A stretch of 64,000 nt of DNA from Buxus sempervirens. Taxonomy: Eukaryota > Streptophyta > Magnoliopsida > Buxales > Buxaceae. Of this stretch, positions 1 through 64,000 are shown in pieces. The position numbers and the translations under genes were made by a program. The DNA lies in assembly GCA_947561395.2 (NCBI GenBank), contig OX387192.1, forward strand, positions 14,668,221 to 14,732,220. Direction: 5' to 3'. The notes under the pieces are model-generated. The model was not told the DNA's origin. It ran no database searches and worked only from the letters and a program-made list of their open reading frames with translations. How positions within the stretch are numbered: the stretch's first letter is position 1; every line of letters begins with the position of its first letter.

Positions 1-459
1 TTTGGATTGATCCATGGGAGGAGATAGTTGGATCGTGCAAGAGGGTTTCAGAAAAGTTTCCCTTAAATGAGGGAATTTTCTTTCTGCATTTCCTTCTTCT
101 GTCTGTTCCTGCCTTCTCCATTTCCCTGGCTTCATTCCCAGTCCTGCCTTAGGAACCAGTTTCTTCGCCCTTATCGGCTCCAACTTTCCTTGCGAATTAA
201 TTCCCAGACCTTTCCCTGGGTGGAAGTAATATTTTTTCAACACTTTCTCTACCATTCTTTCAGCACACGTCATCTTACCCTTCTTATCCTCATATCCCCT
301 AGGTATGAAATTGACAGTTTCGAATTGGAAAGAGTGAAAAGCCATTTTGTCTGCAATCATTTTAATGTTAATATAGGGTACGTCAGGGGACACCATGGGA
401 GGAACCAAATTCTCGGCTAGGACCGTTATCACCTTTTGCCCTTGGATGTATTTTACTCT

Positions 460-3189
460 CTAATGGAGGGTAGATGGTATGACCCTAGTCATATGAATCC
501 ACAGCCTTCCTAAGAGTAGGTTGAAGGCCGCCAGTATATCCATCACTTCAAATATGATATTGAATATATACGGTCCACTAGTGACCGGCAGTTCAACCTC
601 CCCTAGAGAGTGTTTTTTAGAGCTATCAAAAGCTCTTATGATCCTCCCATTCTGCTTGATTTTGTTCTGTTCCAAACCAAGTTTAACAAATATTATCAAC
701 GGGCAGACATTCAGAGCTGATCCGTTATCAATTAAAACCTGTGCCACCATGCAGCCCTTGCAAAGCACAGCTATGTGCAAAGGATCAACATGGTGGTATC
801 CAGCTGGGCTAATCTTGGTTTCAGAAAAGGATATGACATTATGAGACAAAATTTGCCCAACCATCTTGCCTAGTTGGTTTGGTTCAATATTTTTAGGCAC
901 ATGTGCGCCCTGAAATACCCTTAACAGAGAATCCCTATGCTTTTCCGAATTCAACAGTAACCCCAGTATTGAAATCTGGGCCGGGACCTTGTTCAACTGC
1001 TCGACAATGTTGAATTCACTCTTTCGAATTATCTTGATGAGGTTAGCAACCTCACCGTCAATTAGTAGAGGGGTGTATTCCCCTACCTTTGCCTTTCCCT
1101 TTACTTTCTCTTTCTCAGCTTCTTTACTTTCTTTCTCCATTTCCTTTTGTTTTTCTTCTTCTCCCACACATTTCCCTGACCTCATCATGAGGTTCACTTA
1201 TTTCTTGTTTTCTCCCTTAACCGCCGGAATTGTGGTTTTGAAGCCTACACTGTAGTTCTATGGTACAGCTGATTCAGAGTAAGAAGGCTTCGAGACATTT
1301 ATCACAAGCGGGGGAAGTTTGGACTTAGAGGAAAAAGTCTGAGTAGAAGGCACATTTACAACCAATGGTGGTTTTGATGGAATAGGTGAAGAAATAGTGG
1401 GTGGATTGCAATTGATAACCAAGGGAGGTTTGGTAATATTCATCTGGGCCATGAGGGAGGAGACCCAGTTCAGAGAGGAATTAATATCCCTAGCAGCACA
1501 GTCATCCTTTTTTGAAATCATGTTTACCTTCTCCTCCCCACTTCCTTTGGAAAAATAAACCTTGACCGAAGTCCCTATGGGAGCAATTAACTGTGATGGG
1601 TCAAAAGTACTTTCTCCTGAGAAAGTGGCCCCTATAACATTAGATGGGCTTGCTCCATGATTTTGGGGCATAGGGTTCTGGCCAATGTCAGTTCTAGGAG
1701 GAGCGGGAGCCCCCGTATTGAAAGACAGGGTATTTTGGTCTAGCAAATCCTGAATGGCATGCTTCAACGGCCAACACTTGTCAGTAGGGTGCCCAGGTGC
1801 ACCCATGTGGAAATCACAAGTGGTAAAGGGGTCAAAATTTTTCTGGGTCAAAATTTTTCCCCTTAGAGGCATTTGGATTCGGCTCTCTTAAGGTAACATA
1901 CCCCGCTCGCAATAGAGTTGGTAGCAATTGGGATGGAGACATTGGGATAGGGGTAAAAACCCTATTCCTCCTTGATGCCATCCAGGCATCCTTTTCCTCC
2001 CTAGTAAAAACCCTTTTTGGTTGGACTGTGCTGCTGGAAGATTAACCCTTATGGGTGCTTGTTGGGTGGACTGGGCCGATGACATCGGAATATGAAGAGG
2101 GTTGGAAACATTAATCTGGATAGGATTTTTGGGAATGGATGGTTGTTGTACCATGTTCACTGCCCCTTCTTTTTTGTTCCCATTTTTCTTAACCCTGCTT
2201 CCTTTCTTCATGTTAGGGTCCTGCAGACTGATCATGGACGAATGATCCAGTATCTTGCCGAACTTGATCCCGTCTTCGATCCGGTCTGCCACTTGTACTA
2301 GGGCAGCAAAGTTGGTGGTAGTCTGACCCACCAAGTGACTGTAAAATGGTTGCCCCAGTGTGCTAATAAATGTTGAAATCATTTCTGGCTCCAACATAGG
2401 TGGCCTGACCTGAGAAGCAGTCTCCCTCCACCTCTTGGCATACTGTCTCACTGACTCATCTTTACTTTTACTCATTCTCATTACATCGTACCTATCTGGC
2501 ACGATCTCAGAATTGAACTTGTACTAGGCCAGAAAGGCATCCGCCAAGTCCTTCCACCTCCTTATTCTTCCGTGATCCATGGTGGCAAACCATCTCAAAG
2601 CAGCTCCCGTCAAACTTCTATGGAATAGCTGGATCAGAATCCCATCATCCCGACCAAATTGGCATAGGGCCCCACAATAGAGCTTTAGATGGCTAATGGG
2701 GTAGCCCGTACCGTCATACTTGTCAAAGTCCGGGCACTTGAATTTAGCCGGTAAGCAGACATCGGGGTACATGCACAAGTCTTCGAAATTAGTACCTCCA
2801 AAATTATTCACCCCCTTTACTTCTCTAAGTTCCTCTTGGATGCTCTCTAGCCTGTGCAAAAACTTTCTTTCCATTTCCTCCCTCACCCTTTCTTTTTCCT
2901 TTTCCTTTTCCAATTCAACACTGTCCTCCTTGATCAGTATAGGTTCAGGAATTGGTTGGTTAAGTTCAGGTTGAGGTTGTGGTTGAGGTGGAATTGGTAT
3001 TTGGGGTTTTGGTGGTGTTGCTTGGTGGGAAGTAGAGGCTTGGTTTTGGGCTCGGGCTTGGGCTGCTAGCAAATTTCCTAGCATTTGGGCAATCCTTGCT
3101 ACTTGCTCTTGCAGCTGAGCAAACTCCTGGGTGGGAATATCATTCTGATTCTTAGTAGGATCCATTGTATGAGCCCTTGATCTGGTCAC
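460..3189 (-). pseudogene. gag and aspartic protease region of the left Ty3/gypsy element
   Basis: The N-terminal part has a Gln-rich coiled segment (AQLQEQVARIAQMLGNLLAA), a Pro/Gln-rich stretch and a charged Glu/Lys segment. The retrotransposon gag core follows (FEDLCMYPDVCLPAKFKCPD, then LTGAALRWFATMD). Farther on there is a pepsin-like retroviral protease site (VLIDNGSALNV) and the matching downstream block ending LLGRLWIH. The gag core is close to that at 38995-41133. The coding region is a fossil with several breaks. Gag would form the particle shell and the protease would process the polyprotein. Confidence 0.8.
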
Positions 3190-3294
3190 GGAAGCAATGG
3201 TTGCAATTATAATAGTACTATAAGCACCTCATTTTTGCGCCCCTGGAAGCGCTAGAAATGCAAACCCTAGATAGAAATTCAAACCCCAAGGGGT

Positions 3295-3560
3295 GAAAAT
3301 TTGACTTTTTCATCAAGTGATAATTGGCCACCTTGCTTTATCCCAATGGATAGAGAATCCCGACGCGGTTCCAACGCAACTGAGTTTGTAGGAATCGGAG
3401 TCCGGATGAAGGTTCTGCAGGCCGGTCAAACTTGAGGGGGAGCCGAAAGTTGACTTTTTGCTAAACCCTTATCCAAATGCTTACCCCTATGCCATCGGAT
3501 AGAGGACTCCGATATGGTTCTAATGCAACTGAGTTTGCCCAAATCAGAGTCCGAATGAGG
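3295..3560 (+). repeat. Direct duplication of about 135 bp inside the solo LTR
   Basis: Two diverged tandem copies: each has GACTTTTT, then a GGATAGAG segment followed by a CGATATGGTTC-like block, then GCAACTGAGTTTG and GAGTCCGRATGA. Copy one is about 3300-3415, copy two about 3449-3560. It lies upstream of the TATA box, in the presumed U3. Confidence 0.55.
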
Positions 3561-3917
3561 AAGATATGGGCTGTCGAAGTTTCTGAGCGGCAAAACCCAG
3601 AAAGCTACACACGTGGCAAAGAGTTGCACACGTGGCAAGTGGCACAAGAAAATATCTTGGGGATCAAATCCGTGAATATCCAAACATACAAAATATCCCA
3701 AGGATTAAATCAAAAATATCCAGGGACCAAATATGTGAATATCCAAGAGTATTAGATTAAATCAAAAATATTCGGGGACTAAATCTGTAAATACCCGATT
3801 CCCCGACAAATTAGCAGCCGAATTAAAATTTTTGAATCATGATGTCTTGCTTGCGCTGAGCCTCGGCTACTCGGCGCTAGCCCGGCACCAACTCGGCGGA
3901 CACAACCTTTTTTTTTC

Positions 3918-3925
3918 TATAAAAG
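3918..3925 (+). promoter_or_regulatory. TATA box of the solo LTR
   Basis: CTATAAAAG is followed by a transcribed-looking pyrimidine-rich leader. It is the only good TATA box in the solo LTR and sets its orientation. Confidence 0.5.
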
Positions 3926-5019
3926 AGGTGGACCCCCCGCTTGCAGGGGGTTGGCCTTTTTTTTTTTTGGTTGCTGGCCTTGCTGATTTTCTCGACTTCC
4001 TCCCTTCACCCGCCGGCCTCTATTCTCAGCCCGCCTTGCCTCCATAAACCCCAAACACCTCACCTTGATCGTCGGACTCTCTCTTTCTTCCCTTCTTCTT
4101 CGTTTCCACCCAAACGAGTGAAGGCTTGCTGCTGTTGGTAGCGAAAAGGAAGGATCCAACTACTGTTAGAACTTCAAGAGGAGTCCACACCCCTCAGCAA
4201 AGTCTCAAGACCCTCAGGTATTGCTCCTTAACATGTTCTTTCCCGCATATATGAAAACAGACGCGTCTTGCCATGTTTAGAAAGCCGAGTTTCTCACTTG
4301 CTCAGATCTGCTTTATCAGTAGTTTGCATGCATTATTGTGTTATTGCCATGAGCATGGAGGCCTCCAAAGGTCAGGGAGACCTCCTGCACGACCCCATGA
4401 GATGATGAGAAGCTTGTTTGCTTCACCTTAGGCCACCAAGGTTGCTGTCCTGGGAACTTTCGGATTATTCAGTAAAGGGAGCATGTTCCCTCGCTTCGAG
4501 CATGTCCAATGTACCCCATATAAACCCCCATTCTACTTCCCTTCTTCGAATGTTTGTGTGCAAGCACGGAGGTCCGGTCCAGGTGTTGGTGCAAATTTGG
4601 TTTTTTCCCTTATGCATGCGATCCCTGTTCGTTAATGTTTTTCCTTTCTCATGTTGCTGTCGAAAGTGCTCCCCTAACCCCCTCTAGCATCTGCTGTTTT
4701 TCTTGTGTGCATGTGAGCATGATCCCTTCCCCCACTCACCTGTTGTTTAGCACATGTAAGCATGCTCCATTACCATTGACAGCCCTTGGCATGTAGTTGT
4801 TTTCATATAGTTGGACTTGGTTTCTTCGAAGAGATCTTGAGGTGTGGTATGAAGTAGGTTAGATTAATTTCGATTAACGTTTAAAGGTCTTCTGGGAATG
4901 GTAGGAGCACAGGGGAGGGGCTACAGAGGTTAGAAACCCAGTTAGTCATGGAGTTTTTGAAAAAACAAAGAATCATGTTTCGGAAGGGGTATCCGCCGAG
5001 CTGCCGCCAACCCCAGCGG

Positions 5020-5155
5020 CAGCTTGGCGCGAGCGCTTTTTCGCGCCCGCTAGCCTTGCGCTGATCTCACGTCGAGTGCTTTTCGCGCTCACCGCGTTCG
5101 TGCCAATCTCGTGCCGAGCGCTTTTTGCGTTTGCTGACCTTGCGCCAACCTGTTT
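5020..5155 (+). repeat. GC-rich tandem repeat with GAGCGCTTTTT cores
   Basis: Three diverged units of about 45 bp, each with a core like CGAGCGCTTTTTCGCG followed by a GCTNACCTTGCGC-like segment. The cores are self-complementary. The repeat lies downstream of the solo LTR's TATA box. Confidence 0.5.
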
Positions 5156-6525
5156 GAGGACAGTGCACCCACCAATTTTTCCAAGTGTGGTGCGGCTGAC
5201 CATTATGAGTCCATTTTTTGCACTCCGAGGCTTCAGCCTCTTAGCTAGAAGCCTGTTTGGGATGCTAGAAGCACTTTAAAGTGCTCCAAAAAAAACCTTT
5301 GGAGGTTAGTCGGCAGTTTTTTTAGGATTTAGGAGTCCCAAAGGTGAAATCTGAGGGGCTATTGGGTGGTTTATTTTGTTATTCTGATGCCATGAGTTTA
5401 GTGTTTTTTTTTGCCTATCCATGTTTTGTAACTAATTTCCAGTTTGTAAGCCTGCTTAACCTAGGTTCTAGCGAATTGCCAATTGCTGTTTGGGGTCCTT
5501 CTCGATTGTGTGTCATGTTAAATAGCATTGTTAACTAAGCTAACCAAGCCGATAGGGACTCGGAAACCCAACATGGGACTCAGACCATTCGGTCCAATTG
5601 GATGCACATGTGGGCCTTCCAACGGGGCCCACCAAGCCCAACAAACATAGTGAAATGCATGCATGCAACCTAAGCAAAATAAATAATCCAACTAACCAAG
5701 CTGAGCGGGCCAAACCCAATGCGGCCCACTCGAACCCATTTTGTGCAATATGATATGTTTAAAATGTATGGTTTGGCCGAGACCAAGGGCAAGGGCTTAC
5801 CGGGCCCGCCAAAGCCCACAAACCAACTAGGTGAGGGGTCAAAGTGCTAACTTCACGTAACTTGGGCTTTTAAGCCCGAATCGGGACTATGGGCCCCAAG
5901 CCCAATGCCCAACCCATTTTCTGGCAAACTTAACAAGATAAATCTAAAACACTTTTGACAACCATCATGAGGGCCCATCCAGGGGCTCGCAAACCAAGGT
6001 CGACCCATCTCTTGCATGAAAAACACTTAAAACCCTAACTTGAATAGATGATTAAAACCAATTCATTTAAACTTAAGCCCAAAGGGCCTCCTAGGACTAG
6101 ACAGAGGCCCACCAAGGGTACATGGGCTTAACCAAGCCCACCGAGGACACCGTGGGCCTCCCAACAGGGCCCACACAATCAGACTTAGATCACTTAAATT
6201 AACTAAGATAAAATCAATTAAAGGGGCCCATATCACTCCAGTGGCCCCACTAGACTTAACCAGTTTACATGCTGAATTAGGAATCAGGTGAGAAGATAAG
6301 TGAGCTGACTCAAACCAGAATAAACCTAAGGGACCCGTCACCCGACAGGGTGGACCGGGGTGTCTACGGACTTCCTCGGACCACAACTGAGACCCTACTT
6401 AGAATCTCAAGCCGCAGGCCAAGCCCTATAGACAAACTTAGGCACCCAGGTGTCCACCTGCACTCCATCAGGTGGTGGCGACTCCGAATTTTCCCATGCG
6501 GCGTTTCCGACGCGCACACAGGTAC

Positions 6526-6655
6526 CTAGACAAGAAAATAAAGAAAATGTCAGCCCCAATTTATGTCTCATTTACACACCTATGAATGTATGCAGGTTAA
6601 GTGAACATGAGTTTGGACTTTATTATTATTATTATTATTATTTTGCTTTGTTTTG
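6526..6655. other. Resumed leader of the left element
   Basis: After the solo LTR, the text from CTAGACAAG to the AAGTGAACATGAGT block matches 41120-41215 of the related element. A short ATT microsatellite sits at about 6620-6641. Confidence 0.6.
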
Positions 6656-7155
6656 AAGAATTATTGGGATATTCTAGGGTTTCCAACATGTCCCACAAGA
6701 TATGAATTGGGTGGCACGAAAAAGGCCATCCAAAGAGTTGTTGGAATATTTTAGGGCTTCCAACCTCCCACAAGATACGATTTGGTTGGCATGAAAAAGA
6801 CCATCTAGAAAGTTGTTGGAATATTTTAGGGCTTCCAACCTCCCACAAGATACTATTTGGTTGGCATGAAAAAGACCATCCAGAAAGTTGTTGGAATATT
6901 TTAGGGCTTCCAACCTCCCACAAGATACTATTTGGTTGGCATGAAAAAGACCATCCAGAAAGTTGTTGGAATATTTTAGGGCTTCCAACCTCCCACAAGA
7001 TACTATTTGGTTGGCATGAAAAAGGCCATCCAAAAAGTTGTTGGAATATTTGAGGGCTTCCAACCTTCCACAAGATATGATTTGGTTGGCACGAAAAAGG
7101 CCATCCAGAAAGTTGTTGGAATATTTTAGGGCTTCCAACCTCCCACAAGATACGA
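6656..7155. repeat. 75-bp minisatellite, about 7 units, in the retroelement leader
   Basis: Units start GTTGTTGGAATATTTTAGGG, continue through CTTCCAACCTCCCACAAG and end in a segment like TTGGTTGGCATGAAAAAG. The period of 75 bases, a multiple of three, keeps false reading frames open on the minus strand. Each unit can fold into two hairpins: GTTGGAA paired with TTCCAAC, and on the minus strand a TTGGATGGCC-type arm paired with GCCAACCAA. It is homologous to the array at 42170-43470. Confidence 0.85.
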
Positions 7156-7700
7156 ATTGGAATTAAGGCTTCTAAAGCCTCCTGAAATTACTCAGGCTTT
7201 CAAGAGCCTATGAAGGGTTCTAGAATCACGTAAGCTTCTAGGGGCTTATGAGGATAAAGATATGAAATTTCAAGCTTTTAGAGGTCCTATGAGTTTCTAA
7301 ATTAAGGCTTTAGAAGGCCTATGAGGTTAAAAATATGAAATTCAAAGGCTTTCGGAGGCCTGCAGAAATTTTGGATAAAATATGAAATTCAAAGGCTTTC
7401 AGAGGCCCACAGAAATTTTGGATAAAATCTAAAATTCAAAGGCTTTTAGAGGCCCACAAAAATTTTGGATAAAATATGAAATTCAAAGGCTTTCAGAGGC
7501 CCACAGAAATTTTGGATAAAATCTGAAATTCAAAGGCTTCTAGAGGCCCATGGAAAATTTGGAGAAAGTATGAAATTCAAAGGCTTTCAAAGGCCCACAG
7601 AAATTTTGGAGAAAATCTAAAATTCAAAAGCTTTCAGAGGCCCATGGAAATTTTGGAGAAAATCTGAAATTCAAAGGCTTCCAGAGGCCCATGGAAAAAA
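7156..7700. repeat. About 47-bp minisatellite, 8 to 10 units, with hairpin cores
   Basis: The units are built on TGAAATTCAAAGGCTTTCA followed by GAGGCCCACAGAAATTTTGG. The first part is self-complementary with loop TTCAAAGGC. Degenerate older units run from 7156 to about 7330, cleaner units from about 7335 to 7690. The loop and arm plan is the same as in the 41-bp array at 41310-42138 of the related element. Confidence 0.8.
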
Positions 7701-9581
7701 AATTTTTACCCTTTTTTTTAGACTTTTGATTTGATTTTTTTTTCTTTTCTTGTGTTTTTGTTTTTGTTTTTTTTGTTTTTTGAGATTTCTTATTCAAGAA
7801 CAGATTGTTAAATTGAATTATTCTTATCAAACTTTGGAGATTTAAAAATGATTTGAAATTCTTTTTCCTCATTTTTCCATTAGATTGCACTTCAAGAATG
7901 TGTTTTGCAACATTGATGTGATTTGAGGTTCTATTTTGATTCAAACATATTTTCCTTTGTCACTTGCACTATTTGAGTTAAGTTACTTATTCAACTTAGG
8001 TAAAAATTTTATAAAAATGCTTAACCCTTTGATTTGTATGAGTTTATAAGAATTTGGATGTTTTATACTCTTATTGAAGTGTTTATATTCTGTTTGTATC
8101 ACTTAAGAGGCTAAAAGAACCAAGTTTGTTGGCAAAAGTTGCTGAAATAGCAATTTAATCCGTAAAACTGCATATATAGTGCGGACTAGCCATGTCCGCA
8201 TTTAAAATGCGATCAGGTTATGTCCGTAAATAAAATGCGGACGGCATATGTCTGCAAATAAAATGCGGACATGCCATGTCTGCAAATGAAATGCGGTTTA
8301 CGGACGGAATTTCACTGTTTTTGTTTTTCAAGTGATTTTAATGATTTTGATTGCACATGCAAACATATGGTTCACCATTGACAAGCTTCTAGATTGTCCC
8401 AAAGTGGACTTTAACACTATATTTTCAAAAAACATGAGGGCACATGTTCCCTCCGAAATTGGACACCATATTTATGGATTTTAGGACTTTTGGTTGCCTC
8501 CAACATGGACTTTTGGGTAGGATGACTTCTAAACAGAGTTTACAAAACTCTTCCTATAGGCTACACCAAACTTAGGATACAAGCCTCTTTGGGAAAAATT
8601 CCATCCCAAACACATGGACACCATGGTACTTATCTTACATGATATGAAGATAATTCTAAAAGAAAACCATGATATCACCTTGTTACCTTGTGTTTACCTT
8701 CAATATGGCATTCATATCATACCTTGGCCTTGTGAACCATGCAACCGGTTTTTCCTCAATTACAAACCCATTTCCCCATCGTAATTTTTTGTTTTAGTTT
8801 AAAAACGTGTATCTTCACCTTCAAGCGTATGGGCTTTGGGTTTTGGTTTAATGGCAACTTAGATCTCAAGCCTAGTGATGATCAGAATCAAAGATCCACA
8901 ATGTCATCACATCATTAACCCAAAGCTCTAAGGTGAATATTTTCACTTTCGCTTTTCGAAGTAACAACCTCGGTGCGCCAAGCTACACACATTCGTGTTC
9001 AACTTCCTATAGGTAATGGGTAGGCTGTGCAAAAGATTTGAAGTGCTCAAGTGCATTTGAAATATAAGGACATATTCACAACGTCCCAGCCCCTTGCCAC
9101 TCTTTTTCATAGCCAAGCACATTTTATTCACAAACCAAGGCAGATATGGCATCATATTGGACATAAATAAACACAAGCAAACAAGATACCAAAACACCCA
9201 AATATGCTTATGACTATTATATACCCAAAAATATCACACAAGCATGTTATCATAATATACAAAAACAATTAATCATGCAAAAATATGCTTGAACACCCAA
9301 AAAAATCCATTCAATTCCCAGATTTCATGCTCATAATTTTCATGTTCAAAACATAGCATTAAACCCAAATTAAAGCATGCTATTACAAAATATGGCAAAA
9401 TCATGTTACAAGATAGGCTTCCCTTAAACATGCTTCTAGAAACAATTCTAAAAATCAAATTTAAATATGTTTCTACCCTCATGAGCTTTTAACCAATAAA
9501 TCAGATTTTAAGGCACATCAAGCATTCCAAATACAAAAACCAAACATGAACAAATACAAAACATGGCTTAAATCAACAAAG
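7701..9581. other. Non-coding leader of the left element
   Basis: No gene seen. It holds T-rich tracts (7700-7790), a palindromic motif array (8165-8312), and blocks shared with 44000-45440 of the related element, for example TTACCTTCAATATGGCATTC-like text and CGGTGCGCCAAGCTACACAC. Confidence 0.6.
8165..8312. repeat. Array of GTCCGCATTT / AAATGCGGAC inverted repeats
   Basis: Four or five consecutive short hairpins, each with a left arm like GTCCGCAAAT or GTCTGCAAAT and a right arm like AAATGCGGAC. The same motif recurs in the LTR of this element at about 11075-11135. Confidence 0.65.
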
Positions 9582-9599
9582 TCCCCAGAGGAGTTGCCA
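9582..9599 (-). other. Primer-binding site of the left element
   Basis: Read on the minus strand it begins TGGCAACTCC two bases inside the LTR edge, the usual spot and TGG start for a tRNA 3'-CCA match. It differs at a few bases from the site at 45441-45458. The tRNA was not identified. Confidence 0.6.
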
Positions 9600-9601
9600 G
9601 T

Positions 9602-11140
9602 TGTGAGACATGGAAAAAATCAATCTAGTGATCTTCCTATCATCACACGGGCTCTTTTAAAAAACAAGGAGTCGCTACCATTTCTTTTTAAGGTGTGAAT
9701 GGACACCCAAAATAATCAAATAAAAGAAATAATAAAACAAAACCAATTAGAGTAAAAATAACTCTAATTCAAAAAGTAAACCAGAGATGGGTAAGGAGAT
9801 TAGGTTATGAATATGAGAAGGTGTTAGGCACCCCCATTCATCCACGCAAGGTGGTTGCCAAGTATTGTTCATGTTTTTAGAAAAAACTTGCTAAACAGAA
9901 ATCAAAACAAACGTAAAAAGGAAACAAAATGTATGGCTTATTTCCATGTGAATGATTCAATTGATTCTGGATCCTTCTTATGAAAACAAAAGCCATTTCT
10001 TGGGCTTCATGATTGACTGAAATCAAGACAAAGAAACATTTCTAAAGTTAAAACTTCTAATTTTGGCTTTGAGTTAAATCCTTGAAATCTAAGAATAAAA
10101 AAAATATTATTTTTACAAAATATTGAAAAATTAAATCTGAACAATCCAGGACATAGATCTAGCCCATATTTCTCATTAAATCAAAAAATAAAAACAAAAA
10201 ATACCAACGTTGATGAAAAACATCAAAAGGGGAGAGCTGAGATCGTAGGGTCTTCTCTCAAGAATGAAAAATGACTCAAAACCCAACTCATGAAACCATA
10301 GAGATTACTGGAAGGCTTCTGAATCCAGATTTGCCACATTGACAATGGTAGATCCCAGATCTTAGCCTAAACGACTAAAAACATAAAAAAAAATATAAAA
10401 AGGGTGAAAACAATGTAAAAAATCAGAATATATGAAGAAAATGAGATCTAATGCTATGAATAGCATAGATCTATAGTATTCCTCCATATTTCATCACCAA
10501 ATCATCACACAACCTAAACAAAATATTATAACTACATATTTCTAAGATTACAGCATATGGGGGTCTACCCTACAGGTCCATTCCTGTCCTCCTTTCCCCT
10601 AAAACTCTCTTCACGTTTTAAGGCTAGAGAAGATACTCAAGGTACTTGGATTAAGGTTTGGGATTACAATCACACACAGGCCGTATACTACAGAAAGGGA
10701 GAAGATTAGAACTATCCTATAAATTAAAACTAGAAAGTAAAGAAGTTGACAAGCTTACCTGGACTTGAGAAAGCAAAGAGGCAGGGGTTCTCTTCTTCAC
10801 TTGGAGTTCTCTTCTCCGCAATTCTTAGCCACAATTCCACAGCAATTTTACACACACAATCTTCTATCAATTCTCAGCCCTTTGCTTGAGGAGAGGCCTC
10901 CTATTTATAAGCAAGAGCAGGGGCAGGGGTGGTCCTAAGAGGTTCTAGAATGTTCCAATCTCATATTAGAAACAAGAATTAGGGCAAAAACGGCTGCACG
11001 AAACCCTAGAGAGGAAATCAAAATAGAAACAATGCTTAAAAAATGAGATTCTAATAATTTGCTCAAAACTACACGTGTTCGCATTTGATTTGCGGACATG
11101 TGTTGTCTGCATTTTCAATGCGGACACATCTTCCATGGCA
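9602..11140 (-). repeat. 5' LTR of the left element, outer end missing
   Basis: The inner edge TGTGAGACATGG and blocks such as GTGTTAGGCACCCCCATTCA match the LTRs at 33250 and 45461. It is shorter and diverged. The expected outer end (GGTGTCTACA in the relative) is not seen before hAT sequence begins, so the outer boundary is approximate. Confidence 0.65.
10902..10909 (-). promoter_or_regulatory. TATA box of the left element's LTR
   Basis: TATAAATA on the minus strand in the context CTTATAAATAGGAGGCC, the same context as in the LTR at 35135-35142. Confidence 0.6.
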
Positions 11141-11270
11141 TTATCCACATTATAATCATCTCCATTTATATTTGCTATATTAAAATGCAAGACAAGTCAA
11201 GTTTTCTAACAATTATCCACATTCAAATAGTATAACCATTAACCAATAATAAAAAATTGAATTTAGTTAC

Positions 11271-13189
11271 CTGAAGATCCACTTATCCAATCTCGAGTAC
11301 ATATCAAAGCTTCTACATTTTGTGGTGTAAGAGAGCTACGATATTGATCTAAAGTTCTTCCTCCAACACTGAAAGCTACCTCTGATGCAACTGTTGATAT
11401 AGGAATCATCAAAACATCATGAGCCATAACAAAAAGTTTAGGAAATCGGTATTCCACTGACTTCTAATACAGCAAAATGACCAATGGCAGCTTCCGATCA
11501 TAAGTTTGTTCTTCTAAGTGCATCTCTAACTGTGATCTCTTTGTCACAGAAGAACAATTTTGGCTCTCAAATGTATCATAATCCTACAATGTAAAAAATT
11601 ACAAATTTGATAACACTAACACTAAGTATAAAATAAAATAAAATGAGAATTTTTCATTACCTGCATTTCCTCACCACTATGAATGTCATCATTTACAGGG
11701 CCATGACTAAGAACTAAGCTGGGTAGTGGAGCCCTAGAGGAAGATGAAGATGAATGACTCATGTACTCATTGAACAGTGAATAAAGTGCCTCACATACAA
11801 CATTAACATGATTTTTTCCTTCACTACTACCATAAAGCTTTGAGTACGAGTAGTCTATCATCTTCAATTTATAACGAGGGTCCAAAACTGTTGCAATAGC
11901 AAGAATTACACTGTAGTCTACCCAATACTTATCAAACTTTCCTTGCATCCGTTGAGCCATATTTATCATAAATGTATCATTTCCTTCCAACTCCTCTTTC
12001 AACTTAAGTTGTATCCTCCAAACCCCTTGAAAGTACAGATTTGCAATAGTGTACTTGCTTCCCGAAAATGACTTTGTAAGATCATAAAACAGTTTCAAAA
12101 TTTTAGTAATCTTCTCAATCCTTTTCCATTCCTCTTCTGATGGACAATCTTGATAATTTGAATAAGAAAATGCCAAATGGCGGAATGCATTTCGACAAAA
12201 CAGAGCACTTTCAAGCATCAAATACGTGGAGTTCCACCTTGTAGGAACATCCTGCCTTAAGCCCCTCTTTCCCTCCAAAGACAACTCATTCAAACATGCT
12301 TTAAAATTTTCTTTTCTTGCTTGTGAGCCTTTGACAAATTTTACACTTTCACGAACCTTTTTAACTAATTCATCTACTTCTTTTAATCCTTCTTGCACTA
12401 TAAGATTTAAAATGTGAGCACAACAACGAATGTGAAAGAATCGACCCTCAAGTAAAAGTGCACCCTTTAGGTCTAGCTTCTGTTGGTAAGAATTGGCACA
12501 TGTTGTATTCGCACTAGCATTGTCTAAGGTAATTGAAAATAATTTTTTTCAATGCCCCACTCTTCCAACATACTAGACATTGTAGATACAAGAGCTACAC
12601 TTGTGTGTGGAATAGGCATATACCTAAAGTTGATAATTTTTTTGTGCAATCTCCATTCCTTATCAATAAAATGTGTTGTTACACAAATATAACCATCCGT
12701 TGTTATTGAACTCCAAAGGTCTGATGTAAGACAAATCCTACCAAGGATAGACTGAAATATTTCTTGCAACTTTTGTTTTTCCCTTTTATAAATCTTTAAT
12801 ACATCAGCCTTCGCTGTGTTATGTGAAATTCCTTTGGCATCTTGATTTAACAAAGTAAGCAGATCTCTAACCCCTTCATGCTGCACAAATTGGAATGGGT
12901 AACCATGCTTGATGATTACAATAGCCAGAGCCTCACGGTATAAGTCTTGACTCAATTGAGAGCTTCTAATTGACACCCCACTACCAGTTTGAGACATAAA
13001 CAACTGGCCTATATCTCTTTTGTCACGCTTAGGACAACTTAGAATGTGACGTTTCATGTTGGAAGTCCCATGACTACTTTCACCAATATAAATCTTTCCA
13101 CATCTTTTACACTTTGCCTTCAGTTTTTCATTCCCAACTCTAGGAATTTTTTCAAACTCATCCCACACATAAGACGTTTCCTTTCTCAT
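11271..13189 (-). pseudogene. hAT transposase relic (BED finger, RNase-H-like core, dimerisation domain)
   Basis: The start at 13189 gives a BED zinc finger in residues 1-60 (CKRCGKIY, then HILSCPKR), followed by the hAT core (LTSDLWSS, THFIDKEWRLHKKIINF). After a frameshift near 12540, in an A-rich stretch, the frame resumes with LDNASAN, FHIRCCAHILNLIVQEGL and the DUF4413-like region. A 77-bp intron (11584-11660) separates the last exon, which has the C-terminal dimerisation block (YRFPKLFVMAHDVLMIPIST, then LICTRDW) and an in-frame stop at 11464-11466. The exon ends at a GTAACT donor, so at least one further exon is lost. Not functional as it stands. Confidence 0.8.
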
Positions 13190-14600
13190 ACGCTTTAGAT
13201 TTGTTGTGATGATTGGGAATCCATTCCTATATTAGATTCTTCCTCCTCAATTCTAATTGGTTCCATAACTTCTTCTTCAACAGTTGCCATACTTAAAGTC
13301 TTAATCTCACCTTCATGAATAAACAATCAGATTTAGGCAAAAAAAAAGGAACAACACCATATTCAAAGCAATACACAAGCTTTTAAAAATAGCACCCATA
13401 CGGAATTAAGTAATATAACTCATGTACACGTGTAGTAAGCACCTAATTATTGCACTAAAAAGACCCCATTAAGACCTCACACGTGAGGGAGAAAACACCA
13501 AAATGAAGTACATGCAGTCTACAATTTACAACACACAAGAATCCTAACGAAGATCACTTGACATATTCCATATTAAGAATATAAAGAGCTTTATTTTTTA
13601 TAAATATGGACTAACAATCATCGACCCGATCCCAAGTTCTAGGACAATGGGCATTTACAATTGTAAATTCAGTTTCTCATATAGTTTATGTAAGTTCAGT
13701 GAATAAAGATGTAAAAGATGTAACAATAGATTAAAATTAATATGATGTTATTATGTCATTCAATATTTCTATATTAGGAATTTAAAAGACTTCATTTTGA
13801 TAAATATGGATTAGCCATCATTGACCCAATCCCAGGTATCTAGGGTGGTGAAAACTAAATAAAAAAAATTTTAATAAATTGATGAACTACAAAATTTTAA
13901 AAGAAGAGCCAGCCACTCATTGTAGCATATATATCAGATGCTACAAACACAATGAACATTGCTCACAAATTGATAAAAACACAAGCTCTAGACACAATGA
14001 ACATATTGCTCATAATGAACACAATGCTACAAACGCAAGCTCTATTTTGATTTCATGCTTAGATTTCATGAATATTCGACTAAGCAAAGTCGAAATAAAA
14101 AAAGAGATCAACGCTCATGAATGAACAAGAAAAAAAATTGAACTGAGATTTTCTCTAGTTAAATTCGATCATGAGCTTTTTGACTAAAAGAAATTGCATT
14201 GAAATTTTAAAAATTAGAACCAACCTCTTGACTTCAACCCCATCCGAGAAATCAACGAAGAACTCTGAAAAATCACTCGGATTGGAGCAACGAAAAGCCG
14301 ACGGTGAACAGATGTCGGAATGGAAGCTGGTGGAGGCGGTCGTCAGAGGACTACTCTCTCCGAACAGATGTCGATTCTCGACTCGTCGAACTTGAGAGAT
14401 CTTCTGAGAGTGGGAGACAAAAGCAAATAGACCTTCATGGGTGTTGTGCTTGGTTGTGACAAGAGACGAACAACCCTCGTTAAATAACGACTGCTTTGCC
14501 GGAAAGTGAGAAGTTGGAAACGAAGAGGAAGAGAAGAGCCGAAGAGGGCAAGAGGCAGGTAAAAACAAAAATGAAAGCCCTAGACTAGATTCTGATTTTC
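13190..14600 (-). other. Upstream part of the hAT relic
   Basis: No confident gene. It contains two diverged copies of a segment of about 90 bp: one at 13563-13645 and one at 13760-13845, sharing ATAAATATGGAYTARC and ATCCCARGT. A minus-strand frame at 14155-14568 has no recognisable domain. Confidence 0.45.
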
Positions 14601-14609
14601 CTATTTTGT

Positions 14610-14790
14610 TTGTGTCTTAATCGGGTAACTCGTCGGTTTAAGGGTTATAATTGGGTTGACCCGATTACAGGTGGCTTGGAAAAATCCCAACCCGCACCCA
14701 ACCTAATTAATAATCAGGTCAACCCAAACCAGTTTAAGATGGGTCATTTCGGGTTGGCCCATCGGTTCAGGTCGCCTTTTGCCGGCTCTA
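14610..14790 (-). repeat. Subterminal region and terminal repeat of the hAT element
   Basis: Clustered GGGTTGACCCG, GGTCAACCC and GGGTTGGCCC motifs lead to the end TAGAGCCGGC (minus strand) at 14790. Dense short inverted motifs next to the end are typical transposase binding regions in hAT elements. Confidence 0.55.
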
Positions 14791-15149
14791 AATATTCCCC
14801 TTCAAGCAAGGATGAACACAATGAATTTTCAATTGAAGTGAACACCAACTAGCTTCTTGCTTGGTTTCCTTGAACCTACGCAACAAAACCAAAAGAAAGG
14901 TTCATAGCCATATTTATTCAAAAACTTAAATAAAAACTAACTAAAACAAATAACAAAACACAACAAAAAGAACACAAATTAAAGCTTAGGTTGCCTCCCA
15001 AGAAGCGCTTATTTATAGTCATAGCTCAACTTCTTCACCATCAACCATAGGTAGGATTTTGCAAGGAGTAAACCACTCCTTTGGGGACCATATTACCAGC
15101 AAAATAAAGCTTCAAACGTTGTCCATTAACCTTGAATGCTCCAGTAGCC

Positions 15150-16190
15150 TCACTATGTACCTCCAGCACCATATGGATACACTTTTGTTACCGTGAATGG
15201 ACCAGACCACCTAGACCAAAGCTTGCCTGGAAATAACTTGAGTCTTGAGTTGAAGAGTAACACTTGTTGCCCAATTTCAAAGTTTCTAATCTGTATATGT
15301 TTATCATGCCAATGCTTAGTCTTTTCCTTGTAAATCCTAGCATTCTCATAAGCACTCAACCTAAACTCCTCCAACTCACTCAACTGTAACAATCTCTTTT
15401 CTCTAGTAGCTTTTAAATCCATATTTAATTCCTTAATTGCCCAATAAGCCTTATGCTCCAATTCAACTAGTAAATGACAATATTTTCCAAAGACAAGCCT
15501 GTAAGGAGACATTCCCAAAGGTGTCTTGAAAGCTGTCCTATAAGCCCAAAGTGCGTCATCCAACTTAATTGCCCAATCCTTCTTTGAGTTGTTCACTGCT
15601 TTTTCCAAAATCTGTTTCAACTCTCTATTTGTAAGTTCCACTTGCCTATTTGTTTGAGGATGATAAGCAAGTGCCACTTTATGTGTAATCCCATATTTTT
15701 CAACCAAGCTTCAAATGACTGGTCACAAAAGTGGGAGCCATCATCACTAACAATGGCTCTTGGCACTCCAAATTTGGAAAATTTTCTCTTCTTAACAAAC
15801 CTCATCACAACCTTAGAATCATTAATCTGAGTTGAAATAGCTTCAACCCATTTAGACACATAATCCACTGCTACCAAAATGTATTGATTGTTGAAGAAAG
15901 AAGGAAATGGGCCCATAAAATCAATTCCCCACAAATCAAACAATTCAACCTTTTGGATATTGTTCAAAGGCATCTCATTTCTTTTGGAAATGTTGCCAAC
16001 TCTTTGACATCTGTCACACATGCTCACAAATTGTCTAGCATCTTGATACATGGTTGGCCAGTAAAAACCAGATTGCCAAACCTTTGCAATTGTCTTGGAA
16101 GTACTAAAATATCCACCACACTCTAGGGAATGAAAATGGTTAAGAATATCCTGAATCTCATCCTGGGGTATACATCTTCGAATCATCTCA
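15150..16190 (-). pseudogene. Integrase region of the Athila-like element
   Basis: Zinc-binding HHCC-type N-terminus (HFHSLECGGYFS, then CDRCQRVG), catalytic core (WGIDFMGPFP, then [16 protein letters not shown], then LAYHPQTN), and C-terminal part ending [18 protein letters not shown]. Fossil and broken. Confidence 0.8.
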
Positions 16191-16349
16191 TCTGCTCATT
16201 GTTTATAAAGTAGTGGTCCTTCTTAAAAATAATGCTTGACATCCCAAAGTAATTTCTTTTTCTGCTGATAACTCAAATCAGGGGGAAGAATGACACTCAC
16301 CAAATAATTAACCAAATCTGCATACCATGGAATGATTGACATTGCCAAC

Positions 16350-17690
16350 AACTACTCATTTGGAAAGCTTTCATTAATGGGCACTTGTTTTGCTCTTGAC
16401 TGCTCTTCCAATCTAGACAAGTGATTTGCCACCACGTTCTCCATGCCTTTCTTGTCTCGAATTTCAAGATCAAACTCTTGAAGCAATAGCACCCAACGAA
16501 TCAGACGTGGTTTAGCATCTTTCTTTTGTAGCAGATATTTGATTGCTAAATGGTCTTTATACACGATCACCTTGGAACCTACAAGGTAAGAACGAAACTT
16601 GTCAAAAGCAAACACAACAGCCAACAATTCTTTTTCAGTAGTTGCATAATTCAACTATGCATTATTTAAAACTCTACTAACATAATAAATAACATGCAAC
16701 TTCCTGTCTTTTCTCTACCCTAGAACAGCTCTTAAAGCAAAATCACTAGCATCACACATCAACTCAAAAGGTAAACTCCAATCTGGGGCTGCCATAATTG
16801 GTGCTAACACCAACTCTTGCTTCAACCTATTGAAAGCATTTAAACAGTTATTATAAAAATTAAACACAACATCTTTATTCAACAGATTACAAAGAGGTTT
16901 AGAAATTTTAGAAAAATCTTTGATAAAACGCCGGTAGAACCCTGCATGACCAAGGAAACTTCTAACTACCTTTACATTGGTAGGTGGTGGCAGTTTTCCA
17001 TTAACTTCTATTTTTGTTCGATCCACCTCAATACCTCTTTCTGACACTTTGTGGCCTAAAATATTACCTTCCTGTACCATGAAGTAACATTTCTCCCAAT
17101 TCAATACCAGATTGGTATCCTCACAACGCTACAAAACCAGAGATAAGTTATTTAAACAGCTATCAAAAGAAGTTACAAAAATAGAAAAACCATCCATGAA
17201 AATCTCCATGATCTTCTCAACAAAATGAGAGAAAATAGCCATCATGCAACGTTGGAATGTAGCAGGTGCATTGCACAAACCAAAAGAATCCTATAGAATG
17301 CAAAAGTACCATATGGACAAGTAAAAGTGGTCTTTTTCTTGGTCTTCTGGGGAGATAGGAATCTGGTTATATCCTGAATAACCATCTAGAAAACAATAAT
17401 AGCCATACCCAGCAAGTCTCTCAAGCACTTGATCAAGAAAAGGTAAAGGGAAATGATCCTTACAGGTAGCACTATTAAGTTTCCAATAATCTATGCAGAC
17501 TCTCCATCCAGTTACTATCCTAGTGGGAATTAATTCATTATTTTTATTATGCACCACAGTCATCCCACCCTTTTTAGGTACTACATGCGCTGGACTAATC
17601 CATGAACTATCAAATATAGGATAAATAATCCCTACATCTAACCATTTTAGAACATCCGCCCTCACTACTTTTTTCATGTTAGGATTCAAC
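16350..17690 (-). pseudogene. Reverse transcriptase and RNase H region of the Athila-like element
   Basis: The reverse transcriptase palm is recognisable (WISPAHVVPKKGGMTVV, CIDYWKLNSATCKDHFPLPF, FLDGYSGYNQIPI) and is followed by the connection domain (FLGHAGFYRRFIKDFSKISK). RNase H follows ([20 protein letters not shown], then DHLAIKYLL). Fossil and broken. Confidence 0.8.
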
Positions 17691-17695
17691 TTTCT

Positions 17696-18730
17696 CTAAT
17701 TTTCAACAACAGGTTTATAGTTATCCTCCATTAGAATCATATGTATACACAATGAAGGGCTAATTCCTCTAAAGTTTGATATAGTCCAACCTATGGCTTT
17801 CTTTCTCAATCCAAAAACACGCAGCAATTTATCAAGTTGAACATCAAATAAAGAATCACTCACAATCACAGGCAAGGTATCATTCTCACCTAAAAAAGCA
17901 TACCTTAGATATGAGGGTAATTGTTTCAACTCCAAAACTGGTGTTTGCACATTAGAAGGAGGAGGAAGTGTCTTACCTTTGCCTAAGTCCTCAAAATGAA
18001 TACCTCTTCGCTTCAGCCAAGGACCTGTAGCCTCTAAAGCACATGCACTCACTAAACAATTCTCAAGAGGTTCTTTAGTATTTTCAGCCGTAAAAACCTC
18101 TCTGATTGACTCATCTACCACATCAATTCTAAAAACATGGTCAGTAAAAGAACGGTATTTAGCAGATTCAAATAAATTAAATTCTACCTCTTCTTCATCA
18201 ACTTTCAAGGTCAACCTACCATTTTTTACATCTATGATTGCTCCAGCTGTGGCCAAAAAAGGCCTAACCAAAATGATAGGGATCTCTGTGTCTTCTTCCA
18301 TCTCTAAAACAACAAAGTCAATAGGAATGATAAACTTTTACACCTTGATCAACACATTCTCAAGAATTCCCAAAGGATATTTCATCGATCGATCAGCCAA
18401 CTGCAAGGATATGGTAGTAGGCTTCAACTCCTGTAATCCAAGCTTCCTAGGAACATATAAAGGCATTAGTGAAACACTAGCATCTAAGTCACACAAAGCT
18501 CTAGAAAAATTAACATCACCAATAGTACAAGGCCCTAGATCTCTTAGCTTTGGTGGAAGTTTATTCTGGATAATAGCATTACATTCCTCTGTCAAGGCAA
18601 TGGTCTCAAAATCTTCCAATTTCCTCTTCTTGGACATGATATCCTTTAAGAACTTTGTATAAGCAGGAATCTGTGTTAAGGCATCTGCAAAAGGAATATT
18701 AATGTGAAGTTGCCTAAACACTTTCAATAA
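17696..18730 (-). pseudogene. Protease region of the Athila-like element
   Basis: Contains DLDASVSLMPLYVPRKLGL, the Athila form of the retroviral aspartic protease site, and LVRPFLATAGAIIDVKNGRL downstream, as in intact relatives. Fossil and broken. Confidence 0.7.
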
Positions 18731-18739
18731 TTTTTCAAA

Positions 18740-20147
18740 CTATTGATCAATTTTATTCTGCTTAAGTCTTTGAGGAAAAGGAATGGGAGGAACATAAGGT
18801 TCAACAGGTGGTAGTGGGGATGGTGACTTAACTAGGTCCTCAACCTCTTCATTGGCTTTGTTATTCACCTCTTCCTGATCTGCTTCATCCCCAACCATAG
18901 TCTCACCACTTACTTGACCAAGTTGCTTACCACTTCTCAAATTGACTGCCTTGCAATGCTCTTTGGGATTAACCTTTGTCTTACTAGGCAAACTGCTCTG
19001 TCCTCTAGAATTTATGAAATTGGCTAACTGCCCCAACTGCATCTCCACATTCCTGTTGGAACTAGCTAACTGGTCAAATTTTGCTTCCAACTTCTCAAAC
19101 CTCTCTGAAGTGACATTGGCTAACTTCTAAATGGCTATCTCCCAAGATTGCTTACTCTTTGATTGAGATGGTCTTTGTTGGAAACCAGGAGGATTGAATG
19201 GTCTAGAATTGCTACCTTGGTTACCTTGATCCTTCTATGAGAAATTTGGACGATTCCTCCATCCTGGGTTGTATGTGTTGGAATAAGGGTTATTCTGTTG
19301 CTGCTGCCTGTTAAAATTAGAAACAAATTGAGTTTGCTCTACTTGCATACAATTAGAGCTCATGTGAGCTCCTCCACACCAATCACAACTCAATACAGGA
19401 CTAGAAATAGCATTCAAAATTTACCAAACATCTTTACCAAAGAGTCAACCTTAGCATTTAACATGTTCATGCCATCTATATCATGCATACCTGGAACTTT
19501 CTTAGGCATACCTCTTTCATTAGACCAATGGTAATTATTAGAAGCCATCTCTTCTAACAACTCATATGCATTTTCTGTTGACTTACCCATTAAAGTACCA
19601 CCTACAGCTGCATCTATGGTAATCCTGACTGAATGTGTTAATCCATTGTAAAAAGCTTGTACAATCAGCCAATCAGGAAGACCATGATGTGAACATTTTC
19701 TCTGTAAATCCTTAAATCTTTCCCAAACTTCATACAAAGATTCACCATCAAATTGAACAAAACTAGTAATATCATTTTTGAGTTTAGCAGTCTTACCTGG
19801 GGGAAAATACTTATTCAGAAAAGCTTGTGACAATGCATTCCAAGTGGTGAAAGAGTTAGGTACTTTGGAATTCAACCAAACCTTGGCTTTGTCCCTTAGA
19901 GAAAATGGAAAAAGTCTAAGCCGAATAACATCCTCACTAACTCCATTCATCTTGATGGTATCACAGATTTCTAAGAAATTAGCAAGGTATGCATTTGGAT
20001 CCTCTGTATGTCCTCCTTCAAACTGCTCCTACTGCACCATATGAATGAGACCAGGCTTAATCTCAAAGTTATTTGCATTGATTGTAGGTCTCACTATGCT
20101 GGTTTGAGCTCCATTGACATTCGGCATTGCATAATCATGTAACAGTC
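18740..20147 (-). pseudogene. Main part of gag of the Athila-like element
   Basis: The gag core is seen at RLRLFPFSLRDKAKVWLNS and QRKCSHHGLPDWLIVQAFYN, followed by a CxWCxGxHxxxxC knuckle (CDWCGGAHMSSNC). It continues beyond the inserted solo LTR into 23142-23290. Fossil and broken. Confidence 0.75.
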
Positions 20148-20954
20148 TGTAACATCCCAAAATTTTCTAATTTGGTACTTGGACTAATTAAAATGTTTTC
20201 TATTAATTCAAATTCTAATTTATAAGATTCATGATAATTAAGGGGCATGATTATTTCAGTGGATTAGTAATTACCTAACATATAATTATATGCAAGATGA
20301 TTCCTAATTGATTTTGATGAACTCTAATGATTTTTAACAATTTATTATGAATTTATTGGTATTTATTGGATTTGTAATTGATTTTATTGGGATTTAATTA
20401 GCTTTAAAAGTGTTTAACTTCAGTTAAGTTAGATAAAAGGGTTTAAAGTATGGTCTTAGGGTCTTTGGGTGTGGACCTTAGTGCACCTTTTGTAGGTCGG
20501 TGATTGGTAGGAGGAATTGTTGAGGGATTAGGAGGGACTGGTGTAAGGGCGATACATTGGATCATCTCTAACAGAGTATGTGTCAAATCCTCCTGAATAG
20601 AGAAAGCGGGTGTTAGAATAGAGAGAACAAGTGTTTAGTATAAGTGTCGAATTCTCCATTCCTCTATTCCTTTTCTGTGTTCTGCCAGACTCTATGGCTC
20701 TATTCCTTCTCTATTGGTGTTGCCTCTTCTTGGTGTTGGGTTCAGTTCAGTTTTGATTACACAACTCATCTATTTCCTTCAAGGTGGTTGCTGATTTCTG
20801 CATCTGAATCAAGTAAGTCATCAGTTAATTTGTTTTGGAGTAGATAATTTGGTTGCTGAATGTCTAATTATTATACCCATGGGTTTTAGTTGATTTATTA
20901 GAGACTTTGTTAAAGTTTTGGAATCATATACGTATGCTCTGTTTCTGGTTTTAC

Positions 20955-21345
20955 ATGACAGTTGCAGATGGTTTTGGGACATATTTAAATGTCTTCAAAT
21001 TTATGCATAAGTATTATAAATCTCAGATTAATAGCTCCAAAATTACTTTACCATGTGTAGAATACGTAGGAACTGATTTCAGGTTAATAGGGTTCCTGGA
21101 TTGATGTAGAAAAATCCTCAAAGTCAGCCATTTAATCACAGAAAATAAATAACAGTACAGTTGCAGATGGTTTTGGGAGATATTTAGATGTCTTCAAATT
21201 TATGTATAAGTGTTGTAAATCTTAGATCAATAGCTCCAAAATTATTTTAACAGGTATAGAACACGTAGGAACTGATTTTAGGTTCAGAGGCTTCCTGGGC
21301 TGACCTACAAAAATCCTCAAAATAGCACATTTGATCACAGAAAAA
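20955..21345 (+). repeat. Tandem duplication of about 200 bp in the solo LTR
   Basis: Two copies beginning CAGTTGCAGATGGTTTTGGG (about 20960 and 21159) and running through AATAGCTCCAAAATTA, GTAGGAACTGATTT and AAAATCCTCAAA to a CACAGAAAA end. The copies differ at roughly one base in eight, so the duplication predates the insertion or is a fixed feature of the family. Confidence 0.8.
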
Positions 21346-23071
21346 AGAAAAAAATGAAGCAACAGTGGCTGTCGTCGAATTTGAAAAGTGTTTAAGTTTC
21401 AGTACAAAATTGATATAGTAATTTGTAAATAGTTATAAATGGGAGAGTTATTGTTAAATTAGTGAGTAGAACTTAAAAAATTAATTGTTAGTTCAGATTT
21501 TAGTTAAATTCAACAAATAGGTGCAAACAGGAATATATAATTACATTTTAGTCACCTTTTGAAAGAAAAATCAAAATTTAAGGAAAAGTGTTTAAAAGTG
21601 AATTTTAAGATTTAAAAATTAGTTTTAAAATAGGACAAGGTTAATTTAATAAAAATCAGAGAAGGAATGTGTAACTTAGGTGAGATTTAGCATATTATAT
21701 GAAAGAGAATTTTCGTCAATTTAATTAAAAGTGGGGGTTGGTAAGTGAATGGTTGTGTGATAGCATGATTTATTTATTTGCATCAGAGAATCTTAAATCG
21801 GATTTTATCGATTATATATGTATAGTAAGTTTCAAACAATGTTGTTTATCCTTGTTATTAAATATTTCATGTGAATTCCACTAGCATGATTTCTAAATTG
21901 CATTTATATTATAATATTATTATTTTTGAGAAAAATATGCATATTTGAATAAGATGACACACACATGAGTATTCATAGTTTTGATTTGTGTATATTGCAC
22001 CCTAATTAAATTTGTTTTACCCTGCGATAAGTTTAACTTATCAATAGCGGGTTAGCACTTTACCGTTATGTAAGGTAGAAAAATGAATTTCACTATTTGA
22101 TCTCAATGAGATCCTTATTATGTTTTGAATATGGAATTATTATGTGGATGTTAAAAAGATAATTAAAACTTGAGTGTGTGAGGGCTCATCAGTATGGGAG
22201 TAGAAGGAGTCGTACTGATTGGAGCGACGAAGCTAGTTGAGTTGAGGATTCCTCCCGACATGTTTTTATTTATTTTGTGATGTGAGTCAGTCGAGATGTG
22301 ATTCCTCCTGACAGAGCCAGTAGAGACGTTTGATTCCTACTAGCAGTGTAAGCGATGTGATTGGTACTTTCCGGTAGAAGGGGATTTACCTTAAATGTGT
22401 TGTGTGTGGTGATATTGTGATCCAAGGACTGTGCATCCCAGTCCGAATACTATAGTTGTAGTCCTGGCCGATGTCTATAGTTCCGGCTGGATATTACTTT
22501 AATTAGTCTTGTGAATAATATGATATGGTTTATCGGATTAATCGAATTGGTCTGGTTCTAAGTTATAAATTGATTTATATATTCTAGTTGATGATTATTG
22601 TAATTCTTCTGAACCTTATTGTGAATTCATATTATTTAGTGGGATACGAGGTTGTCTCACTTGCACTTGATTACTTGTGATGTATTATGATTTGAGATAT
22701 ATCTGCATGTGTATTTAATTTATCATATGATGGCTTACTGGGATCTCCAATCTCATTTAGTTTATTATATATATAGACTGTGCAGAGTCCAGAGTGTTAG
22801 TAGTTGGTTTTGGGTAGATCCAAATTTAGAGGTATAGCAGTTATCCTCATTTATTGTATTTCATTTTAGTGATTTAACATTCTGAGATTATGATTTTGAG
22901 TTAGATATTCTATTAAGTCTTCCGCTTTATCATCATTTGATTTACTGCACTTTGATATATTTGATGAACATGTATTATCTGTTGGTATCAGATGATTGGT
23001 AGTGTTCATAAATGAGTGAATTCGGATTTATTGTCTTAAATTTTAATTAAGACCCGGATTTACTTGTTGCC

Positions 23072-23139
23072 TGACATACCAATTCTAGTATTTTTGTGGT
23101 TTAGGCCATAAGATGCTAGAATTGAATTGGTGTATGTCA
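23072..23139 (+). repeat. Hairpin at the 3' end of the solo LTR
   Basis: TGACATAC plus CAATTCTAG on the left pairs with CTAGAATTG plus GTATGTCA on the right, with a 7-base bulge in the right arm and a loop of about 27 bases. It ends two bases before the LTR terminus. Confidence 0.6.
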
Positions 23140-23290
23140 CACAGTCTCTGATTCTGATCCTCTACCATGGCTACTACTTGTTCTTGTTCTAGCTCTAGCC
23201 TTTGTATTCTCCTTAATGTATGAAAGGTTCTCTCAATTTATTGATCAAAAAGCTCAATTCGTTTCCTATTACGTGGCATACACTAATATC

Positions 23291-25374
23291 AGTAAGGCAA
23301 TGAAGGTAAGAAACACAACTTATTAAGAGACAAAAACACCTGCAAATAGAAAGAAAAAAAATATTTTTTTTTCAAAAAATGGAAAGATTTGAAATAACTT
23401 CAATTTTTGAAAATATAAATCAAATTAAGAATACTGGCAAAAATTCAGCTCAAAATGAATTTTCCTAACCCCTAAACGAAAGCAATTAATTCTTTCCTAA
23501 AACGACAAATTTGTTAATTTAAAGGCCTAGATGAAGGAATTTGGCTGAAAAGTGGTGCAGGTCTCAGCATAGCAGTAAGTTTTGTTCCCCACGTCGTTTC
23601 CAAGCAACCCACCAATCTTTAGCCAATTTTGAGCAAATTTGATAAAATTGGACAAAATGACCACATTGCCCTTGAATCACAAATCAACTTTTGAAAGCTG
23701 GAATTGATAACATAACTTCTACTATACTAATTAAACTCCTATAGACCTACTAAATATGCAATTATAACATAGAAAAATAACACGAAACACAAGGTATTGT
23801 ATCCACAAGGAGGCAAGGAGGAGATTCAAATACCAATTAATCAAATTTCCTATATTATTTAGACAATTCCAAATCTTAATGACAAATTTCCAGAATGATA
23901 AAAGAGAAATAAATTACTAAATACAAAAGCGAGAAATCAATTATGAATGAGTTTTAGGATTTGGGTTCCGTCAATTGGATTCTTTCAATGAATTTACATA
24001 TGATTACATCAATTCTTTGTTAATTAAAATGACCGAATTCCCATGTGCATTGTGATCCTCTTTCAAGGTATCACATCTATACCTATATTAATCCTACATC
24101 TACTTTCGTGATCATAGTAATTAAAATAGGTTCATTAAAATCTGTGGAAATCTTAAATGAGAGTCACAATGGTGTACGATTATTTCTAAACTACACTACC
24201 CAAGTTTAATGAATTCACCAACTAATGTTGAATTTCCACTTTCGCTCCATCATTCAACATCTTAAATATGCAAGCAATGGCCAATTGATTGCAAAAATAA
24301 AATCCGAAATCATCAAATTTAATCAACAAAGAATGTATCACAATTTCATATGCAAATTAAAATCCAAAATCCAAAATCCAATGATTACATCCAAATCCTA
24401 AAATAAGAAAACTAGCCACTCATGTCTAACAAAATAATCCAATAACCATCAAAATATGAATCCAACATCAGAGTTCTATAATCAAATATCAAAACAACAA
24501 AGAAAAATAAGAAGAAGATGAAGAACTCTTGTCTATAGAAGCCGATCCTTGCTGCAGAAATTACCCCTCTTCTTGCTTCTCCCCAAACCCTTGTGCTCAA
24601 GTCTCTTCCTTCTCTTCCAAGCCCAATCCCCCCTAGCCAAAAAACGTGCACAACACTTTATACTTCTTTCCATCTTCAAAACTTCCTTTTCATAAGTCTA
24701 AATCTTCAAATCAAAGCACTTTCTATTTTTCTTCTCTTGAGATCCACTAAATTAAAAAGTTTCTTGATGAAGTTTGCAACTAAATTTAGAGCACATAAAC
24801 AACCTCAATTGAAGTGGGACCCTCATGAAAGTTTTAGGAAAACTTCTTAGCTTTCTAAAACACATAACCTTGCTAATTTTCAAGTTCTACAACTCCAGAT
24901 ATTGGTCAAATACCAAAACGGGTCGAAGCTGCAACTGTTTTCTGGGCAAGTACGGACCTCTCTGTTCTTGCTAATTTTCAGCATTGAAGATGGTGGAACT
25001 AGATCTTGTGGTCTTCACAAAAGTTGTAGATCTTTGTCTTAGATTTCCAACAAGCTAAAGAACATCTAAAAACAAGGTCTATAGCTCCAATTATAGCCCA
25101 AACACTAAGCATTACTCTGTGTTGATTGGGTCAACCCAGTTGAGTTTTTTTTTTCTCATGGCACTAGCTCGAATTCAACTTTTCTCCTCAGCTCAAATTT
25201 AACTTGAATCATTAGTTAAAAACTTGTAAAATGCCTAGAATTTCCAGAAATTAAATAAATGTAAAAGGCACACAAAATTCTAATTAAATGTCTTAAGAAA
25301 CCTACAAAACACTCTAAAATCACTAAATATGACTAAGAAAATGTGTTAAATAATTTCCCACATCACTCAACCCA
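23291..25374. other. Leader and probable LTR sequence of the Athila-like element, not resolved
   Basis: No coding gene supported. The text upstream of the gag start (for example AAGGTATTGTATCCACAAGG near 23793) resembles leaders of this group. A sequence ending CCCACATCA at about 25374 would read TGATGTGGG on the minus strand and could be the outer LTR edge. No primer-binding site was recognised, so the boundaries are open. Confidence 0.35.
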
Positions 25375-27235
25375 AGCGATCCTGAGCAATCTATTATAAA
25401 TAAATAAAATAAATATGATAAATATAAAATAAATTACGTTTGACTGAAAATGGCCAAGCGCTCAACCCAACCGCTCGAGCGCTTCGTTGAGTGCCCAGCC
25501 TAGAAAAGTTATAATCTGGTATTTTTGGGTAATTTCAATCATGAAATGATTTTTAGTATAATTCAGCTTATGTACAATTAAGATTTAGGAGTCTAGGAAG
25601 TATTTACACTGGATTCATCTTAGAATTCAAAATATTGAAGAGTTTGGTCGCATTCTATTAAAATAGGTTTTTGAGAGACTTTTTGTTCCATATTTCAATA
25701 GAATATGTTTTTGATGATTCCGCATATTATAATATCACTCTAAGATCATTTCTAAGGTTATTTCAAAGCCCAAATGCAACCTTGAACGCAGATTTAAAAT
25801 TTGGCATTCTATTTCATATTTCTAGCCTATTTTGAGTTGGAAATTGGGTTATGAGTTACAATGAATTTGATAAGACCTCAAAAGAACGATTTACCTTAAT
25901 TATACGTTAATTTTGACTTGTTATATATAAATTTAGCTTCGAGATTGTATTTTTGAACAAATTCCAGAATTTGGTGAAGTTGAGCTCTATTTGGTATTAT
26001 TTTGGATTAGTATAACTTTGTTTTAAAAGCTTGCATGGGTTTCAATTATCATAGATTATTTTCATAGATTTGAGATTTATGAGACACTTGAGATTGAGAT
26101 TGAGATGCCGCATGTACTTGGGATGATAATACCTCTATGTACTCAGAGATGCATGAGATGATTGTGATTGAGACAGATTGTGTTTGATAGACATCGTATT
26201 TGGTTTTGTTTTAGAATCTAGTGGGCATAGCTCGATATGGATCCATTTAGGAGCTATATAGTGAAAATGATTGTTCTTTGCTAGTTGTATATCCTTGTTT
26301 GTGCACGCATTCCATTGTGTACTCGATGAGGAATACTGTACTGGTTGAGGTTCTTCTGCAATAAGACGATGATCGTGTACTCGGGTGCACCCATAAGCCG
26401 GGAGGTGATATAATGGACATTGATATTACCCTAGTTAAAGACAGTCTTATCTCATGAATCCTACTATGACTTAATGATTTGAGATTGACATTACTGTTTT
26501 GATTTACATGCTGGATTATTTGGGATTACTCCTTATATGATTTGGTTTATTGTTTGATGACGTGGATTATCTATGTTTTTTTTTTTGGAAGTTAAGTGAG
26601 TTCCATTAAAATATAAGAAGAAAGAACAATATGTACAAGCGAGGCTAATGCCTACAAGATGTTCTCACAAACACTCCAACCTAGCTAAGATAAGAAAGTA
26701 GGTCTTACTTTATGCCTCAAAATGTTTAAAAAAAAGACCAATGTAAATCCCAATTGCTAACAATTTGTCTATTTAAACTTTTGTCTTGGAGCACCACTTT
26801 GTCCATGCTGCATTTTCTCTGATTTTATTTGATGTAGGATCCATACATGTGGATTGTTTGTGTTATTGTCACTGTTATATATTTTATAACTTATTCATGT
26901 CTTAGAACTGTAAAACCATATTTTTAGCATGAATGTGTTATTTGCTGGGATATTCATATCTCATTTGGTTTTGTTTTGTTTTTAGATCTTGGAGAGGATG
27001 CTTCCCAGAGGGTAGACATTTTTAGAGAGTTTCCTGAGTATCGAGCTGATATACAGATTTGATATTGTTTCATATGGATGGAGATTGGGTTATAGTTGAC
27101 TCTGATATAATGATTCTATGAAATGTTCTCATTTCATTCATGTTTTCCTTTAATCTAATATAGATCTTGTGATTTAACTAACTCTTTGGAGAAGAGCACG
27201 GTTTCACTACGTAACTTGGATCCGGGGCGTTACGT
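25375..27235 (+). mobile_element. LTR fragment of the solo-LTR lineage
   Basis: Ends GGATCCGGGGCGTTAC, a frequent plant Ty3/gypsy LTR end. It shares GTGGGCATAGCTCGATATGG-like text and TTGCTGGGATATTCATATCT with the fragment at 29.5-30.7 kb. It contains a GC-rich self-complementary block (CCGCTCGAGCG) near 25471. It is interrupted by a LINE end at 26574-26835. No target duplication found. Confidence 0.5.
26574..26835 (-). mobile_element. 5'-truncated LINE (L1-type) 3' end
   Basis: On the plus strand a run of 12 T is followed by TGGAAGTTAAGTGAGTTCCA, the complement of a usual plant L1 3' end (TTTTAATGGAACTCACTT then a poly-A). Only untranslated sequence remains. The 5' boundary is approximate. 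Confidence 0.5.
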
Positions 27236-27239
27236 TCTG

Positions 27240-27835
27240 GCTTAAAAACCTTTTTCATGATATTAACAATTAACAATTTATCACCAACATCACCTGTTTT
27301 TTGATTGTGAATATAGCAAGAAGATTTGGAAATCCATTCTGAGATTAAATTGCATCCCATTTACTGAGTTCGCATGGGATCAACTTGTTGCATGGGCCGA
27401 AACAGGACTTATTGGTAAGCTGCCCACTGTTGCTATCGTTAAGGTCTCCCTTGCTGCTGCAGTTTACCACATTTGGTTGGAAAGAAACAGAAGAACGTTT
27501 AAAAACAGCTACTTACTTGTAGAAACTGTGACTATATATGTTATTATAGATACTAGATCAAAATTTTGGGACAAGGATGTTAAGGTCATGGATACGGCTA
27601 GGAATCGCTGCATAGCAAGCAATTGGAACTCGTCATGGAATTTTTAGAGATAGGTTGTATTGTTATACAGCTACAAAAAGAACCTGTTTTTCTTGTCTTA
27701 TTGATTATAGGGATCTTCATGTGGGTGGTTTGTATAGCCGACTACCTTCAATAGTTAGGTAGTAATGCTGATCTATACATTGTACGTATCTTTCTTTATC
27801 AATACAAATTTTTTGAATTACCATTAGAAAAAAGC
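27240..27835 (+). mobile_element. L1-type LINE fragment with the ORF2 C-terminus
   Basis: An open frame from 27288 to the TAG stop at 27645-27647 encodes about 119 residues. It begins HHLFFDCEYSKKIWKSIL, the zinc-knuckle block (zf-RVT) at the end of plant L1 reverse transcriptases, followed by LAAAVYHIWLERNRRTF, the usual block after it, and ends WNSSWNF. An untranslated tail of about 190 bases ends in ATTAGAAAAAAG. The 5' part is missing, as is usual for truncated LINE copies. The frame has no internal stop, so the copy is not very old. Confidence 0.75.
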
Positions 27836-27839
27836 AATT

Positions 27840-28226
27840 TAGTGTACATTAAATAAGGCAACTCTCTTTCAAAGAGGAAAAGTGTTTTTTTTCTCTCTCT
27901 CTTTTTTCATGTCTCTCAACTAGGTTTTTCCTTCCTTTTCTTCAGCTAGAGAGGCTTGTGTTGACGTTGGTAACATGGCTTCAAAACATGATGAAAAGTT
28001 TACCTTTTTTCATTTGGATATGATATAAGCATTGATGATTTTGTACTATAAATTACATTGCATGCATATCTAAATTTGGTTGTAAGGTTGTTTTTCCAAA
28101 TAATATCCTACTTATAAACCTTGTTTATTACACAATATGTACTTTTTTTCCGCATATATTATAAAAGACCTACTCAAAGCTTCATTTTCTTCATTAGCCC
28201 ATGCATCGCATGGGGTTTTTGCTAGT
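27840..28226 (+). mobile_element. Probable non-autonomous Helitron, 3' end
   Basis: CCCATGC-ATC-GCATGGG (28198-28214) is a perfect 7-bp hairpin, followed after seven bases by CTAG (28222-28225) and then T. A hairpin just before CTRR, with insertion before T, is the Helitron 3' signature. The 5' TC end was not fixed; the TCTCTCTC stretch near 27890 is one option. Confidence 0.5.
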
Positions 28227-28311
28227 ATATCTTGTATAAAAAAAAGGAAGCTTCACTTGTATGCATGTTTTGTTTTCTAGATCTACTATGCCGCCTTTGC
28301 CCCTATATTTA

Positions 28312-29503
28312 GGGGACGTTTGGTGGGCATTATAGAATCTAGATTCTTGTAGAATCTAATTCTATAATCAAACAAGGGCATTTGGTTGGGATTTTGAGGC
28401 CAAATTATACAATCTAATGTCATAATCTACCTGTAATCAAAATCTCTCTTAAAGGTGATTATAGGGATTATGGACATTTGTGTTTACAATTCCAAAATCA
28501 GTGATTCTACAGATTATACATAACATATTAGATAGATATTACAATAAATAACAAAATTATAAGCATTATAGTATTATATATTTTTATATGATATATTATT
28601 AATAATATAATATAACATTAATTTAAACAAAAATAATATTATATATTGTATATAACATATTTATATATATATATAATGTTTTATTATATTATAATACATA
28701 ATATACTATATTATATATGACGTTATATAGAATTTAATATAATATATTATAATAATATAATAGTATAATATGTATTATACTATATTATCATATGGTACAT
28801 ACAATATTACAATATACGTAGTATAAATAATATAATATTATATAATGTATACTATGTATTTGTAAAATAATATTATATTATAATATAAATATAATAAATT
28901 ATATACGATATTACATATTATATTATATTATAATATGTTACATATATATTTTACATTATACATAGTATATATAACAAAATATTATATAATACATTATTTA
29001 TTTAATACTATAAACTAAAAATATTATATATATTATAATATGTTAAATATAATATATGTTTAATAATATTTGTATTAGATTTAGTATAATACTATAATAT
29101 ATTATGTAATATTGCATATATTATATTACATATAATATATATATATATAAAATATGTAAGATTATGTAAGACATATATTTTATATATATAGTTTATATTA
29201 TATTATATTATATATACATATTATTTTTAATATGTTTAATAATATATTATTTTAAATATGGTATTAATTTTGAATATACATTATATTATTTTTGTAAAAT
29301 TTTTAATATAAAAACTCCAAATTTATTCTCAATAACATTGTCAACCAAACGAGATTCTAGTTTCTAATCGTATAATTAGATTCTTAAATCTATGGTATTC
29401 GAACAAGATTATGGATTTTTCAGAATCAGGGACTATAATTTGGATTATCAAAATCCAGTTATAATCCATAATACGAATTCTATAATGCCCACCAAACGCC
29501 ACC
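28312..29503. mobile_element. 1.2-kb AT-rich terminal-inverted-repeat element
   Basis: The left end GGGGACGTTTGGTGGGCATT and the right end, read in reverse as GGTGGCGTTTGGTGGGCATT, match at nearly every position, and the inverted match continues through ATAGAAT. Flanks are TTA on the left and TAA on the right, which is not a clean direct duplication. The GGNGNCGTTTGG end resembles plant PIF/Harbinger-like MITEs. There is no transposase. The middle 28540-29310 is almost pure A/T. Confidence 0.6.
28540..29310. repeat. Cryptic A/T repeat, about 770 bp
   Basis: Nearly only A and T, made of imperfect TATAATAT and ATATTATA runs with no fixed period. It forms the core of the inverted-repeat element. 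Confidence 0.75.
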
Positions 29504-29504
29504 T

Positions 29505-30668
29505 AAGTGAGTAATACCTTGAGTGTGTCTAGTGAGCATAGCTGCATATGGATCTATAGGGTTAAGCTAGAGAATGAAGAGGTATTCCTTTGGTTGGAAC
29601 TCTTAGTTTGCAATTGCGCTTCCATTACGAGTTAGTTTTCAATGAAAGGTCTTATGTACAATAGGGTCACATTTCAAATTATGCTGGCTTGTGAGGTAGC
29701 CCTATATGTGTTGGTCAGCGGCCACCCCACATGTTTAGATTTTGATGGCTACATGATTGGGTGGTGCATGTGGACTCCATACTGAGAAAACTGTGGCTAG
29801 TATGGGGTTCTTGTGCAATAAGTCGATGAACATGCTGTGCTTACTGGCTTTGCCCATAAGTCTCGAGGTGGCATAGTAAATACGGAGTATCTTTTGAAAG
29901 ACTTATATTTTTTTACGAGTCCTACATTTGTTTATTGTGAATTATATTTATGAATCTTGCTAAGTACTTGAGGGTGTTATAAATGGATTAATATATTATA
30001 TTGGCAACTCACATACAGTGATTATGCTGGCCTGTAGGTTGAGTGCTCCCTGCTGAGATAGTTGTCGTGATTATGATGGCCGGCAATATCTTTAATACAG
30101 AGATGGTATATCTATTGGGGTGTGTTACTTGAGCTTTGTTTTATTGTTGAGATTGAATCGTGATTACTCGTTTATTTTGCCAATCATGAAACATGTTACT
30201 TTCCATATATGTGAAATTGTGTTATTCATGCATAGTATTGCTTACTGGGATATTCGTATCTCATTCGCGTTTTATTTTGTTTTGTTCTTAGTTGATTAGT
30301 GTTGGGGTAGATACTCCAGGGGATTTGTCTAGTTACAGAGCAAAGGATCATTTCTATCCAAATTAGATCATTGAAGCTCTTCTAGATTCTTATTACTGTT
30401 GTCAATTTATTTAGTTTTATTGATGAGAGAGAGTGAGTTAGTAACCCTTTTTACCAGACTTGGATATCCTATTTTGGGATGGTTTGATGTTATTATTAGC
30501 CATGCTTATAAAATGATGAATTGAAGATGTTTTATTTCCACACTTTGATAAATAATTGAGATTAAATGTTATGTCATAGTCAGGTATATAGTTGATTTAG
30601 GCCCATATAGCACTTTGGGTTTGGGTTTAGTGTATTGAGGCATGGACTCGGATTCATAGCGTTACAAT
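29505..30668 (+). mobile_element. Second LTR fragment of the solo-LTR lineage
   Basis: Shares GAGCATAGCTGCATATGGAT and TGCTTACTGGGATATTCGTA with the fragment at 25.4-27.2 kb and ends CGGATTCATAGCGTTACA. The left part is cut by the 1.2-kb inverted-repeat element. No coding sequence. Confidence 0.45.
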
Positions 30669-31560
30669 AATGTCTCGGGTTACTTGGGAAACAGTGGGAC
30701 ATGAGTGTAGTTTCCATTCACCCTAAAATGGAAAAACTTAAGAAAATTTATGAACTAAATTACTTGCAAGTGAAAGTGAATGAATGAAAACAATTTACTA
30801 CAAGGCAAGATCGTGCTAAATGCGACCAACATCCAAACAAATATAAATGATGTTATCAAAGTATGTAACACAATAAATATCATTATTCTACATAGTCCAC
30901 TATAATGTTTGATATCCAAAATATCTATCTACTCTCTATAAACAGAATAGTCCTCATCGAAGTCAAGACACGCCGACCTAGGTACAAGTACACCTTTTAC
31001 TTTCATATCGTGCTCCTGCTCCACATGAGCCTTGATACCTATAAAATGACCAGATGAGAAATGCTCAATAGGTTTTATCCTATAGTCCGAGTCCCAAGAT
31101 GAACTTCGAACTTATAGAATAAAAAAAAAAGTAGAATGAATGAATAAAAAACCAGCAATTAATGATAATAATCTAATGGTGGACCCTAATTCTTTAATAA
31201 CATAGTAGTTCAAAGGATATATTACAGGTATCAAGAAATCAATATAATCAGATCTCATTAATTTAATAGAAAGTGATGCATACAATTAATCAATTAGTAA
31301 TAACATGATCCGCAGATAATATAGTTCAACGTATATCCAAACCAACCAACAAAAATACTAGGTACTTATGGAACTCATGAACATCAGGTTTCCTTATATA
31401 GTATTATAGCCTATCTCCAATGCCAACTCACATCTTATGTGCAAAGTCGACCTACTCTAGGTTTTGAACATCGACTTATTGTAGAGTATCCACAAATCAT
31501 AGATGGGTTGGTATGTACAATACAGTCAAAATCAACGCTGGAAAAGACCTTACCCTCATG
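30669..31560. other. Unassigned sequence left of the CACTA element
   Basis: No gene recognised. It is probably retroelement-derived: blocks such as GTCAAGACACGCCGACCTAG and a reversed CCTATAAAATG segment look LTR-like. The target site of the CACTA element, ATG, is at 31558-31560. Confidence 0.35.
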
Positions 31561-31645
31561 CACTACAAAAAGAGTGCGATTTAGCGGCGGGAGATAAGAA
31601 ACTTTTAGCAGCGGTCAACCAGTCGACCGCCGCTAAAAGTCCTTT
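31561..31645 (+). repeat. Left end and subterminal repeats of the CACTA element
   Basis: CACTACAAAAAG is followed by direct and inverted copies of a GCGGCGGTC / GACCGCCGC motif ending in CTAAAAG. These motifs are the probable transposase binding sites. Confidence 0.75.
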
Positions 31646-31730
31646 TTTTTAAACTGCAAATAATCTTAATTATTCGATTCGACCGAACAGCGTGCTCCTG
31701 CGAAACCTAACGCAAAAAGTCTGATGCCCA

Positions 31731-32190
31731 TTGTGCCTCTGTCTCTCCCTCTCTTCTCAAATCCAAATCTGGCGCTCTCACTCTCTCATCCTCATCTTTA
31801 TAAAATCTCCTTTTTTTTGCTTCTCGAACCCGCCGATAGCCCTGGACGATAGAAGAAGCAAAGGTTTTTCAGCATTCCTTGATCGAAAACTATTCAATGT
31901 TCGGAACCCTAACTTTTCTCACGGGAACCTCTCCTCAATTCATGTCGGGAAACAACTTCTCTGTTGCAGGAGTCTCCACCTCCGGATCTCACAGTAAAAT
32001 GCCTTCGCTGCGCAGAATCCCTCTGGAAATTGCAAGGTTCAAGCGATCGCAGGAACTGCCGCACGAGTCAAGTCGACGAAACCGGCGAACCTCTACCAGA
32101 TACCTCGGATTACGCAAACGGCGTCGCCGATTGAGATCAAAACCGCGTATAGAAGTTTGGAGAAGGTTTATCACCCAGACGCATCATCGC
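31731..32190 (+). pseudogene. Captured J-domain (DnaJ-like) gene fragment
   Basis: In one frame (stop at 31995-31997) a Ser-rich, transit-peptide-like start is followed by ANLYQIPRITQTASPIEIKT and AYRSLEKVYHPDASS. This is helix I, helix II and the HPD loop of a J domain; HPD is at 32172-32180. Residue pattern and N-terminal extension fit plastid DnaJ-like proteins such as DnaJ8/11 types. The domain stops right after HPD, so helices III and IV are missing. J domains stimulate Hsp70 ATPase through HPD. The fragment is gene-derived cargo of the CACTA element and not expected to work. Confidence 0.7.
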
Positions 32191-32205
32191 CATAATCCCC
32201 CTTTT

Positions 32206-32900
32206 TAGCAATTAAATGGGAACTAGATCCATTTTCTGTCTTGATCTGCTTGGCGTGACCATAGAAATTTACAATGAGGTCATTGATATTAATGCTCGAT
32301 TCGAAGTTCAATCCCTTTTTTGCAATGGCTGCTCGTTTAATAAAAACCATATCCGGTGCATTCTCAGGGGAAGGCTCCACCCTATCGGCTGCCTCTTCTT
32401 CAACACCAAAAATGGAAAGTGGCAAAGCTCCTTGAGGCATCTCCTGACTTTTTTCAAGTTATATTTTCTTCACATGGAAGAAAATTAATTGAACGGGTGG
32501 ATCAGGGCAAATTTGATTTAATGGCCGAGGATCGTCGAACCCTAAGTCTCTTCTACATCAATTGCCTTCTTTTAGGAATTTTTTGCTCCCATGTACTCAC
32601 GGTCATCGCAAAATCTCATCAGCCGATCTCTGTAAGATTCATCTTCAATGCTTTCATGAATCTATTATTCATGAAATTTTTTCTCTTTCTTGTTTTCTCT
32701 TCTACACTGTGTTTTTTTTTCCAATTAATCAAAAGGATTGCAGGATAGTGAGATCAAGGAGAAGAAAAACGCTTGTTATGCAGATATAGAAAGGTATTTT
32801 TAGTTTTAGTTTTGCGGGAAAACGCCATAACTAGAACATTTTGATGATTTTGTTTCTGCCTCGTGACGAAATAGTGGTTTGTGGGGTTGGCAATGCAAGT
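32206..32900 (+). other. CACTA interior, possible further captured sequence
   Basis: A short frame from 32325 reads MAARLIKTISGAFSGEG and then a Ser/Thr-rich stretch up to a stop, like an organelle-targeted N-terminus. A second open stretch includes DFFQVIFSSHGRKLIERV. Neither could be assigned. It may be a third captured gene or non-coding sequence. Confidence 0.3.
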
Positions 32901-32904
32901 CATC

Positions 32905-33133
32905 GATGATAGTGAAGGAGAATTGTGCTTTGCGATGCCTCCCTCCACAGTGTTACGAGCTCATCTACGAAGGCGATCCGGTAAGATGGAATCTCATCAC
33001 TTCTAGGGTTCTATTTTACCCATCTTTGGGTATTTTATTAGTTTTCTTGTGCCTTGTTGTTTGCTGCCTTTCAGCTGGAAGAAGGAGAAAAGGACTTCAT
33101 CAGAAGCCAAGAGTACAAGTACTATCTATACAA
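32905..33133 (+). pseudogene. Captured exon-intron-exon piece of a small conserved protein gene
   Basis: The exon ending at 32980 encodes KENCALRCLPPQCYELIYEG followed by DP, and meets a GTAAGA donor. After a 94-bp intron (32981-33074, acceptor TTTCAG) the frame continues as LEEGEKDFIRSQEYKYYLYK up to another GTAAG donor at 33134. The Cys-rich CxLRCxxPxCYxLIY and LEEGExDxIRxxxYxYC-like pattern is that of a small secreted-type eukaryotic protein family, which I remember as DUF4787 but cannot confirm. The retained intron shows capture at the DNA level. It is incomplete at both ends, and the Ty3/gypsy element sits in the intron that follows. Confidence 0.6.
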
Positions 33134-35134
33134 GTAAGACATATAAGACACCATTTTGGTACTTCTCGTGTTTCAATCCATATCTTTTGCTTCAAAATAA
33201 TGTTGCTAGAAAACTCTTTGACTCTAGTGGGTATCTAACTTCTACTAAGTGTGAGACATGGGAAAAAAAATCACCGGAGTGATCATCCCACCGTCAGCAC
33301 ACGGGCTCAACGCAAAAATTGGGAGAGTCGTCACCATTCATGATTTTGGGGTGAGAATGGACACCAAAGAGTTCAAAATAAGCAAAAATAGCCGAAAGAC
33401 AAATTCTAGGGAAAAAATAACCTTACTTGAAAATAAAATCCAGAGATGGGTAAGGGGATTAGATTATGAACGGGGGAAGGTGTTAGGCACCCCCATTCAT
33501 CCACACGAAGTGGTTGCCAAGTGTATGTTCATGCTAAAAAGAAAATAAGAAGCTTGCTAAAAATCATGAAAAAGCCTTGAAAAAGGAACAAATGTATGAT
33601 ATATTCACATGAAGATCTAAATGGATTTTAGATCCTCTCTTATGTCAATATCACTTCTGGAGTATTTCAAAAGATGGAAATCAAAGTAAAAGTGGCCAAA
33701 ACCAAGTTGAGGCAAATCCTGGAATTTTGGTAAAAAGTAAGGTCCTTTGCCTTAAAATCATTCAAATCCAATTCTGAATTGAACCAAACCAAATCCATTT
33801 GAAAGATTAGGGTAAATAAGAGTCTCATACAAAATCTCAAGTTAATCTGATAAAAATCCTAGGAGTTATGCTCCTTTGAAGTTGCTGCTGGGGATTTTTA
33901 AAAGTGTTAAGTGGGTAACTTTGGAAAATTGTCTAGAAAAATTCACTACACAAAAGTCCACGAAATTTGGTGTGATTGAAGTTTGTATGGCCATCTTTCC
34001 ATAGAAACTAGCCTCATACAAAAATCCCTTCGGATGTGCCTTGGGTGGTCTCCCGAACAGGCCCCGAAGATCACAGATTTACCCAGAAAAGTGCAAATGA
34101 GCAGTTCTGAGTAAATCGGCTACCAATAATTCAAATGGAATCCAAAAATTATGAAACCAACTAGATTTGAAAATAGACTCAAAAAGGAGTACTCAGAAAT
34201 AAAAATCACTCGAATCGGACTTAAAACGAACACATGGCGGTCCGTCGAAGTGACAAGTTCTGTACTTGAACCTGAACTGTCCACTCAACTTCGACAGAGA
34301 GGTGTCAAAAATCGCCTAGATAAAAATTCATGAAATTTGGTGGACATAAGCTAGACAGCCTCACCTTTCCCATGGTTCTAGAATCACCCCAAAAGTCATC
34401 CGGATGATGAAGTTATGGGCGTCCGAAGTAAGGGTACAGGTGCTGTCAAGTTAAGCCATTTTTGAAGAAATCCAAGTCCGAAAATTGATAAAAAAATATG
34501 TGATTCGTGTGCGATGAATCCAAAACCCTTGAAAAACATTTAAAAACACTCCAGAATTTGATTGAGGTCATTTATTTGAGCTTTATCACAATAAATGCAA
34601 TAAACCCCAAATATGAGCCTATCCCGCCAAAATAGTGATATGTGTGCAAAAGTGAAAAAAACCAAGCAAGATCCATACACATGCATATAGATTCAACAAA
34701 ATAGGTTCTAGCATAGCCTAGGGTTCCGTTCCATTATCGTTTCCCTCTGTTCTCTTTAAGATAATCAAGGGTACTTTGAATATGGAACGGTTTACAATCA
34801 ATCAAAAAGGCCTTATGCTACATAGGTTCTAGCACTGGGGTCAATCCCCAGTCTCGTTTCTCCTAGATCCGCCTTCACGTTTTACGGCTAGGGGAGTCTT
34901 GAGATACTTTGAGCCGGGGAAGGATTTCCACACATACAAACAAGGCTTTACACTACAGAAAGGTAGAAGAAGAGATCTAGATCTAGGAATGTAAAGACAG
35001 AAAATAAAAAGAAAAGTTGAGGCTTACCTGAGTTCTGGAGGCGATTCCACAGCGGTTTCCTCCTTCTCTTGGAGTTCTTCTTTGCGAGAATTCAAAACAA
35101 GAGTTGTCTGCCATTTGCTCAAGGAGGAGGCTCC

Positions 35135-35142
35135 TATTTATA
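35135..35142 (-). promoter_or_regulatory. TATA box in the 3' LTR
   Basis: TATAAATA on the minus strand in the context GCCTATAAATAGGAGCC. Transcription would start about 30 bases on, near 35105. Confidence 0.6.
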
Positions 35143-35296
35143 GGCAAGGGCTAAGGTCATTGGTAGACACAAATTAATGTCTAGAACCCCTCCAACCTAA
35201 ACCCTAAGGTTATTTCTGCGATTTCCCTTCATTTAATGAGGGACATGATGGTAAAAGTGAAAAGCTCTCGGAAAACCCTAATTTTGAGCAAACTTA

Positions 35297-35452
35297 AGGT
35301 ATCCGGTATATCAGGCCGGATAACAAAGGGCTTTAAGGTATCCGGTACATGGTACCGGATACCCTAAGGCTCACGTGTATCCGGTATGAGTATCCGGATA
35401 CGGGAAAGAGTACTTGTATCCGGATTGAGTATCCGGATACAGGTAAAAGTTT
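35297..35452 (-). repeat. TATCCGGATA palindrome array in U3 of the 3' LTR
   Basis: Seven or more copies of GTATCCGGTA, GTATCCGGAT or their complements. The best is GGTATCCGGTAC (35337-35348), three bases, GTACCGGATACC (35352-35363), a perfect 12-bp inverted repeat. It is copied in the other LTR at 47509-47664. Confidence 0.8.
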
Positions 35453-35530
35453 ATTCTCTTCAAATTCTGTGCTGGCTTTCCAGGAGATAATGATTGTTGA
35501 TGATTGTTTGTGCAATTTGGGGTGTCTACA

Positions 35531-35543
35531 ACTGCCCCTCTTT
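35531..35543 (-). other. Polypurine tract of the gag-only element
   Basis: On the minus strand AAAGAGGGGCAGT abuts the 3' LTR start TGTAGACACC. This is where plus-strand DNA synthesis is primed in LTR elements. Confidence 0.7.
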
Positions 35544-35703
35544 GTGGGAGCTGCGAAGCAGTGAGCTGCAAAGAGTAGACAAGCCCAAATTGCATTCCCT
35601 TGAGCATGATTTGCTCGGTTTAATTCAATTTCTGTAGAAAACCATTTTTGAGTGGAGATTTGCCAAAAAGCCCTCACTTTAAGGGGGCATCTCTCCAAGA
35701 GTT

Positions 35704-36287
35704 CTTAAATTCCACTGAGCCCTTTGTGGCTGTGAAGTGGATTTTAAGCCCAAAAATAGGATTTTTTGAAAAACTGATTTTTTATCAAACCAAGTTGAAA
35801 ATTGAGTGGATATCATCCTTTTGACCAGCACATTTCCCAAGCTTGTTCTAAATTCCACTGAGCTCTCGTGGCTGTGAGGTGGATTTCAAGACAAGAATAG
35901 GATTTTGTGAGAAAATAGTAGAATTTTATAGCACATTCCTGTTTGCTCCTTTTTAAACCCAATGCAAAGAATTGAAAATTCCAATAATATATTCCTTTCC
36001 TTCAAGATTTATCAAAAATCGTGCAATTTTTGGGGTGTCTACAACTTCCCCTCTTTGCTGGAGTTGTAACACAATGAACAGCAAAGAATAGACACAACTC
36101 AAAATTGCACGTTTGAAAGACACCTCATTAATTGAACTTGCTTTGGTCAAACAAATGAGTGATAAAAAACATGGATTTGAAGATAGCCAATGAAACCCCT
36201 GCTGTGTATAGTCTGACGGGGTGGCGTCTCTTCCTTATCTCAGATTTTTTTGAGCTCTCGTGGCTATGAAAAGAAATCTGAGACAAG
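35704..36287 (-). repeat. Three hairpins with a shared loop in the 3' untranslated region
   Basis: Plus-strand reading: hairpin one 35704-35748 (arms CTTAAATTCCACT and AGTGGATTTTAAG), hairpin two 35842-35895 (arms CTTGTTCTAAATTCC and GGATTTCAAGACAAG), hairpin three 36234-36287 (arms CTTATCTCAGATTT and AAATCTGAGACAAG). The loops are GAGCCCTTTGTGGCTGTGA, GAGCTCTCGTGGCTGTGA and GAGCTCTCGTGGCTATGA. Confidence 0.7.
36015..36095 (-). repeat. Second copy of the LTR-end / polypurine-tract segment
   Basis: TGGGGTGTCTACAACTTCCC (from about 36028) repeats the true junction at 35517-35540 about 510 bases farther inside, followed by the same hairpin plan (CTTTGCTG pairing with CAGCAAAG; at the true site CTCTTTG pairs with CAAAGAG). 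Confidence 0.7.
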
Positions 36288-38994
36288 CAAATTTTGAAAA
36301 CAATGTGAATTTAAAATTGACCTCTGCAAACTCAATTGCTTTTGATGTTTTTCAACAATAAGGAAGGAAATATTTTATTGAATTTTCCTGATTCATTTTC
36401 TTATTTGATTTACCTGGGTGCATTTGATGCCCAAACCTGTGCTTGAATATTCTGCAACTTGCTTTTGCTTCTTCCTCTTCTTGCTCTCTCAATAAGGATG
36501 TATGTGCCATTGCTGCCCATAGCCTGCCTTTATGCTTCTCAACTGCCCAAGTGACTGCCTCTTCTTGATTGATGGATTTGAAAATCATGATCTGTTGATC
36601 TAACCTCATGCCCTTACCACCCATGACCTCTCATTCATGCCTTCTTACTGCTCCAGTAAAATCCTTCCTCAGAATTGGAAACCTTTGTTTGAAGGAGAAA
36701 ACATGCAACTGCTTCTTTTTTTTTTTCAAATCCAAAGACTAAGGCCTGATTGCTTCCTCCAGATGCTGTAATTTATTTCAATGAAAACCCAAAGGGAAAA
36801 ATACTGAGCATGCCCCGGCTTTGATTGCTTGAAGAAATATTTGCCCCTCAGCAGAGATAATCCTCTTTTTTTTCTTTTTCTCTTTTTTCTCTTTTTTTTT
36901 CTTTCTTTTTTTTTTTTATTTTTTAACCTTCGCAAAAAGAAACCCTTATAAAGGAATGCAAAATAACAAAATAGGTTTTATACTAGTGGCCTCAGAATTC
37001 TCTAATGCTTGCAAAACCAATGTTTTTATGAAAAGACATAAATGCTCATCATAGGCCAAAAATATATTTTTTTGCTTTTTTTGTGTTTTTTTTTTTTTTT
37101 TGAAAAATGATCCAATCACTTATTATCATATAGTCCAAAAGAATTAAAATCAAGTTGAATAATGAGAAGATTATTTCAGAAAATGAAGAAAGACCAAAAT
37201 AAGCCTTCAGAACCTTTAGAATCATTCCCATGACCTTCGGCTTGTCAATTGATGCTCCAGATATGCCGACTCTTTTAATCTGACTATTTTGCCCCAGTCT
37301 AGAAAGACATTTTCCTTCATCCAATTGAAGAGCAATTGTTTCTCCATTGTATCCATGATATGAGAATTTATGATTTCAACTTCAGCAATAATTTCCTAAT
37401 GGCAATTTTGATGGCCATCAACTTGTTCACAAATGCTTTATACCATAGCTCTGATTATGTTTGCTTCAATCTTGAAAAGAAGACTTTCCTCAATCACTTG
37501 AAGAGTGAAAAAAACCACCAACTTGAGGATTTCACCTGGATCTATGCCAATTCTGGATTTTTCTCACTGACAATTTCCTTCTTGTAGATAGCTGATTATT
37601 TGCCATGTAGCCCCCTTCTAGGTTTTCACTACATTTTCTCCATTTTTCTCTTTTTGTTTTTTTTTTGTTTTTTTGTTTTTAATCCTTCATCATCAGCAGC
37701 TATGTAGTTAAAACCGCCTTAATTCAAAATTTCTTAATCAAAGAGGACTTATGGATGGGACGAAACGAAGGCTTGGTGTTTGTTTAGAAAGAAAAGGAAT
37801 AAAAGGCTCAAATACCATATGATCTAATGGGTTAACTGAAATTGCAATTTTTAAGGCATTTCTTCCCTTGGAATGAATACAAAATTGCCCCCAGTAATGA
37901 AGTTCTTCACCCACTTTGATTTCTTCATTTAAAACTTATTTCCCATTATTGAACTTCTTTTCTCATTCTTCCCTTCACAATTTTGAAGATATAGCATTTG
38001 ATGATCTGTTTTTCTTCTTTCTTCCCTCTTTTTTTTTTTTCATTTCTTTGCCCCCTTTTCTGAAAACATCTTCAAAATCCCTTTTGAACTTCAATAATTC
38101 CCCCCTTCTCTTGTCCCTTCATTCTTTTCTTTTTTATGCCTTAATAAATTTGCCCCAGTGTGGGGTTGCAATTCTCAGTTTAGGTTACTTGGAAAAATTT
38201 ATCAAGCTCAAAGGGTCTAACTAGGGATTTCAAAAATTTTGGGATATAAGAAAGAAAGGCCTCTTATCATTTTAAGAGAAATTTGAATTTTTAGACTTGA
38301 CAGAGTTGTACTACATGACTGGCTCAGGATTTTTCTTTTTCTTTTTTTTTTTTTTTTGATCACCACCACCTGGGAAGATAAAATTTCAACCATAAAACAT
38401 TCTTCTCATCGGATCAGCCTCTTAAATCGCAATCCAAATCTTTCCATATTTTCCGATGGAGAGTGCAAACTAGGAGTCATCTTCAAATGCAAAAATTTCA
38501 TCTTTCAGTTTCTTTTCCATCTGCTTTTCCTTGATGAGCAAGTGATGCGATCCTCTCTGTATTTTTATGAAATAAATCTTTGTACTTGCTGCTTTCAAGT
38601 GAAAACTTCGGGTCATCTTTGGTTCTAAAGTCTATAAGATTGGTCACTTCAAAATTTTGCAGAAATATTCTTCTCATGACACTTAAAAAGATTTGAATTT
38701 TCATATAAAATGTCTTTTTCTTCGATTTCGGTCTCAAAATTGAGCCCAATGTCGAAGTCATATTCAACTTAATGAAATTCAATGAGAGATATGACTCATA
38801 AGTAAAACAGGACCTTGTTGAAAACCTTTTTTTTTTTTTTTTTTTAGAAAAATGTTAAAGGGGAAAATCTTTTTTTTTTTTATAACAAAAATCTTAAAGG
38901 AAAACTCTCTCTTTTTTTTTTTTGAAAGAGCCTTTATTGAAATCACTTCCTGAGAACAAGGCTCCTTAGGATCCTCAGGAAATGTGCATTCTTC
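36288..38994. other. Non-coding 3' part of the gag-only element
   Basis: About 2.7 kb between the hairpin region and gag. It is rich in T runs and C/T-rich tracts (36710-36920, 37075-37105, 38020-38050, 38340-38360, 38825-38930). No protease, reverse transcriptase or integrase motif was seen in any frame. Confidence 0.65.
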
Positions 38995-41133
38995 TTAAGG
39001 GGGTTTCTTTTCAGAGAACAAGGGAATTTGAAAATTGCCCCCGTTCTCAAAGGCAAAAGCTAGCTTTTCTTTCTTTTTCAGAAAATTTCTTTCTGCTGCT
39101 GAGTGAGGCAAGTTTCTTTTTTCATGATTTGGGATGATCCCCTTCTTTGGGGTATTGTGCTCAGTTTCTGAAAGAAGTGACATTCCTTGATACGGAATCT
39201 GGATAGCAGCCCAGTCAATCAATGGCAGCTTAAACCTGGCCTCAATCTTTTCTTTTGATTCTTCTTCTTTCTTTTCCTGGGATTCTCCCTTTTCAATTGC
39301 TTCTACTTCATTTTCTTCTTGTATGAAGAGTGATTCCATACCCTTCAGACAATCATTATCATCCATACTGACTTCTTGTTCAACATCCCGTGCTAGGCCA
39401 CTTGTTTGCTCGAACTGCTCAAATGGAATTGTTTGCACCTCCTTTGCCCTTTCACCTGTCATTTCATTTTCTTTCACCTTCGGCTTAAAATCTGCCCCCG
39501 TGTGAGTCTCTTTCTCCACGTGGCCCCCTTCATCTTCTTTTTCAAAATAAACCTGGACTGTGGTACCAACCGGAGCAATAAGTTGAGAAGGGTCAAATCT
39601 TCTTTTTCCTGAAAAAATTGACCCTATTGCATTTGAGCTGCTTGCCCCATTGTTGCTGTTGGGAGGAGGAGTGGGTATGACTGAATTGAATGATAGAGAG
39701 TTATTATCCAGCAAATCCTGAATTGCATGCTTTAGGGCCAAGCAACGATCTGTGGTATGCCCTGGAGTGCTCATATGATACTCACAGATTGCAGATGGAT
39801 CATAACCCTTCCCCTTGCTTGCATGAGGATTTGGCAACCTCAAAGTCACATAACCCTTTTCAAGTAGGGTAGGCAAAAGTTCAGATGGTCTCATAGGCAG
39901 TTTTGAAAACTCCCTTCTCTTCCTTACTTCTGTTTCCTCCTTCACAGGCTGTGCAGAAGGGACATTAATTTGGATAGGCAGCAAAGGAACTGGATGGGCA
40001 TTGATTTGAACGGGTCCCTTGGGAAGCTGCACCATATTCACTTCTGCTTCTCTCCTTTCCTCTGATTTTCTCTTTCCATTACCATTTCCCTTGTTATGAG
40101 TGGAGTCTTGTTGACTGATCATGGTGGAATAATCAATTATCTTGCCAGATTTGATCCCATCCTCAATCCGGCCGGCCACTTGTACCAGGGCAGAAAAATT
40201 GGTGGTGATCTGACCCACCAGGTGATTGTAGAAGGGCTGCCCCAGCGTACCCATGAATGTTGAGATCATTTCAGGTTCCAGTATAGGCGGCCTGACCTGA
40301 GAGGCAGCCTCTCTCCACCTCTTGGCGTACTGTCATACCGGCTCATCTTTCCCTTTGGTCATCCTCATCATGTCGTACCGGTCCGGCACAATCTCAGAGT
40401 TGAATTTGTATTGGTCTAAGAAGGTGTCTGCCAGGTCCTTCCATCCTCTAATCTTCCCATGATCAACTGTGGCAAACCACCTCAAGGCCGATCCTGTCAA
40501 ACTCCTCTGGAAGAGTTGAATCAGTATGCCATCATCCCGACCAAACTGGCACAAAGCCCCGCAGTATAGTTTCAAATGGCTCATAGGGCAGCCTGTGCCG
40601 TCGAACTTGTCGAAGTCCGGGCACTTGAACTTGGCTGGTAGACATACATTAGGATACATGCACAGATCCTCGAAGTTGGTGCCTCCATGGCTGCTTCCCC
40701 CTTTCACTTCCTTCAGCTCTGCCTGGATCCTTTCTATCTTGAGCAGCATCTTCTTTTCCATCTCATCTCGGGCCTTTTCTTTCTCCAGCTCTTTATCAGA
40801 CTCTGCTGTATTTTCCCTGATCAGAATGGGTTCAGGGACTGGTTCAGAAATGGGCTCGGGCATGGGCTGAGCCGGAGGCGGCATGTAGGCCTGAGGTGGT
40901 GGTGCCTGATGGGAGGTAGAGGCTTGGTTTTGAGCTTGGGCCTGCTGGGTTTGAGCCGCCAGTAGGTCTCCCAGCATCTTGGCCAGACCAGCCACTTGCT
41001 CCTGCAGCTGAGCAAAGTCTTGAGCGGGTACGGTGGCTTGGGCTTGGTTCTCTTCAGTGTTCATAGCTCTGGCTTTGGATATGGTCACGGGAGCAATGAT
41101 TGCAAATAAGTGTACCTGAGTAAGGAAAAACAA
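38995..41133 (-). pseudogene. gag region of the young Ty3/gypsy element
   Basis: Coiled Gln-rich N-terminus (AQLQEQVAGLAKMLGDLLAA), Pro-rich linker, gag core (FEDLCMYPNVCLPAKFKCPD, LTGSALRWFATVDHGKIRGW), then a knuckle-like CEYHMSTPGHTTDRCLALKH and an acidic Glu/Lys-rich tail. It matches the left element's gag closely but ends without the protease block. It is nearly whole, with about one break. Gag would form particles that could package related RNAs; that is inference from the family. Confidence 0.85.
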
Positions 41134-41280
41134 AGAAACATGTCAGCTCCCATTTAATCTGAGTCACACATCTATAAATGTAGATAAGTGGGTTAAGTGA
41201 ACACAAGTCCGGATTTATTTGTTTTTTTTTCTATATTTTTCCATTTTTTGTTTTGTTTTTTTTTTATTGTTGGAATATTT

Positions 41281-42138
41281 AGGGCTTCCAAAGGTCCCAA
41301 AGAATGAGAAATGTCTAAAATTCAGAGGCTTTTAGACGGCCCAAAGGATACGTGTCTATAATTCAGAGGCTTATAGACGGCCCAAAAAATTGTGTCTAAA
41401 ATTCAGAGGCTTTTAGACGGCCCAAAGGATATGTGTCTAAAATTCAGAGGCTTTTAGATGGCCCAAAAAGGTTGTGTTTAAAATTCAGAGGCTTTTAGAT
41501 GGCCCAAAAAGGTTGTGTCTAAAATTCAGAGGCTTTTAGACGGCCCAAAGAAATAATTTGTCTAAAATTCAGAGGCTTTTAGACGGCCCAAAAAGGTTGT
41601 GTCTAAAATTTAGAGGCTTTTAGATGGCCCAAAAAGGTTGTGTCTAAAATTCAGAGGCTTTTAGACGGCCCAAAGGATATGTGTCTATAATTCAGAGGCT
41701 TATAGACGGCCCAAAAAGGTTGATGTTTGAAATTCAGAGGCTTTCAAATGGCCCAAAAAGGTTGTGTCTAAAATTTAGAGGCTTTTAGACGGCCCAAAAA
41801 GGTTGATGTTTGAAATTCAGAGGCTTTCAAATGGCCCAAAAAGGTTGTGTCTAAAATTTAGAGGCTTTTAGACGGCCCAAAGGATATGTGTCTATAATTC
41901 AGAGGCTTATAGATGGCCCAAAGAGATGTGTGTCTATAATTCAGAGGCTTATAGACGGCTCAAAATAGGTTGATGTTTGAAATTCAGAGGCTTTCAAATG
42001 GCCCAAAAAGGTTGTGTCTAAAATTCAGAGGCTTTTAGATGGCCCAAAGGATATGTGTCTATAATTCAGAGGCTTATAGACGGCCCAAAAAAAGTTGATG
42101 TTTGAAATTCAGAGGCTTTCAAATGGCCCAAAAGTTTT
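41281..42138. repeat. 41-bp hairpin minisatellite, 20 units
   Basis: Each unit is an arm, the loop TTCAGAGGC (sometimes TTTAGAGGC), a complementary arm, then a CGGCCCAAAAAGGTTGTG-like spacer. Arm pairs are TCTAAAA/TTTTAGA in 10 units, TCTATAA/TTATAGA in 5 and TTTGAAA/TTTCAAA in 4. One unit near 41475 has TTTAAAA/TTTTAGA. Unit length is 41 to 43 bases. Confidence 0.9.
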
Positions 42139-42164
42139 TTGACTTTGAATGGTTCTCGTGACCA

Positions 42165-43470
42165 AACAAAGGTTCTTGGAATATTCTGAGGCTTCCAAAT
42201 GTCCTAATAAATTTTTGATTTGATTGATAAAAATAACCAACCAAGGTTTCTTGGAATATTCTAGGGCTTCCAAAGGTCCCACAATTTTTTTTTGATTTGA
42301 TTGATAAAAATAACCAACTAAGGTTTTCATGGAATATTCTAGGGCTTCCAAGGGTCCCAATTTTTTCTGATTTGATTGATAAAAATAACCAACCAAGGTT
42401 TTCATGGAATATTCTAGGGCTTCCAAGTGTCCCACAAATGTTTTGATTTGATTGATAAAAATAACCAACCAAGGTTTTCATGGAATATTCTAGGGCTTCC
42501 AAGGGTCCCAATTTTTTTTTTTTGATTTGATTGATAAAAATAACCAACCAAGGTTTTCATGGAATATTCTAGGGCTTCCAAGGGTCCCAATTTTTTTTTG
42601 ATTTGATTGATAAAAATAACCAACCAAGGTTTTCATGGAATATTCTAGGGCTTCCAAGGGTCCCAATTTTTTCTAATTTGATTGATAAAAATAACCAACC
42701 AAGGTTTTCATGGAATATTCTAGGGCTTCCAAGTGTCCCACAAATGTTTTGATTTGATTGATAAAAATAACCAACCAAAGGTTTTCATGGAATATTCTAG
42801 GGCTTCCAAGGGTCCCAATTTTTTCTGATTTGATTGATAAAAATAACCAACCAAGGTTTTCATGGAATGTTCTAGGGCTTCCAAGGGTCCCGATTTTTTT
42901 TTGATTTGATTGATAAAAATAACCAACCAAGGTTTTCATGGAATATTCTAGGGCTTCCAAGGGTCCCGATTTTTTCTGATTTGATTGATAAAAATAACCA
43001 ACCAAGGTTTTCATGGAATATTCTAGGGCTTCCAAGTGTCCCACAAATGTTTTGATTTGATTGATAAAAATAACCAACCAAAGGTTTTCATGGAATATTC
43101 TAGGGCTTCCAAGGGTCCCAATTTTTTCTGATTTGATTGATAAAAATAACCAACCAAGGTTTTCATGGAATATTCTAGGGCTTCCAAGGGTCCCGATTTT
43201 TTTTTGATTTGATTGATAAAAATAACCAACCAAGGTTTTCATGGAATATTCTAGGGCTTCCAAGGGTCCCGATTTTTTGATTTGATTGGTAAAAAGGAGA
43301 CCAATCAAGCGTTTTTTATGGAATATTCTAGGGCTTCCAAGGGTCCCAATTTTTGATTTGATTGGTAAAAAAGAGACCAATCAAGGGTTCATGGAATATT
43401 CTAGGGCTTCCAGAGGTCCCACTTTTTTTTTGACTTGATTGGTAAAAAGGAGACCAATCAAGGGTTTTTT
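42165..43470. repeat. 75-bp minisatellite, 17 units, two hairpins per unit
   Basis: Units run from GGAATATTCTAGGGCTTCCA through a TCCCAATTTTTT tract to TTGATTTGATTGATAAAAAT and AACCAACCAAGGTTTTCAT. Hairpin one pairs TGGAA with TTCCA. Hairpin two is TTGATTGAT with ACCAACCAA in most units and the perfect TTGATTGGT with ACCAATCAA in the last three. Homologous to 6656-7155. Confidence 0.88.
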
Positions 43471-44680
43471 TTTATTTATTTTTTCAAATTTGCTGAATTT
43501 TCTCAGTTTTCAAGTTCTAAAGTTTAACTGACACATGTTTGAGTTGAGTTGGTGTCAAAAAATATGACACCTTGGTTTCCTCTTTGATTTTCAAACTTAG
43601 GTTAAATCCTGAAAGAATATTTTATTTTATTCTTTTTTGTTTTTTTTTTCTTTGATTTTGTATTTTTGGGAACATTTCTTATGTCCTTTTCGGGGTGCCT
43701 AAGGATTATCCACAGTGTTTTAGGCATTTTATTTTGAAAATTTGGACTGAAAAGCCAATTTGTGCATTTTTTGAATGTATCCGGTATAATATTCCGGATA
43801 AGAATATGCCTTATTGTATCCGGTCACCATAACCGGATTCACGCATATGCCCTTGTATCCGGAAATATATACCGGATATGAACAGAGTTGTTTTTAACCG
43901 GCCTGAGTTGCCGGTTATTGCCGAAATGGCCCTTTTTGACTCATTTTTTCACCCGATTTGATTTTTTTCATTCCCAATTGATGTTCACCTTAATTTGACC
44001 TTCAAAACTTGCCCCAAATTGGGCTTGGACATCATACTTGCAAAATTCCCCAAATTTAAGAAAAGGACATGGCTTTACCTTGCCACCTTGTATTACCTTC
44101 ATTCAATATGGTATTCACATTATACCTTGGCCTGTAAAACATGCAAACGGCCTTTCCACAATTACACCCAATTTCCCCAAACGCCATTGTGTGCTTTTAG
44201 CCGAAAACGTGTTTCTCCACCTTCAAGCGTATGGTTTTTGGGTTTTGGCTTAATTGGCAACTTAGAACTCAAGTCTAGTGATGCCCGGAATCGAATCACA
44301 GATCCCATTGTCATCACATCATTGACTCAAATTCTAAGGTAAATGCTTTCACTTTCTCTTTCCGAAGTCACGACCTCGGTGCGCCAAGCTACACACATTC
44401 ATGGTTCAACTTCCTAATAGGTAAAGGGTAGGCTGTGCAAATTGTTTCAAGTGCTCAAGTGCAATTTTAAAATTGTGGTAACATTCATAACGTCCCAGCC
44501 CCTTGCCACTCTTTTTCGTAGCCATGCATTCAATTTCAAGCCAAGGTACAAATGACAAAGATCATGAAGCTAAATACAAGCAAGCAAGCACCAAAACAAC
44601 TAAATATGCACAAAAAATATTACATGCCCAAAAAGTGGTATACAAAACATGTTATTTGTACAAACAACAATTAAATCATG
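43471..44680. other. Middle leader of the gag-only element
   Basis: No gene. It holds T-rich sequence, the palindromic motif array at 43775-43925, and blocks shared with the left element's leader such as CGGTGCGCCAAGCTACACAC. Confidence 0.6.
43775..43925. repeat. TATCCGG / CCGGATA motif array in the leader
   Basis: Copies of GTATCCGGTATAATATTCCGGATA-like inverted pairs, TATCCGGTCACCATAACCGG and TATCCGGAAATATATACCGG. This is the same signature motif as in the element's U3 at 35297-35452. Confidence 0.75.
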
Positions 44681-45215
44681 CAAGCATGCTTGAAACCCAA
44701 AAGCATTCCTATAATTCCAGATTTCATGCTCTTTTTCATGCTCAAAGTGTACCATTTCTACCCGAATTGGAGCCTAAAATTTTAGCACTACTTGACATGG
44801 TACAAGAAAGGTTTTGATGATTTAAGCATGCTTGAAAACCCCCAAGTATACACTGAAATTTCCAGATTTTTTGTTCTTCATTTTTTGTGCTCAAATGACA
44901 TTGTTTTATGCCCAAATCCATGCCTAAAAATATAGCACCTAAATGTATTGCACAAGAGGTATTTTGTTGAGGAAAACATGCTTGACAAAGCCCAAATTGG
45001 CTACTGGATTTACAGATTTTATGTCCTTCATTTTTGGTGCTCAACATGCTTCATTCATACCCAAATCAAAGCCTAAAAATTTAATCCCTAACATATGGCA
45101 CACTAAAGGTTTGAATTGAAGGAAAACATGCTTGGGAATCCCAAAAATATACATTGAGTTGCTGGATTTTTTTTTTTATTTTCATGCTCAAAACATGGTA
45201 CTAAAACCTCCTAAA
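44680..45215. repeat. About 130-bp tandem repeat, 4 diverged units
   Basis: Each unit begins with a CATGCTTGAAAACCC-like sequence, has a CCAGATTT...TTCATGCTC middle and a CCTAAAATTTAGCAC-like end. The left element has one clear copy near 9280-9420. Confidence 0.65.
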
Positions 45216-45440
45216 ACAAGGTATACAAAAAAAAAAAACAAGTAGGCATGCCCAACAAGGTAAGGCCATAAACATAAGCATAATCTAACCATACACACAT
45301 GCCTTTATCAATGTAAAATTTAAAAGCATCCCCATCAGATTTAGAATACACCAATATACACCAATAAAGTAAACAAAATAGCAAGCATTCAAAAGTGATG
45401 AAAAAGCATGAATATACACAAAATGGCTTAAATCCACAAG

Positions 45441-45458
45441 TCCCCAGCAGAGTCGCCA
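45441..45458 (-). other. Primer-binding site of the gag-only element
   Basis: Minus strand TGGCGACTCTGCTGGGGA begins two bases from the LTR edge. It would pair with a tRNA ending in GTCGCCA. Ogre-type elements are reported to use tRNA-Arg, but I did not verify this match. Confidence 0.7.
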
Positions 45459-47346
45459 GTTGTGAGACATGGGAAAAAAAAATCACCGGAGTGATCATCC
45501 CACCGTCAGCACACGGGCTCAACGCAAAAATTGGGAGAGTCGCCACCATTCATGATTTTGGGGTGAGAATGGACACCAAAGAGTTCAAAATAAGCAAAAA
45601 TAGCCGAAAGACAAATTCTAGGGTAAAAATAACCCTACTTGAAAATAAAATCCAGAGATGGGTAAGGGGATTAGATTATGAACGGGGGAAGGTGTTAGGC
45701 ACCCCCATTCATCCACACGAAGTGGTTGCCAAGTGTATGTTCATGCTAAAAAGAAAATAAGAAGCTTGCTAAAAATCATGAAAAAGCCTTGAAAAAGGAA
45801 CAAATGTATGATATATTCACATGAAGATCTAAATGGATTTTAGATCCTCTCTTATGTCAATATCACTTCTGGAGTATTTCAAAAGATGGAAATCAAAGTA
45901 AAAGTGGCCAAAACCAAGTTGAGGCAAATCCTGGAATTTTGGTAAAAAGTAAGGTCCTTTGCCTTAAAATCATTCAAATCCAATTCTGAATTGAACCAAA
46001 CCAAATCCATTTGAAAGATTAGGGTAAATAAGAGTCTCATACAAAATCTCAAGTTAATCTGATAAAAATCCTAGGAGTTATGCTCCTTTGAAGTTGCTGC
46101 TGGGGATTTTTAAAAGTGTTAAGTGGGTAACTTTGGAAAATTGTCTAGAAAAATCCACTACACAAAAGTCCACGAAATTTGGTGTGATTGAAGTTTGTAT
46201 GGCCATCTTTCCATAGAAACTAGCCTCATACAAAAATCCCTTCGGATGTGCCTTGGGTGGTCTCCCGAACAGGCCCCGAAGATCACAGATTTACCCAGAA
46301 AAGTGCAAATGAGCAGTTCTGAGTAAATCGGCTACCAATAATTCAAATGGAATCCAAAAATTATGAAACCAACTAGATTTGAAAATAGACTCAAAAAGGA
46401 GTACTCAGAAATAAAAATCACTCGAATCGGACTTAAAACGAACACATGGCGGTCCGTCGAAGTGACAAGTTCTGTACTTGAACCTGAACTGTCCACTCAA
46501 CTTCGACAGAGAGGTGTCAAAAATCGCCTAGATAGAAATTCATGAAATTTGGTGGACATAAGCTAGACAGCCTCACCTTTCCCATGGTTCTAGAATCACC
46601 CCAAAAGTCATCCGGATGATGAAGTTATGGGCGTCCGAAGTAAGGGTACAGGTGCTGTCAAGTTAAGCCATTTTTGAAGAAATCCAAGTCCGAAAATTGA
46701 TAAAAAAATATGTGATTCGTGTGCGATGAATCCAAAACCCTTGAAAAACATTTAAAAACACTCCAGAATTTGATTGAGGTCATTTATTTGAGCTTTATCA
46801 CAATAAATGCAATAAACCCCAAATATGAGCCTATCCCGCCAAAATAGTGATATGTGTGCAAAAGTGAAAAAAACCAAGCAAGATCCATACACATGCATAT
46901 AGATTCAACAAAATAGGTTCTAGCATAGCCTAGGGTTCCGTTCCATTATCGTTTCCCTCTGTTCTCTTTAAGATAATCAAGGGTACTTTGAATATGGAAC
47001 GGTTTACAATCAATCAAAAAGGCCTTATGCTACATAGGTTCTAGCACTGGGGTCAATCCCCAGTCTCGTTTCTCCTAGATCCGCCTTCACGTTTTACGGC
47101 TAGGGGAGTCTTGAGATACTTTGAGCCGGGGAAGGATTTCCACACATACAAACAAGGCTTTACACTACAGAAAGGTAGAAGAAGAGATCTAGATCTAGGA
47201 ATGTAAAGACAGAAAATAAAAAGAAAAGTTGAGGCTTACCTGAGTTCTGGAGGCGATTCCACAGCGGTTTCCTTCTTCTCTTGGAGTTCTTCTTTGCGAG
47301 AATTCAAAACAAGAGTTGTCTGCCATTTGCTCAAGGAGGAGGCTCC

Positions 47347-47354
47347 TATTTATA
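47347..47354 (-). promoter_or_regulatory. TATA box of the active-side (5') LTR
   Basis: TATAAATA on the minus strand, same context as at 35135. It would drive the genomic RNA of the gag-only element from about 47315. Confidence 0.6.
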
Positions 47355-47508
47355 GGCAAGGGCTAAGGTCATTGGTAGACACAAATTAATGTCTAGAACC
47401 CCTCCAACCTAAACCCTAAGGTTATTTCTGCGATTTCCCCTCATTTAATGAGGGACATGATGGTAAAAGTGAAAAGCTCTCGGAAAACCCTAATTTTGAG
47501 CAAACTTA

Positions 47509-47664
47509 AGGTATCCGGTATATCAGGCCGGATAACAAAGGGCTTTAAGGTATCCGGTACATGGTACCGGATACCCTAAGGCTCACGTGTATCCGGTATG
47601 AGTATCCGGATACGGGAAAGAGTACTTGTATCCGGATTGAGTATCCGGATACAGGTAAAAGTTT
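47509..47664 (-). repeat. TATCCGGATA palindrome array in U3 of the 5' LTR
   Basis: Second LTR copy of the array at 35297-35452, lying 155 to 310 bases upstream of the TATA box. Confidence 0.8.
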
Positions 47665-48989
47665 ATTCTCTTCAAATTCTATGCTGGCTTTCCAGGAGAT
47701 AATGATTGTTGATGATTGTTTGTCCAATTTGGGGTGTCTACACTAAGTTGAGACCCAAATAAGAAGATTGGTGGTAGTTTCATTATTTGAGGTTTGGGCA
47801 AGCACTTTTCACACATTCACACGTCAAGCTGGGTTGGGTTGGCTGCATGTGTCATGGTTGTTGTCTGTTCATACATGAGATAGAATTATAATTCTTATAA
47901 GAATGGGATGCTATTGAGGGGAAATGGAGTAATAGGAAAGATTGGTCAAAATTAAAGAGATATATGATGAATTCTCCACGTTTTAGCATCCAAGGCCTTT
48001 TTTTCTTTAAAAATAAGTCTTTAAAGAAATTAAAGACATTTTTAGGAAGTTTTTATTATCTATTCTTGGAGATTGTAGTTAGAAATTGAGTATAAATTAT
48101 TAAAAAAAATCAAACGAGAATTCAGATATAGTTATTGTATACAGATGCAACTCCCTTATTTTATACTACTTTTTTTTTCTTTTTTCTTTTTTTGTTGCTG
48201 ATTTACTTGTATAGAACTTGGACACTTTGTAAAGGGAAATTGCAGCTCCAACTGTATCAAGATAAAGCATTTTAAATTTCATTACATTGATGTGAACTCT
48301 AAAATTTCTTTTCAAGTTTTATGAAGGTTTTGAGAACTACATCTAATAAGGTCTTCTTGCTATATACCATTGTTATGCTCTGTTTTTGCTTTTACTCTTT
48401 TTTGTACAGATATTTTCTGGGGTGGGTTTTCTTTTCCTGTCTAAGTTACTTTGTTTCTTAAATATATGCTTTCCAGGTTTGTTGGATAGATCATAACTGT
48501 TTTGGATAGAGATGAAATGATTTGAATCTGGTTAGTTTGCGTGAGAACCTCTTACTTGTCTTTGATCCAAAAACAGGGTTCTTTGATATCATTGGGTTAT
48601 AGGATCCTAACTACTGGTGAAAAAAATGACATTGAGGAACTGAAAGCCCATCTTTTACCTTCTGTTAGTTTGGGTGAGAACCTCTTACTTATTTGATTAT
48701 GTGATCAAATGTCATGCTCTTGTGTATTTTAAATTTGGTTGCATTTTAAGAGATATAAATAAGTTAATGTTGGAAAGTAGGAGATGGTGAAAGCATGTGG
48801 CCAGCCATTTATGAAAAAGCTCGCATAAGACAGAAAAAGGTGGTCATTTTCTTGGTTTGTTTTTGTTTATAGTTTATTTAGTGGGGACTTAGTAGTTTTA
48901 AATCAGTTTGTGGTTATTTAAGGTGGTCATTTTCTTGGTTTGTTTGGTTATTTAAGGTCGTAATGACGTTGTCATTCATTACAACATGC

Positions 48990-48991
<2 letters not shown>

Positions 48992-49047
<56 letters not shown>
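48992..49047. repeat. GA microsatellite, about 28 repeats
   Basis: Uninterrupted GAGAGA run of about 56 bases in the CACTA right arm. Confidence 0.95.
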
Positions 49048-49052
<5 letters not shown>

Positions 49053-49390
49053 TAAGGCAGTAGTTTAGTGATTAGATTTGTTAGTACTACAGGTGGAATT
49101 GGTGTCAGCTTCAAGTTCTGCAATTCAAAATTTCTTTATGCATACTTTCTCTGTATTGTTTATACTAGAAATTAGGCATTACTACAACAGATCTTCACAA
49201 CATAGAAATGTGTGCTTTATTAAGAGCCTTTATATTTATCTTTGTTGTGTGTTTTTCATCATTGTTAGAAGTTCTAATTGATATTCGTTGCCTCTGCACA
49301 TTCATAATAAGAATTTATTCATTTTCATTTCAGTTGTATGGATTTGTCTTAGCAGTGGAGCTTGAAGGTTTAAATTGTGGATTTCAAAGC

Positions 49391-49612
49391 ATCAAATGGT
49401 CGTGAAACATGGGTTTTTTATTGTTTATTTTTTGTAAGGTTTGGAGATGGATTTTGTACCATCAAATGGTCATGAAACAGGTTTTTTTTTTTTTTTTTTG
49501 TAAGATTTGGTGATGGATTTGAACCATCAAATGATCATGAAATAGGTTTTTAATTTATTTTTTGTAGGTTTGGAGATAGATTTTGAACCATCAAATGGTC
49601 ATGGGACAGGTT
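49391..49612. repeat. 65- to 70-bp minisatellite, 3.3 units
   Basis: Units start at 49391, 49461, 49526 and 49590 with ATCAAATGGTCATGAAACAG, then a T-rich tract and GTTTGGAGATGGATTTTGAA. The final unit is partial. Confidence 0.85.
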
Positions 49613-49719
49613 TTTTTTTTGTTTTTTTTGGGGCTATGTACTAATGTTGTAATGGAAGGTGAATGCAATTCTTTTTTTCTGTTTCCATTGAATATTGGCC
49701 GGACCGGACCGGACTGGCT

Positions 49720-49752
49720 GGGTGGGTGGGGGGCGGGCAGGGGCAGGGGCAG
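49720..49752 (+). other. G-rich block with G-quadruplex potential
   Basis: GGGTGGGTGGGGGGCGGG followed by CAGGGGCAGGGGC: at least five G runs with one- or two-base loops. Confidence 0.65.
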
Positions 49753-49856
49753 CTACAACGGTTAGTAATATGCAGGGGTTTTTTAAAAAAAATACAAAAG
49801 CTTGGGGGGTATGAGTAGGGGGTCTTTTGAAAAAAAAATAATAAATGGGCTTTAAG

Positions 49857-50011
49857 TGGCGGGCCTGACCGCCGCTGTATCCGTCGCTGAAACATTCAGC
49901 GACAGAGGAATCAATGGCGGACATGTGTCGTGATGAGGTAGATTCAGTGGCGGGCTTTGCTGATTTAGCAGCGATCTGAGCCCGCCGCTAAAAGCCCCTT
50001 GTTTTGTAGTG
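49857..50011 (+). repeat. Right subterminal repeats and end of the CACTA element
   Basis: GTGGCGGGCCTGACCGCCGC, GTCGCTGAAACATTCAGCGAC (a perfect hairpin core), GTGGCGGGC and GAGCCCGCCGCTAAAAG precede the terminal TTTTGTAGTG. They mirror the left end. Confidence 0.75.
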
Positions 50012-50014
50012 ATG

Positions 50015-50804
50015 GTGGAAATAGATTATTGTAACTCATCCCTCATGGAAGGCCTCTCTACCATAGAGGAAACACATAATGGAACCTTTGGGGATTATAA
50101 AATAAATACCAACCCTTATTCATTAATTAGCTTATACATGGATCCGTATATAGCTATACCCACTTAGACACCAAAATCAAAACTGATACAATTACTCTTG
50201 AGTAAATCATTCATTATTGCCAAGTATAGGAATTCCTTGCCAACTTAAATCATGCTTTTTGGACAATCCAACACAAAAATATCAAATCATGATTTTTGGG
50301 TGACCAGCAGACATCAAATCATGCTTTTTGGGTGACCAGCCACAAATGTCAGGTGACTATTCGTCCTTAACTCACCCAATCCTACGGTATATTATTTTAT
50401 CTTTTTTTTTTATTATCATTTTTAATGATTTTTATAAGATTTTTAAGGTTTTATTAATTATTTTAAATTTGATTTAAGTAAATTTGACTTTTATTTTTTT
50501 TTATTTGAATTTTGATTTTATTTTTTAGTTTACTTTACCACAAATGCAAAATAGATTGGCACGTGGCAAACTATTCTGCAATTATTTACATAATTGCCCT
50601 GTCGCACTGTTTTAGCCATTACTTTGTTGTTTCGACTCATATTTCTGCATAATCAGTAGCGTTGGAAATGTCTCAAAGTCATTTTTCCATCGATGTAAAA
50701 CTTTATGGCCAAATCAGCTTCCATTTTAAGGTCATTTTTAAGGTCTTCTCACTCTGATTTAGGGTTTTAAGCAGATTTAAGTATGCAAAAATTGGATGCT
50801 GAAA
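50015..50804. other. Unassigned sequence right of the CACTA element
   Basis: Continues the sequence left of 31560. It has a short duplication (AATCATGCTTTTTGG twice, 50247-50330) and an AT-rich stretch 50390-50530. No gene seen. Confidence 0.35.
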
Positions 50805-51045
50805 AATGGTTTTTAATAGTACCCATCAAGATATAAACGACAATGATTTTATGTCTGATCTTAGGCGTTGTAAAAAGATTACAAAGGAATCAAATTTTGA
50901 ACCTTATGGTTTTGATTTTATTTCTACCTTCTTAATTGAAGAAGATCATAAGACATATCAAGAAGCTATTACGTCTAGAGATTAAGAATTTTGGAGAGAA
51001 GACATTAACAATGAGTTAGATTTGAAAAAATGTCTAAACATACTT
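50805..51045 (+). pseudogene. Ty1/copia polyprotein fragment
   Basis: The frame reads STFLIEEDHKTYQEAITSRD and then EFWREDINNELD, the segment just before the reverse transcriptase of copia elements. It is short, broken and without the rest of pol. An old fossil. Confidence 0.55.
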
Positions 51046-51850
51046 ATATGGACAACTTATAATAATCTTGGCTATTTATAATACGTTATAAATCGTTTTA
51101 GGTATTAACCTTTATGGGGTTTTAAAAATTGTATTGAATGTATGTGGGCTTGGGCCATAAGTAATTATAATTGTAAAAGCCGAAGTTTAATATATTTTAA
51201 TTATTTAAAAGGCATTTCAAGAAGTCTCCAATTGCTAAGTTTATGAAACTGCCTCCGACGATTAATTAAAATAAAAGGTTGCAATTATCTTGGGAAGACA
51301 TATATGCTTTTAATAAATATATCATGTCTTAAAAAGACATTTTTTAAAAGATACCTTTTCATTCGAAGAGGCTCATAAAGGGGTGTGAGCACCTCTATAA
51401 GTAGAGGTATTCAATCCATTTGATCATTTGAGTGCTCTCATTCTCTCTCCCTTTTATCTTAATAAAACATTATCTCTCCCTCTTGTCTTAATTTCTCTTA
51501 TCCTAGTTGTCTCTTTTCTCTGTCCTAAGGGCTCTTGGTAGTGCTAAATTTGAGGTTGGTAATCTGAAAGCTGTGCTGTGCAGCCTATCACACTGAAAAG
51601 GTCATGGTATCCTTAAGAGGTCAGACGTCCTAATACTTGTTGATCTAGAGAGTTACTTTCTTAAGGGGTTTTTTTTTTGGTAGTCTTATTTTCTTAAGGG
51701 GTTGGCGAATTCGGTTTTAAGGACAATACATTATGTCGCATACCTTGATTAAAATCAATAAGTTTTCTTTCTTATCTTATATTTGTTTTATTTTACATCC
51801 ATACATGGTTTAAATTTTCTCCAGAAGCATATCCATTCTTCTCTTAAACC
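51046..51850 (+). mobile_element. LTR-like segment with a promoter
   Basis: CACCTCTATAAGTAGAGGTA near 51391 contains a TATA-like core inside an inverted repeat (ACCTCTATAA / TAGAGGT), followed by a C/T-rich, TCTCTCCC-type leader and AATAAAAC. It probably belongs to a copia-type or small LTR element. Ends not determined. Confidence 0.4.
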
Positions 51851-51888
51851 ATGAGAATAAAATGGAAAAAAAACAGTGTAACTTATAT

Positions 51889-52294
51889 AAACCTACCTTG
51901 AGGTTTGCACAAATTACACATAACTCCCTTCACGTTTCTGAAATAACACACTGCTCTTGAGCTTTAAAGAAAGCTCACACTCATCACCCCTCTATTAAGT
52001 TGCCATCAAAGTTTTTGACGGAGAAGGCTAGTGTCAACAATCTTCAAATATATAAAGACAAATTTATCCTTCAAATTAATTTTCTGCGAGGTTAGAAAAG
52101 GAATAAAGAAAGAGAAAAGGAAATTTTTTGATAGATTAAAGGAAGATAAAGAAAGAAAGGTAATTTTCGACTAAATAAGAGGGTGTTTAAGTAAAAACAA
52201 ATCAAACGTGACATGCACTCACAAGGGGGAAAGTGTTACTCTAGAAGAGTGAAGGGAGGTATGTGTGATTAGTGCATACATCAAGGGAGGTTTC
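51889..52294. mobile_element. MITE with long terminal inverted repeats
   Basis: Left arm 51889-51933 (AAACCTACCTTGAGGTTTGC, then ATAACTCCCTTCAC) pairs with the right arm 52249-52294, which read in reverse is AAACCTCCCTTGATGTATGC then ATACCTCCCTTCAC. Total 406 bp, no coding capacity. The long arms suggest a Mutator-type origin. No clear target duplication. Confidence 0.7.
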
Positions 52295-53138
52295 AATAAT
52301 TTACTAAAAAAATATTCAAACAAAATATATCCCAACCAAGAACCCAGGAAAAATACCATCCAATGGCCTGGATAAAAGACATAAATAATGTATATAAAGA
52401 GAAGTATAGTATGGTTTGGTTTGGCCAGCTCTCCGATGACAATTACCATCAAGCATAGCTATCACCTTCACCACATCAAAGAAGCCATGGAACAAATGAT
52501 TTAGAACCATTGTCATACTTGCTGCCAAATCTTCATCAAATGGATTCCTCCACCTTTTCAATTAGAGATGGCAATGGGACAGGACAAATGGGAAACCTCC
52601 TGCCCTACCCAAATTATGATGAATTTGTTATTTCATAATATGCCAATCCCATGGCTACAATGTATTCCAAGAATGCAAAACTTGGTTCAGATGATAAATC
52701 AGGCACACAACGGCATTCATGAGTGGACCCGAAGAAGCAAACTCTTCTGCCCATTGATCAAATTGCCTCTTCTTATACTAGACTTGTCAATAGCTTTTGG
52801 CATCATCCTTTCTGTTCCATGGAAAAAAAAATTTTGTGGAGAAATGGAATGAAGAGGCAGATACTTCAAACTAATCGTACATATTTCTGCTGAAAACATA
52901 TTTTCATTAAAAAAAAAAAATTTTGCAATTTCACCACTGTAACATCCTTTACATCTGATCAATTGTAGGTGTGAAAGAGTGTAAACAAACCACAAAGAGT
53001 ACTTTCGGATTTCATGCAGGCTATGCTCAAAGAGTGTATAAATAAAGAATAAAAGAATAGCCCACTTGTTCAGGGAAAGAAATTAATACAAGAAACTATA
53101 GTGTGGATAGTGATGTACAAATACCAGACACTGATCTC
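52295..53138. other. Region downstream of the EFR3-like gene
   Basis: The last part, up to 53138, should hold the 3' untranslated region of the host gene; no clear minus-strand polyadenylation signal was picked. TTAGAGATGGCAATGGGACA at about 52561 looks like a hAT-type terminal sequence without an identified partner. Confidence 0.4.
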
Positions 53139-53294
53139 CTAGCATCCAGCAGCTTTCAAAAACCTGTCATAAGGGCTTGAAGGTGGCAACCTGAAAGACT
53201 GAGGTCTGTACTCACTTGAACAGAGGAGCTGATCCTCATGTCCATTAGTTTCTTTATCTTCAAGGTGTATATCCTTCCTTGGCATCTCAATCTT
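53139..53294 (-). CDS. EFR3-like gene, last exon with stop
   Basis: 51 codons plus TAG at 53139-53141: KIEMPRKDIHLEDKETNG to PSSPYDRFLKAAGC. Acceptor TTACAG. The C-terminal FRLPPSSPYDxFLKAAGC is the family's conserved tail. Confidence 0.93.
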   Translation of the reverse strand, partial: KIEMPRKDIHLEDKETNGHEDQLLCSSEYRPQSFRLPPSSPYDRFLKAAGC

Positions 53295-56200
53295 CTGTAA
53301 GACAAATAAACAAACCCACCAGAACAAAATGATACCAAGACACAATGATAGATGCCAATGCTTGATTCAAACAGTTGGTTGGAAAATGTACTGCCATTTT
53401 GATGAAGAGTGGAAAGTCCCCATCAAATTATATGTGCTTAATTTAGATTTGAGCAGCAGGAGTCCATATAAAGTATATAAAACTAGGCTTGTCATTCTCA
53501 ATGATTAGATAAATCTTCAATATAGAATATGCCAACTTCATTGATGAAGTATAACAATTTAAAATTGTATTGCGTAAGCATGCCCTACGAATATGATGTT
53601 TAAGTAGGAATAATAAAAGGAGAGGTATGATGAAATAAAAAAAGAAGAATGTGGAAGTAGCAACAAATAAATCACTCCTAGTTGGATAGGCAGAAAGGTT
53701 TAAAAATCCCGGTGCCGGCAGGGACAGTTAGTGATGCATACCAGCCAGTACCAACCAATATTCTTTTTTTACCATTTCAGACAGGTACCAAGATTTAAAA
53801 CCATGATGGGCAGCCTGATACTGTCCTGGCATCCTAATTTGTCAAAAACAAAATCATCAGTCAGATCATGTAGTGTTAAATCATTTATAACCTACTTTAT
53901 CTACGTATCTTTTGTCTTCCTGCGGCTCTTTTCAATCTTTCAATTAAGACACCCATCTCAAGAATATCCAATTTATGAATGTGCTCTTCCTTGTTACCAA
54001 TTCTTTTTTATACATCATAGATGGCCCATTAGCTATCTTAAAAAAAATTTACTCAAGTTTAAACAGAATGTGTTGATCGCATAATACTTTAGAAGCACCT
54101 CCCCACTTGAGCCTTCCAATTCTCTTTCCCTCTATAATATCCTTATTAGCTTTTCCCCTCTTTATGGATAATCTATCCAGTATGATGGAAGTAATTACTT
54201 TTGGTATCAACTAATTTTTCAATTCTTACTGTTGCCTCCCTCTTGGCGATACTTATACCACAGTTGCACTCCTTATGCTCATATTTCCCTTTTTTCAGAC
54301 CTTTTGAACCTAAGGTAGCTCTTCCATGATTCTACTTTTTCATTTGGACAGGATGGAGGAAAGATGTCCCACTATTTCCATATATGCTACTGTTATCAGA
54401 TGTCAGCAGAAAATTTAATTGATGGATTAAGAGTGCTATGACCTAATAATGCTATACCATCCAAGAAGTGAAATATTTTAACATCCAAATTAGTAACATC
54501 TAGCTAGATACGAAGTTAGGAACTAGAAAGAATAAATCCTAAATTGCTAATGAAGCTAAAACAGATAAAGCAAAACTTATTTTTCTTGACTTTTTTTGTG
54601 AATTTCATTTCAAGGCAGGTAGAAGTAGAACGGTTCTTTGAACATGCATTCAAATAAAAAATATAAGGAAAAAATATCAGCTCAGTGATGAAGATTATAT
54701 TGGATCCCCTTACCATTTCTGGGAAATGGAGGCCATTCTGGACATTCTTTGTAGATATGCCTGTGCCTTTGGCTCCCTGTTGATTCTTAAAATTCAGAAG
54801 TACTGACATCTTCTGCTGTTTACCCATCACAAGTGCCTCACACTGACTCTTCATTTGGTCGTAAGGTACAGGTGTAGTAGAAACTGGAAGGCTAGCAACT
54901 TGCCTAGCTGTTTCTAATACCTGTCAAGAATATTGACTCTATTACATTTGAGGAAACCGGACAAGATACAGGTATTATTCAGAAATATAAATACATACAC
55001 AAACGGTAACAGAAGAAATAGTCCATGAATTATCATAACAAACAAGATCTTCCTAGTTAATTTCCTGTGAGCATTATTGTCCCTCTGACAAAACAATATA
55101 AATAAGAAGTCAAGTGAGACAGTTTTGACACAGAATCCTGCAAAAATAAAAACAAAGCATCCAAGAACACATTGATCAACAAGAAACATTTATTGCAAAA
55201 TGCACAACCTAAGGTCATTGTGTAGCATGCGTGGTTAGATGAATGAGAGTCCACTGGTTGATGTGTCAGGCATAGGATATCCTCAAAGGTACAAATCAAT
55301 TCAAGTAAATGTGACTAGATGCCTGACCCAGTAACATGTGGCAAGGCAATGGGTAGTTTGTCCTTATAATATGTCCAGATGATAGAGTGATTCATTCACT
55401 GAGGAAGATATTGAGGAACATGCCATAAATATGGAGTTGGATGGCTTAAGTGGAGAGGTGCTTTTGAACTGTCATATGACCTCTGCATATTTCTCATGCT
55501 GAAATATAAGTTTTAATAATATGGATATAAGACCAAAACTCATGGAAGAGAATGTAGGGCAATTAAGCAGCAACAAATTCATAGGATTACCAGAGTCGAT
55601 AAGAGTATGTTTAGGTGAATATCTAGAAAGTAAGATGAGGAATGAACATGCCCATGAGTTAAGAAGTCGGCCTACTAGGTGATCAAATAAAGTCAGTTGA
55701 CAATATTTAAGAATGCTTGAAGGGTAATTATGGAGGTTCCAGTAAAAAAGTTCAAAACAGTCTTTAAGTTGCAAGGCTCCAGGAAAGCTCAAGAGCAAAA
55801 AGCATTGGTTGGAATTCACTACACATATGCTAACCAAGAATATGCTTTTTGACTGTTTACAGAGTCGAGATTCATTGTGCTGTCCCCAGTTATTAGGGAC
55901 AAGGCATCATTTCTGATTATTATAATTTTATTTATTGTTGTTGACCACATGGCTTTCAAAGTAACCATGTTAGAAATATTCAGAGTGAAATTTCCCTGGT
56001 AGAAGGCACAAAATTCCCTTCCATTTATATTCTTTATATTCAAATACTTTTGCCTATTATTTTCAACAGATAACAAAGAAAAGAAATTTTCCCACAAAAA
56101 TTTCACTATTATGTTGGTGAAAATTTTTGTTCAAAACCAAATTAAGAAACATAATTACTTGGTCTCAACAGAAAGAATATATAATTTGATAACCTACTGA

Positions 56201-58292
56201 TTCTAAGAGTTGGTTAACACTTATTATGTCAAGCGTATTGATAGGAAGTGAAGTTCTGTGACCCGACTGACTTCCATTTGCTTCAGAAAAGGTGTCTTCA
56301 TCTGTAAAGGCACTCAAAGGCATGATCTGGAATAAACCCATAAAAAATATTAGCTCAAGTCTTATCACTTTATAGCCATAGCACAATGTAGACCACAAAA
56401 TAAAACCTCATCAAAAGCTTGAAACTCCATTCTTGCAAGTGGGGAACATGGCAGTGGTGTCTCCATGAATAACGGAGCTCCAAAAGGATATGCATCATCA
56501 GGCGAAAATCCTTGAAGGAACTGCTTCTTTACTCCTGATATCTCATCCTACAAAAGAATTCAATAGAATTTAAAATAGTTCTTACACATATGCTCTAACA
56601 TCTCCTCCAGCAACTGAACTTCAACAGAATTTAAAATGGCTCTTATGCACCTGGAATGTACATATGCTCACATAGAGCTAAGAGATAATCTTCTCTAATT
56701 TTTTCTAGTAACTAGTAAATTGAAATCAAATATTCCACCAAACCAACAAGGACTTCTCTTGAGTGAAAACCAAGGAAAATACAGACCTTTAGTAACTACA
56801 GGATACGTCATGGATAGATGAATCGAAGTGGAGCAGTGGATGACATCATCTTCCAGGTTGATTTACTAAATAAATAACCCTATTAAGAACTAAAAATTCC
56901 ATAAATGTTACATATAAATCTATTGATGAATATTCAGTCATGGCAAGATAAAATGCATGGCAACATAATTTTACGGTTATCAGAAAGTTATCAATTTCAA
57001 CCATCATGCACATATGTGCTAAAATCAAACAAATGTATAAAGTACTAGATTTGACAGCTTGAGAAATATGGGCTTGCCAGGATGTTTACTTAATATGATA
57101 AAGATAATTAACTTCACAGGATAAAATTGGCTTTGAACTATTGTATCCCACAAATAGTATTACACACGTCTGGGTGTTTTATAAGTAATTGTCTAGGGCA
57201 CAAAAGCTCCAGTGAGCTTCTTAATGTTATGCTATCAAATTAGAAACATCTTATAAAAAATGGTCTTGTATTTAATGTAAAAGACTTAACTGATGCAAGA
57301 AAAGAATTAAGATCTAGTGATCTACGACTGTAGTATCAGAATCAGTGAGTGGGAGTCAAACATATATCCAAATACTGGTATGTTACAAATTTAGAAGTAT
57401 TTGTGAAACACAAAAATTCCTTTGATCTGCCATAAGATATACCGTATCTTTGAAATGCAGCTTTTCTTATAGTATGCTTCTAGGTTTGTCCCTGGATCAC
57501 AAGGAATCATACAATATCCTCTATAACAATGTGTAAATAATTCCCATAAAATTAGAACGTCATTGAGAAAATCCATGCCTACACACAGCATCATGTACCA
57601 AGTAACACTTTACAGCGGAATTTCACTGGCTTAGTTTTAACAAATACCTGTTTAATATATCTTTTAAACATCAATACTTATAAGTCAAGTATTCAATTTG
57701 CTAAAAGAAACCACTCTTCTATTCCTATACCTTTACATCTTTAATTCTTAATAACTCATTGTTCAGAAACTGGTTTTAGATCATCTTACTTCAACTTAAA
57801 CTGAAGTTATTAATGAACTTAATGATGGTAATGACACACGGGTGCTTTAACCACCGAGTCAAGCCATCATGTGCCAACAAATCCACATTCAAAGAAAAAG
57901 CTGAGTGGCTGTCCTACTGATCAGCTGGAAGAAGTTTGTCCCTTGTTTTGGCACGAAGACTATCTGCAAGAGTGCATGCATGTCACAGCGAGAGAGAAAG
58001 AAGAGGTGTTGGGGGCAGAAGGAGAGAGAGAGAGAGGAGAAACTTCAATTCTCAATTTAAATGTCACACATACACGCATACTTGCTCAGCTAGAAAACTT
58101 GATGTTGATCATTATATTCTACTTAATGTTGAACCATTTGTTGGAAGGATGAGTCTTCAGCCGAATATGAATTTGAACCACCTTAGTTTCTGGACTACTT
58201 GAAAGGGTGACATCTGGCATTCCGTCCCACCCCTGGACTATGCACCAAGAACCATTGTGTTTTTGTGATTGTAATGTCTAAATAAAGAGGGG

Positions 58293-58323
<31 letters not shown>

Positions 58324-60195
58324 CAAAAAAGAAGCTTCAGTACTCCAGTAACATGCCACACACAAGCATGCTAGCTAATTATTTCAGATAGCTTAATGTT
58401 GGATAGTTAAATGGTTTCTGTATTCCACTGGACTATTGATGGAAAATTATAGGGTTCAAACTCATTATTTTCTGGGCTACTTGTCAACTAACTCCTGGCA
58501 TTGCCTCCCTCACAGTTCCCAAACCATAATATTCTCCCTCCCTCTCCTTGTCTCTCTCTCTCTCTCTCTCTCTCTCTCCCCACCACCCTCCTCCTCCTCC
58601 TCCTCCTTCTCTCTTGATCTCTCTAGCATGGCCTGCACTCCAACTCCCTCCCTCACGCTCTTGCATAGTCTGTGCTCCAATTCTCAACTTGGGAGGAGCG
58701 GACTCCCTCTTTTTTTTTCCCCCTTTTCTCCTTCTCTGGCATGGCCTGGGCTCCAATTCTCAACTTCGAAAGAGAGAAAAAGGCTCTTTCCATACCAAGG
58801 AAAGGCATAAGGGATCCTTCCCTATTTCTTTTTCTCTGAGCTGAAGGAGCTTTCAGTCCTTCGGCATTATTCTTCGGTAATTGATCTACTCTTTCATGAT
58901 TTATCTCATGTGGTTCTCTAGAGCTTTCTTTATTTCCCTCTCATATATCTCGTAGTATTCTTAGAGGCACAAAAAGGATTTATTTCTGAGAATGGCAATC
59001 AGACTTAATAGCATAACTTGTGTATGCTATCAGAGAACATGCTCACACTTTCATAATGGTTATAGCTCTAAAACCTACAGATACAGAAAATTTGGTGACT
59101 CTCTATACCAATTTTCACTGCTCCAAAGCCATAAAACAATTATGATTTTATAATTCAGGAAATTAGTATTTTTATTTATCCATCCATAGTAAATAAGCAG
59201 TACACCCCAAAAGTAAAAGTTCGATTGAAATCCCAGATAAACAATTGATCAAACTCCCAGTTACATCTTATTATCATCTTTTACATCTAAGATGGACAAC
59301 TTACAACAATATTGGTCATGGGAAAAGTAAAGAATAAAAATCTTCAACAGTCATGCTTCCATGATCAGTCCGTAAGTCTTTGATGGAATATGACTTCATG
59401 CAAATGATATACTGAAGTCTTACCCAAAAAAAAAATGATATACTGAAGAAATCTGTTTTATGAAGTTACTACCATAAATTACCTCAGATAACTTCCCCAA
59501 CTTCTCAATAAAGTTGGATATCACTGTTTCTTTTAATTTTGCATCATCAATATCTATTGCCGAGAGAGACTTCAGTGCAGAATTTTCATCTTCCGGTGAT
59601 CCATATATTGTTTTCTCACTTCCTGATGCTACATGTACAGCCTGCAACCTGATGTCTTCAATCAGCTGAAGATGGGGATCAACCTGACAGAGGATGAAAG
59701 CAGTATCCTTTCCTGAGTCCCGTCTTGAACACATAAGAAAGTAGAAGAAAATATTGAACTAGCAATCCAATTTTAATTTATTTTCAACAATGTAGAGCTA
59801 GCTACAAGTATGAGGCACAGGGATCAACCGTTTCATTTGTGAGTGACGCTTTAACATGAGGAATTAGCTGTGGAAGGTTTCCTGCCTTGGCTGAAAAGAT
59901 AAGCATTGATGATGCCAAAGTAAAAAGAGACCTTCTGCGAGATGGCTGTAAACCTCCTACAATTTGTGCATAGTGAAACATATGAAGATGACTAATTTAA
60001 CAAAGAACTAAAAGAAGTAGCAACATCAGAAATCGTCTCCAAAGTAGATAATAAATGTTTAAATAATGAATCACATGTACAATACAGACAAGGTAAAAAC
60101 CTTCATAGTCTTGAAGTTTTCATTTGGTATATTTAATGAAATTTGAAATATCAGCAACATCCCAGTTTTCTTGAGTTTCATGTGACCATGAACGA

Positions 60196-60236
<41 letters not shown>

Positions 60237-63200
60237 AAAACAACAACAAAAACCAAAAATTAAAATTAAAACTAAAATAATTCAAACCAACAACACTCCC
60301 TATTTGTTGATAATCACATATTCTATTGAAGACAAAACACATTTACAACATTATGGACAAGATAACTTTATGAAATGGATACACATGCACCCATCGATTG
60401 CCACTCCTCAGACCAAAACACATAAAAATGTTTTCATTAAATTAATGAGTAATTTCAATGAATCAGCATATAAATCAGGAATTCTCAGATTACTGCCAGG
60501 CATAGACACAAGGACCACACCCAAATACACACACACAATGCAAATAGGCAAATGTAAGCCTCAAGTAACCGTTTGGTAGACCATATGCAGTACAGCTTAT
60601 AAGAACCACAAAACACATTGTGCAGACAGGACTTTATATATACCTAATTCTTTTGGACAGCTTATGAAAAAAGCAAACATTTTACAACATGACAATTGAT
60701 TATATGGCTGGGCTAATCTATTCAGTGGTTTTTGTATCAGAAATGTCCCATATAATCATAACCAATGACCAATCCAAACCTCTGTCTGTGCCCCCAATGG
60801 ACATTTCTTATCCTCCACCCAATTGGTACCTGAGAACTGCTTGCAAGTTACCAGAATAAAGATGACATTAGATCAGACTTACCTTCGTGTTCAAGGGAGA
60901 TGCTCCTGAGTGAGAACGCTAGCTGGAAGCACCTAACCAAAGCCACGTGACTGGATGTCTGGCATAACCATGATAACCCGTGATGCAATTAGAAATAACA
61001 GCTTTAAAGTACAAAGCCAAGACATGATTGCATGTTATTCATATCAAAGCAATTCAAGATTTATAGGAAATTTGGTTCTTACTTGAAAATAACGTGCATA
61101 AAACGTATTAAGCAAAATATAAATATATCCCAATACCCTTTTACTATTTTTTTCTTTACTAGGTTATCAGAAGAGCAATGAAAAACAATAAAGAAGTGAA
61201 ACTTCCAAGTTTCTCAAAAACAACAGCAATAACAAATAATAACATAAACAGCATGCCTTATCCAAAAAAAGTTGGGTAAGCAACACAAATTCCATTCCTC
61301 CTCCTCAGTCTGTCAAGAAAGGTATCTTTGATCAGATTACATGTATCCAAAACTTTTCAGACTCCATCAAAGTTTTTTCTGGTCTTTCCCTTATCTCCAA
61401 TGTCCTTCAATGTGTATTCCCTCTCATCCTCTCACAAAGACCTTCCTATGCTTTGCTTTATATGCTTAAATCATTTGAAGCATACTTCTCCTTAATCTTA
61501 CTTCATAATCAGGACAGATTTGATGTTCTCATTCCATACATTATCTTTCATAATTTTCCCACATATCCATGTCTATAATACGCTCATCCAAATCATATTT
61601 TGCATCTTTGTTAACCGGCATTATAGCCTATAAAATTTTCCTTTTAACTTGAGTGAGATGTCAGTCACATGATGGACAAGAATCACTTCTTTTCTGTGCC
61701 ATTTTGATCTAATTCTATATAAACATACTAATTAATGTCCCCTTTTAATAGATAACTGATCCATGATAATGGAACTGATGGTATTTAGAAGTTTCATGAT
61801 TCTTAATTCTTCCAATTGCTTTACTAATATCTCTTATTCCAAAGCTACATTCCATATACTCAAGTGGCTGCCTAATTTTATAACTTTGGGATTCCAAGGT
61901 ATATATTCGTAAGTCTAGTTTTGCATTTTCTTCCTCTCCAATCAGGCCCATTAAAACATCATCATCAATGCTGTTTCATATTCCTATATCTTTTGTACAT
62001 CACCAATTGAAGCCCAACAAAGGAGGGAGGTATATCAGAGTCGCAGCTGATGTAAACTTCTACCAAATTTCTTATGAAATGACTTCTAAACTATCATTTC
62101 CAGTTTTCAAAAAAAGACATCCCAAATTCCTCAATCCCAGTTGTTATGAATGTTGAAGATAATAAAACTATAGTTTGATGTTCTAGCAACTCAACAATGA
62201 GCTTCTGAGCTAGTTCCAAGTTAAATGACAATAGAAAAAGCAAGATATTTAGGATACCATCTGGGTCTGATATGTTTAGTATCATTCGAGTTTCCATGTC
62301 GATAGATATAAAGCTCTCATCAGGACATCCTACTTAAAATTAAAAACGAGTTATCACCATATCACAAACTTATTAAAAGGTAAGTAAAATGAATCCTTCA
62401 GTTCTTAGACCAAAGAATTCTCCTAAACCAAAACTGACTTAGTTCGATTAATCACGATGATGTTATATACTTATTATAATATGCATGATTGTCCTAAGGT
62501 CGAACATAATTGGTTTGCACTGTTTTTTATGCTCCAAACTTTACTGAAAAGAACCACAATGCACATATATTGAACAAGAAAATAAAAAACAAATCAAATG
62601 AAATTAAAAAAAAAGGCCAGAAAGTTGGGTAAACAAAATGTTGAATAAGCATGATGAAGAACCTCACCTTCAATCGAGAAAACAACAAAGCAAGGTTATA
62701 AGTGTTGGCCATTGCCTCAAAATTTGATGGAGTATTTTCAGTGGATGTTGCCTGAACCCAAATTGATGAAAGCAGTAGGCCAACTTGGTGACTGCTCAAC
62801 CGGAGGGAAGTTAGCTCCTGGAGAATGTTTAGAAGGATATAAAAGTTGAAGATGCATATGTGAAACGAGTAACCAAGAAATCCACTTTTACACACAAACA
62901 ATAAGAGTTAGATCGGAAAGTTTATTTCCATGCATCACAACAGATGGATGACAAAGCTTGACGCTATGATGTTCCACAAGATAGACTAAATGCTTGGACC
63001 CTGATCCAAATTTCAGGCACCTTTGTCCTCTAGGTTTGCATCCCCATGATCTGGGTTTCCATTTTTGTCTTTATTTTTCCATTTTCTTCAGTAAAGTACG
63101 GATGAAGCTACCTTTCCTTACCTTCTGCAAGACAGAAACTGAAGAAGACAGCCGTGAGAGAGCTCCTGAAGGCTTTTCATGCAGATCTGACCAAGGACAA

Positions 63201-63559
63201 ACTAGTGATGGCATTAGCACAATCGAAAAGATGTGATGGGCTCCGGCTCGTGTTTCATGATCTGAGTGAGTCATTGCTAATAACAATTGGTGAAAGAGAG
63301 CATCTGGGAAAGCCTGAAACACATGGCAAATAAGACCTTCCAAATTTAGTCGATACTTTAACAGGATTAATATTTAGTAATGAAGTTAGTCTAAAATAGT
63401 TTTACTTGCCTTCTTGTGATATGACACATTAGGGACAGAAGAGATTATTTGTGCAGTGCGATAAACGGCAGATACTGTTGCTCTAGCCACAACTGTATTA
63501 TTAGATATATTCTCCAACACTGCAGCCATCATATCAAGAATAGGTCCCACATCTCCCAC
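53139..63559 (-). CDS. EFR3 / SEMI-ROLLED LEAF 2-like ARM-repeat protein, C-terminal half
   Basis: Ten exons (63410-63559, 63122-63313, 62668-62817, 60883-60958, 59829-59956, 59483-59683, 56407-56547, 56198-56326, 54714-54920, 53139-53294) join in frame to 509 residues plus TAG. They include VGDVGPILDMMAAVLENIS, AFPDALFHQLLLAMTHSDHE, LRLSSHQVGLLLSSIWVQAT, CFQLAFSLRSIS, SRRRSLFTLASSMLIF, SQSGHRTSLP, QCEALVMGKQQKMSVL and the end FRLPPSSPYDRFLKAAGC. From memory these match Arabidopsis At1g05960 and At2g41830, proteins of about 1000 residues, so the N-terminal half lies past the right edge. EFR3 proteins anchor PI4-kinase alpha at the plasma membrane; plant members are thought to do the same. All introns are GT-AG except the first visible one, which is GC-AG. 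No premature stop was found, so it looks functional. Introns (80 to 2935 bp) contain LINE relics, a MITE and microsatellites. Confidence 0.92.
53697..53802. mobile_element. Small MITE relic in the last intron
   Basis: About 106 bp with ends GGTTTAAAAATCCCGGTGCC and, in reverse, GGTTTTAAATCTTGGTACC. Diverged, no coding. Confidence 0.5.
54070..54345 (-). mobile_element. LINE relic, probably RTE clade, in the last intron
   Basis: Text such as GCACTCCTTATGCTCATATT and CAGACCTTTTGAACCTAAGG is the diverged complement of the 3' coding part of plant RTE-type LINEs as I remember them. It aligns loosely with 61240-61960. Highly decayed. Confidence 0.45.
54714..54920 (-). CDS. EFR3-like gene, ninth visible exon
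   Basis: 69 codons, VLETARQVASLPVSTTPVPY to NGLHFPEM. Acceptor TGACAG, donor GTAAGG. Confidence 0.92.
56198..56326 (-). CDS. EFR3-like gene, eighth visible exon
   Basis: 43 codons, IMPLSAFTDEDTF to SVNQLLES. Acceptor TTCCAG, donor GTAGGT. Confidence 0.9.
56407..56547 (-). CDS. EFR3-like gene, seventh visible exon
   Basis: 47 codons, DEISGVKKQFLQGFSPDDAY to EFQAFDE. Acceptor TTGTAG; the donor GTTTTA is weak but the following intron is only 80 bp. Confidence 0.9.
57940..58500. repeat. Old tandem duplication with GA tracts in an intron
   Basis: Two diverged copies: about 57985-58225 and 58285-58505. Each has a GA tract (58026-58043; 58290-58323), a GTCACACATACACGCAT or GCCACACACAAGCATG-like block, an AATGTTG block, and a TTTCTGGNCTACTTG end followed by CTGGCATT. 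Confidence 0.6.
58546..58580. repeat. CT microsatellite
   Basis: TCTCTC run followed by a CCTCCTCCTCC tract to about 58607, in the intron between the sixth and seventh visible exons. Confidence 0.85.
59404..59448 (+). repeat. 17-base insertion ending in poly-A between 14-base direct repeats
   Basis: ATGATATACTGAAG occurs at 59404-59417 and again at 59435-59448. Between them is TCTTACCC plus nine A. The form is that of a very short retro-insertion. Confidence 0.65.
59483..59683 (-). CDS. EFR3-like gene, sixth visible exon
   Basis: 67 codons, VDPHLQLIEDIRLQAV to IEKLGKLSE. Acceptor GTCAG, donor GTAATT. Confidence 0.9.
59829..59956 (-). CDS. EFR3-like gene, fifth visible exon
   Basis: 128 bases completing the Gly codon, then GLQPSRRRSLFTLASSMLIF to KASLTNET. 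Acceptor TTGTAG. The donor GTTGAT is weak; the position is chosen because the next exon starts VDP as in homologues. Confidence 0.85.
60197..60240. repeat. Homopolymer block: 30 C followed by 14 A
   Basis: Uninterrupted C run 60197-60226 then A run 60227-60240, in an intron of the EFR3-like gene. The minus strand, which is transcribed, carries T14 then G30. Confidence 0.9.
60883..60958 (-). CDS. EFR3-like gene, fourth visible exon
   Basis: 76 bases, TSSHVALVRCFQLAFSLRSI to the first base of a Gly codon. Acceptor GCCAG, donor GTAAGT. Too short to show up as a long open frame. Confidence 0.88.
61240..61960 (-). mobile_element. LINE relic, probably RTE clade, in an intron
   Basis: Begins with a GCCTTATCCAAAAAAAGTTG segment, the complement of the frequent plant RTE 3' end, and continues with ATAGCCTATAAAATTTTCCT and ACATTCCATATACTCAAGTG, matching complement blocks of its reverse-transcriptase end region from memory. 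Many stops; no function. Confidence 0.5.
62668..62817 (-). CDS. EFR3-like gene, third visible exon
   Basis: 50 codons, ELTSLRLSSHQVGLLL to NLALLFSRLK. Acceptor CTCCAG, donor GTGAGG. Confidence 0.92.
63122..63313 (-). CDS. EFR3-like gene, second visible exon
   Basis: 64 codons, AFPDALFHQLLLAMTH to SSSVSVLQK. Acceptor TTTCAG, donor GTAAGG. The most conserved ARM-region exon. Confidence 0.92.
63410..63559 (-). CDS. EFR3-like gene, first visible exon
   Basis: 50 codons, VGDVGPILDM to PNVSYHKK. Acceptor CAG at 63560-63562; donor GCAAGT, a non-canonical GC start matching the strong AG|GCAAGT form. Confidence 0.9.
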
Positions 63560-63562
63560 CTG

Positions 63563-64000
63563 TTAATTAACAACTTCAATCCTTGGCCAGTAAAAATGAA
63601 GCCACAATACTCATACTTATTTTAAAAATAAAGGAAAAAAAACAACAGTAACAATCTGCCCTTTGTTACTGGAAGGAACAGAAGAGGGGATACTTCAAAA
63701 CCATTAGACACATGATATTACCAGATCTGGAAGAGAATATGCACACTACTAAGAAGTGTCCACCATCCAACCAACAATCCCGCCTAAAAGATGGCAAGAG
63801 CAAAAATCAACACAATTCTGTAAAGTTAATAGTCCTACAAATGGACTTTGCACACCTTTGCCACATATGCTTTTGTCCATTCACTGTTATAATCACACAA
63901 CTTTTTTTTTTTTTTTTGATGAGTAATGATAGTATGAGTATATATGTATGCATATATATATATATATATATATAATGAAAATGGAATGTACATCAGGCCT
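63563..64000 (-). other. Intron of the EFR3-like gene running off the window
   Basis: No exon recognised between the acceptor at 63560 and the right edge. Contains a T run at 63902-63917 and a TA microsatellite at 63951-63974. Confidence 0.7.
63951..63974. repeat. TA microsatellite
   Basis: (AT)n of about 12 units preceded by GTATGCATATA. Confidence 0.9.

Follow-up and report, generated by a model that had tools for sequence, protein, structure and literature searches.

How do the two arms of a hairpin stay complementary when the hairpin is one of twenty units in a minisatellite whose arm sequence varies, and does the fold matter as RNA or as DNA? The question is raised by a 41-bp tandem array (41312–42134, minus strand) in the window, the 64,000-nucleotide stretch of Buxus sempervirens DNA analysed here. 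By TRF and unit reading, the array consists of 20 hairpin units, termed H1, with arm versions TCTAAAA, TCTATAA and TTTGAAA; units read by the loop anchor alone span 41314–42123. The original prediction described 20 arm-loop-arm units sharing a constant loop, with both 7-nt arms complementary in 19 of them and three versions of the arms. Loop-anchored reading confirms the units and their pairing, and identifies the lone non-complementary unit as the fifth (TTTAAAA/TTTTAGA). The three arm versions are as claimed and differ by one, two or three pairs. The loop proved less uniform, being TTCAGAGGC in 17 of the 20 units and TTTAGAGGC in three. In sense RNA each unit reads GGGCC-N-arm-GCCUCUGAA-arm′. 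The GGGCC flank and the GCC of the loop, between which a pseudoknot was considered, are almost invariant within the 41-bp family and within a 47-bp family described below.

The array is hosted by a plant-type LTR retrotransposon of 14.5 kb whose sense strand is the minus strand. It is recognised as such by an LTR pair of about 2.28 kb with TG..CA ends, located at 45461–47742 (5′ LTR, minus) and 33250–35530 (3′ LTR, minus), and by the target-site duplication CTAAG at both flanks (33245–33249 and 47743–47747). Judged by the 9 mismatches between its LTRs across 2,279 aligned bases, the element is a recent insertion. A putative primer-binding site, TGGCGACTCTGCTGGGGA in the sense orientation, was read at 45441–45458 (minus). 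The gag reading frame, drawn from the ORF list and a profile match, runs from its ATG at 41064 to 38995 (minus) with an in-frame stop inside. Its first piece matches Retrotrans_gag with an E value of 0.00036 and 21.1 bits, which is below the curated cut-off of 24.1; the second piece gave no Retrotrans_gag match in the profile search, and the ORFs listed between the LTRs include no long pol-like frame; the element may be of the gag-bearing, non-autonomous kind. The type of gag is the one feature that points to the Ty3/gypsy lineage. Between the 5′ LTR and gag lies a leader of about 4.4 kb. Placement of the repeats in the element's 5′ leader, as originally predicted, is correct, and donor, branchpoint and acceptor signals sharpen it to a predicted intron 5′ of gag.

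The hairpin arrays appear to be located in an intron of about 3 kb just upstream of gag. As predicted from conserved donor, branchpoint and acceptor signals, the intron measures about 2,963 nt (41116–44078, minus) and holds every hairpin set. It is preceded by the internal part of a predicted leader exon 1 (44079–45460, minus), which is partly conserved between both element families. On the sense strand directly 5′ of gag stand CTGAC, a pyrimidine tract and CAG:GTAC, the colon marking a predicted splice junction. The branchpoint-like CTGAC (41142–41146, minus; A at 41143) has the form CTRAY in 60 of 64 aligned loci. The predicted 3′ splice site AG (41116–41117, minus), followed by GTAC at 41115–41112, is an AG in 54 of the 64, with the dinucleotide at the exact acceptor place in 36 of 38 41-type and 18 of 26 47-type loci. 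Many variable bases of the pyrimidine tract switch between C and T. These counts cover the 64 of 80 sequences that align across the whole stretch, and in them branchpoint, pyrimidine tract and AG are conserved in the manner of the 3′ end of a spliceosomal intron.

At the 5′ end, a donor-like cluster (44074–44099, minus) contains CAAG:GTAAAG, whose first intron base would be 44078, and GAAG:GTAATA (44096). All 26 loci that align at this end retain a donor-like AG:GTAA; among 33 47-type loci, AAG:GTAA sites are clustered and some have been lost. We rejected the notion that homology between the families ends exactly at one donor: in 47-type loci the alignment continues through two or three donor-like sites, and because it runs on among them, our claim is limited to the donor cluster. 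The intron is not U-richer than exon 1 (30.0% against 34.7% U), and exon 2 with gag has 21.4%.

Genome-wide searches covered one genome, a 676.5-Mb assembly. The acceptor form YAG:GTACAYTTAYTTGCMA occurs there at 534 places, some copies having two. AAG:GTACAYTTAYTTGCMA, the form expected of a spliced copy, occurs at three places, all of which are mutated acceptors with intron sequence upstream. A longer exon-2 pattern lacking the acceptor matches 330 places, and the three non-YAG cases read, among the matches listed, are mutated acceptors; the search patterns represent one exon-2 sequence form. No intron-less copy was seen at the acceptor places inspected. Since the intron is kept at every one of them, unspliced RNA would be what gets reverse transcribed.

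Hairpin density in the predicted intron is far above chance. With arms of at least 7 and loops of 5–12, it holds 28 perfect hairpins, where 20 dinucleotide shuffles average 1.85 and reach 6 at most; the observed number is inflated by tandem duplication of a few founder units. Eight stretches were compared in this way. The intron of a related element in the window has 11 perfect hairpins (1.7 shuffled, maximum 4). Three further stretches are slightly over their shuffles, namely exon 1 plus LTR (6; 2.35 shuffled, maximum 5), 3300–6500 (6; 1.25, maximum 3) and 10500–20500 (9; 5.05, maximum 8), and the remaining three are not above them.

Besides the 41-bp array, the predicted intron contains a 76-bp array (42165–43448, minus; TRF and unit reading) that combines H1 hairpins (TGGAA/TTCCA, loop TATTCTAGGGC) with a second hairpin, H2 (TTGATTGRT/ACCAAYCAA). 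Nearer the donor lies H3, a set of four CCGG-cored hairpins about 39 nt apart (43778–43917, minus), recognised by hairpin scan and by alignment in 25 loci. An isolated perfect hairpin, GGTGTCA-AAAAATA-TGACACC, is found outside the arrays at 43551–43571.

A second, related leader at 6.5–10 kb of the window has hairpin arrays of its own, all on the minus strand. They comprise a 75-bp array with GTTGGAA/TTCCAAC hairpins (6664–7160; TRF and hairpin scan), a mixed zone of hairpin units of about 40 nt with several arms, some imperfect (7155–7345; unit reading), and a 47-bp array (7330–7691; TRF and unit reading) whose family has the main arm TCTGAAA/TTTCAGA and the loop TTCAAAGGC. A TGCGGAC/GTCCGCA hairpin, one copy perfect and others imperfect, follows at 8180–8296 and matches the H3 place by its order. 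This leader probably belongs to gag frames and a G-patch match further down; the G-patch domain lies at 1–459 (minus), downstream of the related element's gag frames. Because units of the 47-bp family are more decayed, the related element is probably older than the window element.

Across genomic copies the H1 arms remain matched to a high degree. Units in fetched loci were located with a looser anchor, which allows two substitutions in the loop and two in the flank and misses units with broken loops. The loci are top-scoring matches (the best 40 of 867 candidates in one search and the best 40 of 1,641 in another), chosen by similarity to the window and including some near-duplicates, such as L018 and L019. 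Of 1,230 units found by the anchor, 1,052 form all seven pairs, 126 form six and 52 form fewer, the last being mostly misregistered 76-bp units. In 1,048 units (578, 290 and 180) the two arms match one and the same version exactly, and 165 units have at least one arm outside the three versions. Mixed-version units number 17, of which a single substitution could account for 12. The order of versions differs strongly from copy to copy of the array, so the arrays are reshuffled while their arms stay matched.

Pairing is looser in the 47-bp family, where 327 of 572 units form seven pairs and 193 six of seven, and where C/G positions account for most of the recurring one-sided changes. The original prediction had regarded one-sided arm changes as frequent as paired ones as evidence against a selected fold, and that picture is found in part: one-sided changes are frequent in genomic copies, above all in the 47-bp family. 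Because they are common, it is the differences among established arm types that carry the covariation. We infer that one-sided variants mostly reflect the decay of dead copies after insertion.

Neither the 41-bp array nor every loop is essential. Four copies read as introns from the best 40 of 1,564 candidates (L095–L098) are at least 98% identical around the donor and have shorter predicted introns; the 41-bp array is absent from them and therefore cannot be indispensable. In L095, L096 and L098 the loop GGGCTT, or the hairpin as a whole, is missing from some 76-bp units, and since some keep their arms after loop loss, the loop reading is not essential for every unit.

Paired arm change itself is real, being seen again in arm types outside the window array and in the aligned neighbouring set H3. 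The plan of arm, loop ending in GC, arm and C-rich flank is found with further arm types, namely GTTGGAA/TTCCAAC, CTTGGAA/TTCCAAG, TCTGAAA/TTTCAGA, CCTGAAA/TTTCAGG, TTCTAAA/TTTAGAA and TTAAGGAA/TTCCTTA, and many 76-bp H1 units have a mismatch. Covariation, for which the original prediction proposed a test, lies above a tree-aware null in Watson-Crick pairing and in doubly changed cells; for H1, the count of pairs changed on both sides is by itself not significant. For H1, Watson-Crick pairs reach 91.6% against 52.9% in the null, and cells changed on both sides number 90 against 20.9 (each with 0 of 500 shuffles as high), while 5 doubly changed pairs compare with 3.4 (59 of 500 as high). The null moved substitutions among variable columns on a parsimony tree, a weak one built on 27 columns. 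Of 477 distinct unit sequences, 88 entered the test, namely the 91 present in at least three loci minus 3 that are misregistered or non-hairpin.

For H3, the test used 24 distinct rows of 25 flank-matched ones from 92 sequences, with no 47-type loci and with the structure taken from the window copy. Under a null over variable columns, standard pairs amount to 95.6% against 86.3%, a level that 0 of 500 shuffles reached, and doubly changed pairs to 6 against 2.1, reached by 1 of 500; the latter excess is less marked with substitutions placed over all columns, where 49 of 500 come as high. Parsimony assigns 46 one-sided events and 1 simultaneous event to H3. In one 41-family locus, L039, all four H3 hairpins differ from those of most other loci by the same paired change, present on both arms, a pattern which suggests that the hairpins within an element change in concert. 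Overall, the structural inference is supported, and the original reading as a whole partly so, while the function is a proposal.

The strand that folds is less uniformly indicated. Folding as RNA, one of the two forms originally proposed, draws clear strand-specific G.U support from H2 and suggestive support from H3, but none from H1, and for this reason an RNA fold seems more likely than single-strand DNA or template switching. In its commonest form, found in 206 of 345 units and 39 loci, H2 pairs over 9 bp in sense RNA, two of the pairs being G.U; read from the opposite strand, these two would be A.C mismatches. At the two variable pairs of H2, Watson-Crick states are linked via G.U, and the sense-A.C alternative is absent there among the 40 forms listed. 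One-sided departures from Watson-Crick pairing in H3 lead to G.U on the sense strand 17 times and to A.C 8 times. For H1, one-sided events are balanced at 10 G.U and 11 A.C. The 41-bp units count 50 sense-G.U against 24 sense-A.C, yet 11 distinct forms stand on each side, so the excess is probably clonal; unit counts in the 47-bp family lean away from sense G.U. We therefore rejected the H1 strand test as support for RNA. Folding energies are unremarkable and do not mark out the arrays: on the sense strand the mean z is -0.80 for the 41-bp array and +0.11 for the 76-bp array, and for the window's 47-bp array it is -0.11 on the sense and -2.37 on the opposite strand. A search of window positions 38900–47800 against Rfam returned no matches at E values up to 0.1.

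Among other explanations, the one that survives best is mechanical palindrome correction, in which a template switch, made while DNA is replicated or RNA reverse transcribed, rewrites one arm from the other and the fold is not selected. Such switching has been put forward, in the parts of PMC8794818 drawn on here, as a way in which hairpins with compensatory changes arise and persist. A single event would fit the three-pair jump from TCTATAA to TTTGAAA, and the uniform paired change in the four H3 hairpins of L039 and the balanced H1 events also suit it. It gives no reason, however, why H1 loops keep their GGC end and C-rich flank across arm types, a regularity that the anchored search partly builds in. 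Nor would it lead the variable H2 pairs through G.U and not sense A.C, as in the forms listed, or let one-sided H3 events so far exceed simultaneous ones. We consider it unlikely, yet a serious rival, as is the next reading.

The hairpins could instead be DNA-level dyads, that is, inverted-repeat protein-binding or promoter-associated motifs resembling the palindromic ones of Sireviruses and acting in double-stranded DNA. The Sirevirus (Ty1/copia) motifs are palindromic, mostly with a CGG-CCG core and with further symmetry that varies, as in AATCCGGCTWRCCGGATT of a Citrus element; they occur in the LTRs and the non-coding linker, and their authors regard them as Sirevirus-specific and as possible DNA regulatory boxes (sections of PMC2829016 used here). 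Several CCGG-cored palindromes are also present in the LTRs of the window element (47550–47652 and 35338–35440), resembling both these repeated motifs and the leader H3 hairpins. In both systems many short palindromic boxes with a CGG-CCG core lie in the LTRs and non-coding region, with symmetric bases that vary between elements (same sections of PMC2829016), and among described systems these motifs come closest to H3 and the CCGG boxes of this element's LTRs. The likeness of H3 to the LTR boxes favours the dyad reading, which fits H3 better than H1. Here the gag matches are to Retrotrans_gag, below the cut-off, the boxes extend into the predicted intron before gag, and H1 combines a similar loop end with variable arms that have no fixed core. 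A reader of half-sites would also tolerate mixed halves, yet 17 mixed units stand against 1,048 matched ones, although inheritance of whole units would likewise keep halves together. The commonest H2 form, moreover, is fully paired only as sense RNA. On this evidence the dyad reading receives a lower probability again.

Least probable is a neutral minisatellite, in which a few hairpin founders spread by amplification and homogenisation, leaving paired differences that go back to two or three ancient accidents and serve no present function: the mere three arm versions of the array, the many one-sided changes in the 47-bp family and the variable array length and order, including absence of the 41-bp array, would agree with it, but it is disfavoured by both tree-aware nulls, which H1 and H3 exceed, and complementary arms of differing sequence recur in several families.

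The best explanation, which we advance tentatively and as close to an even call, is that the leader-intron hairpins form an RNA tag on unspliced genomic RNA for packaging or export. Spliced RNA would be translated into Gag and unspliced RNA would serve as the genome, with the tandem hairpins acting as a multivalent tag carried by unspliced RNA only and absent from the spliced Gag mRNA. The tag would most likely be a Gag-binding packaging signal; an export or splicing-control element is less likely and would fit nearly as well. Copy number would shift by minisatellite expansion, and selection at each round of transposition would keep the arms paired. A bolder version, possible but on balance unlikely, sees in the 5′ intron a fast-evolving forest of hairpin minisatellites that lets splicing separate Gag mRNA and genomic RNA, the multivalent unspliced-only tag evolving by unit amplification and compensatory arm replacement and perhaps escaping competitors or host recognition.

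Retroviral packaging signals and the CTE and RTE export elements each consist of one or a few defined structures, and partners are known for some. They differ in this from the tandem minisatellite hairpins described here, and resemble what we propose in being structured cis-acting RNA on unspliced retroelement RNA (parts of PMC10309623). The sorting logic has a precedent, because BARE1 of barley makes a spliced RNA for Gag alone and packages unspliced RNA (excerpts of PMC3735527). The BARE1 intron is 104 nt long and lies at the end of gag, with no hairpin array mentioned in those excerpts, whereas the intron predicted here is about 3 kb and lies upstream of gag. Other plant Gypsy elements likewise have tandem arrays in, or derived from, their non-coding parts: in the portions of the sources used, Retand arrays sit between pol and the 3′ LTR (PMC11963269) and CRM-derived repeats stem from the LTR-UTR (PMC3648361). 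The origin and function of the Retand repeats are said to remain unknown (same portion of PMC11963269), and the word "hairpin" has no occurrence in the main texts of PMC11963269 and PMC3648361. In open-access literature at title and abstract level, we found no report combining a leader intron with hairpin or stem-loop repeats in LTR elements. Tandem repeats recur in plant LTR retrotransposons; here they show covariation and stand between intron-like signals, which yields a concrete, testable proposal for the role of such repeats and for the way in which a plant retroelement keeps its translated and its copied RNA apart.

Elsewhere in the window, A/T-rich irregular repeats of about 700 bp occupy 28567–29289, and a run of 30 C lies at 60197–60226.
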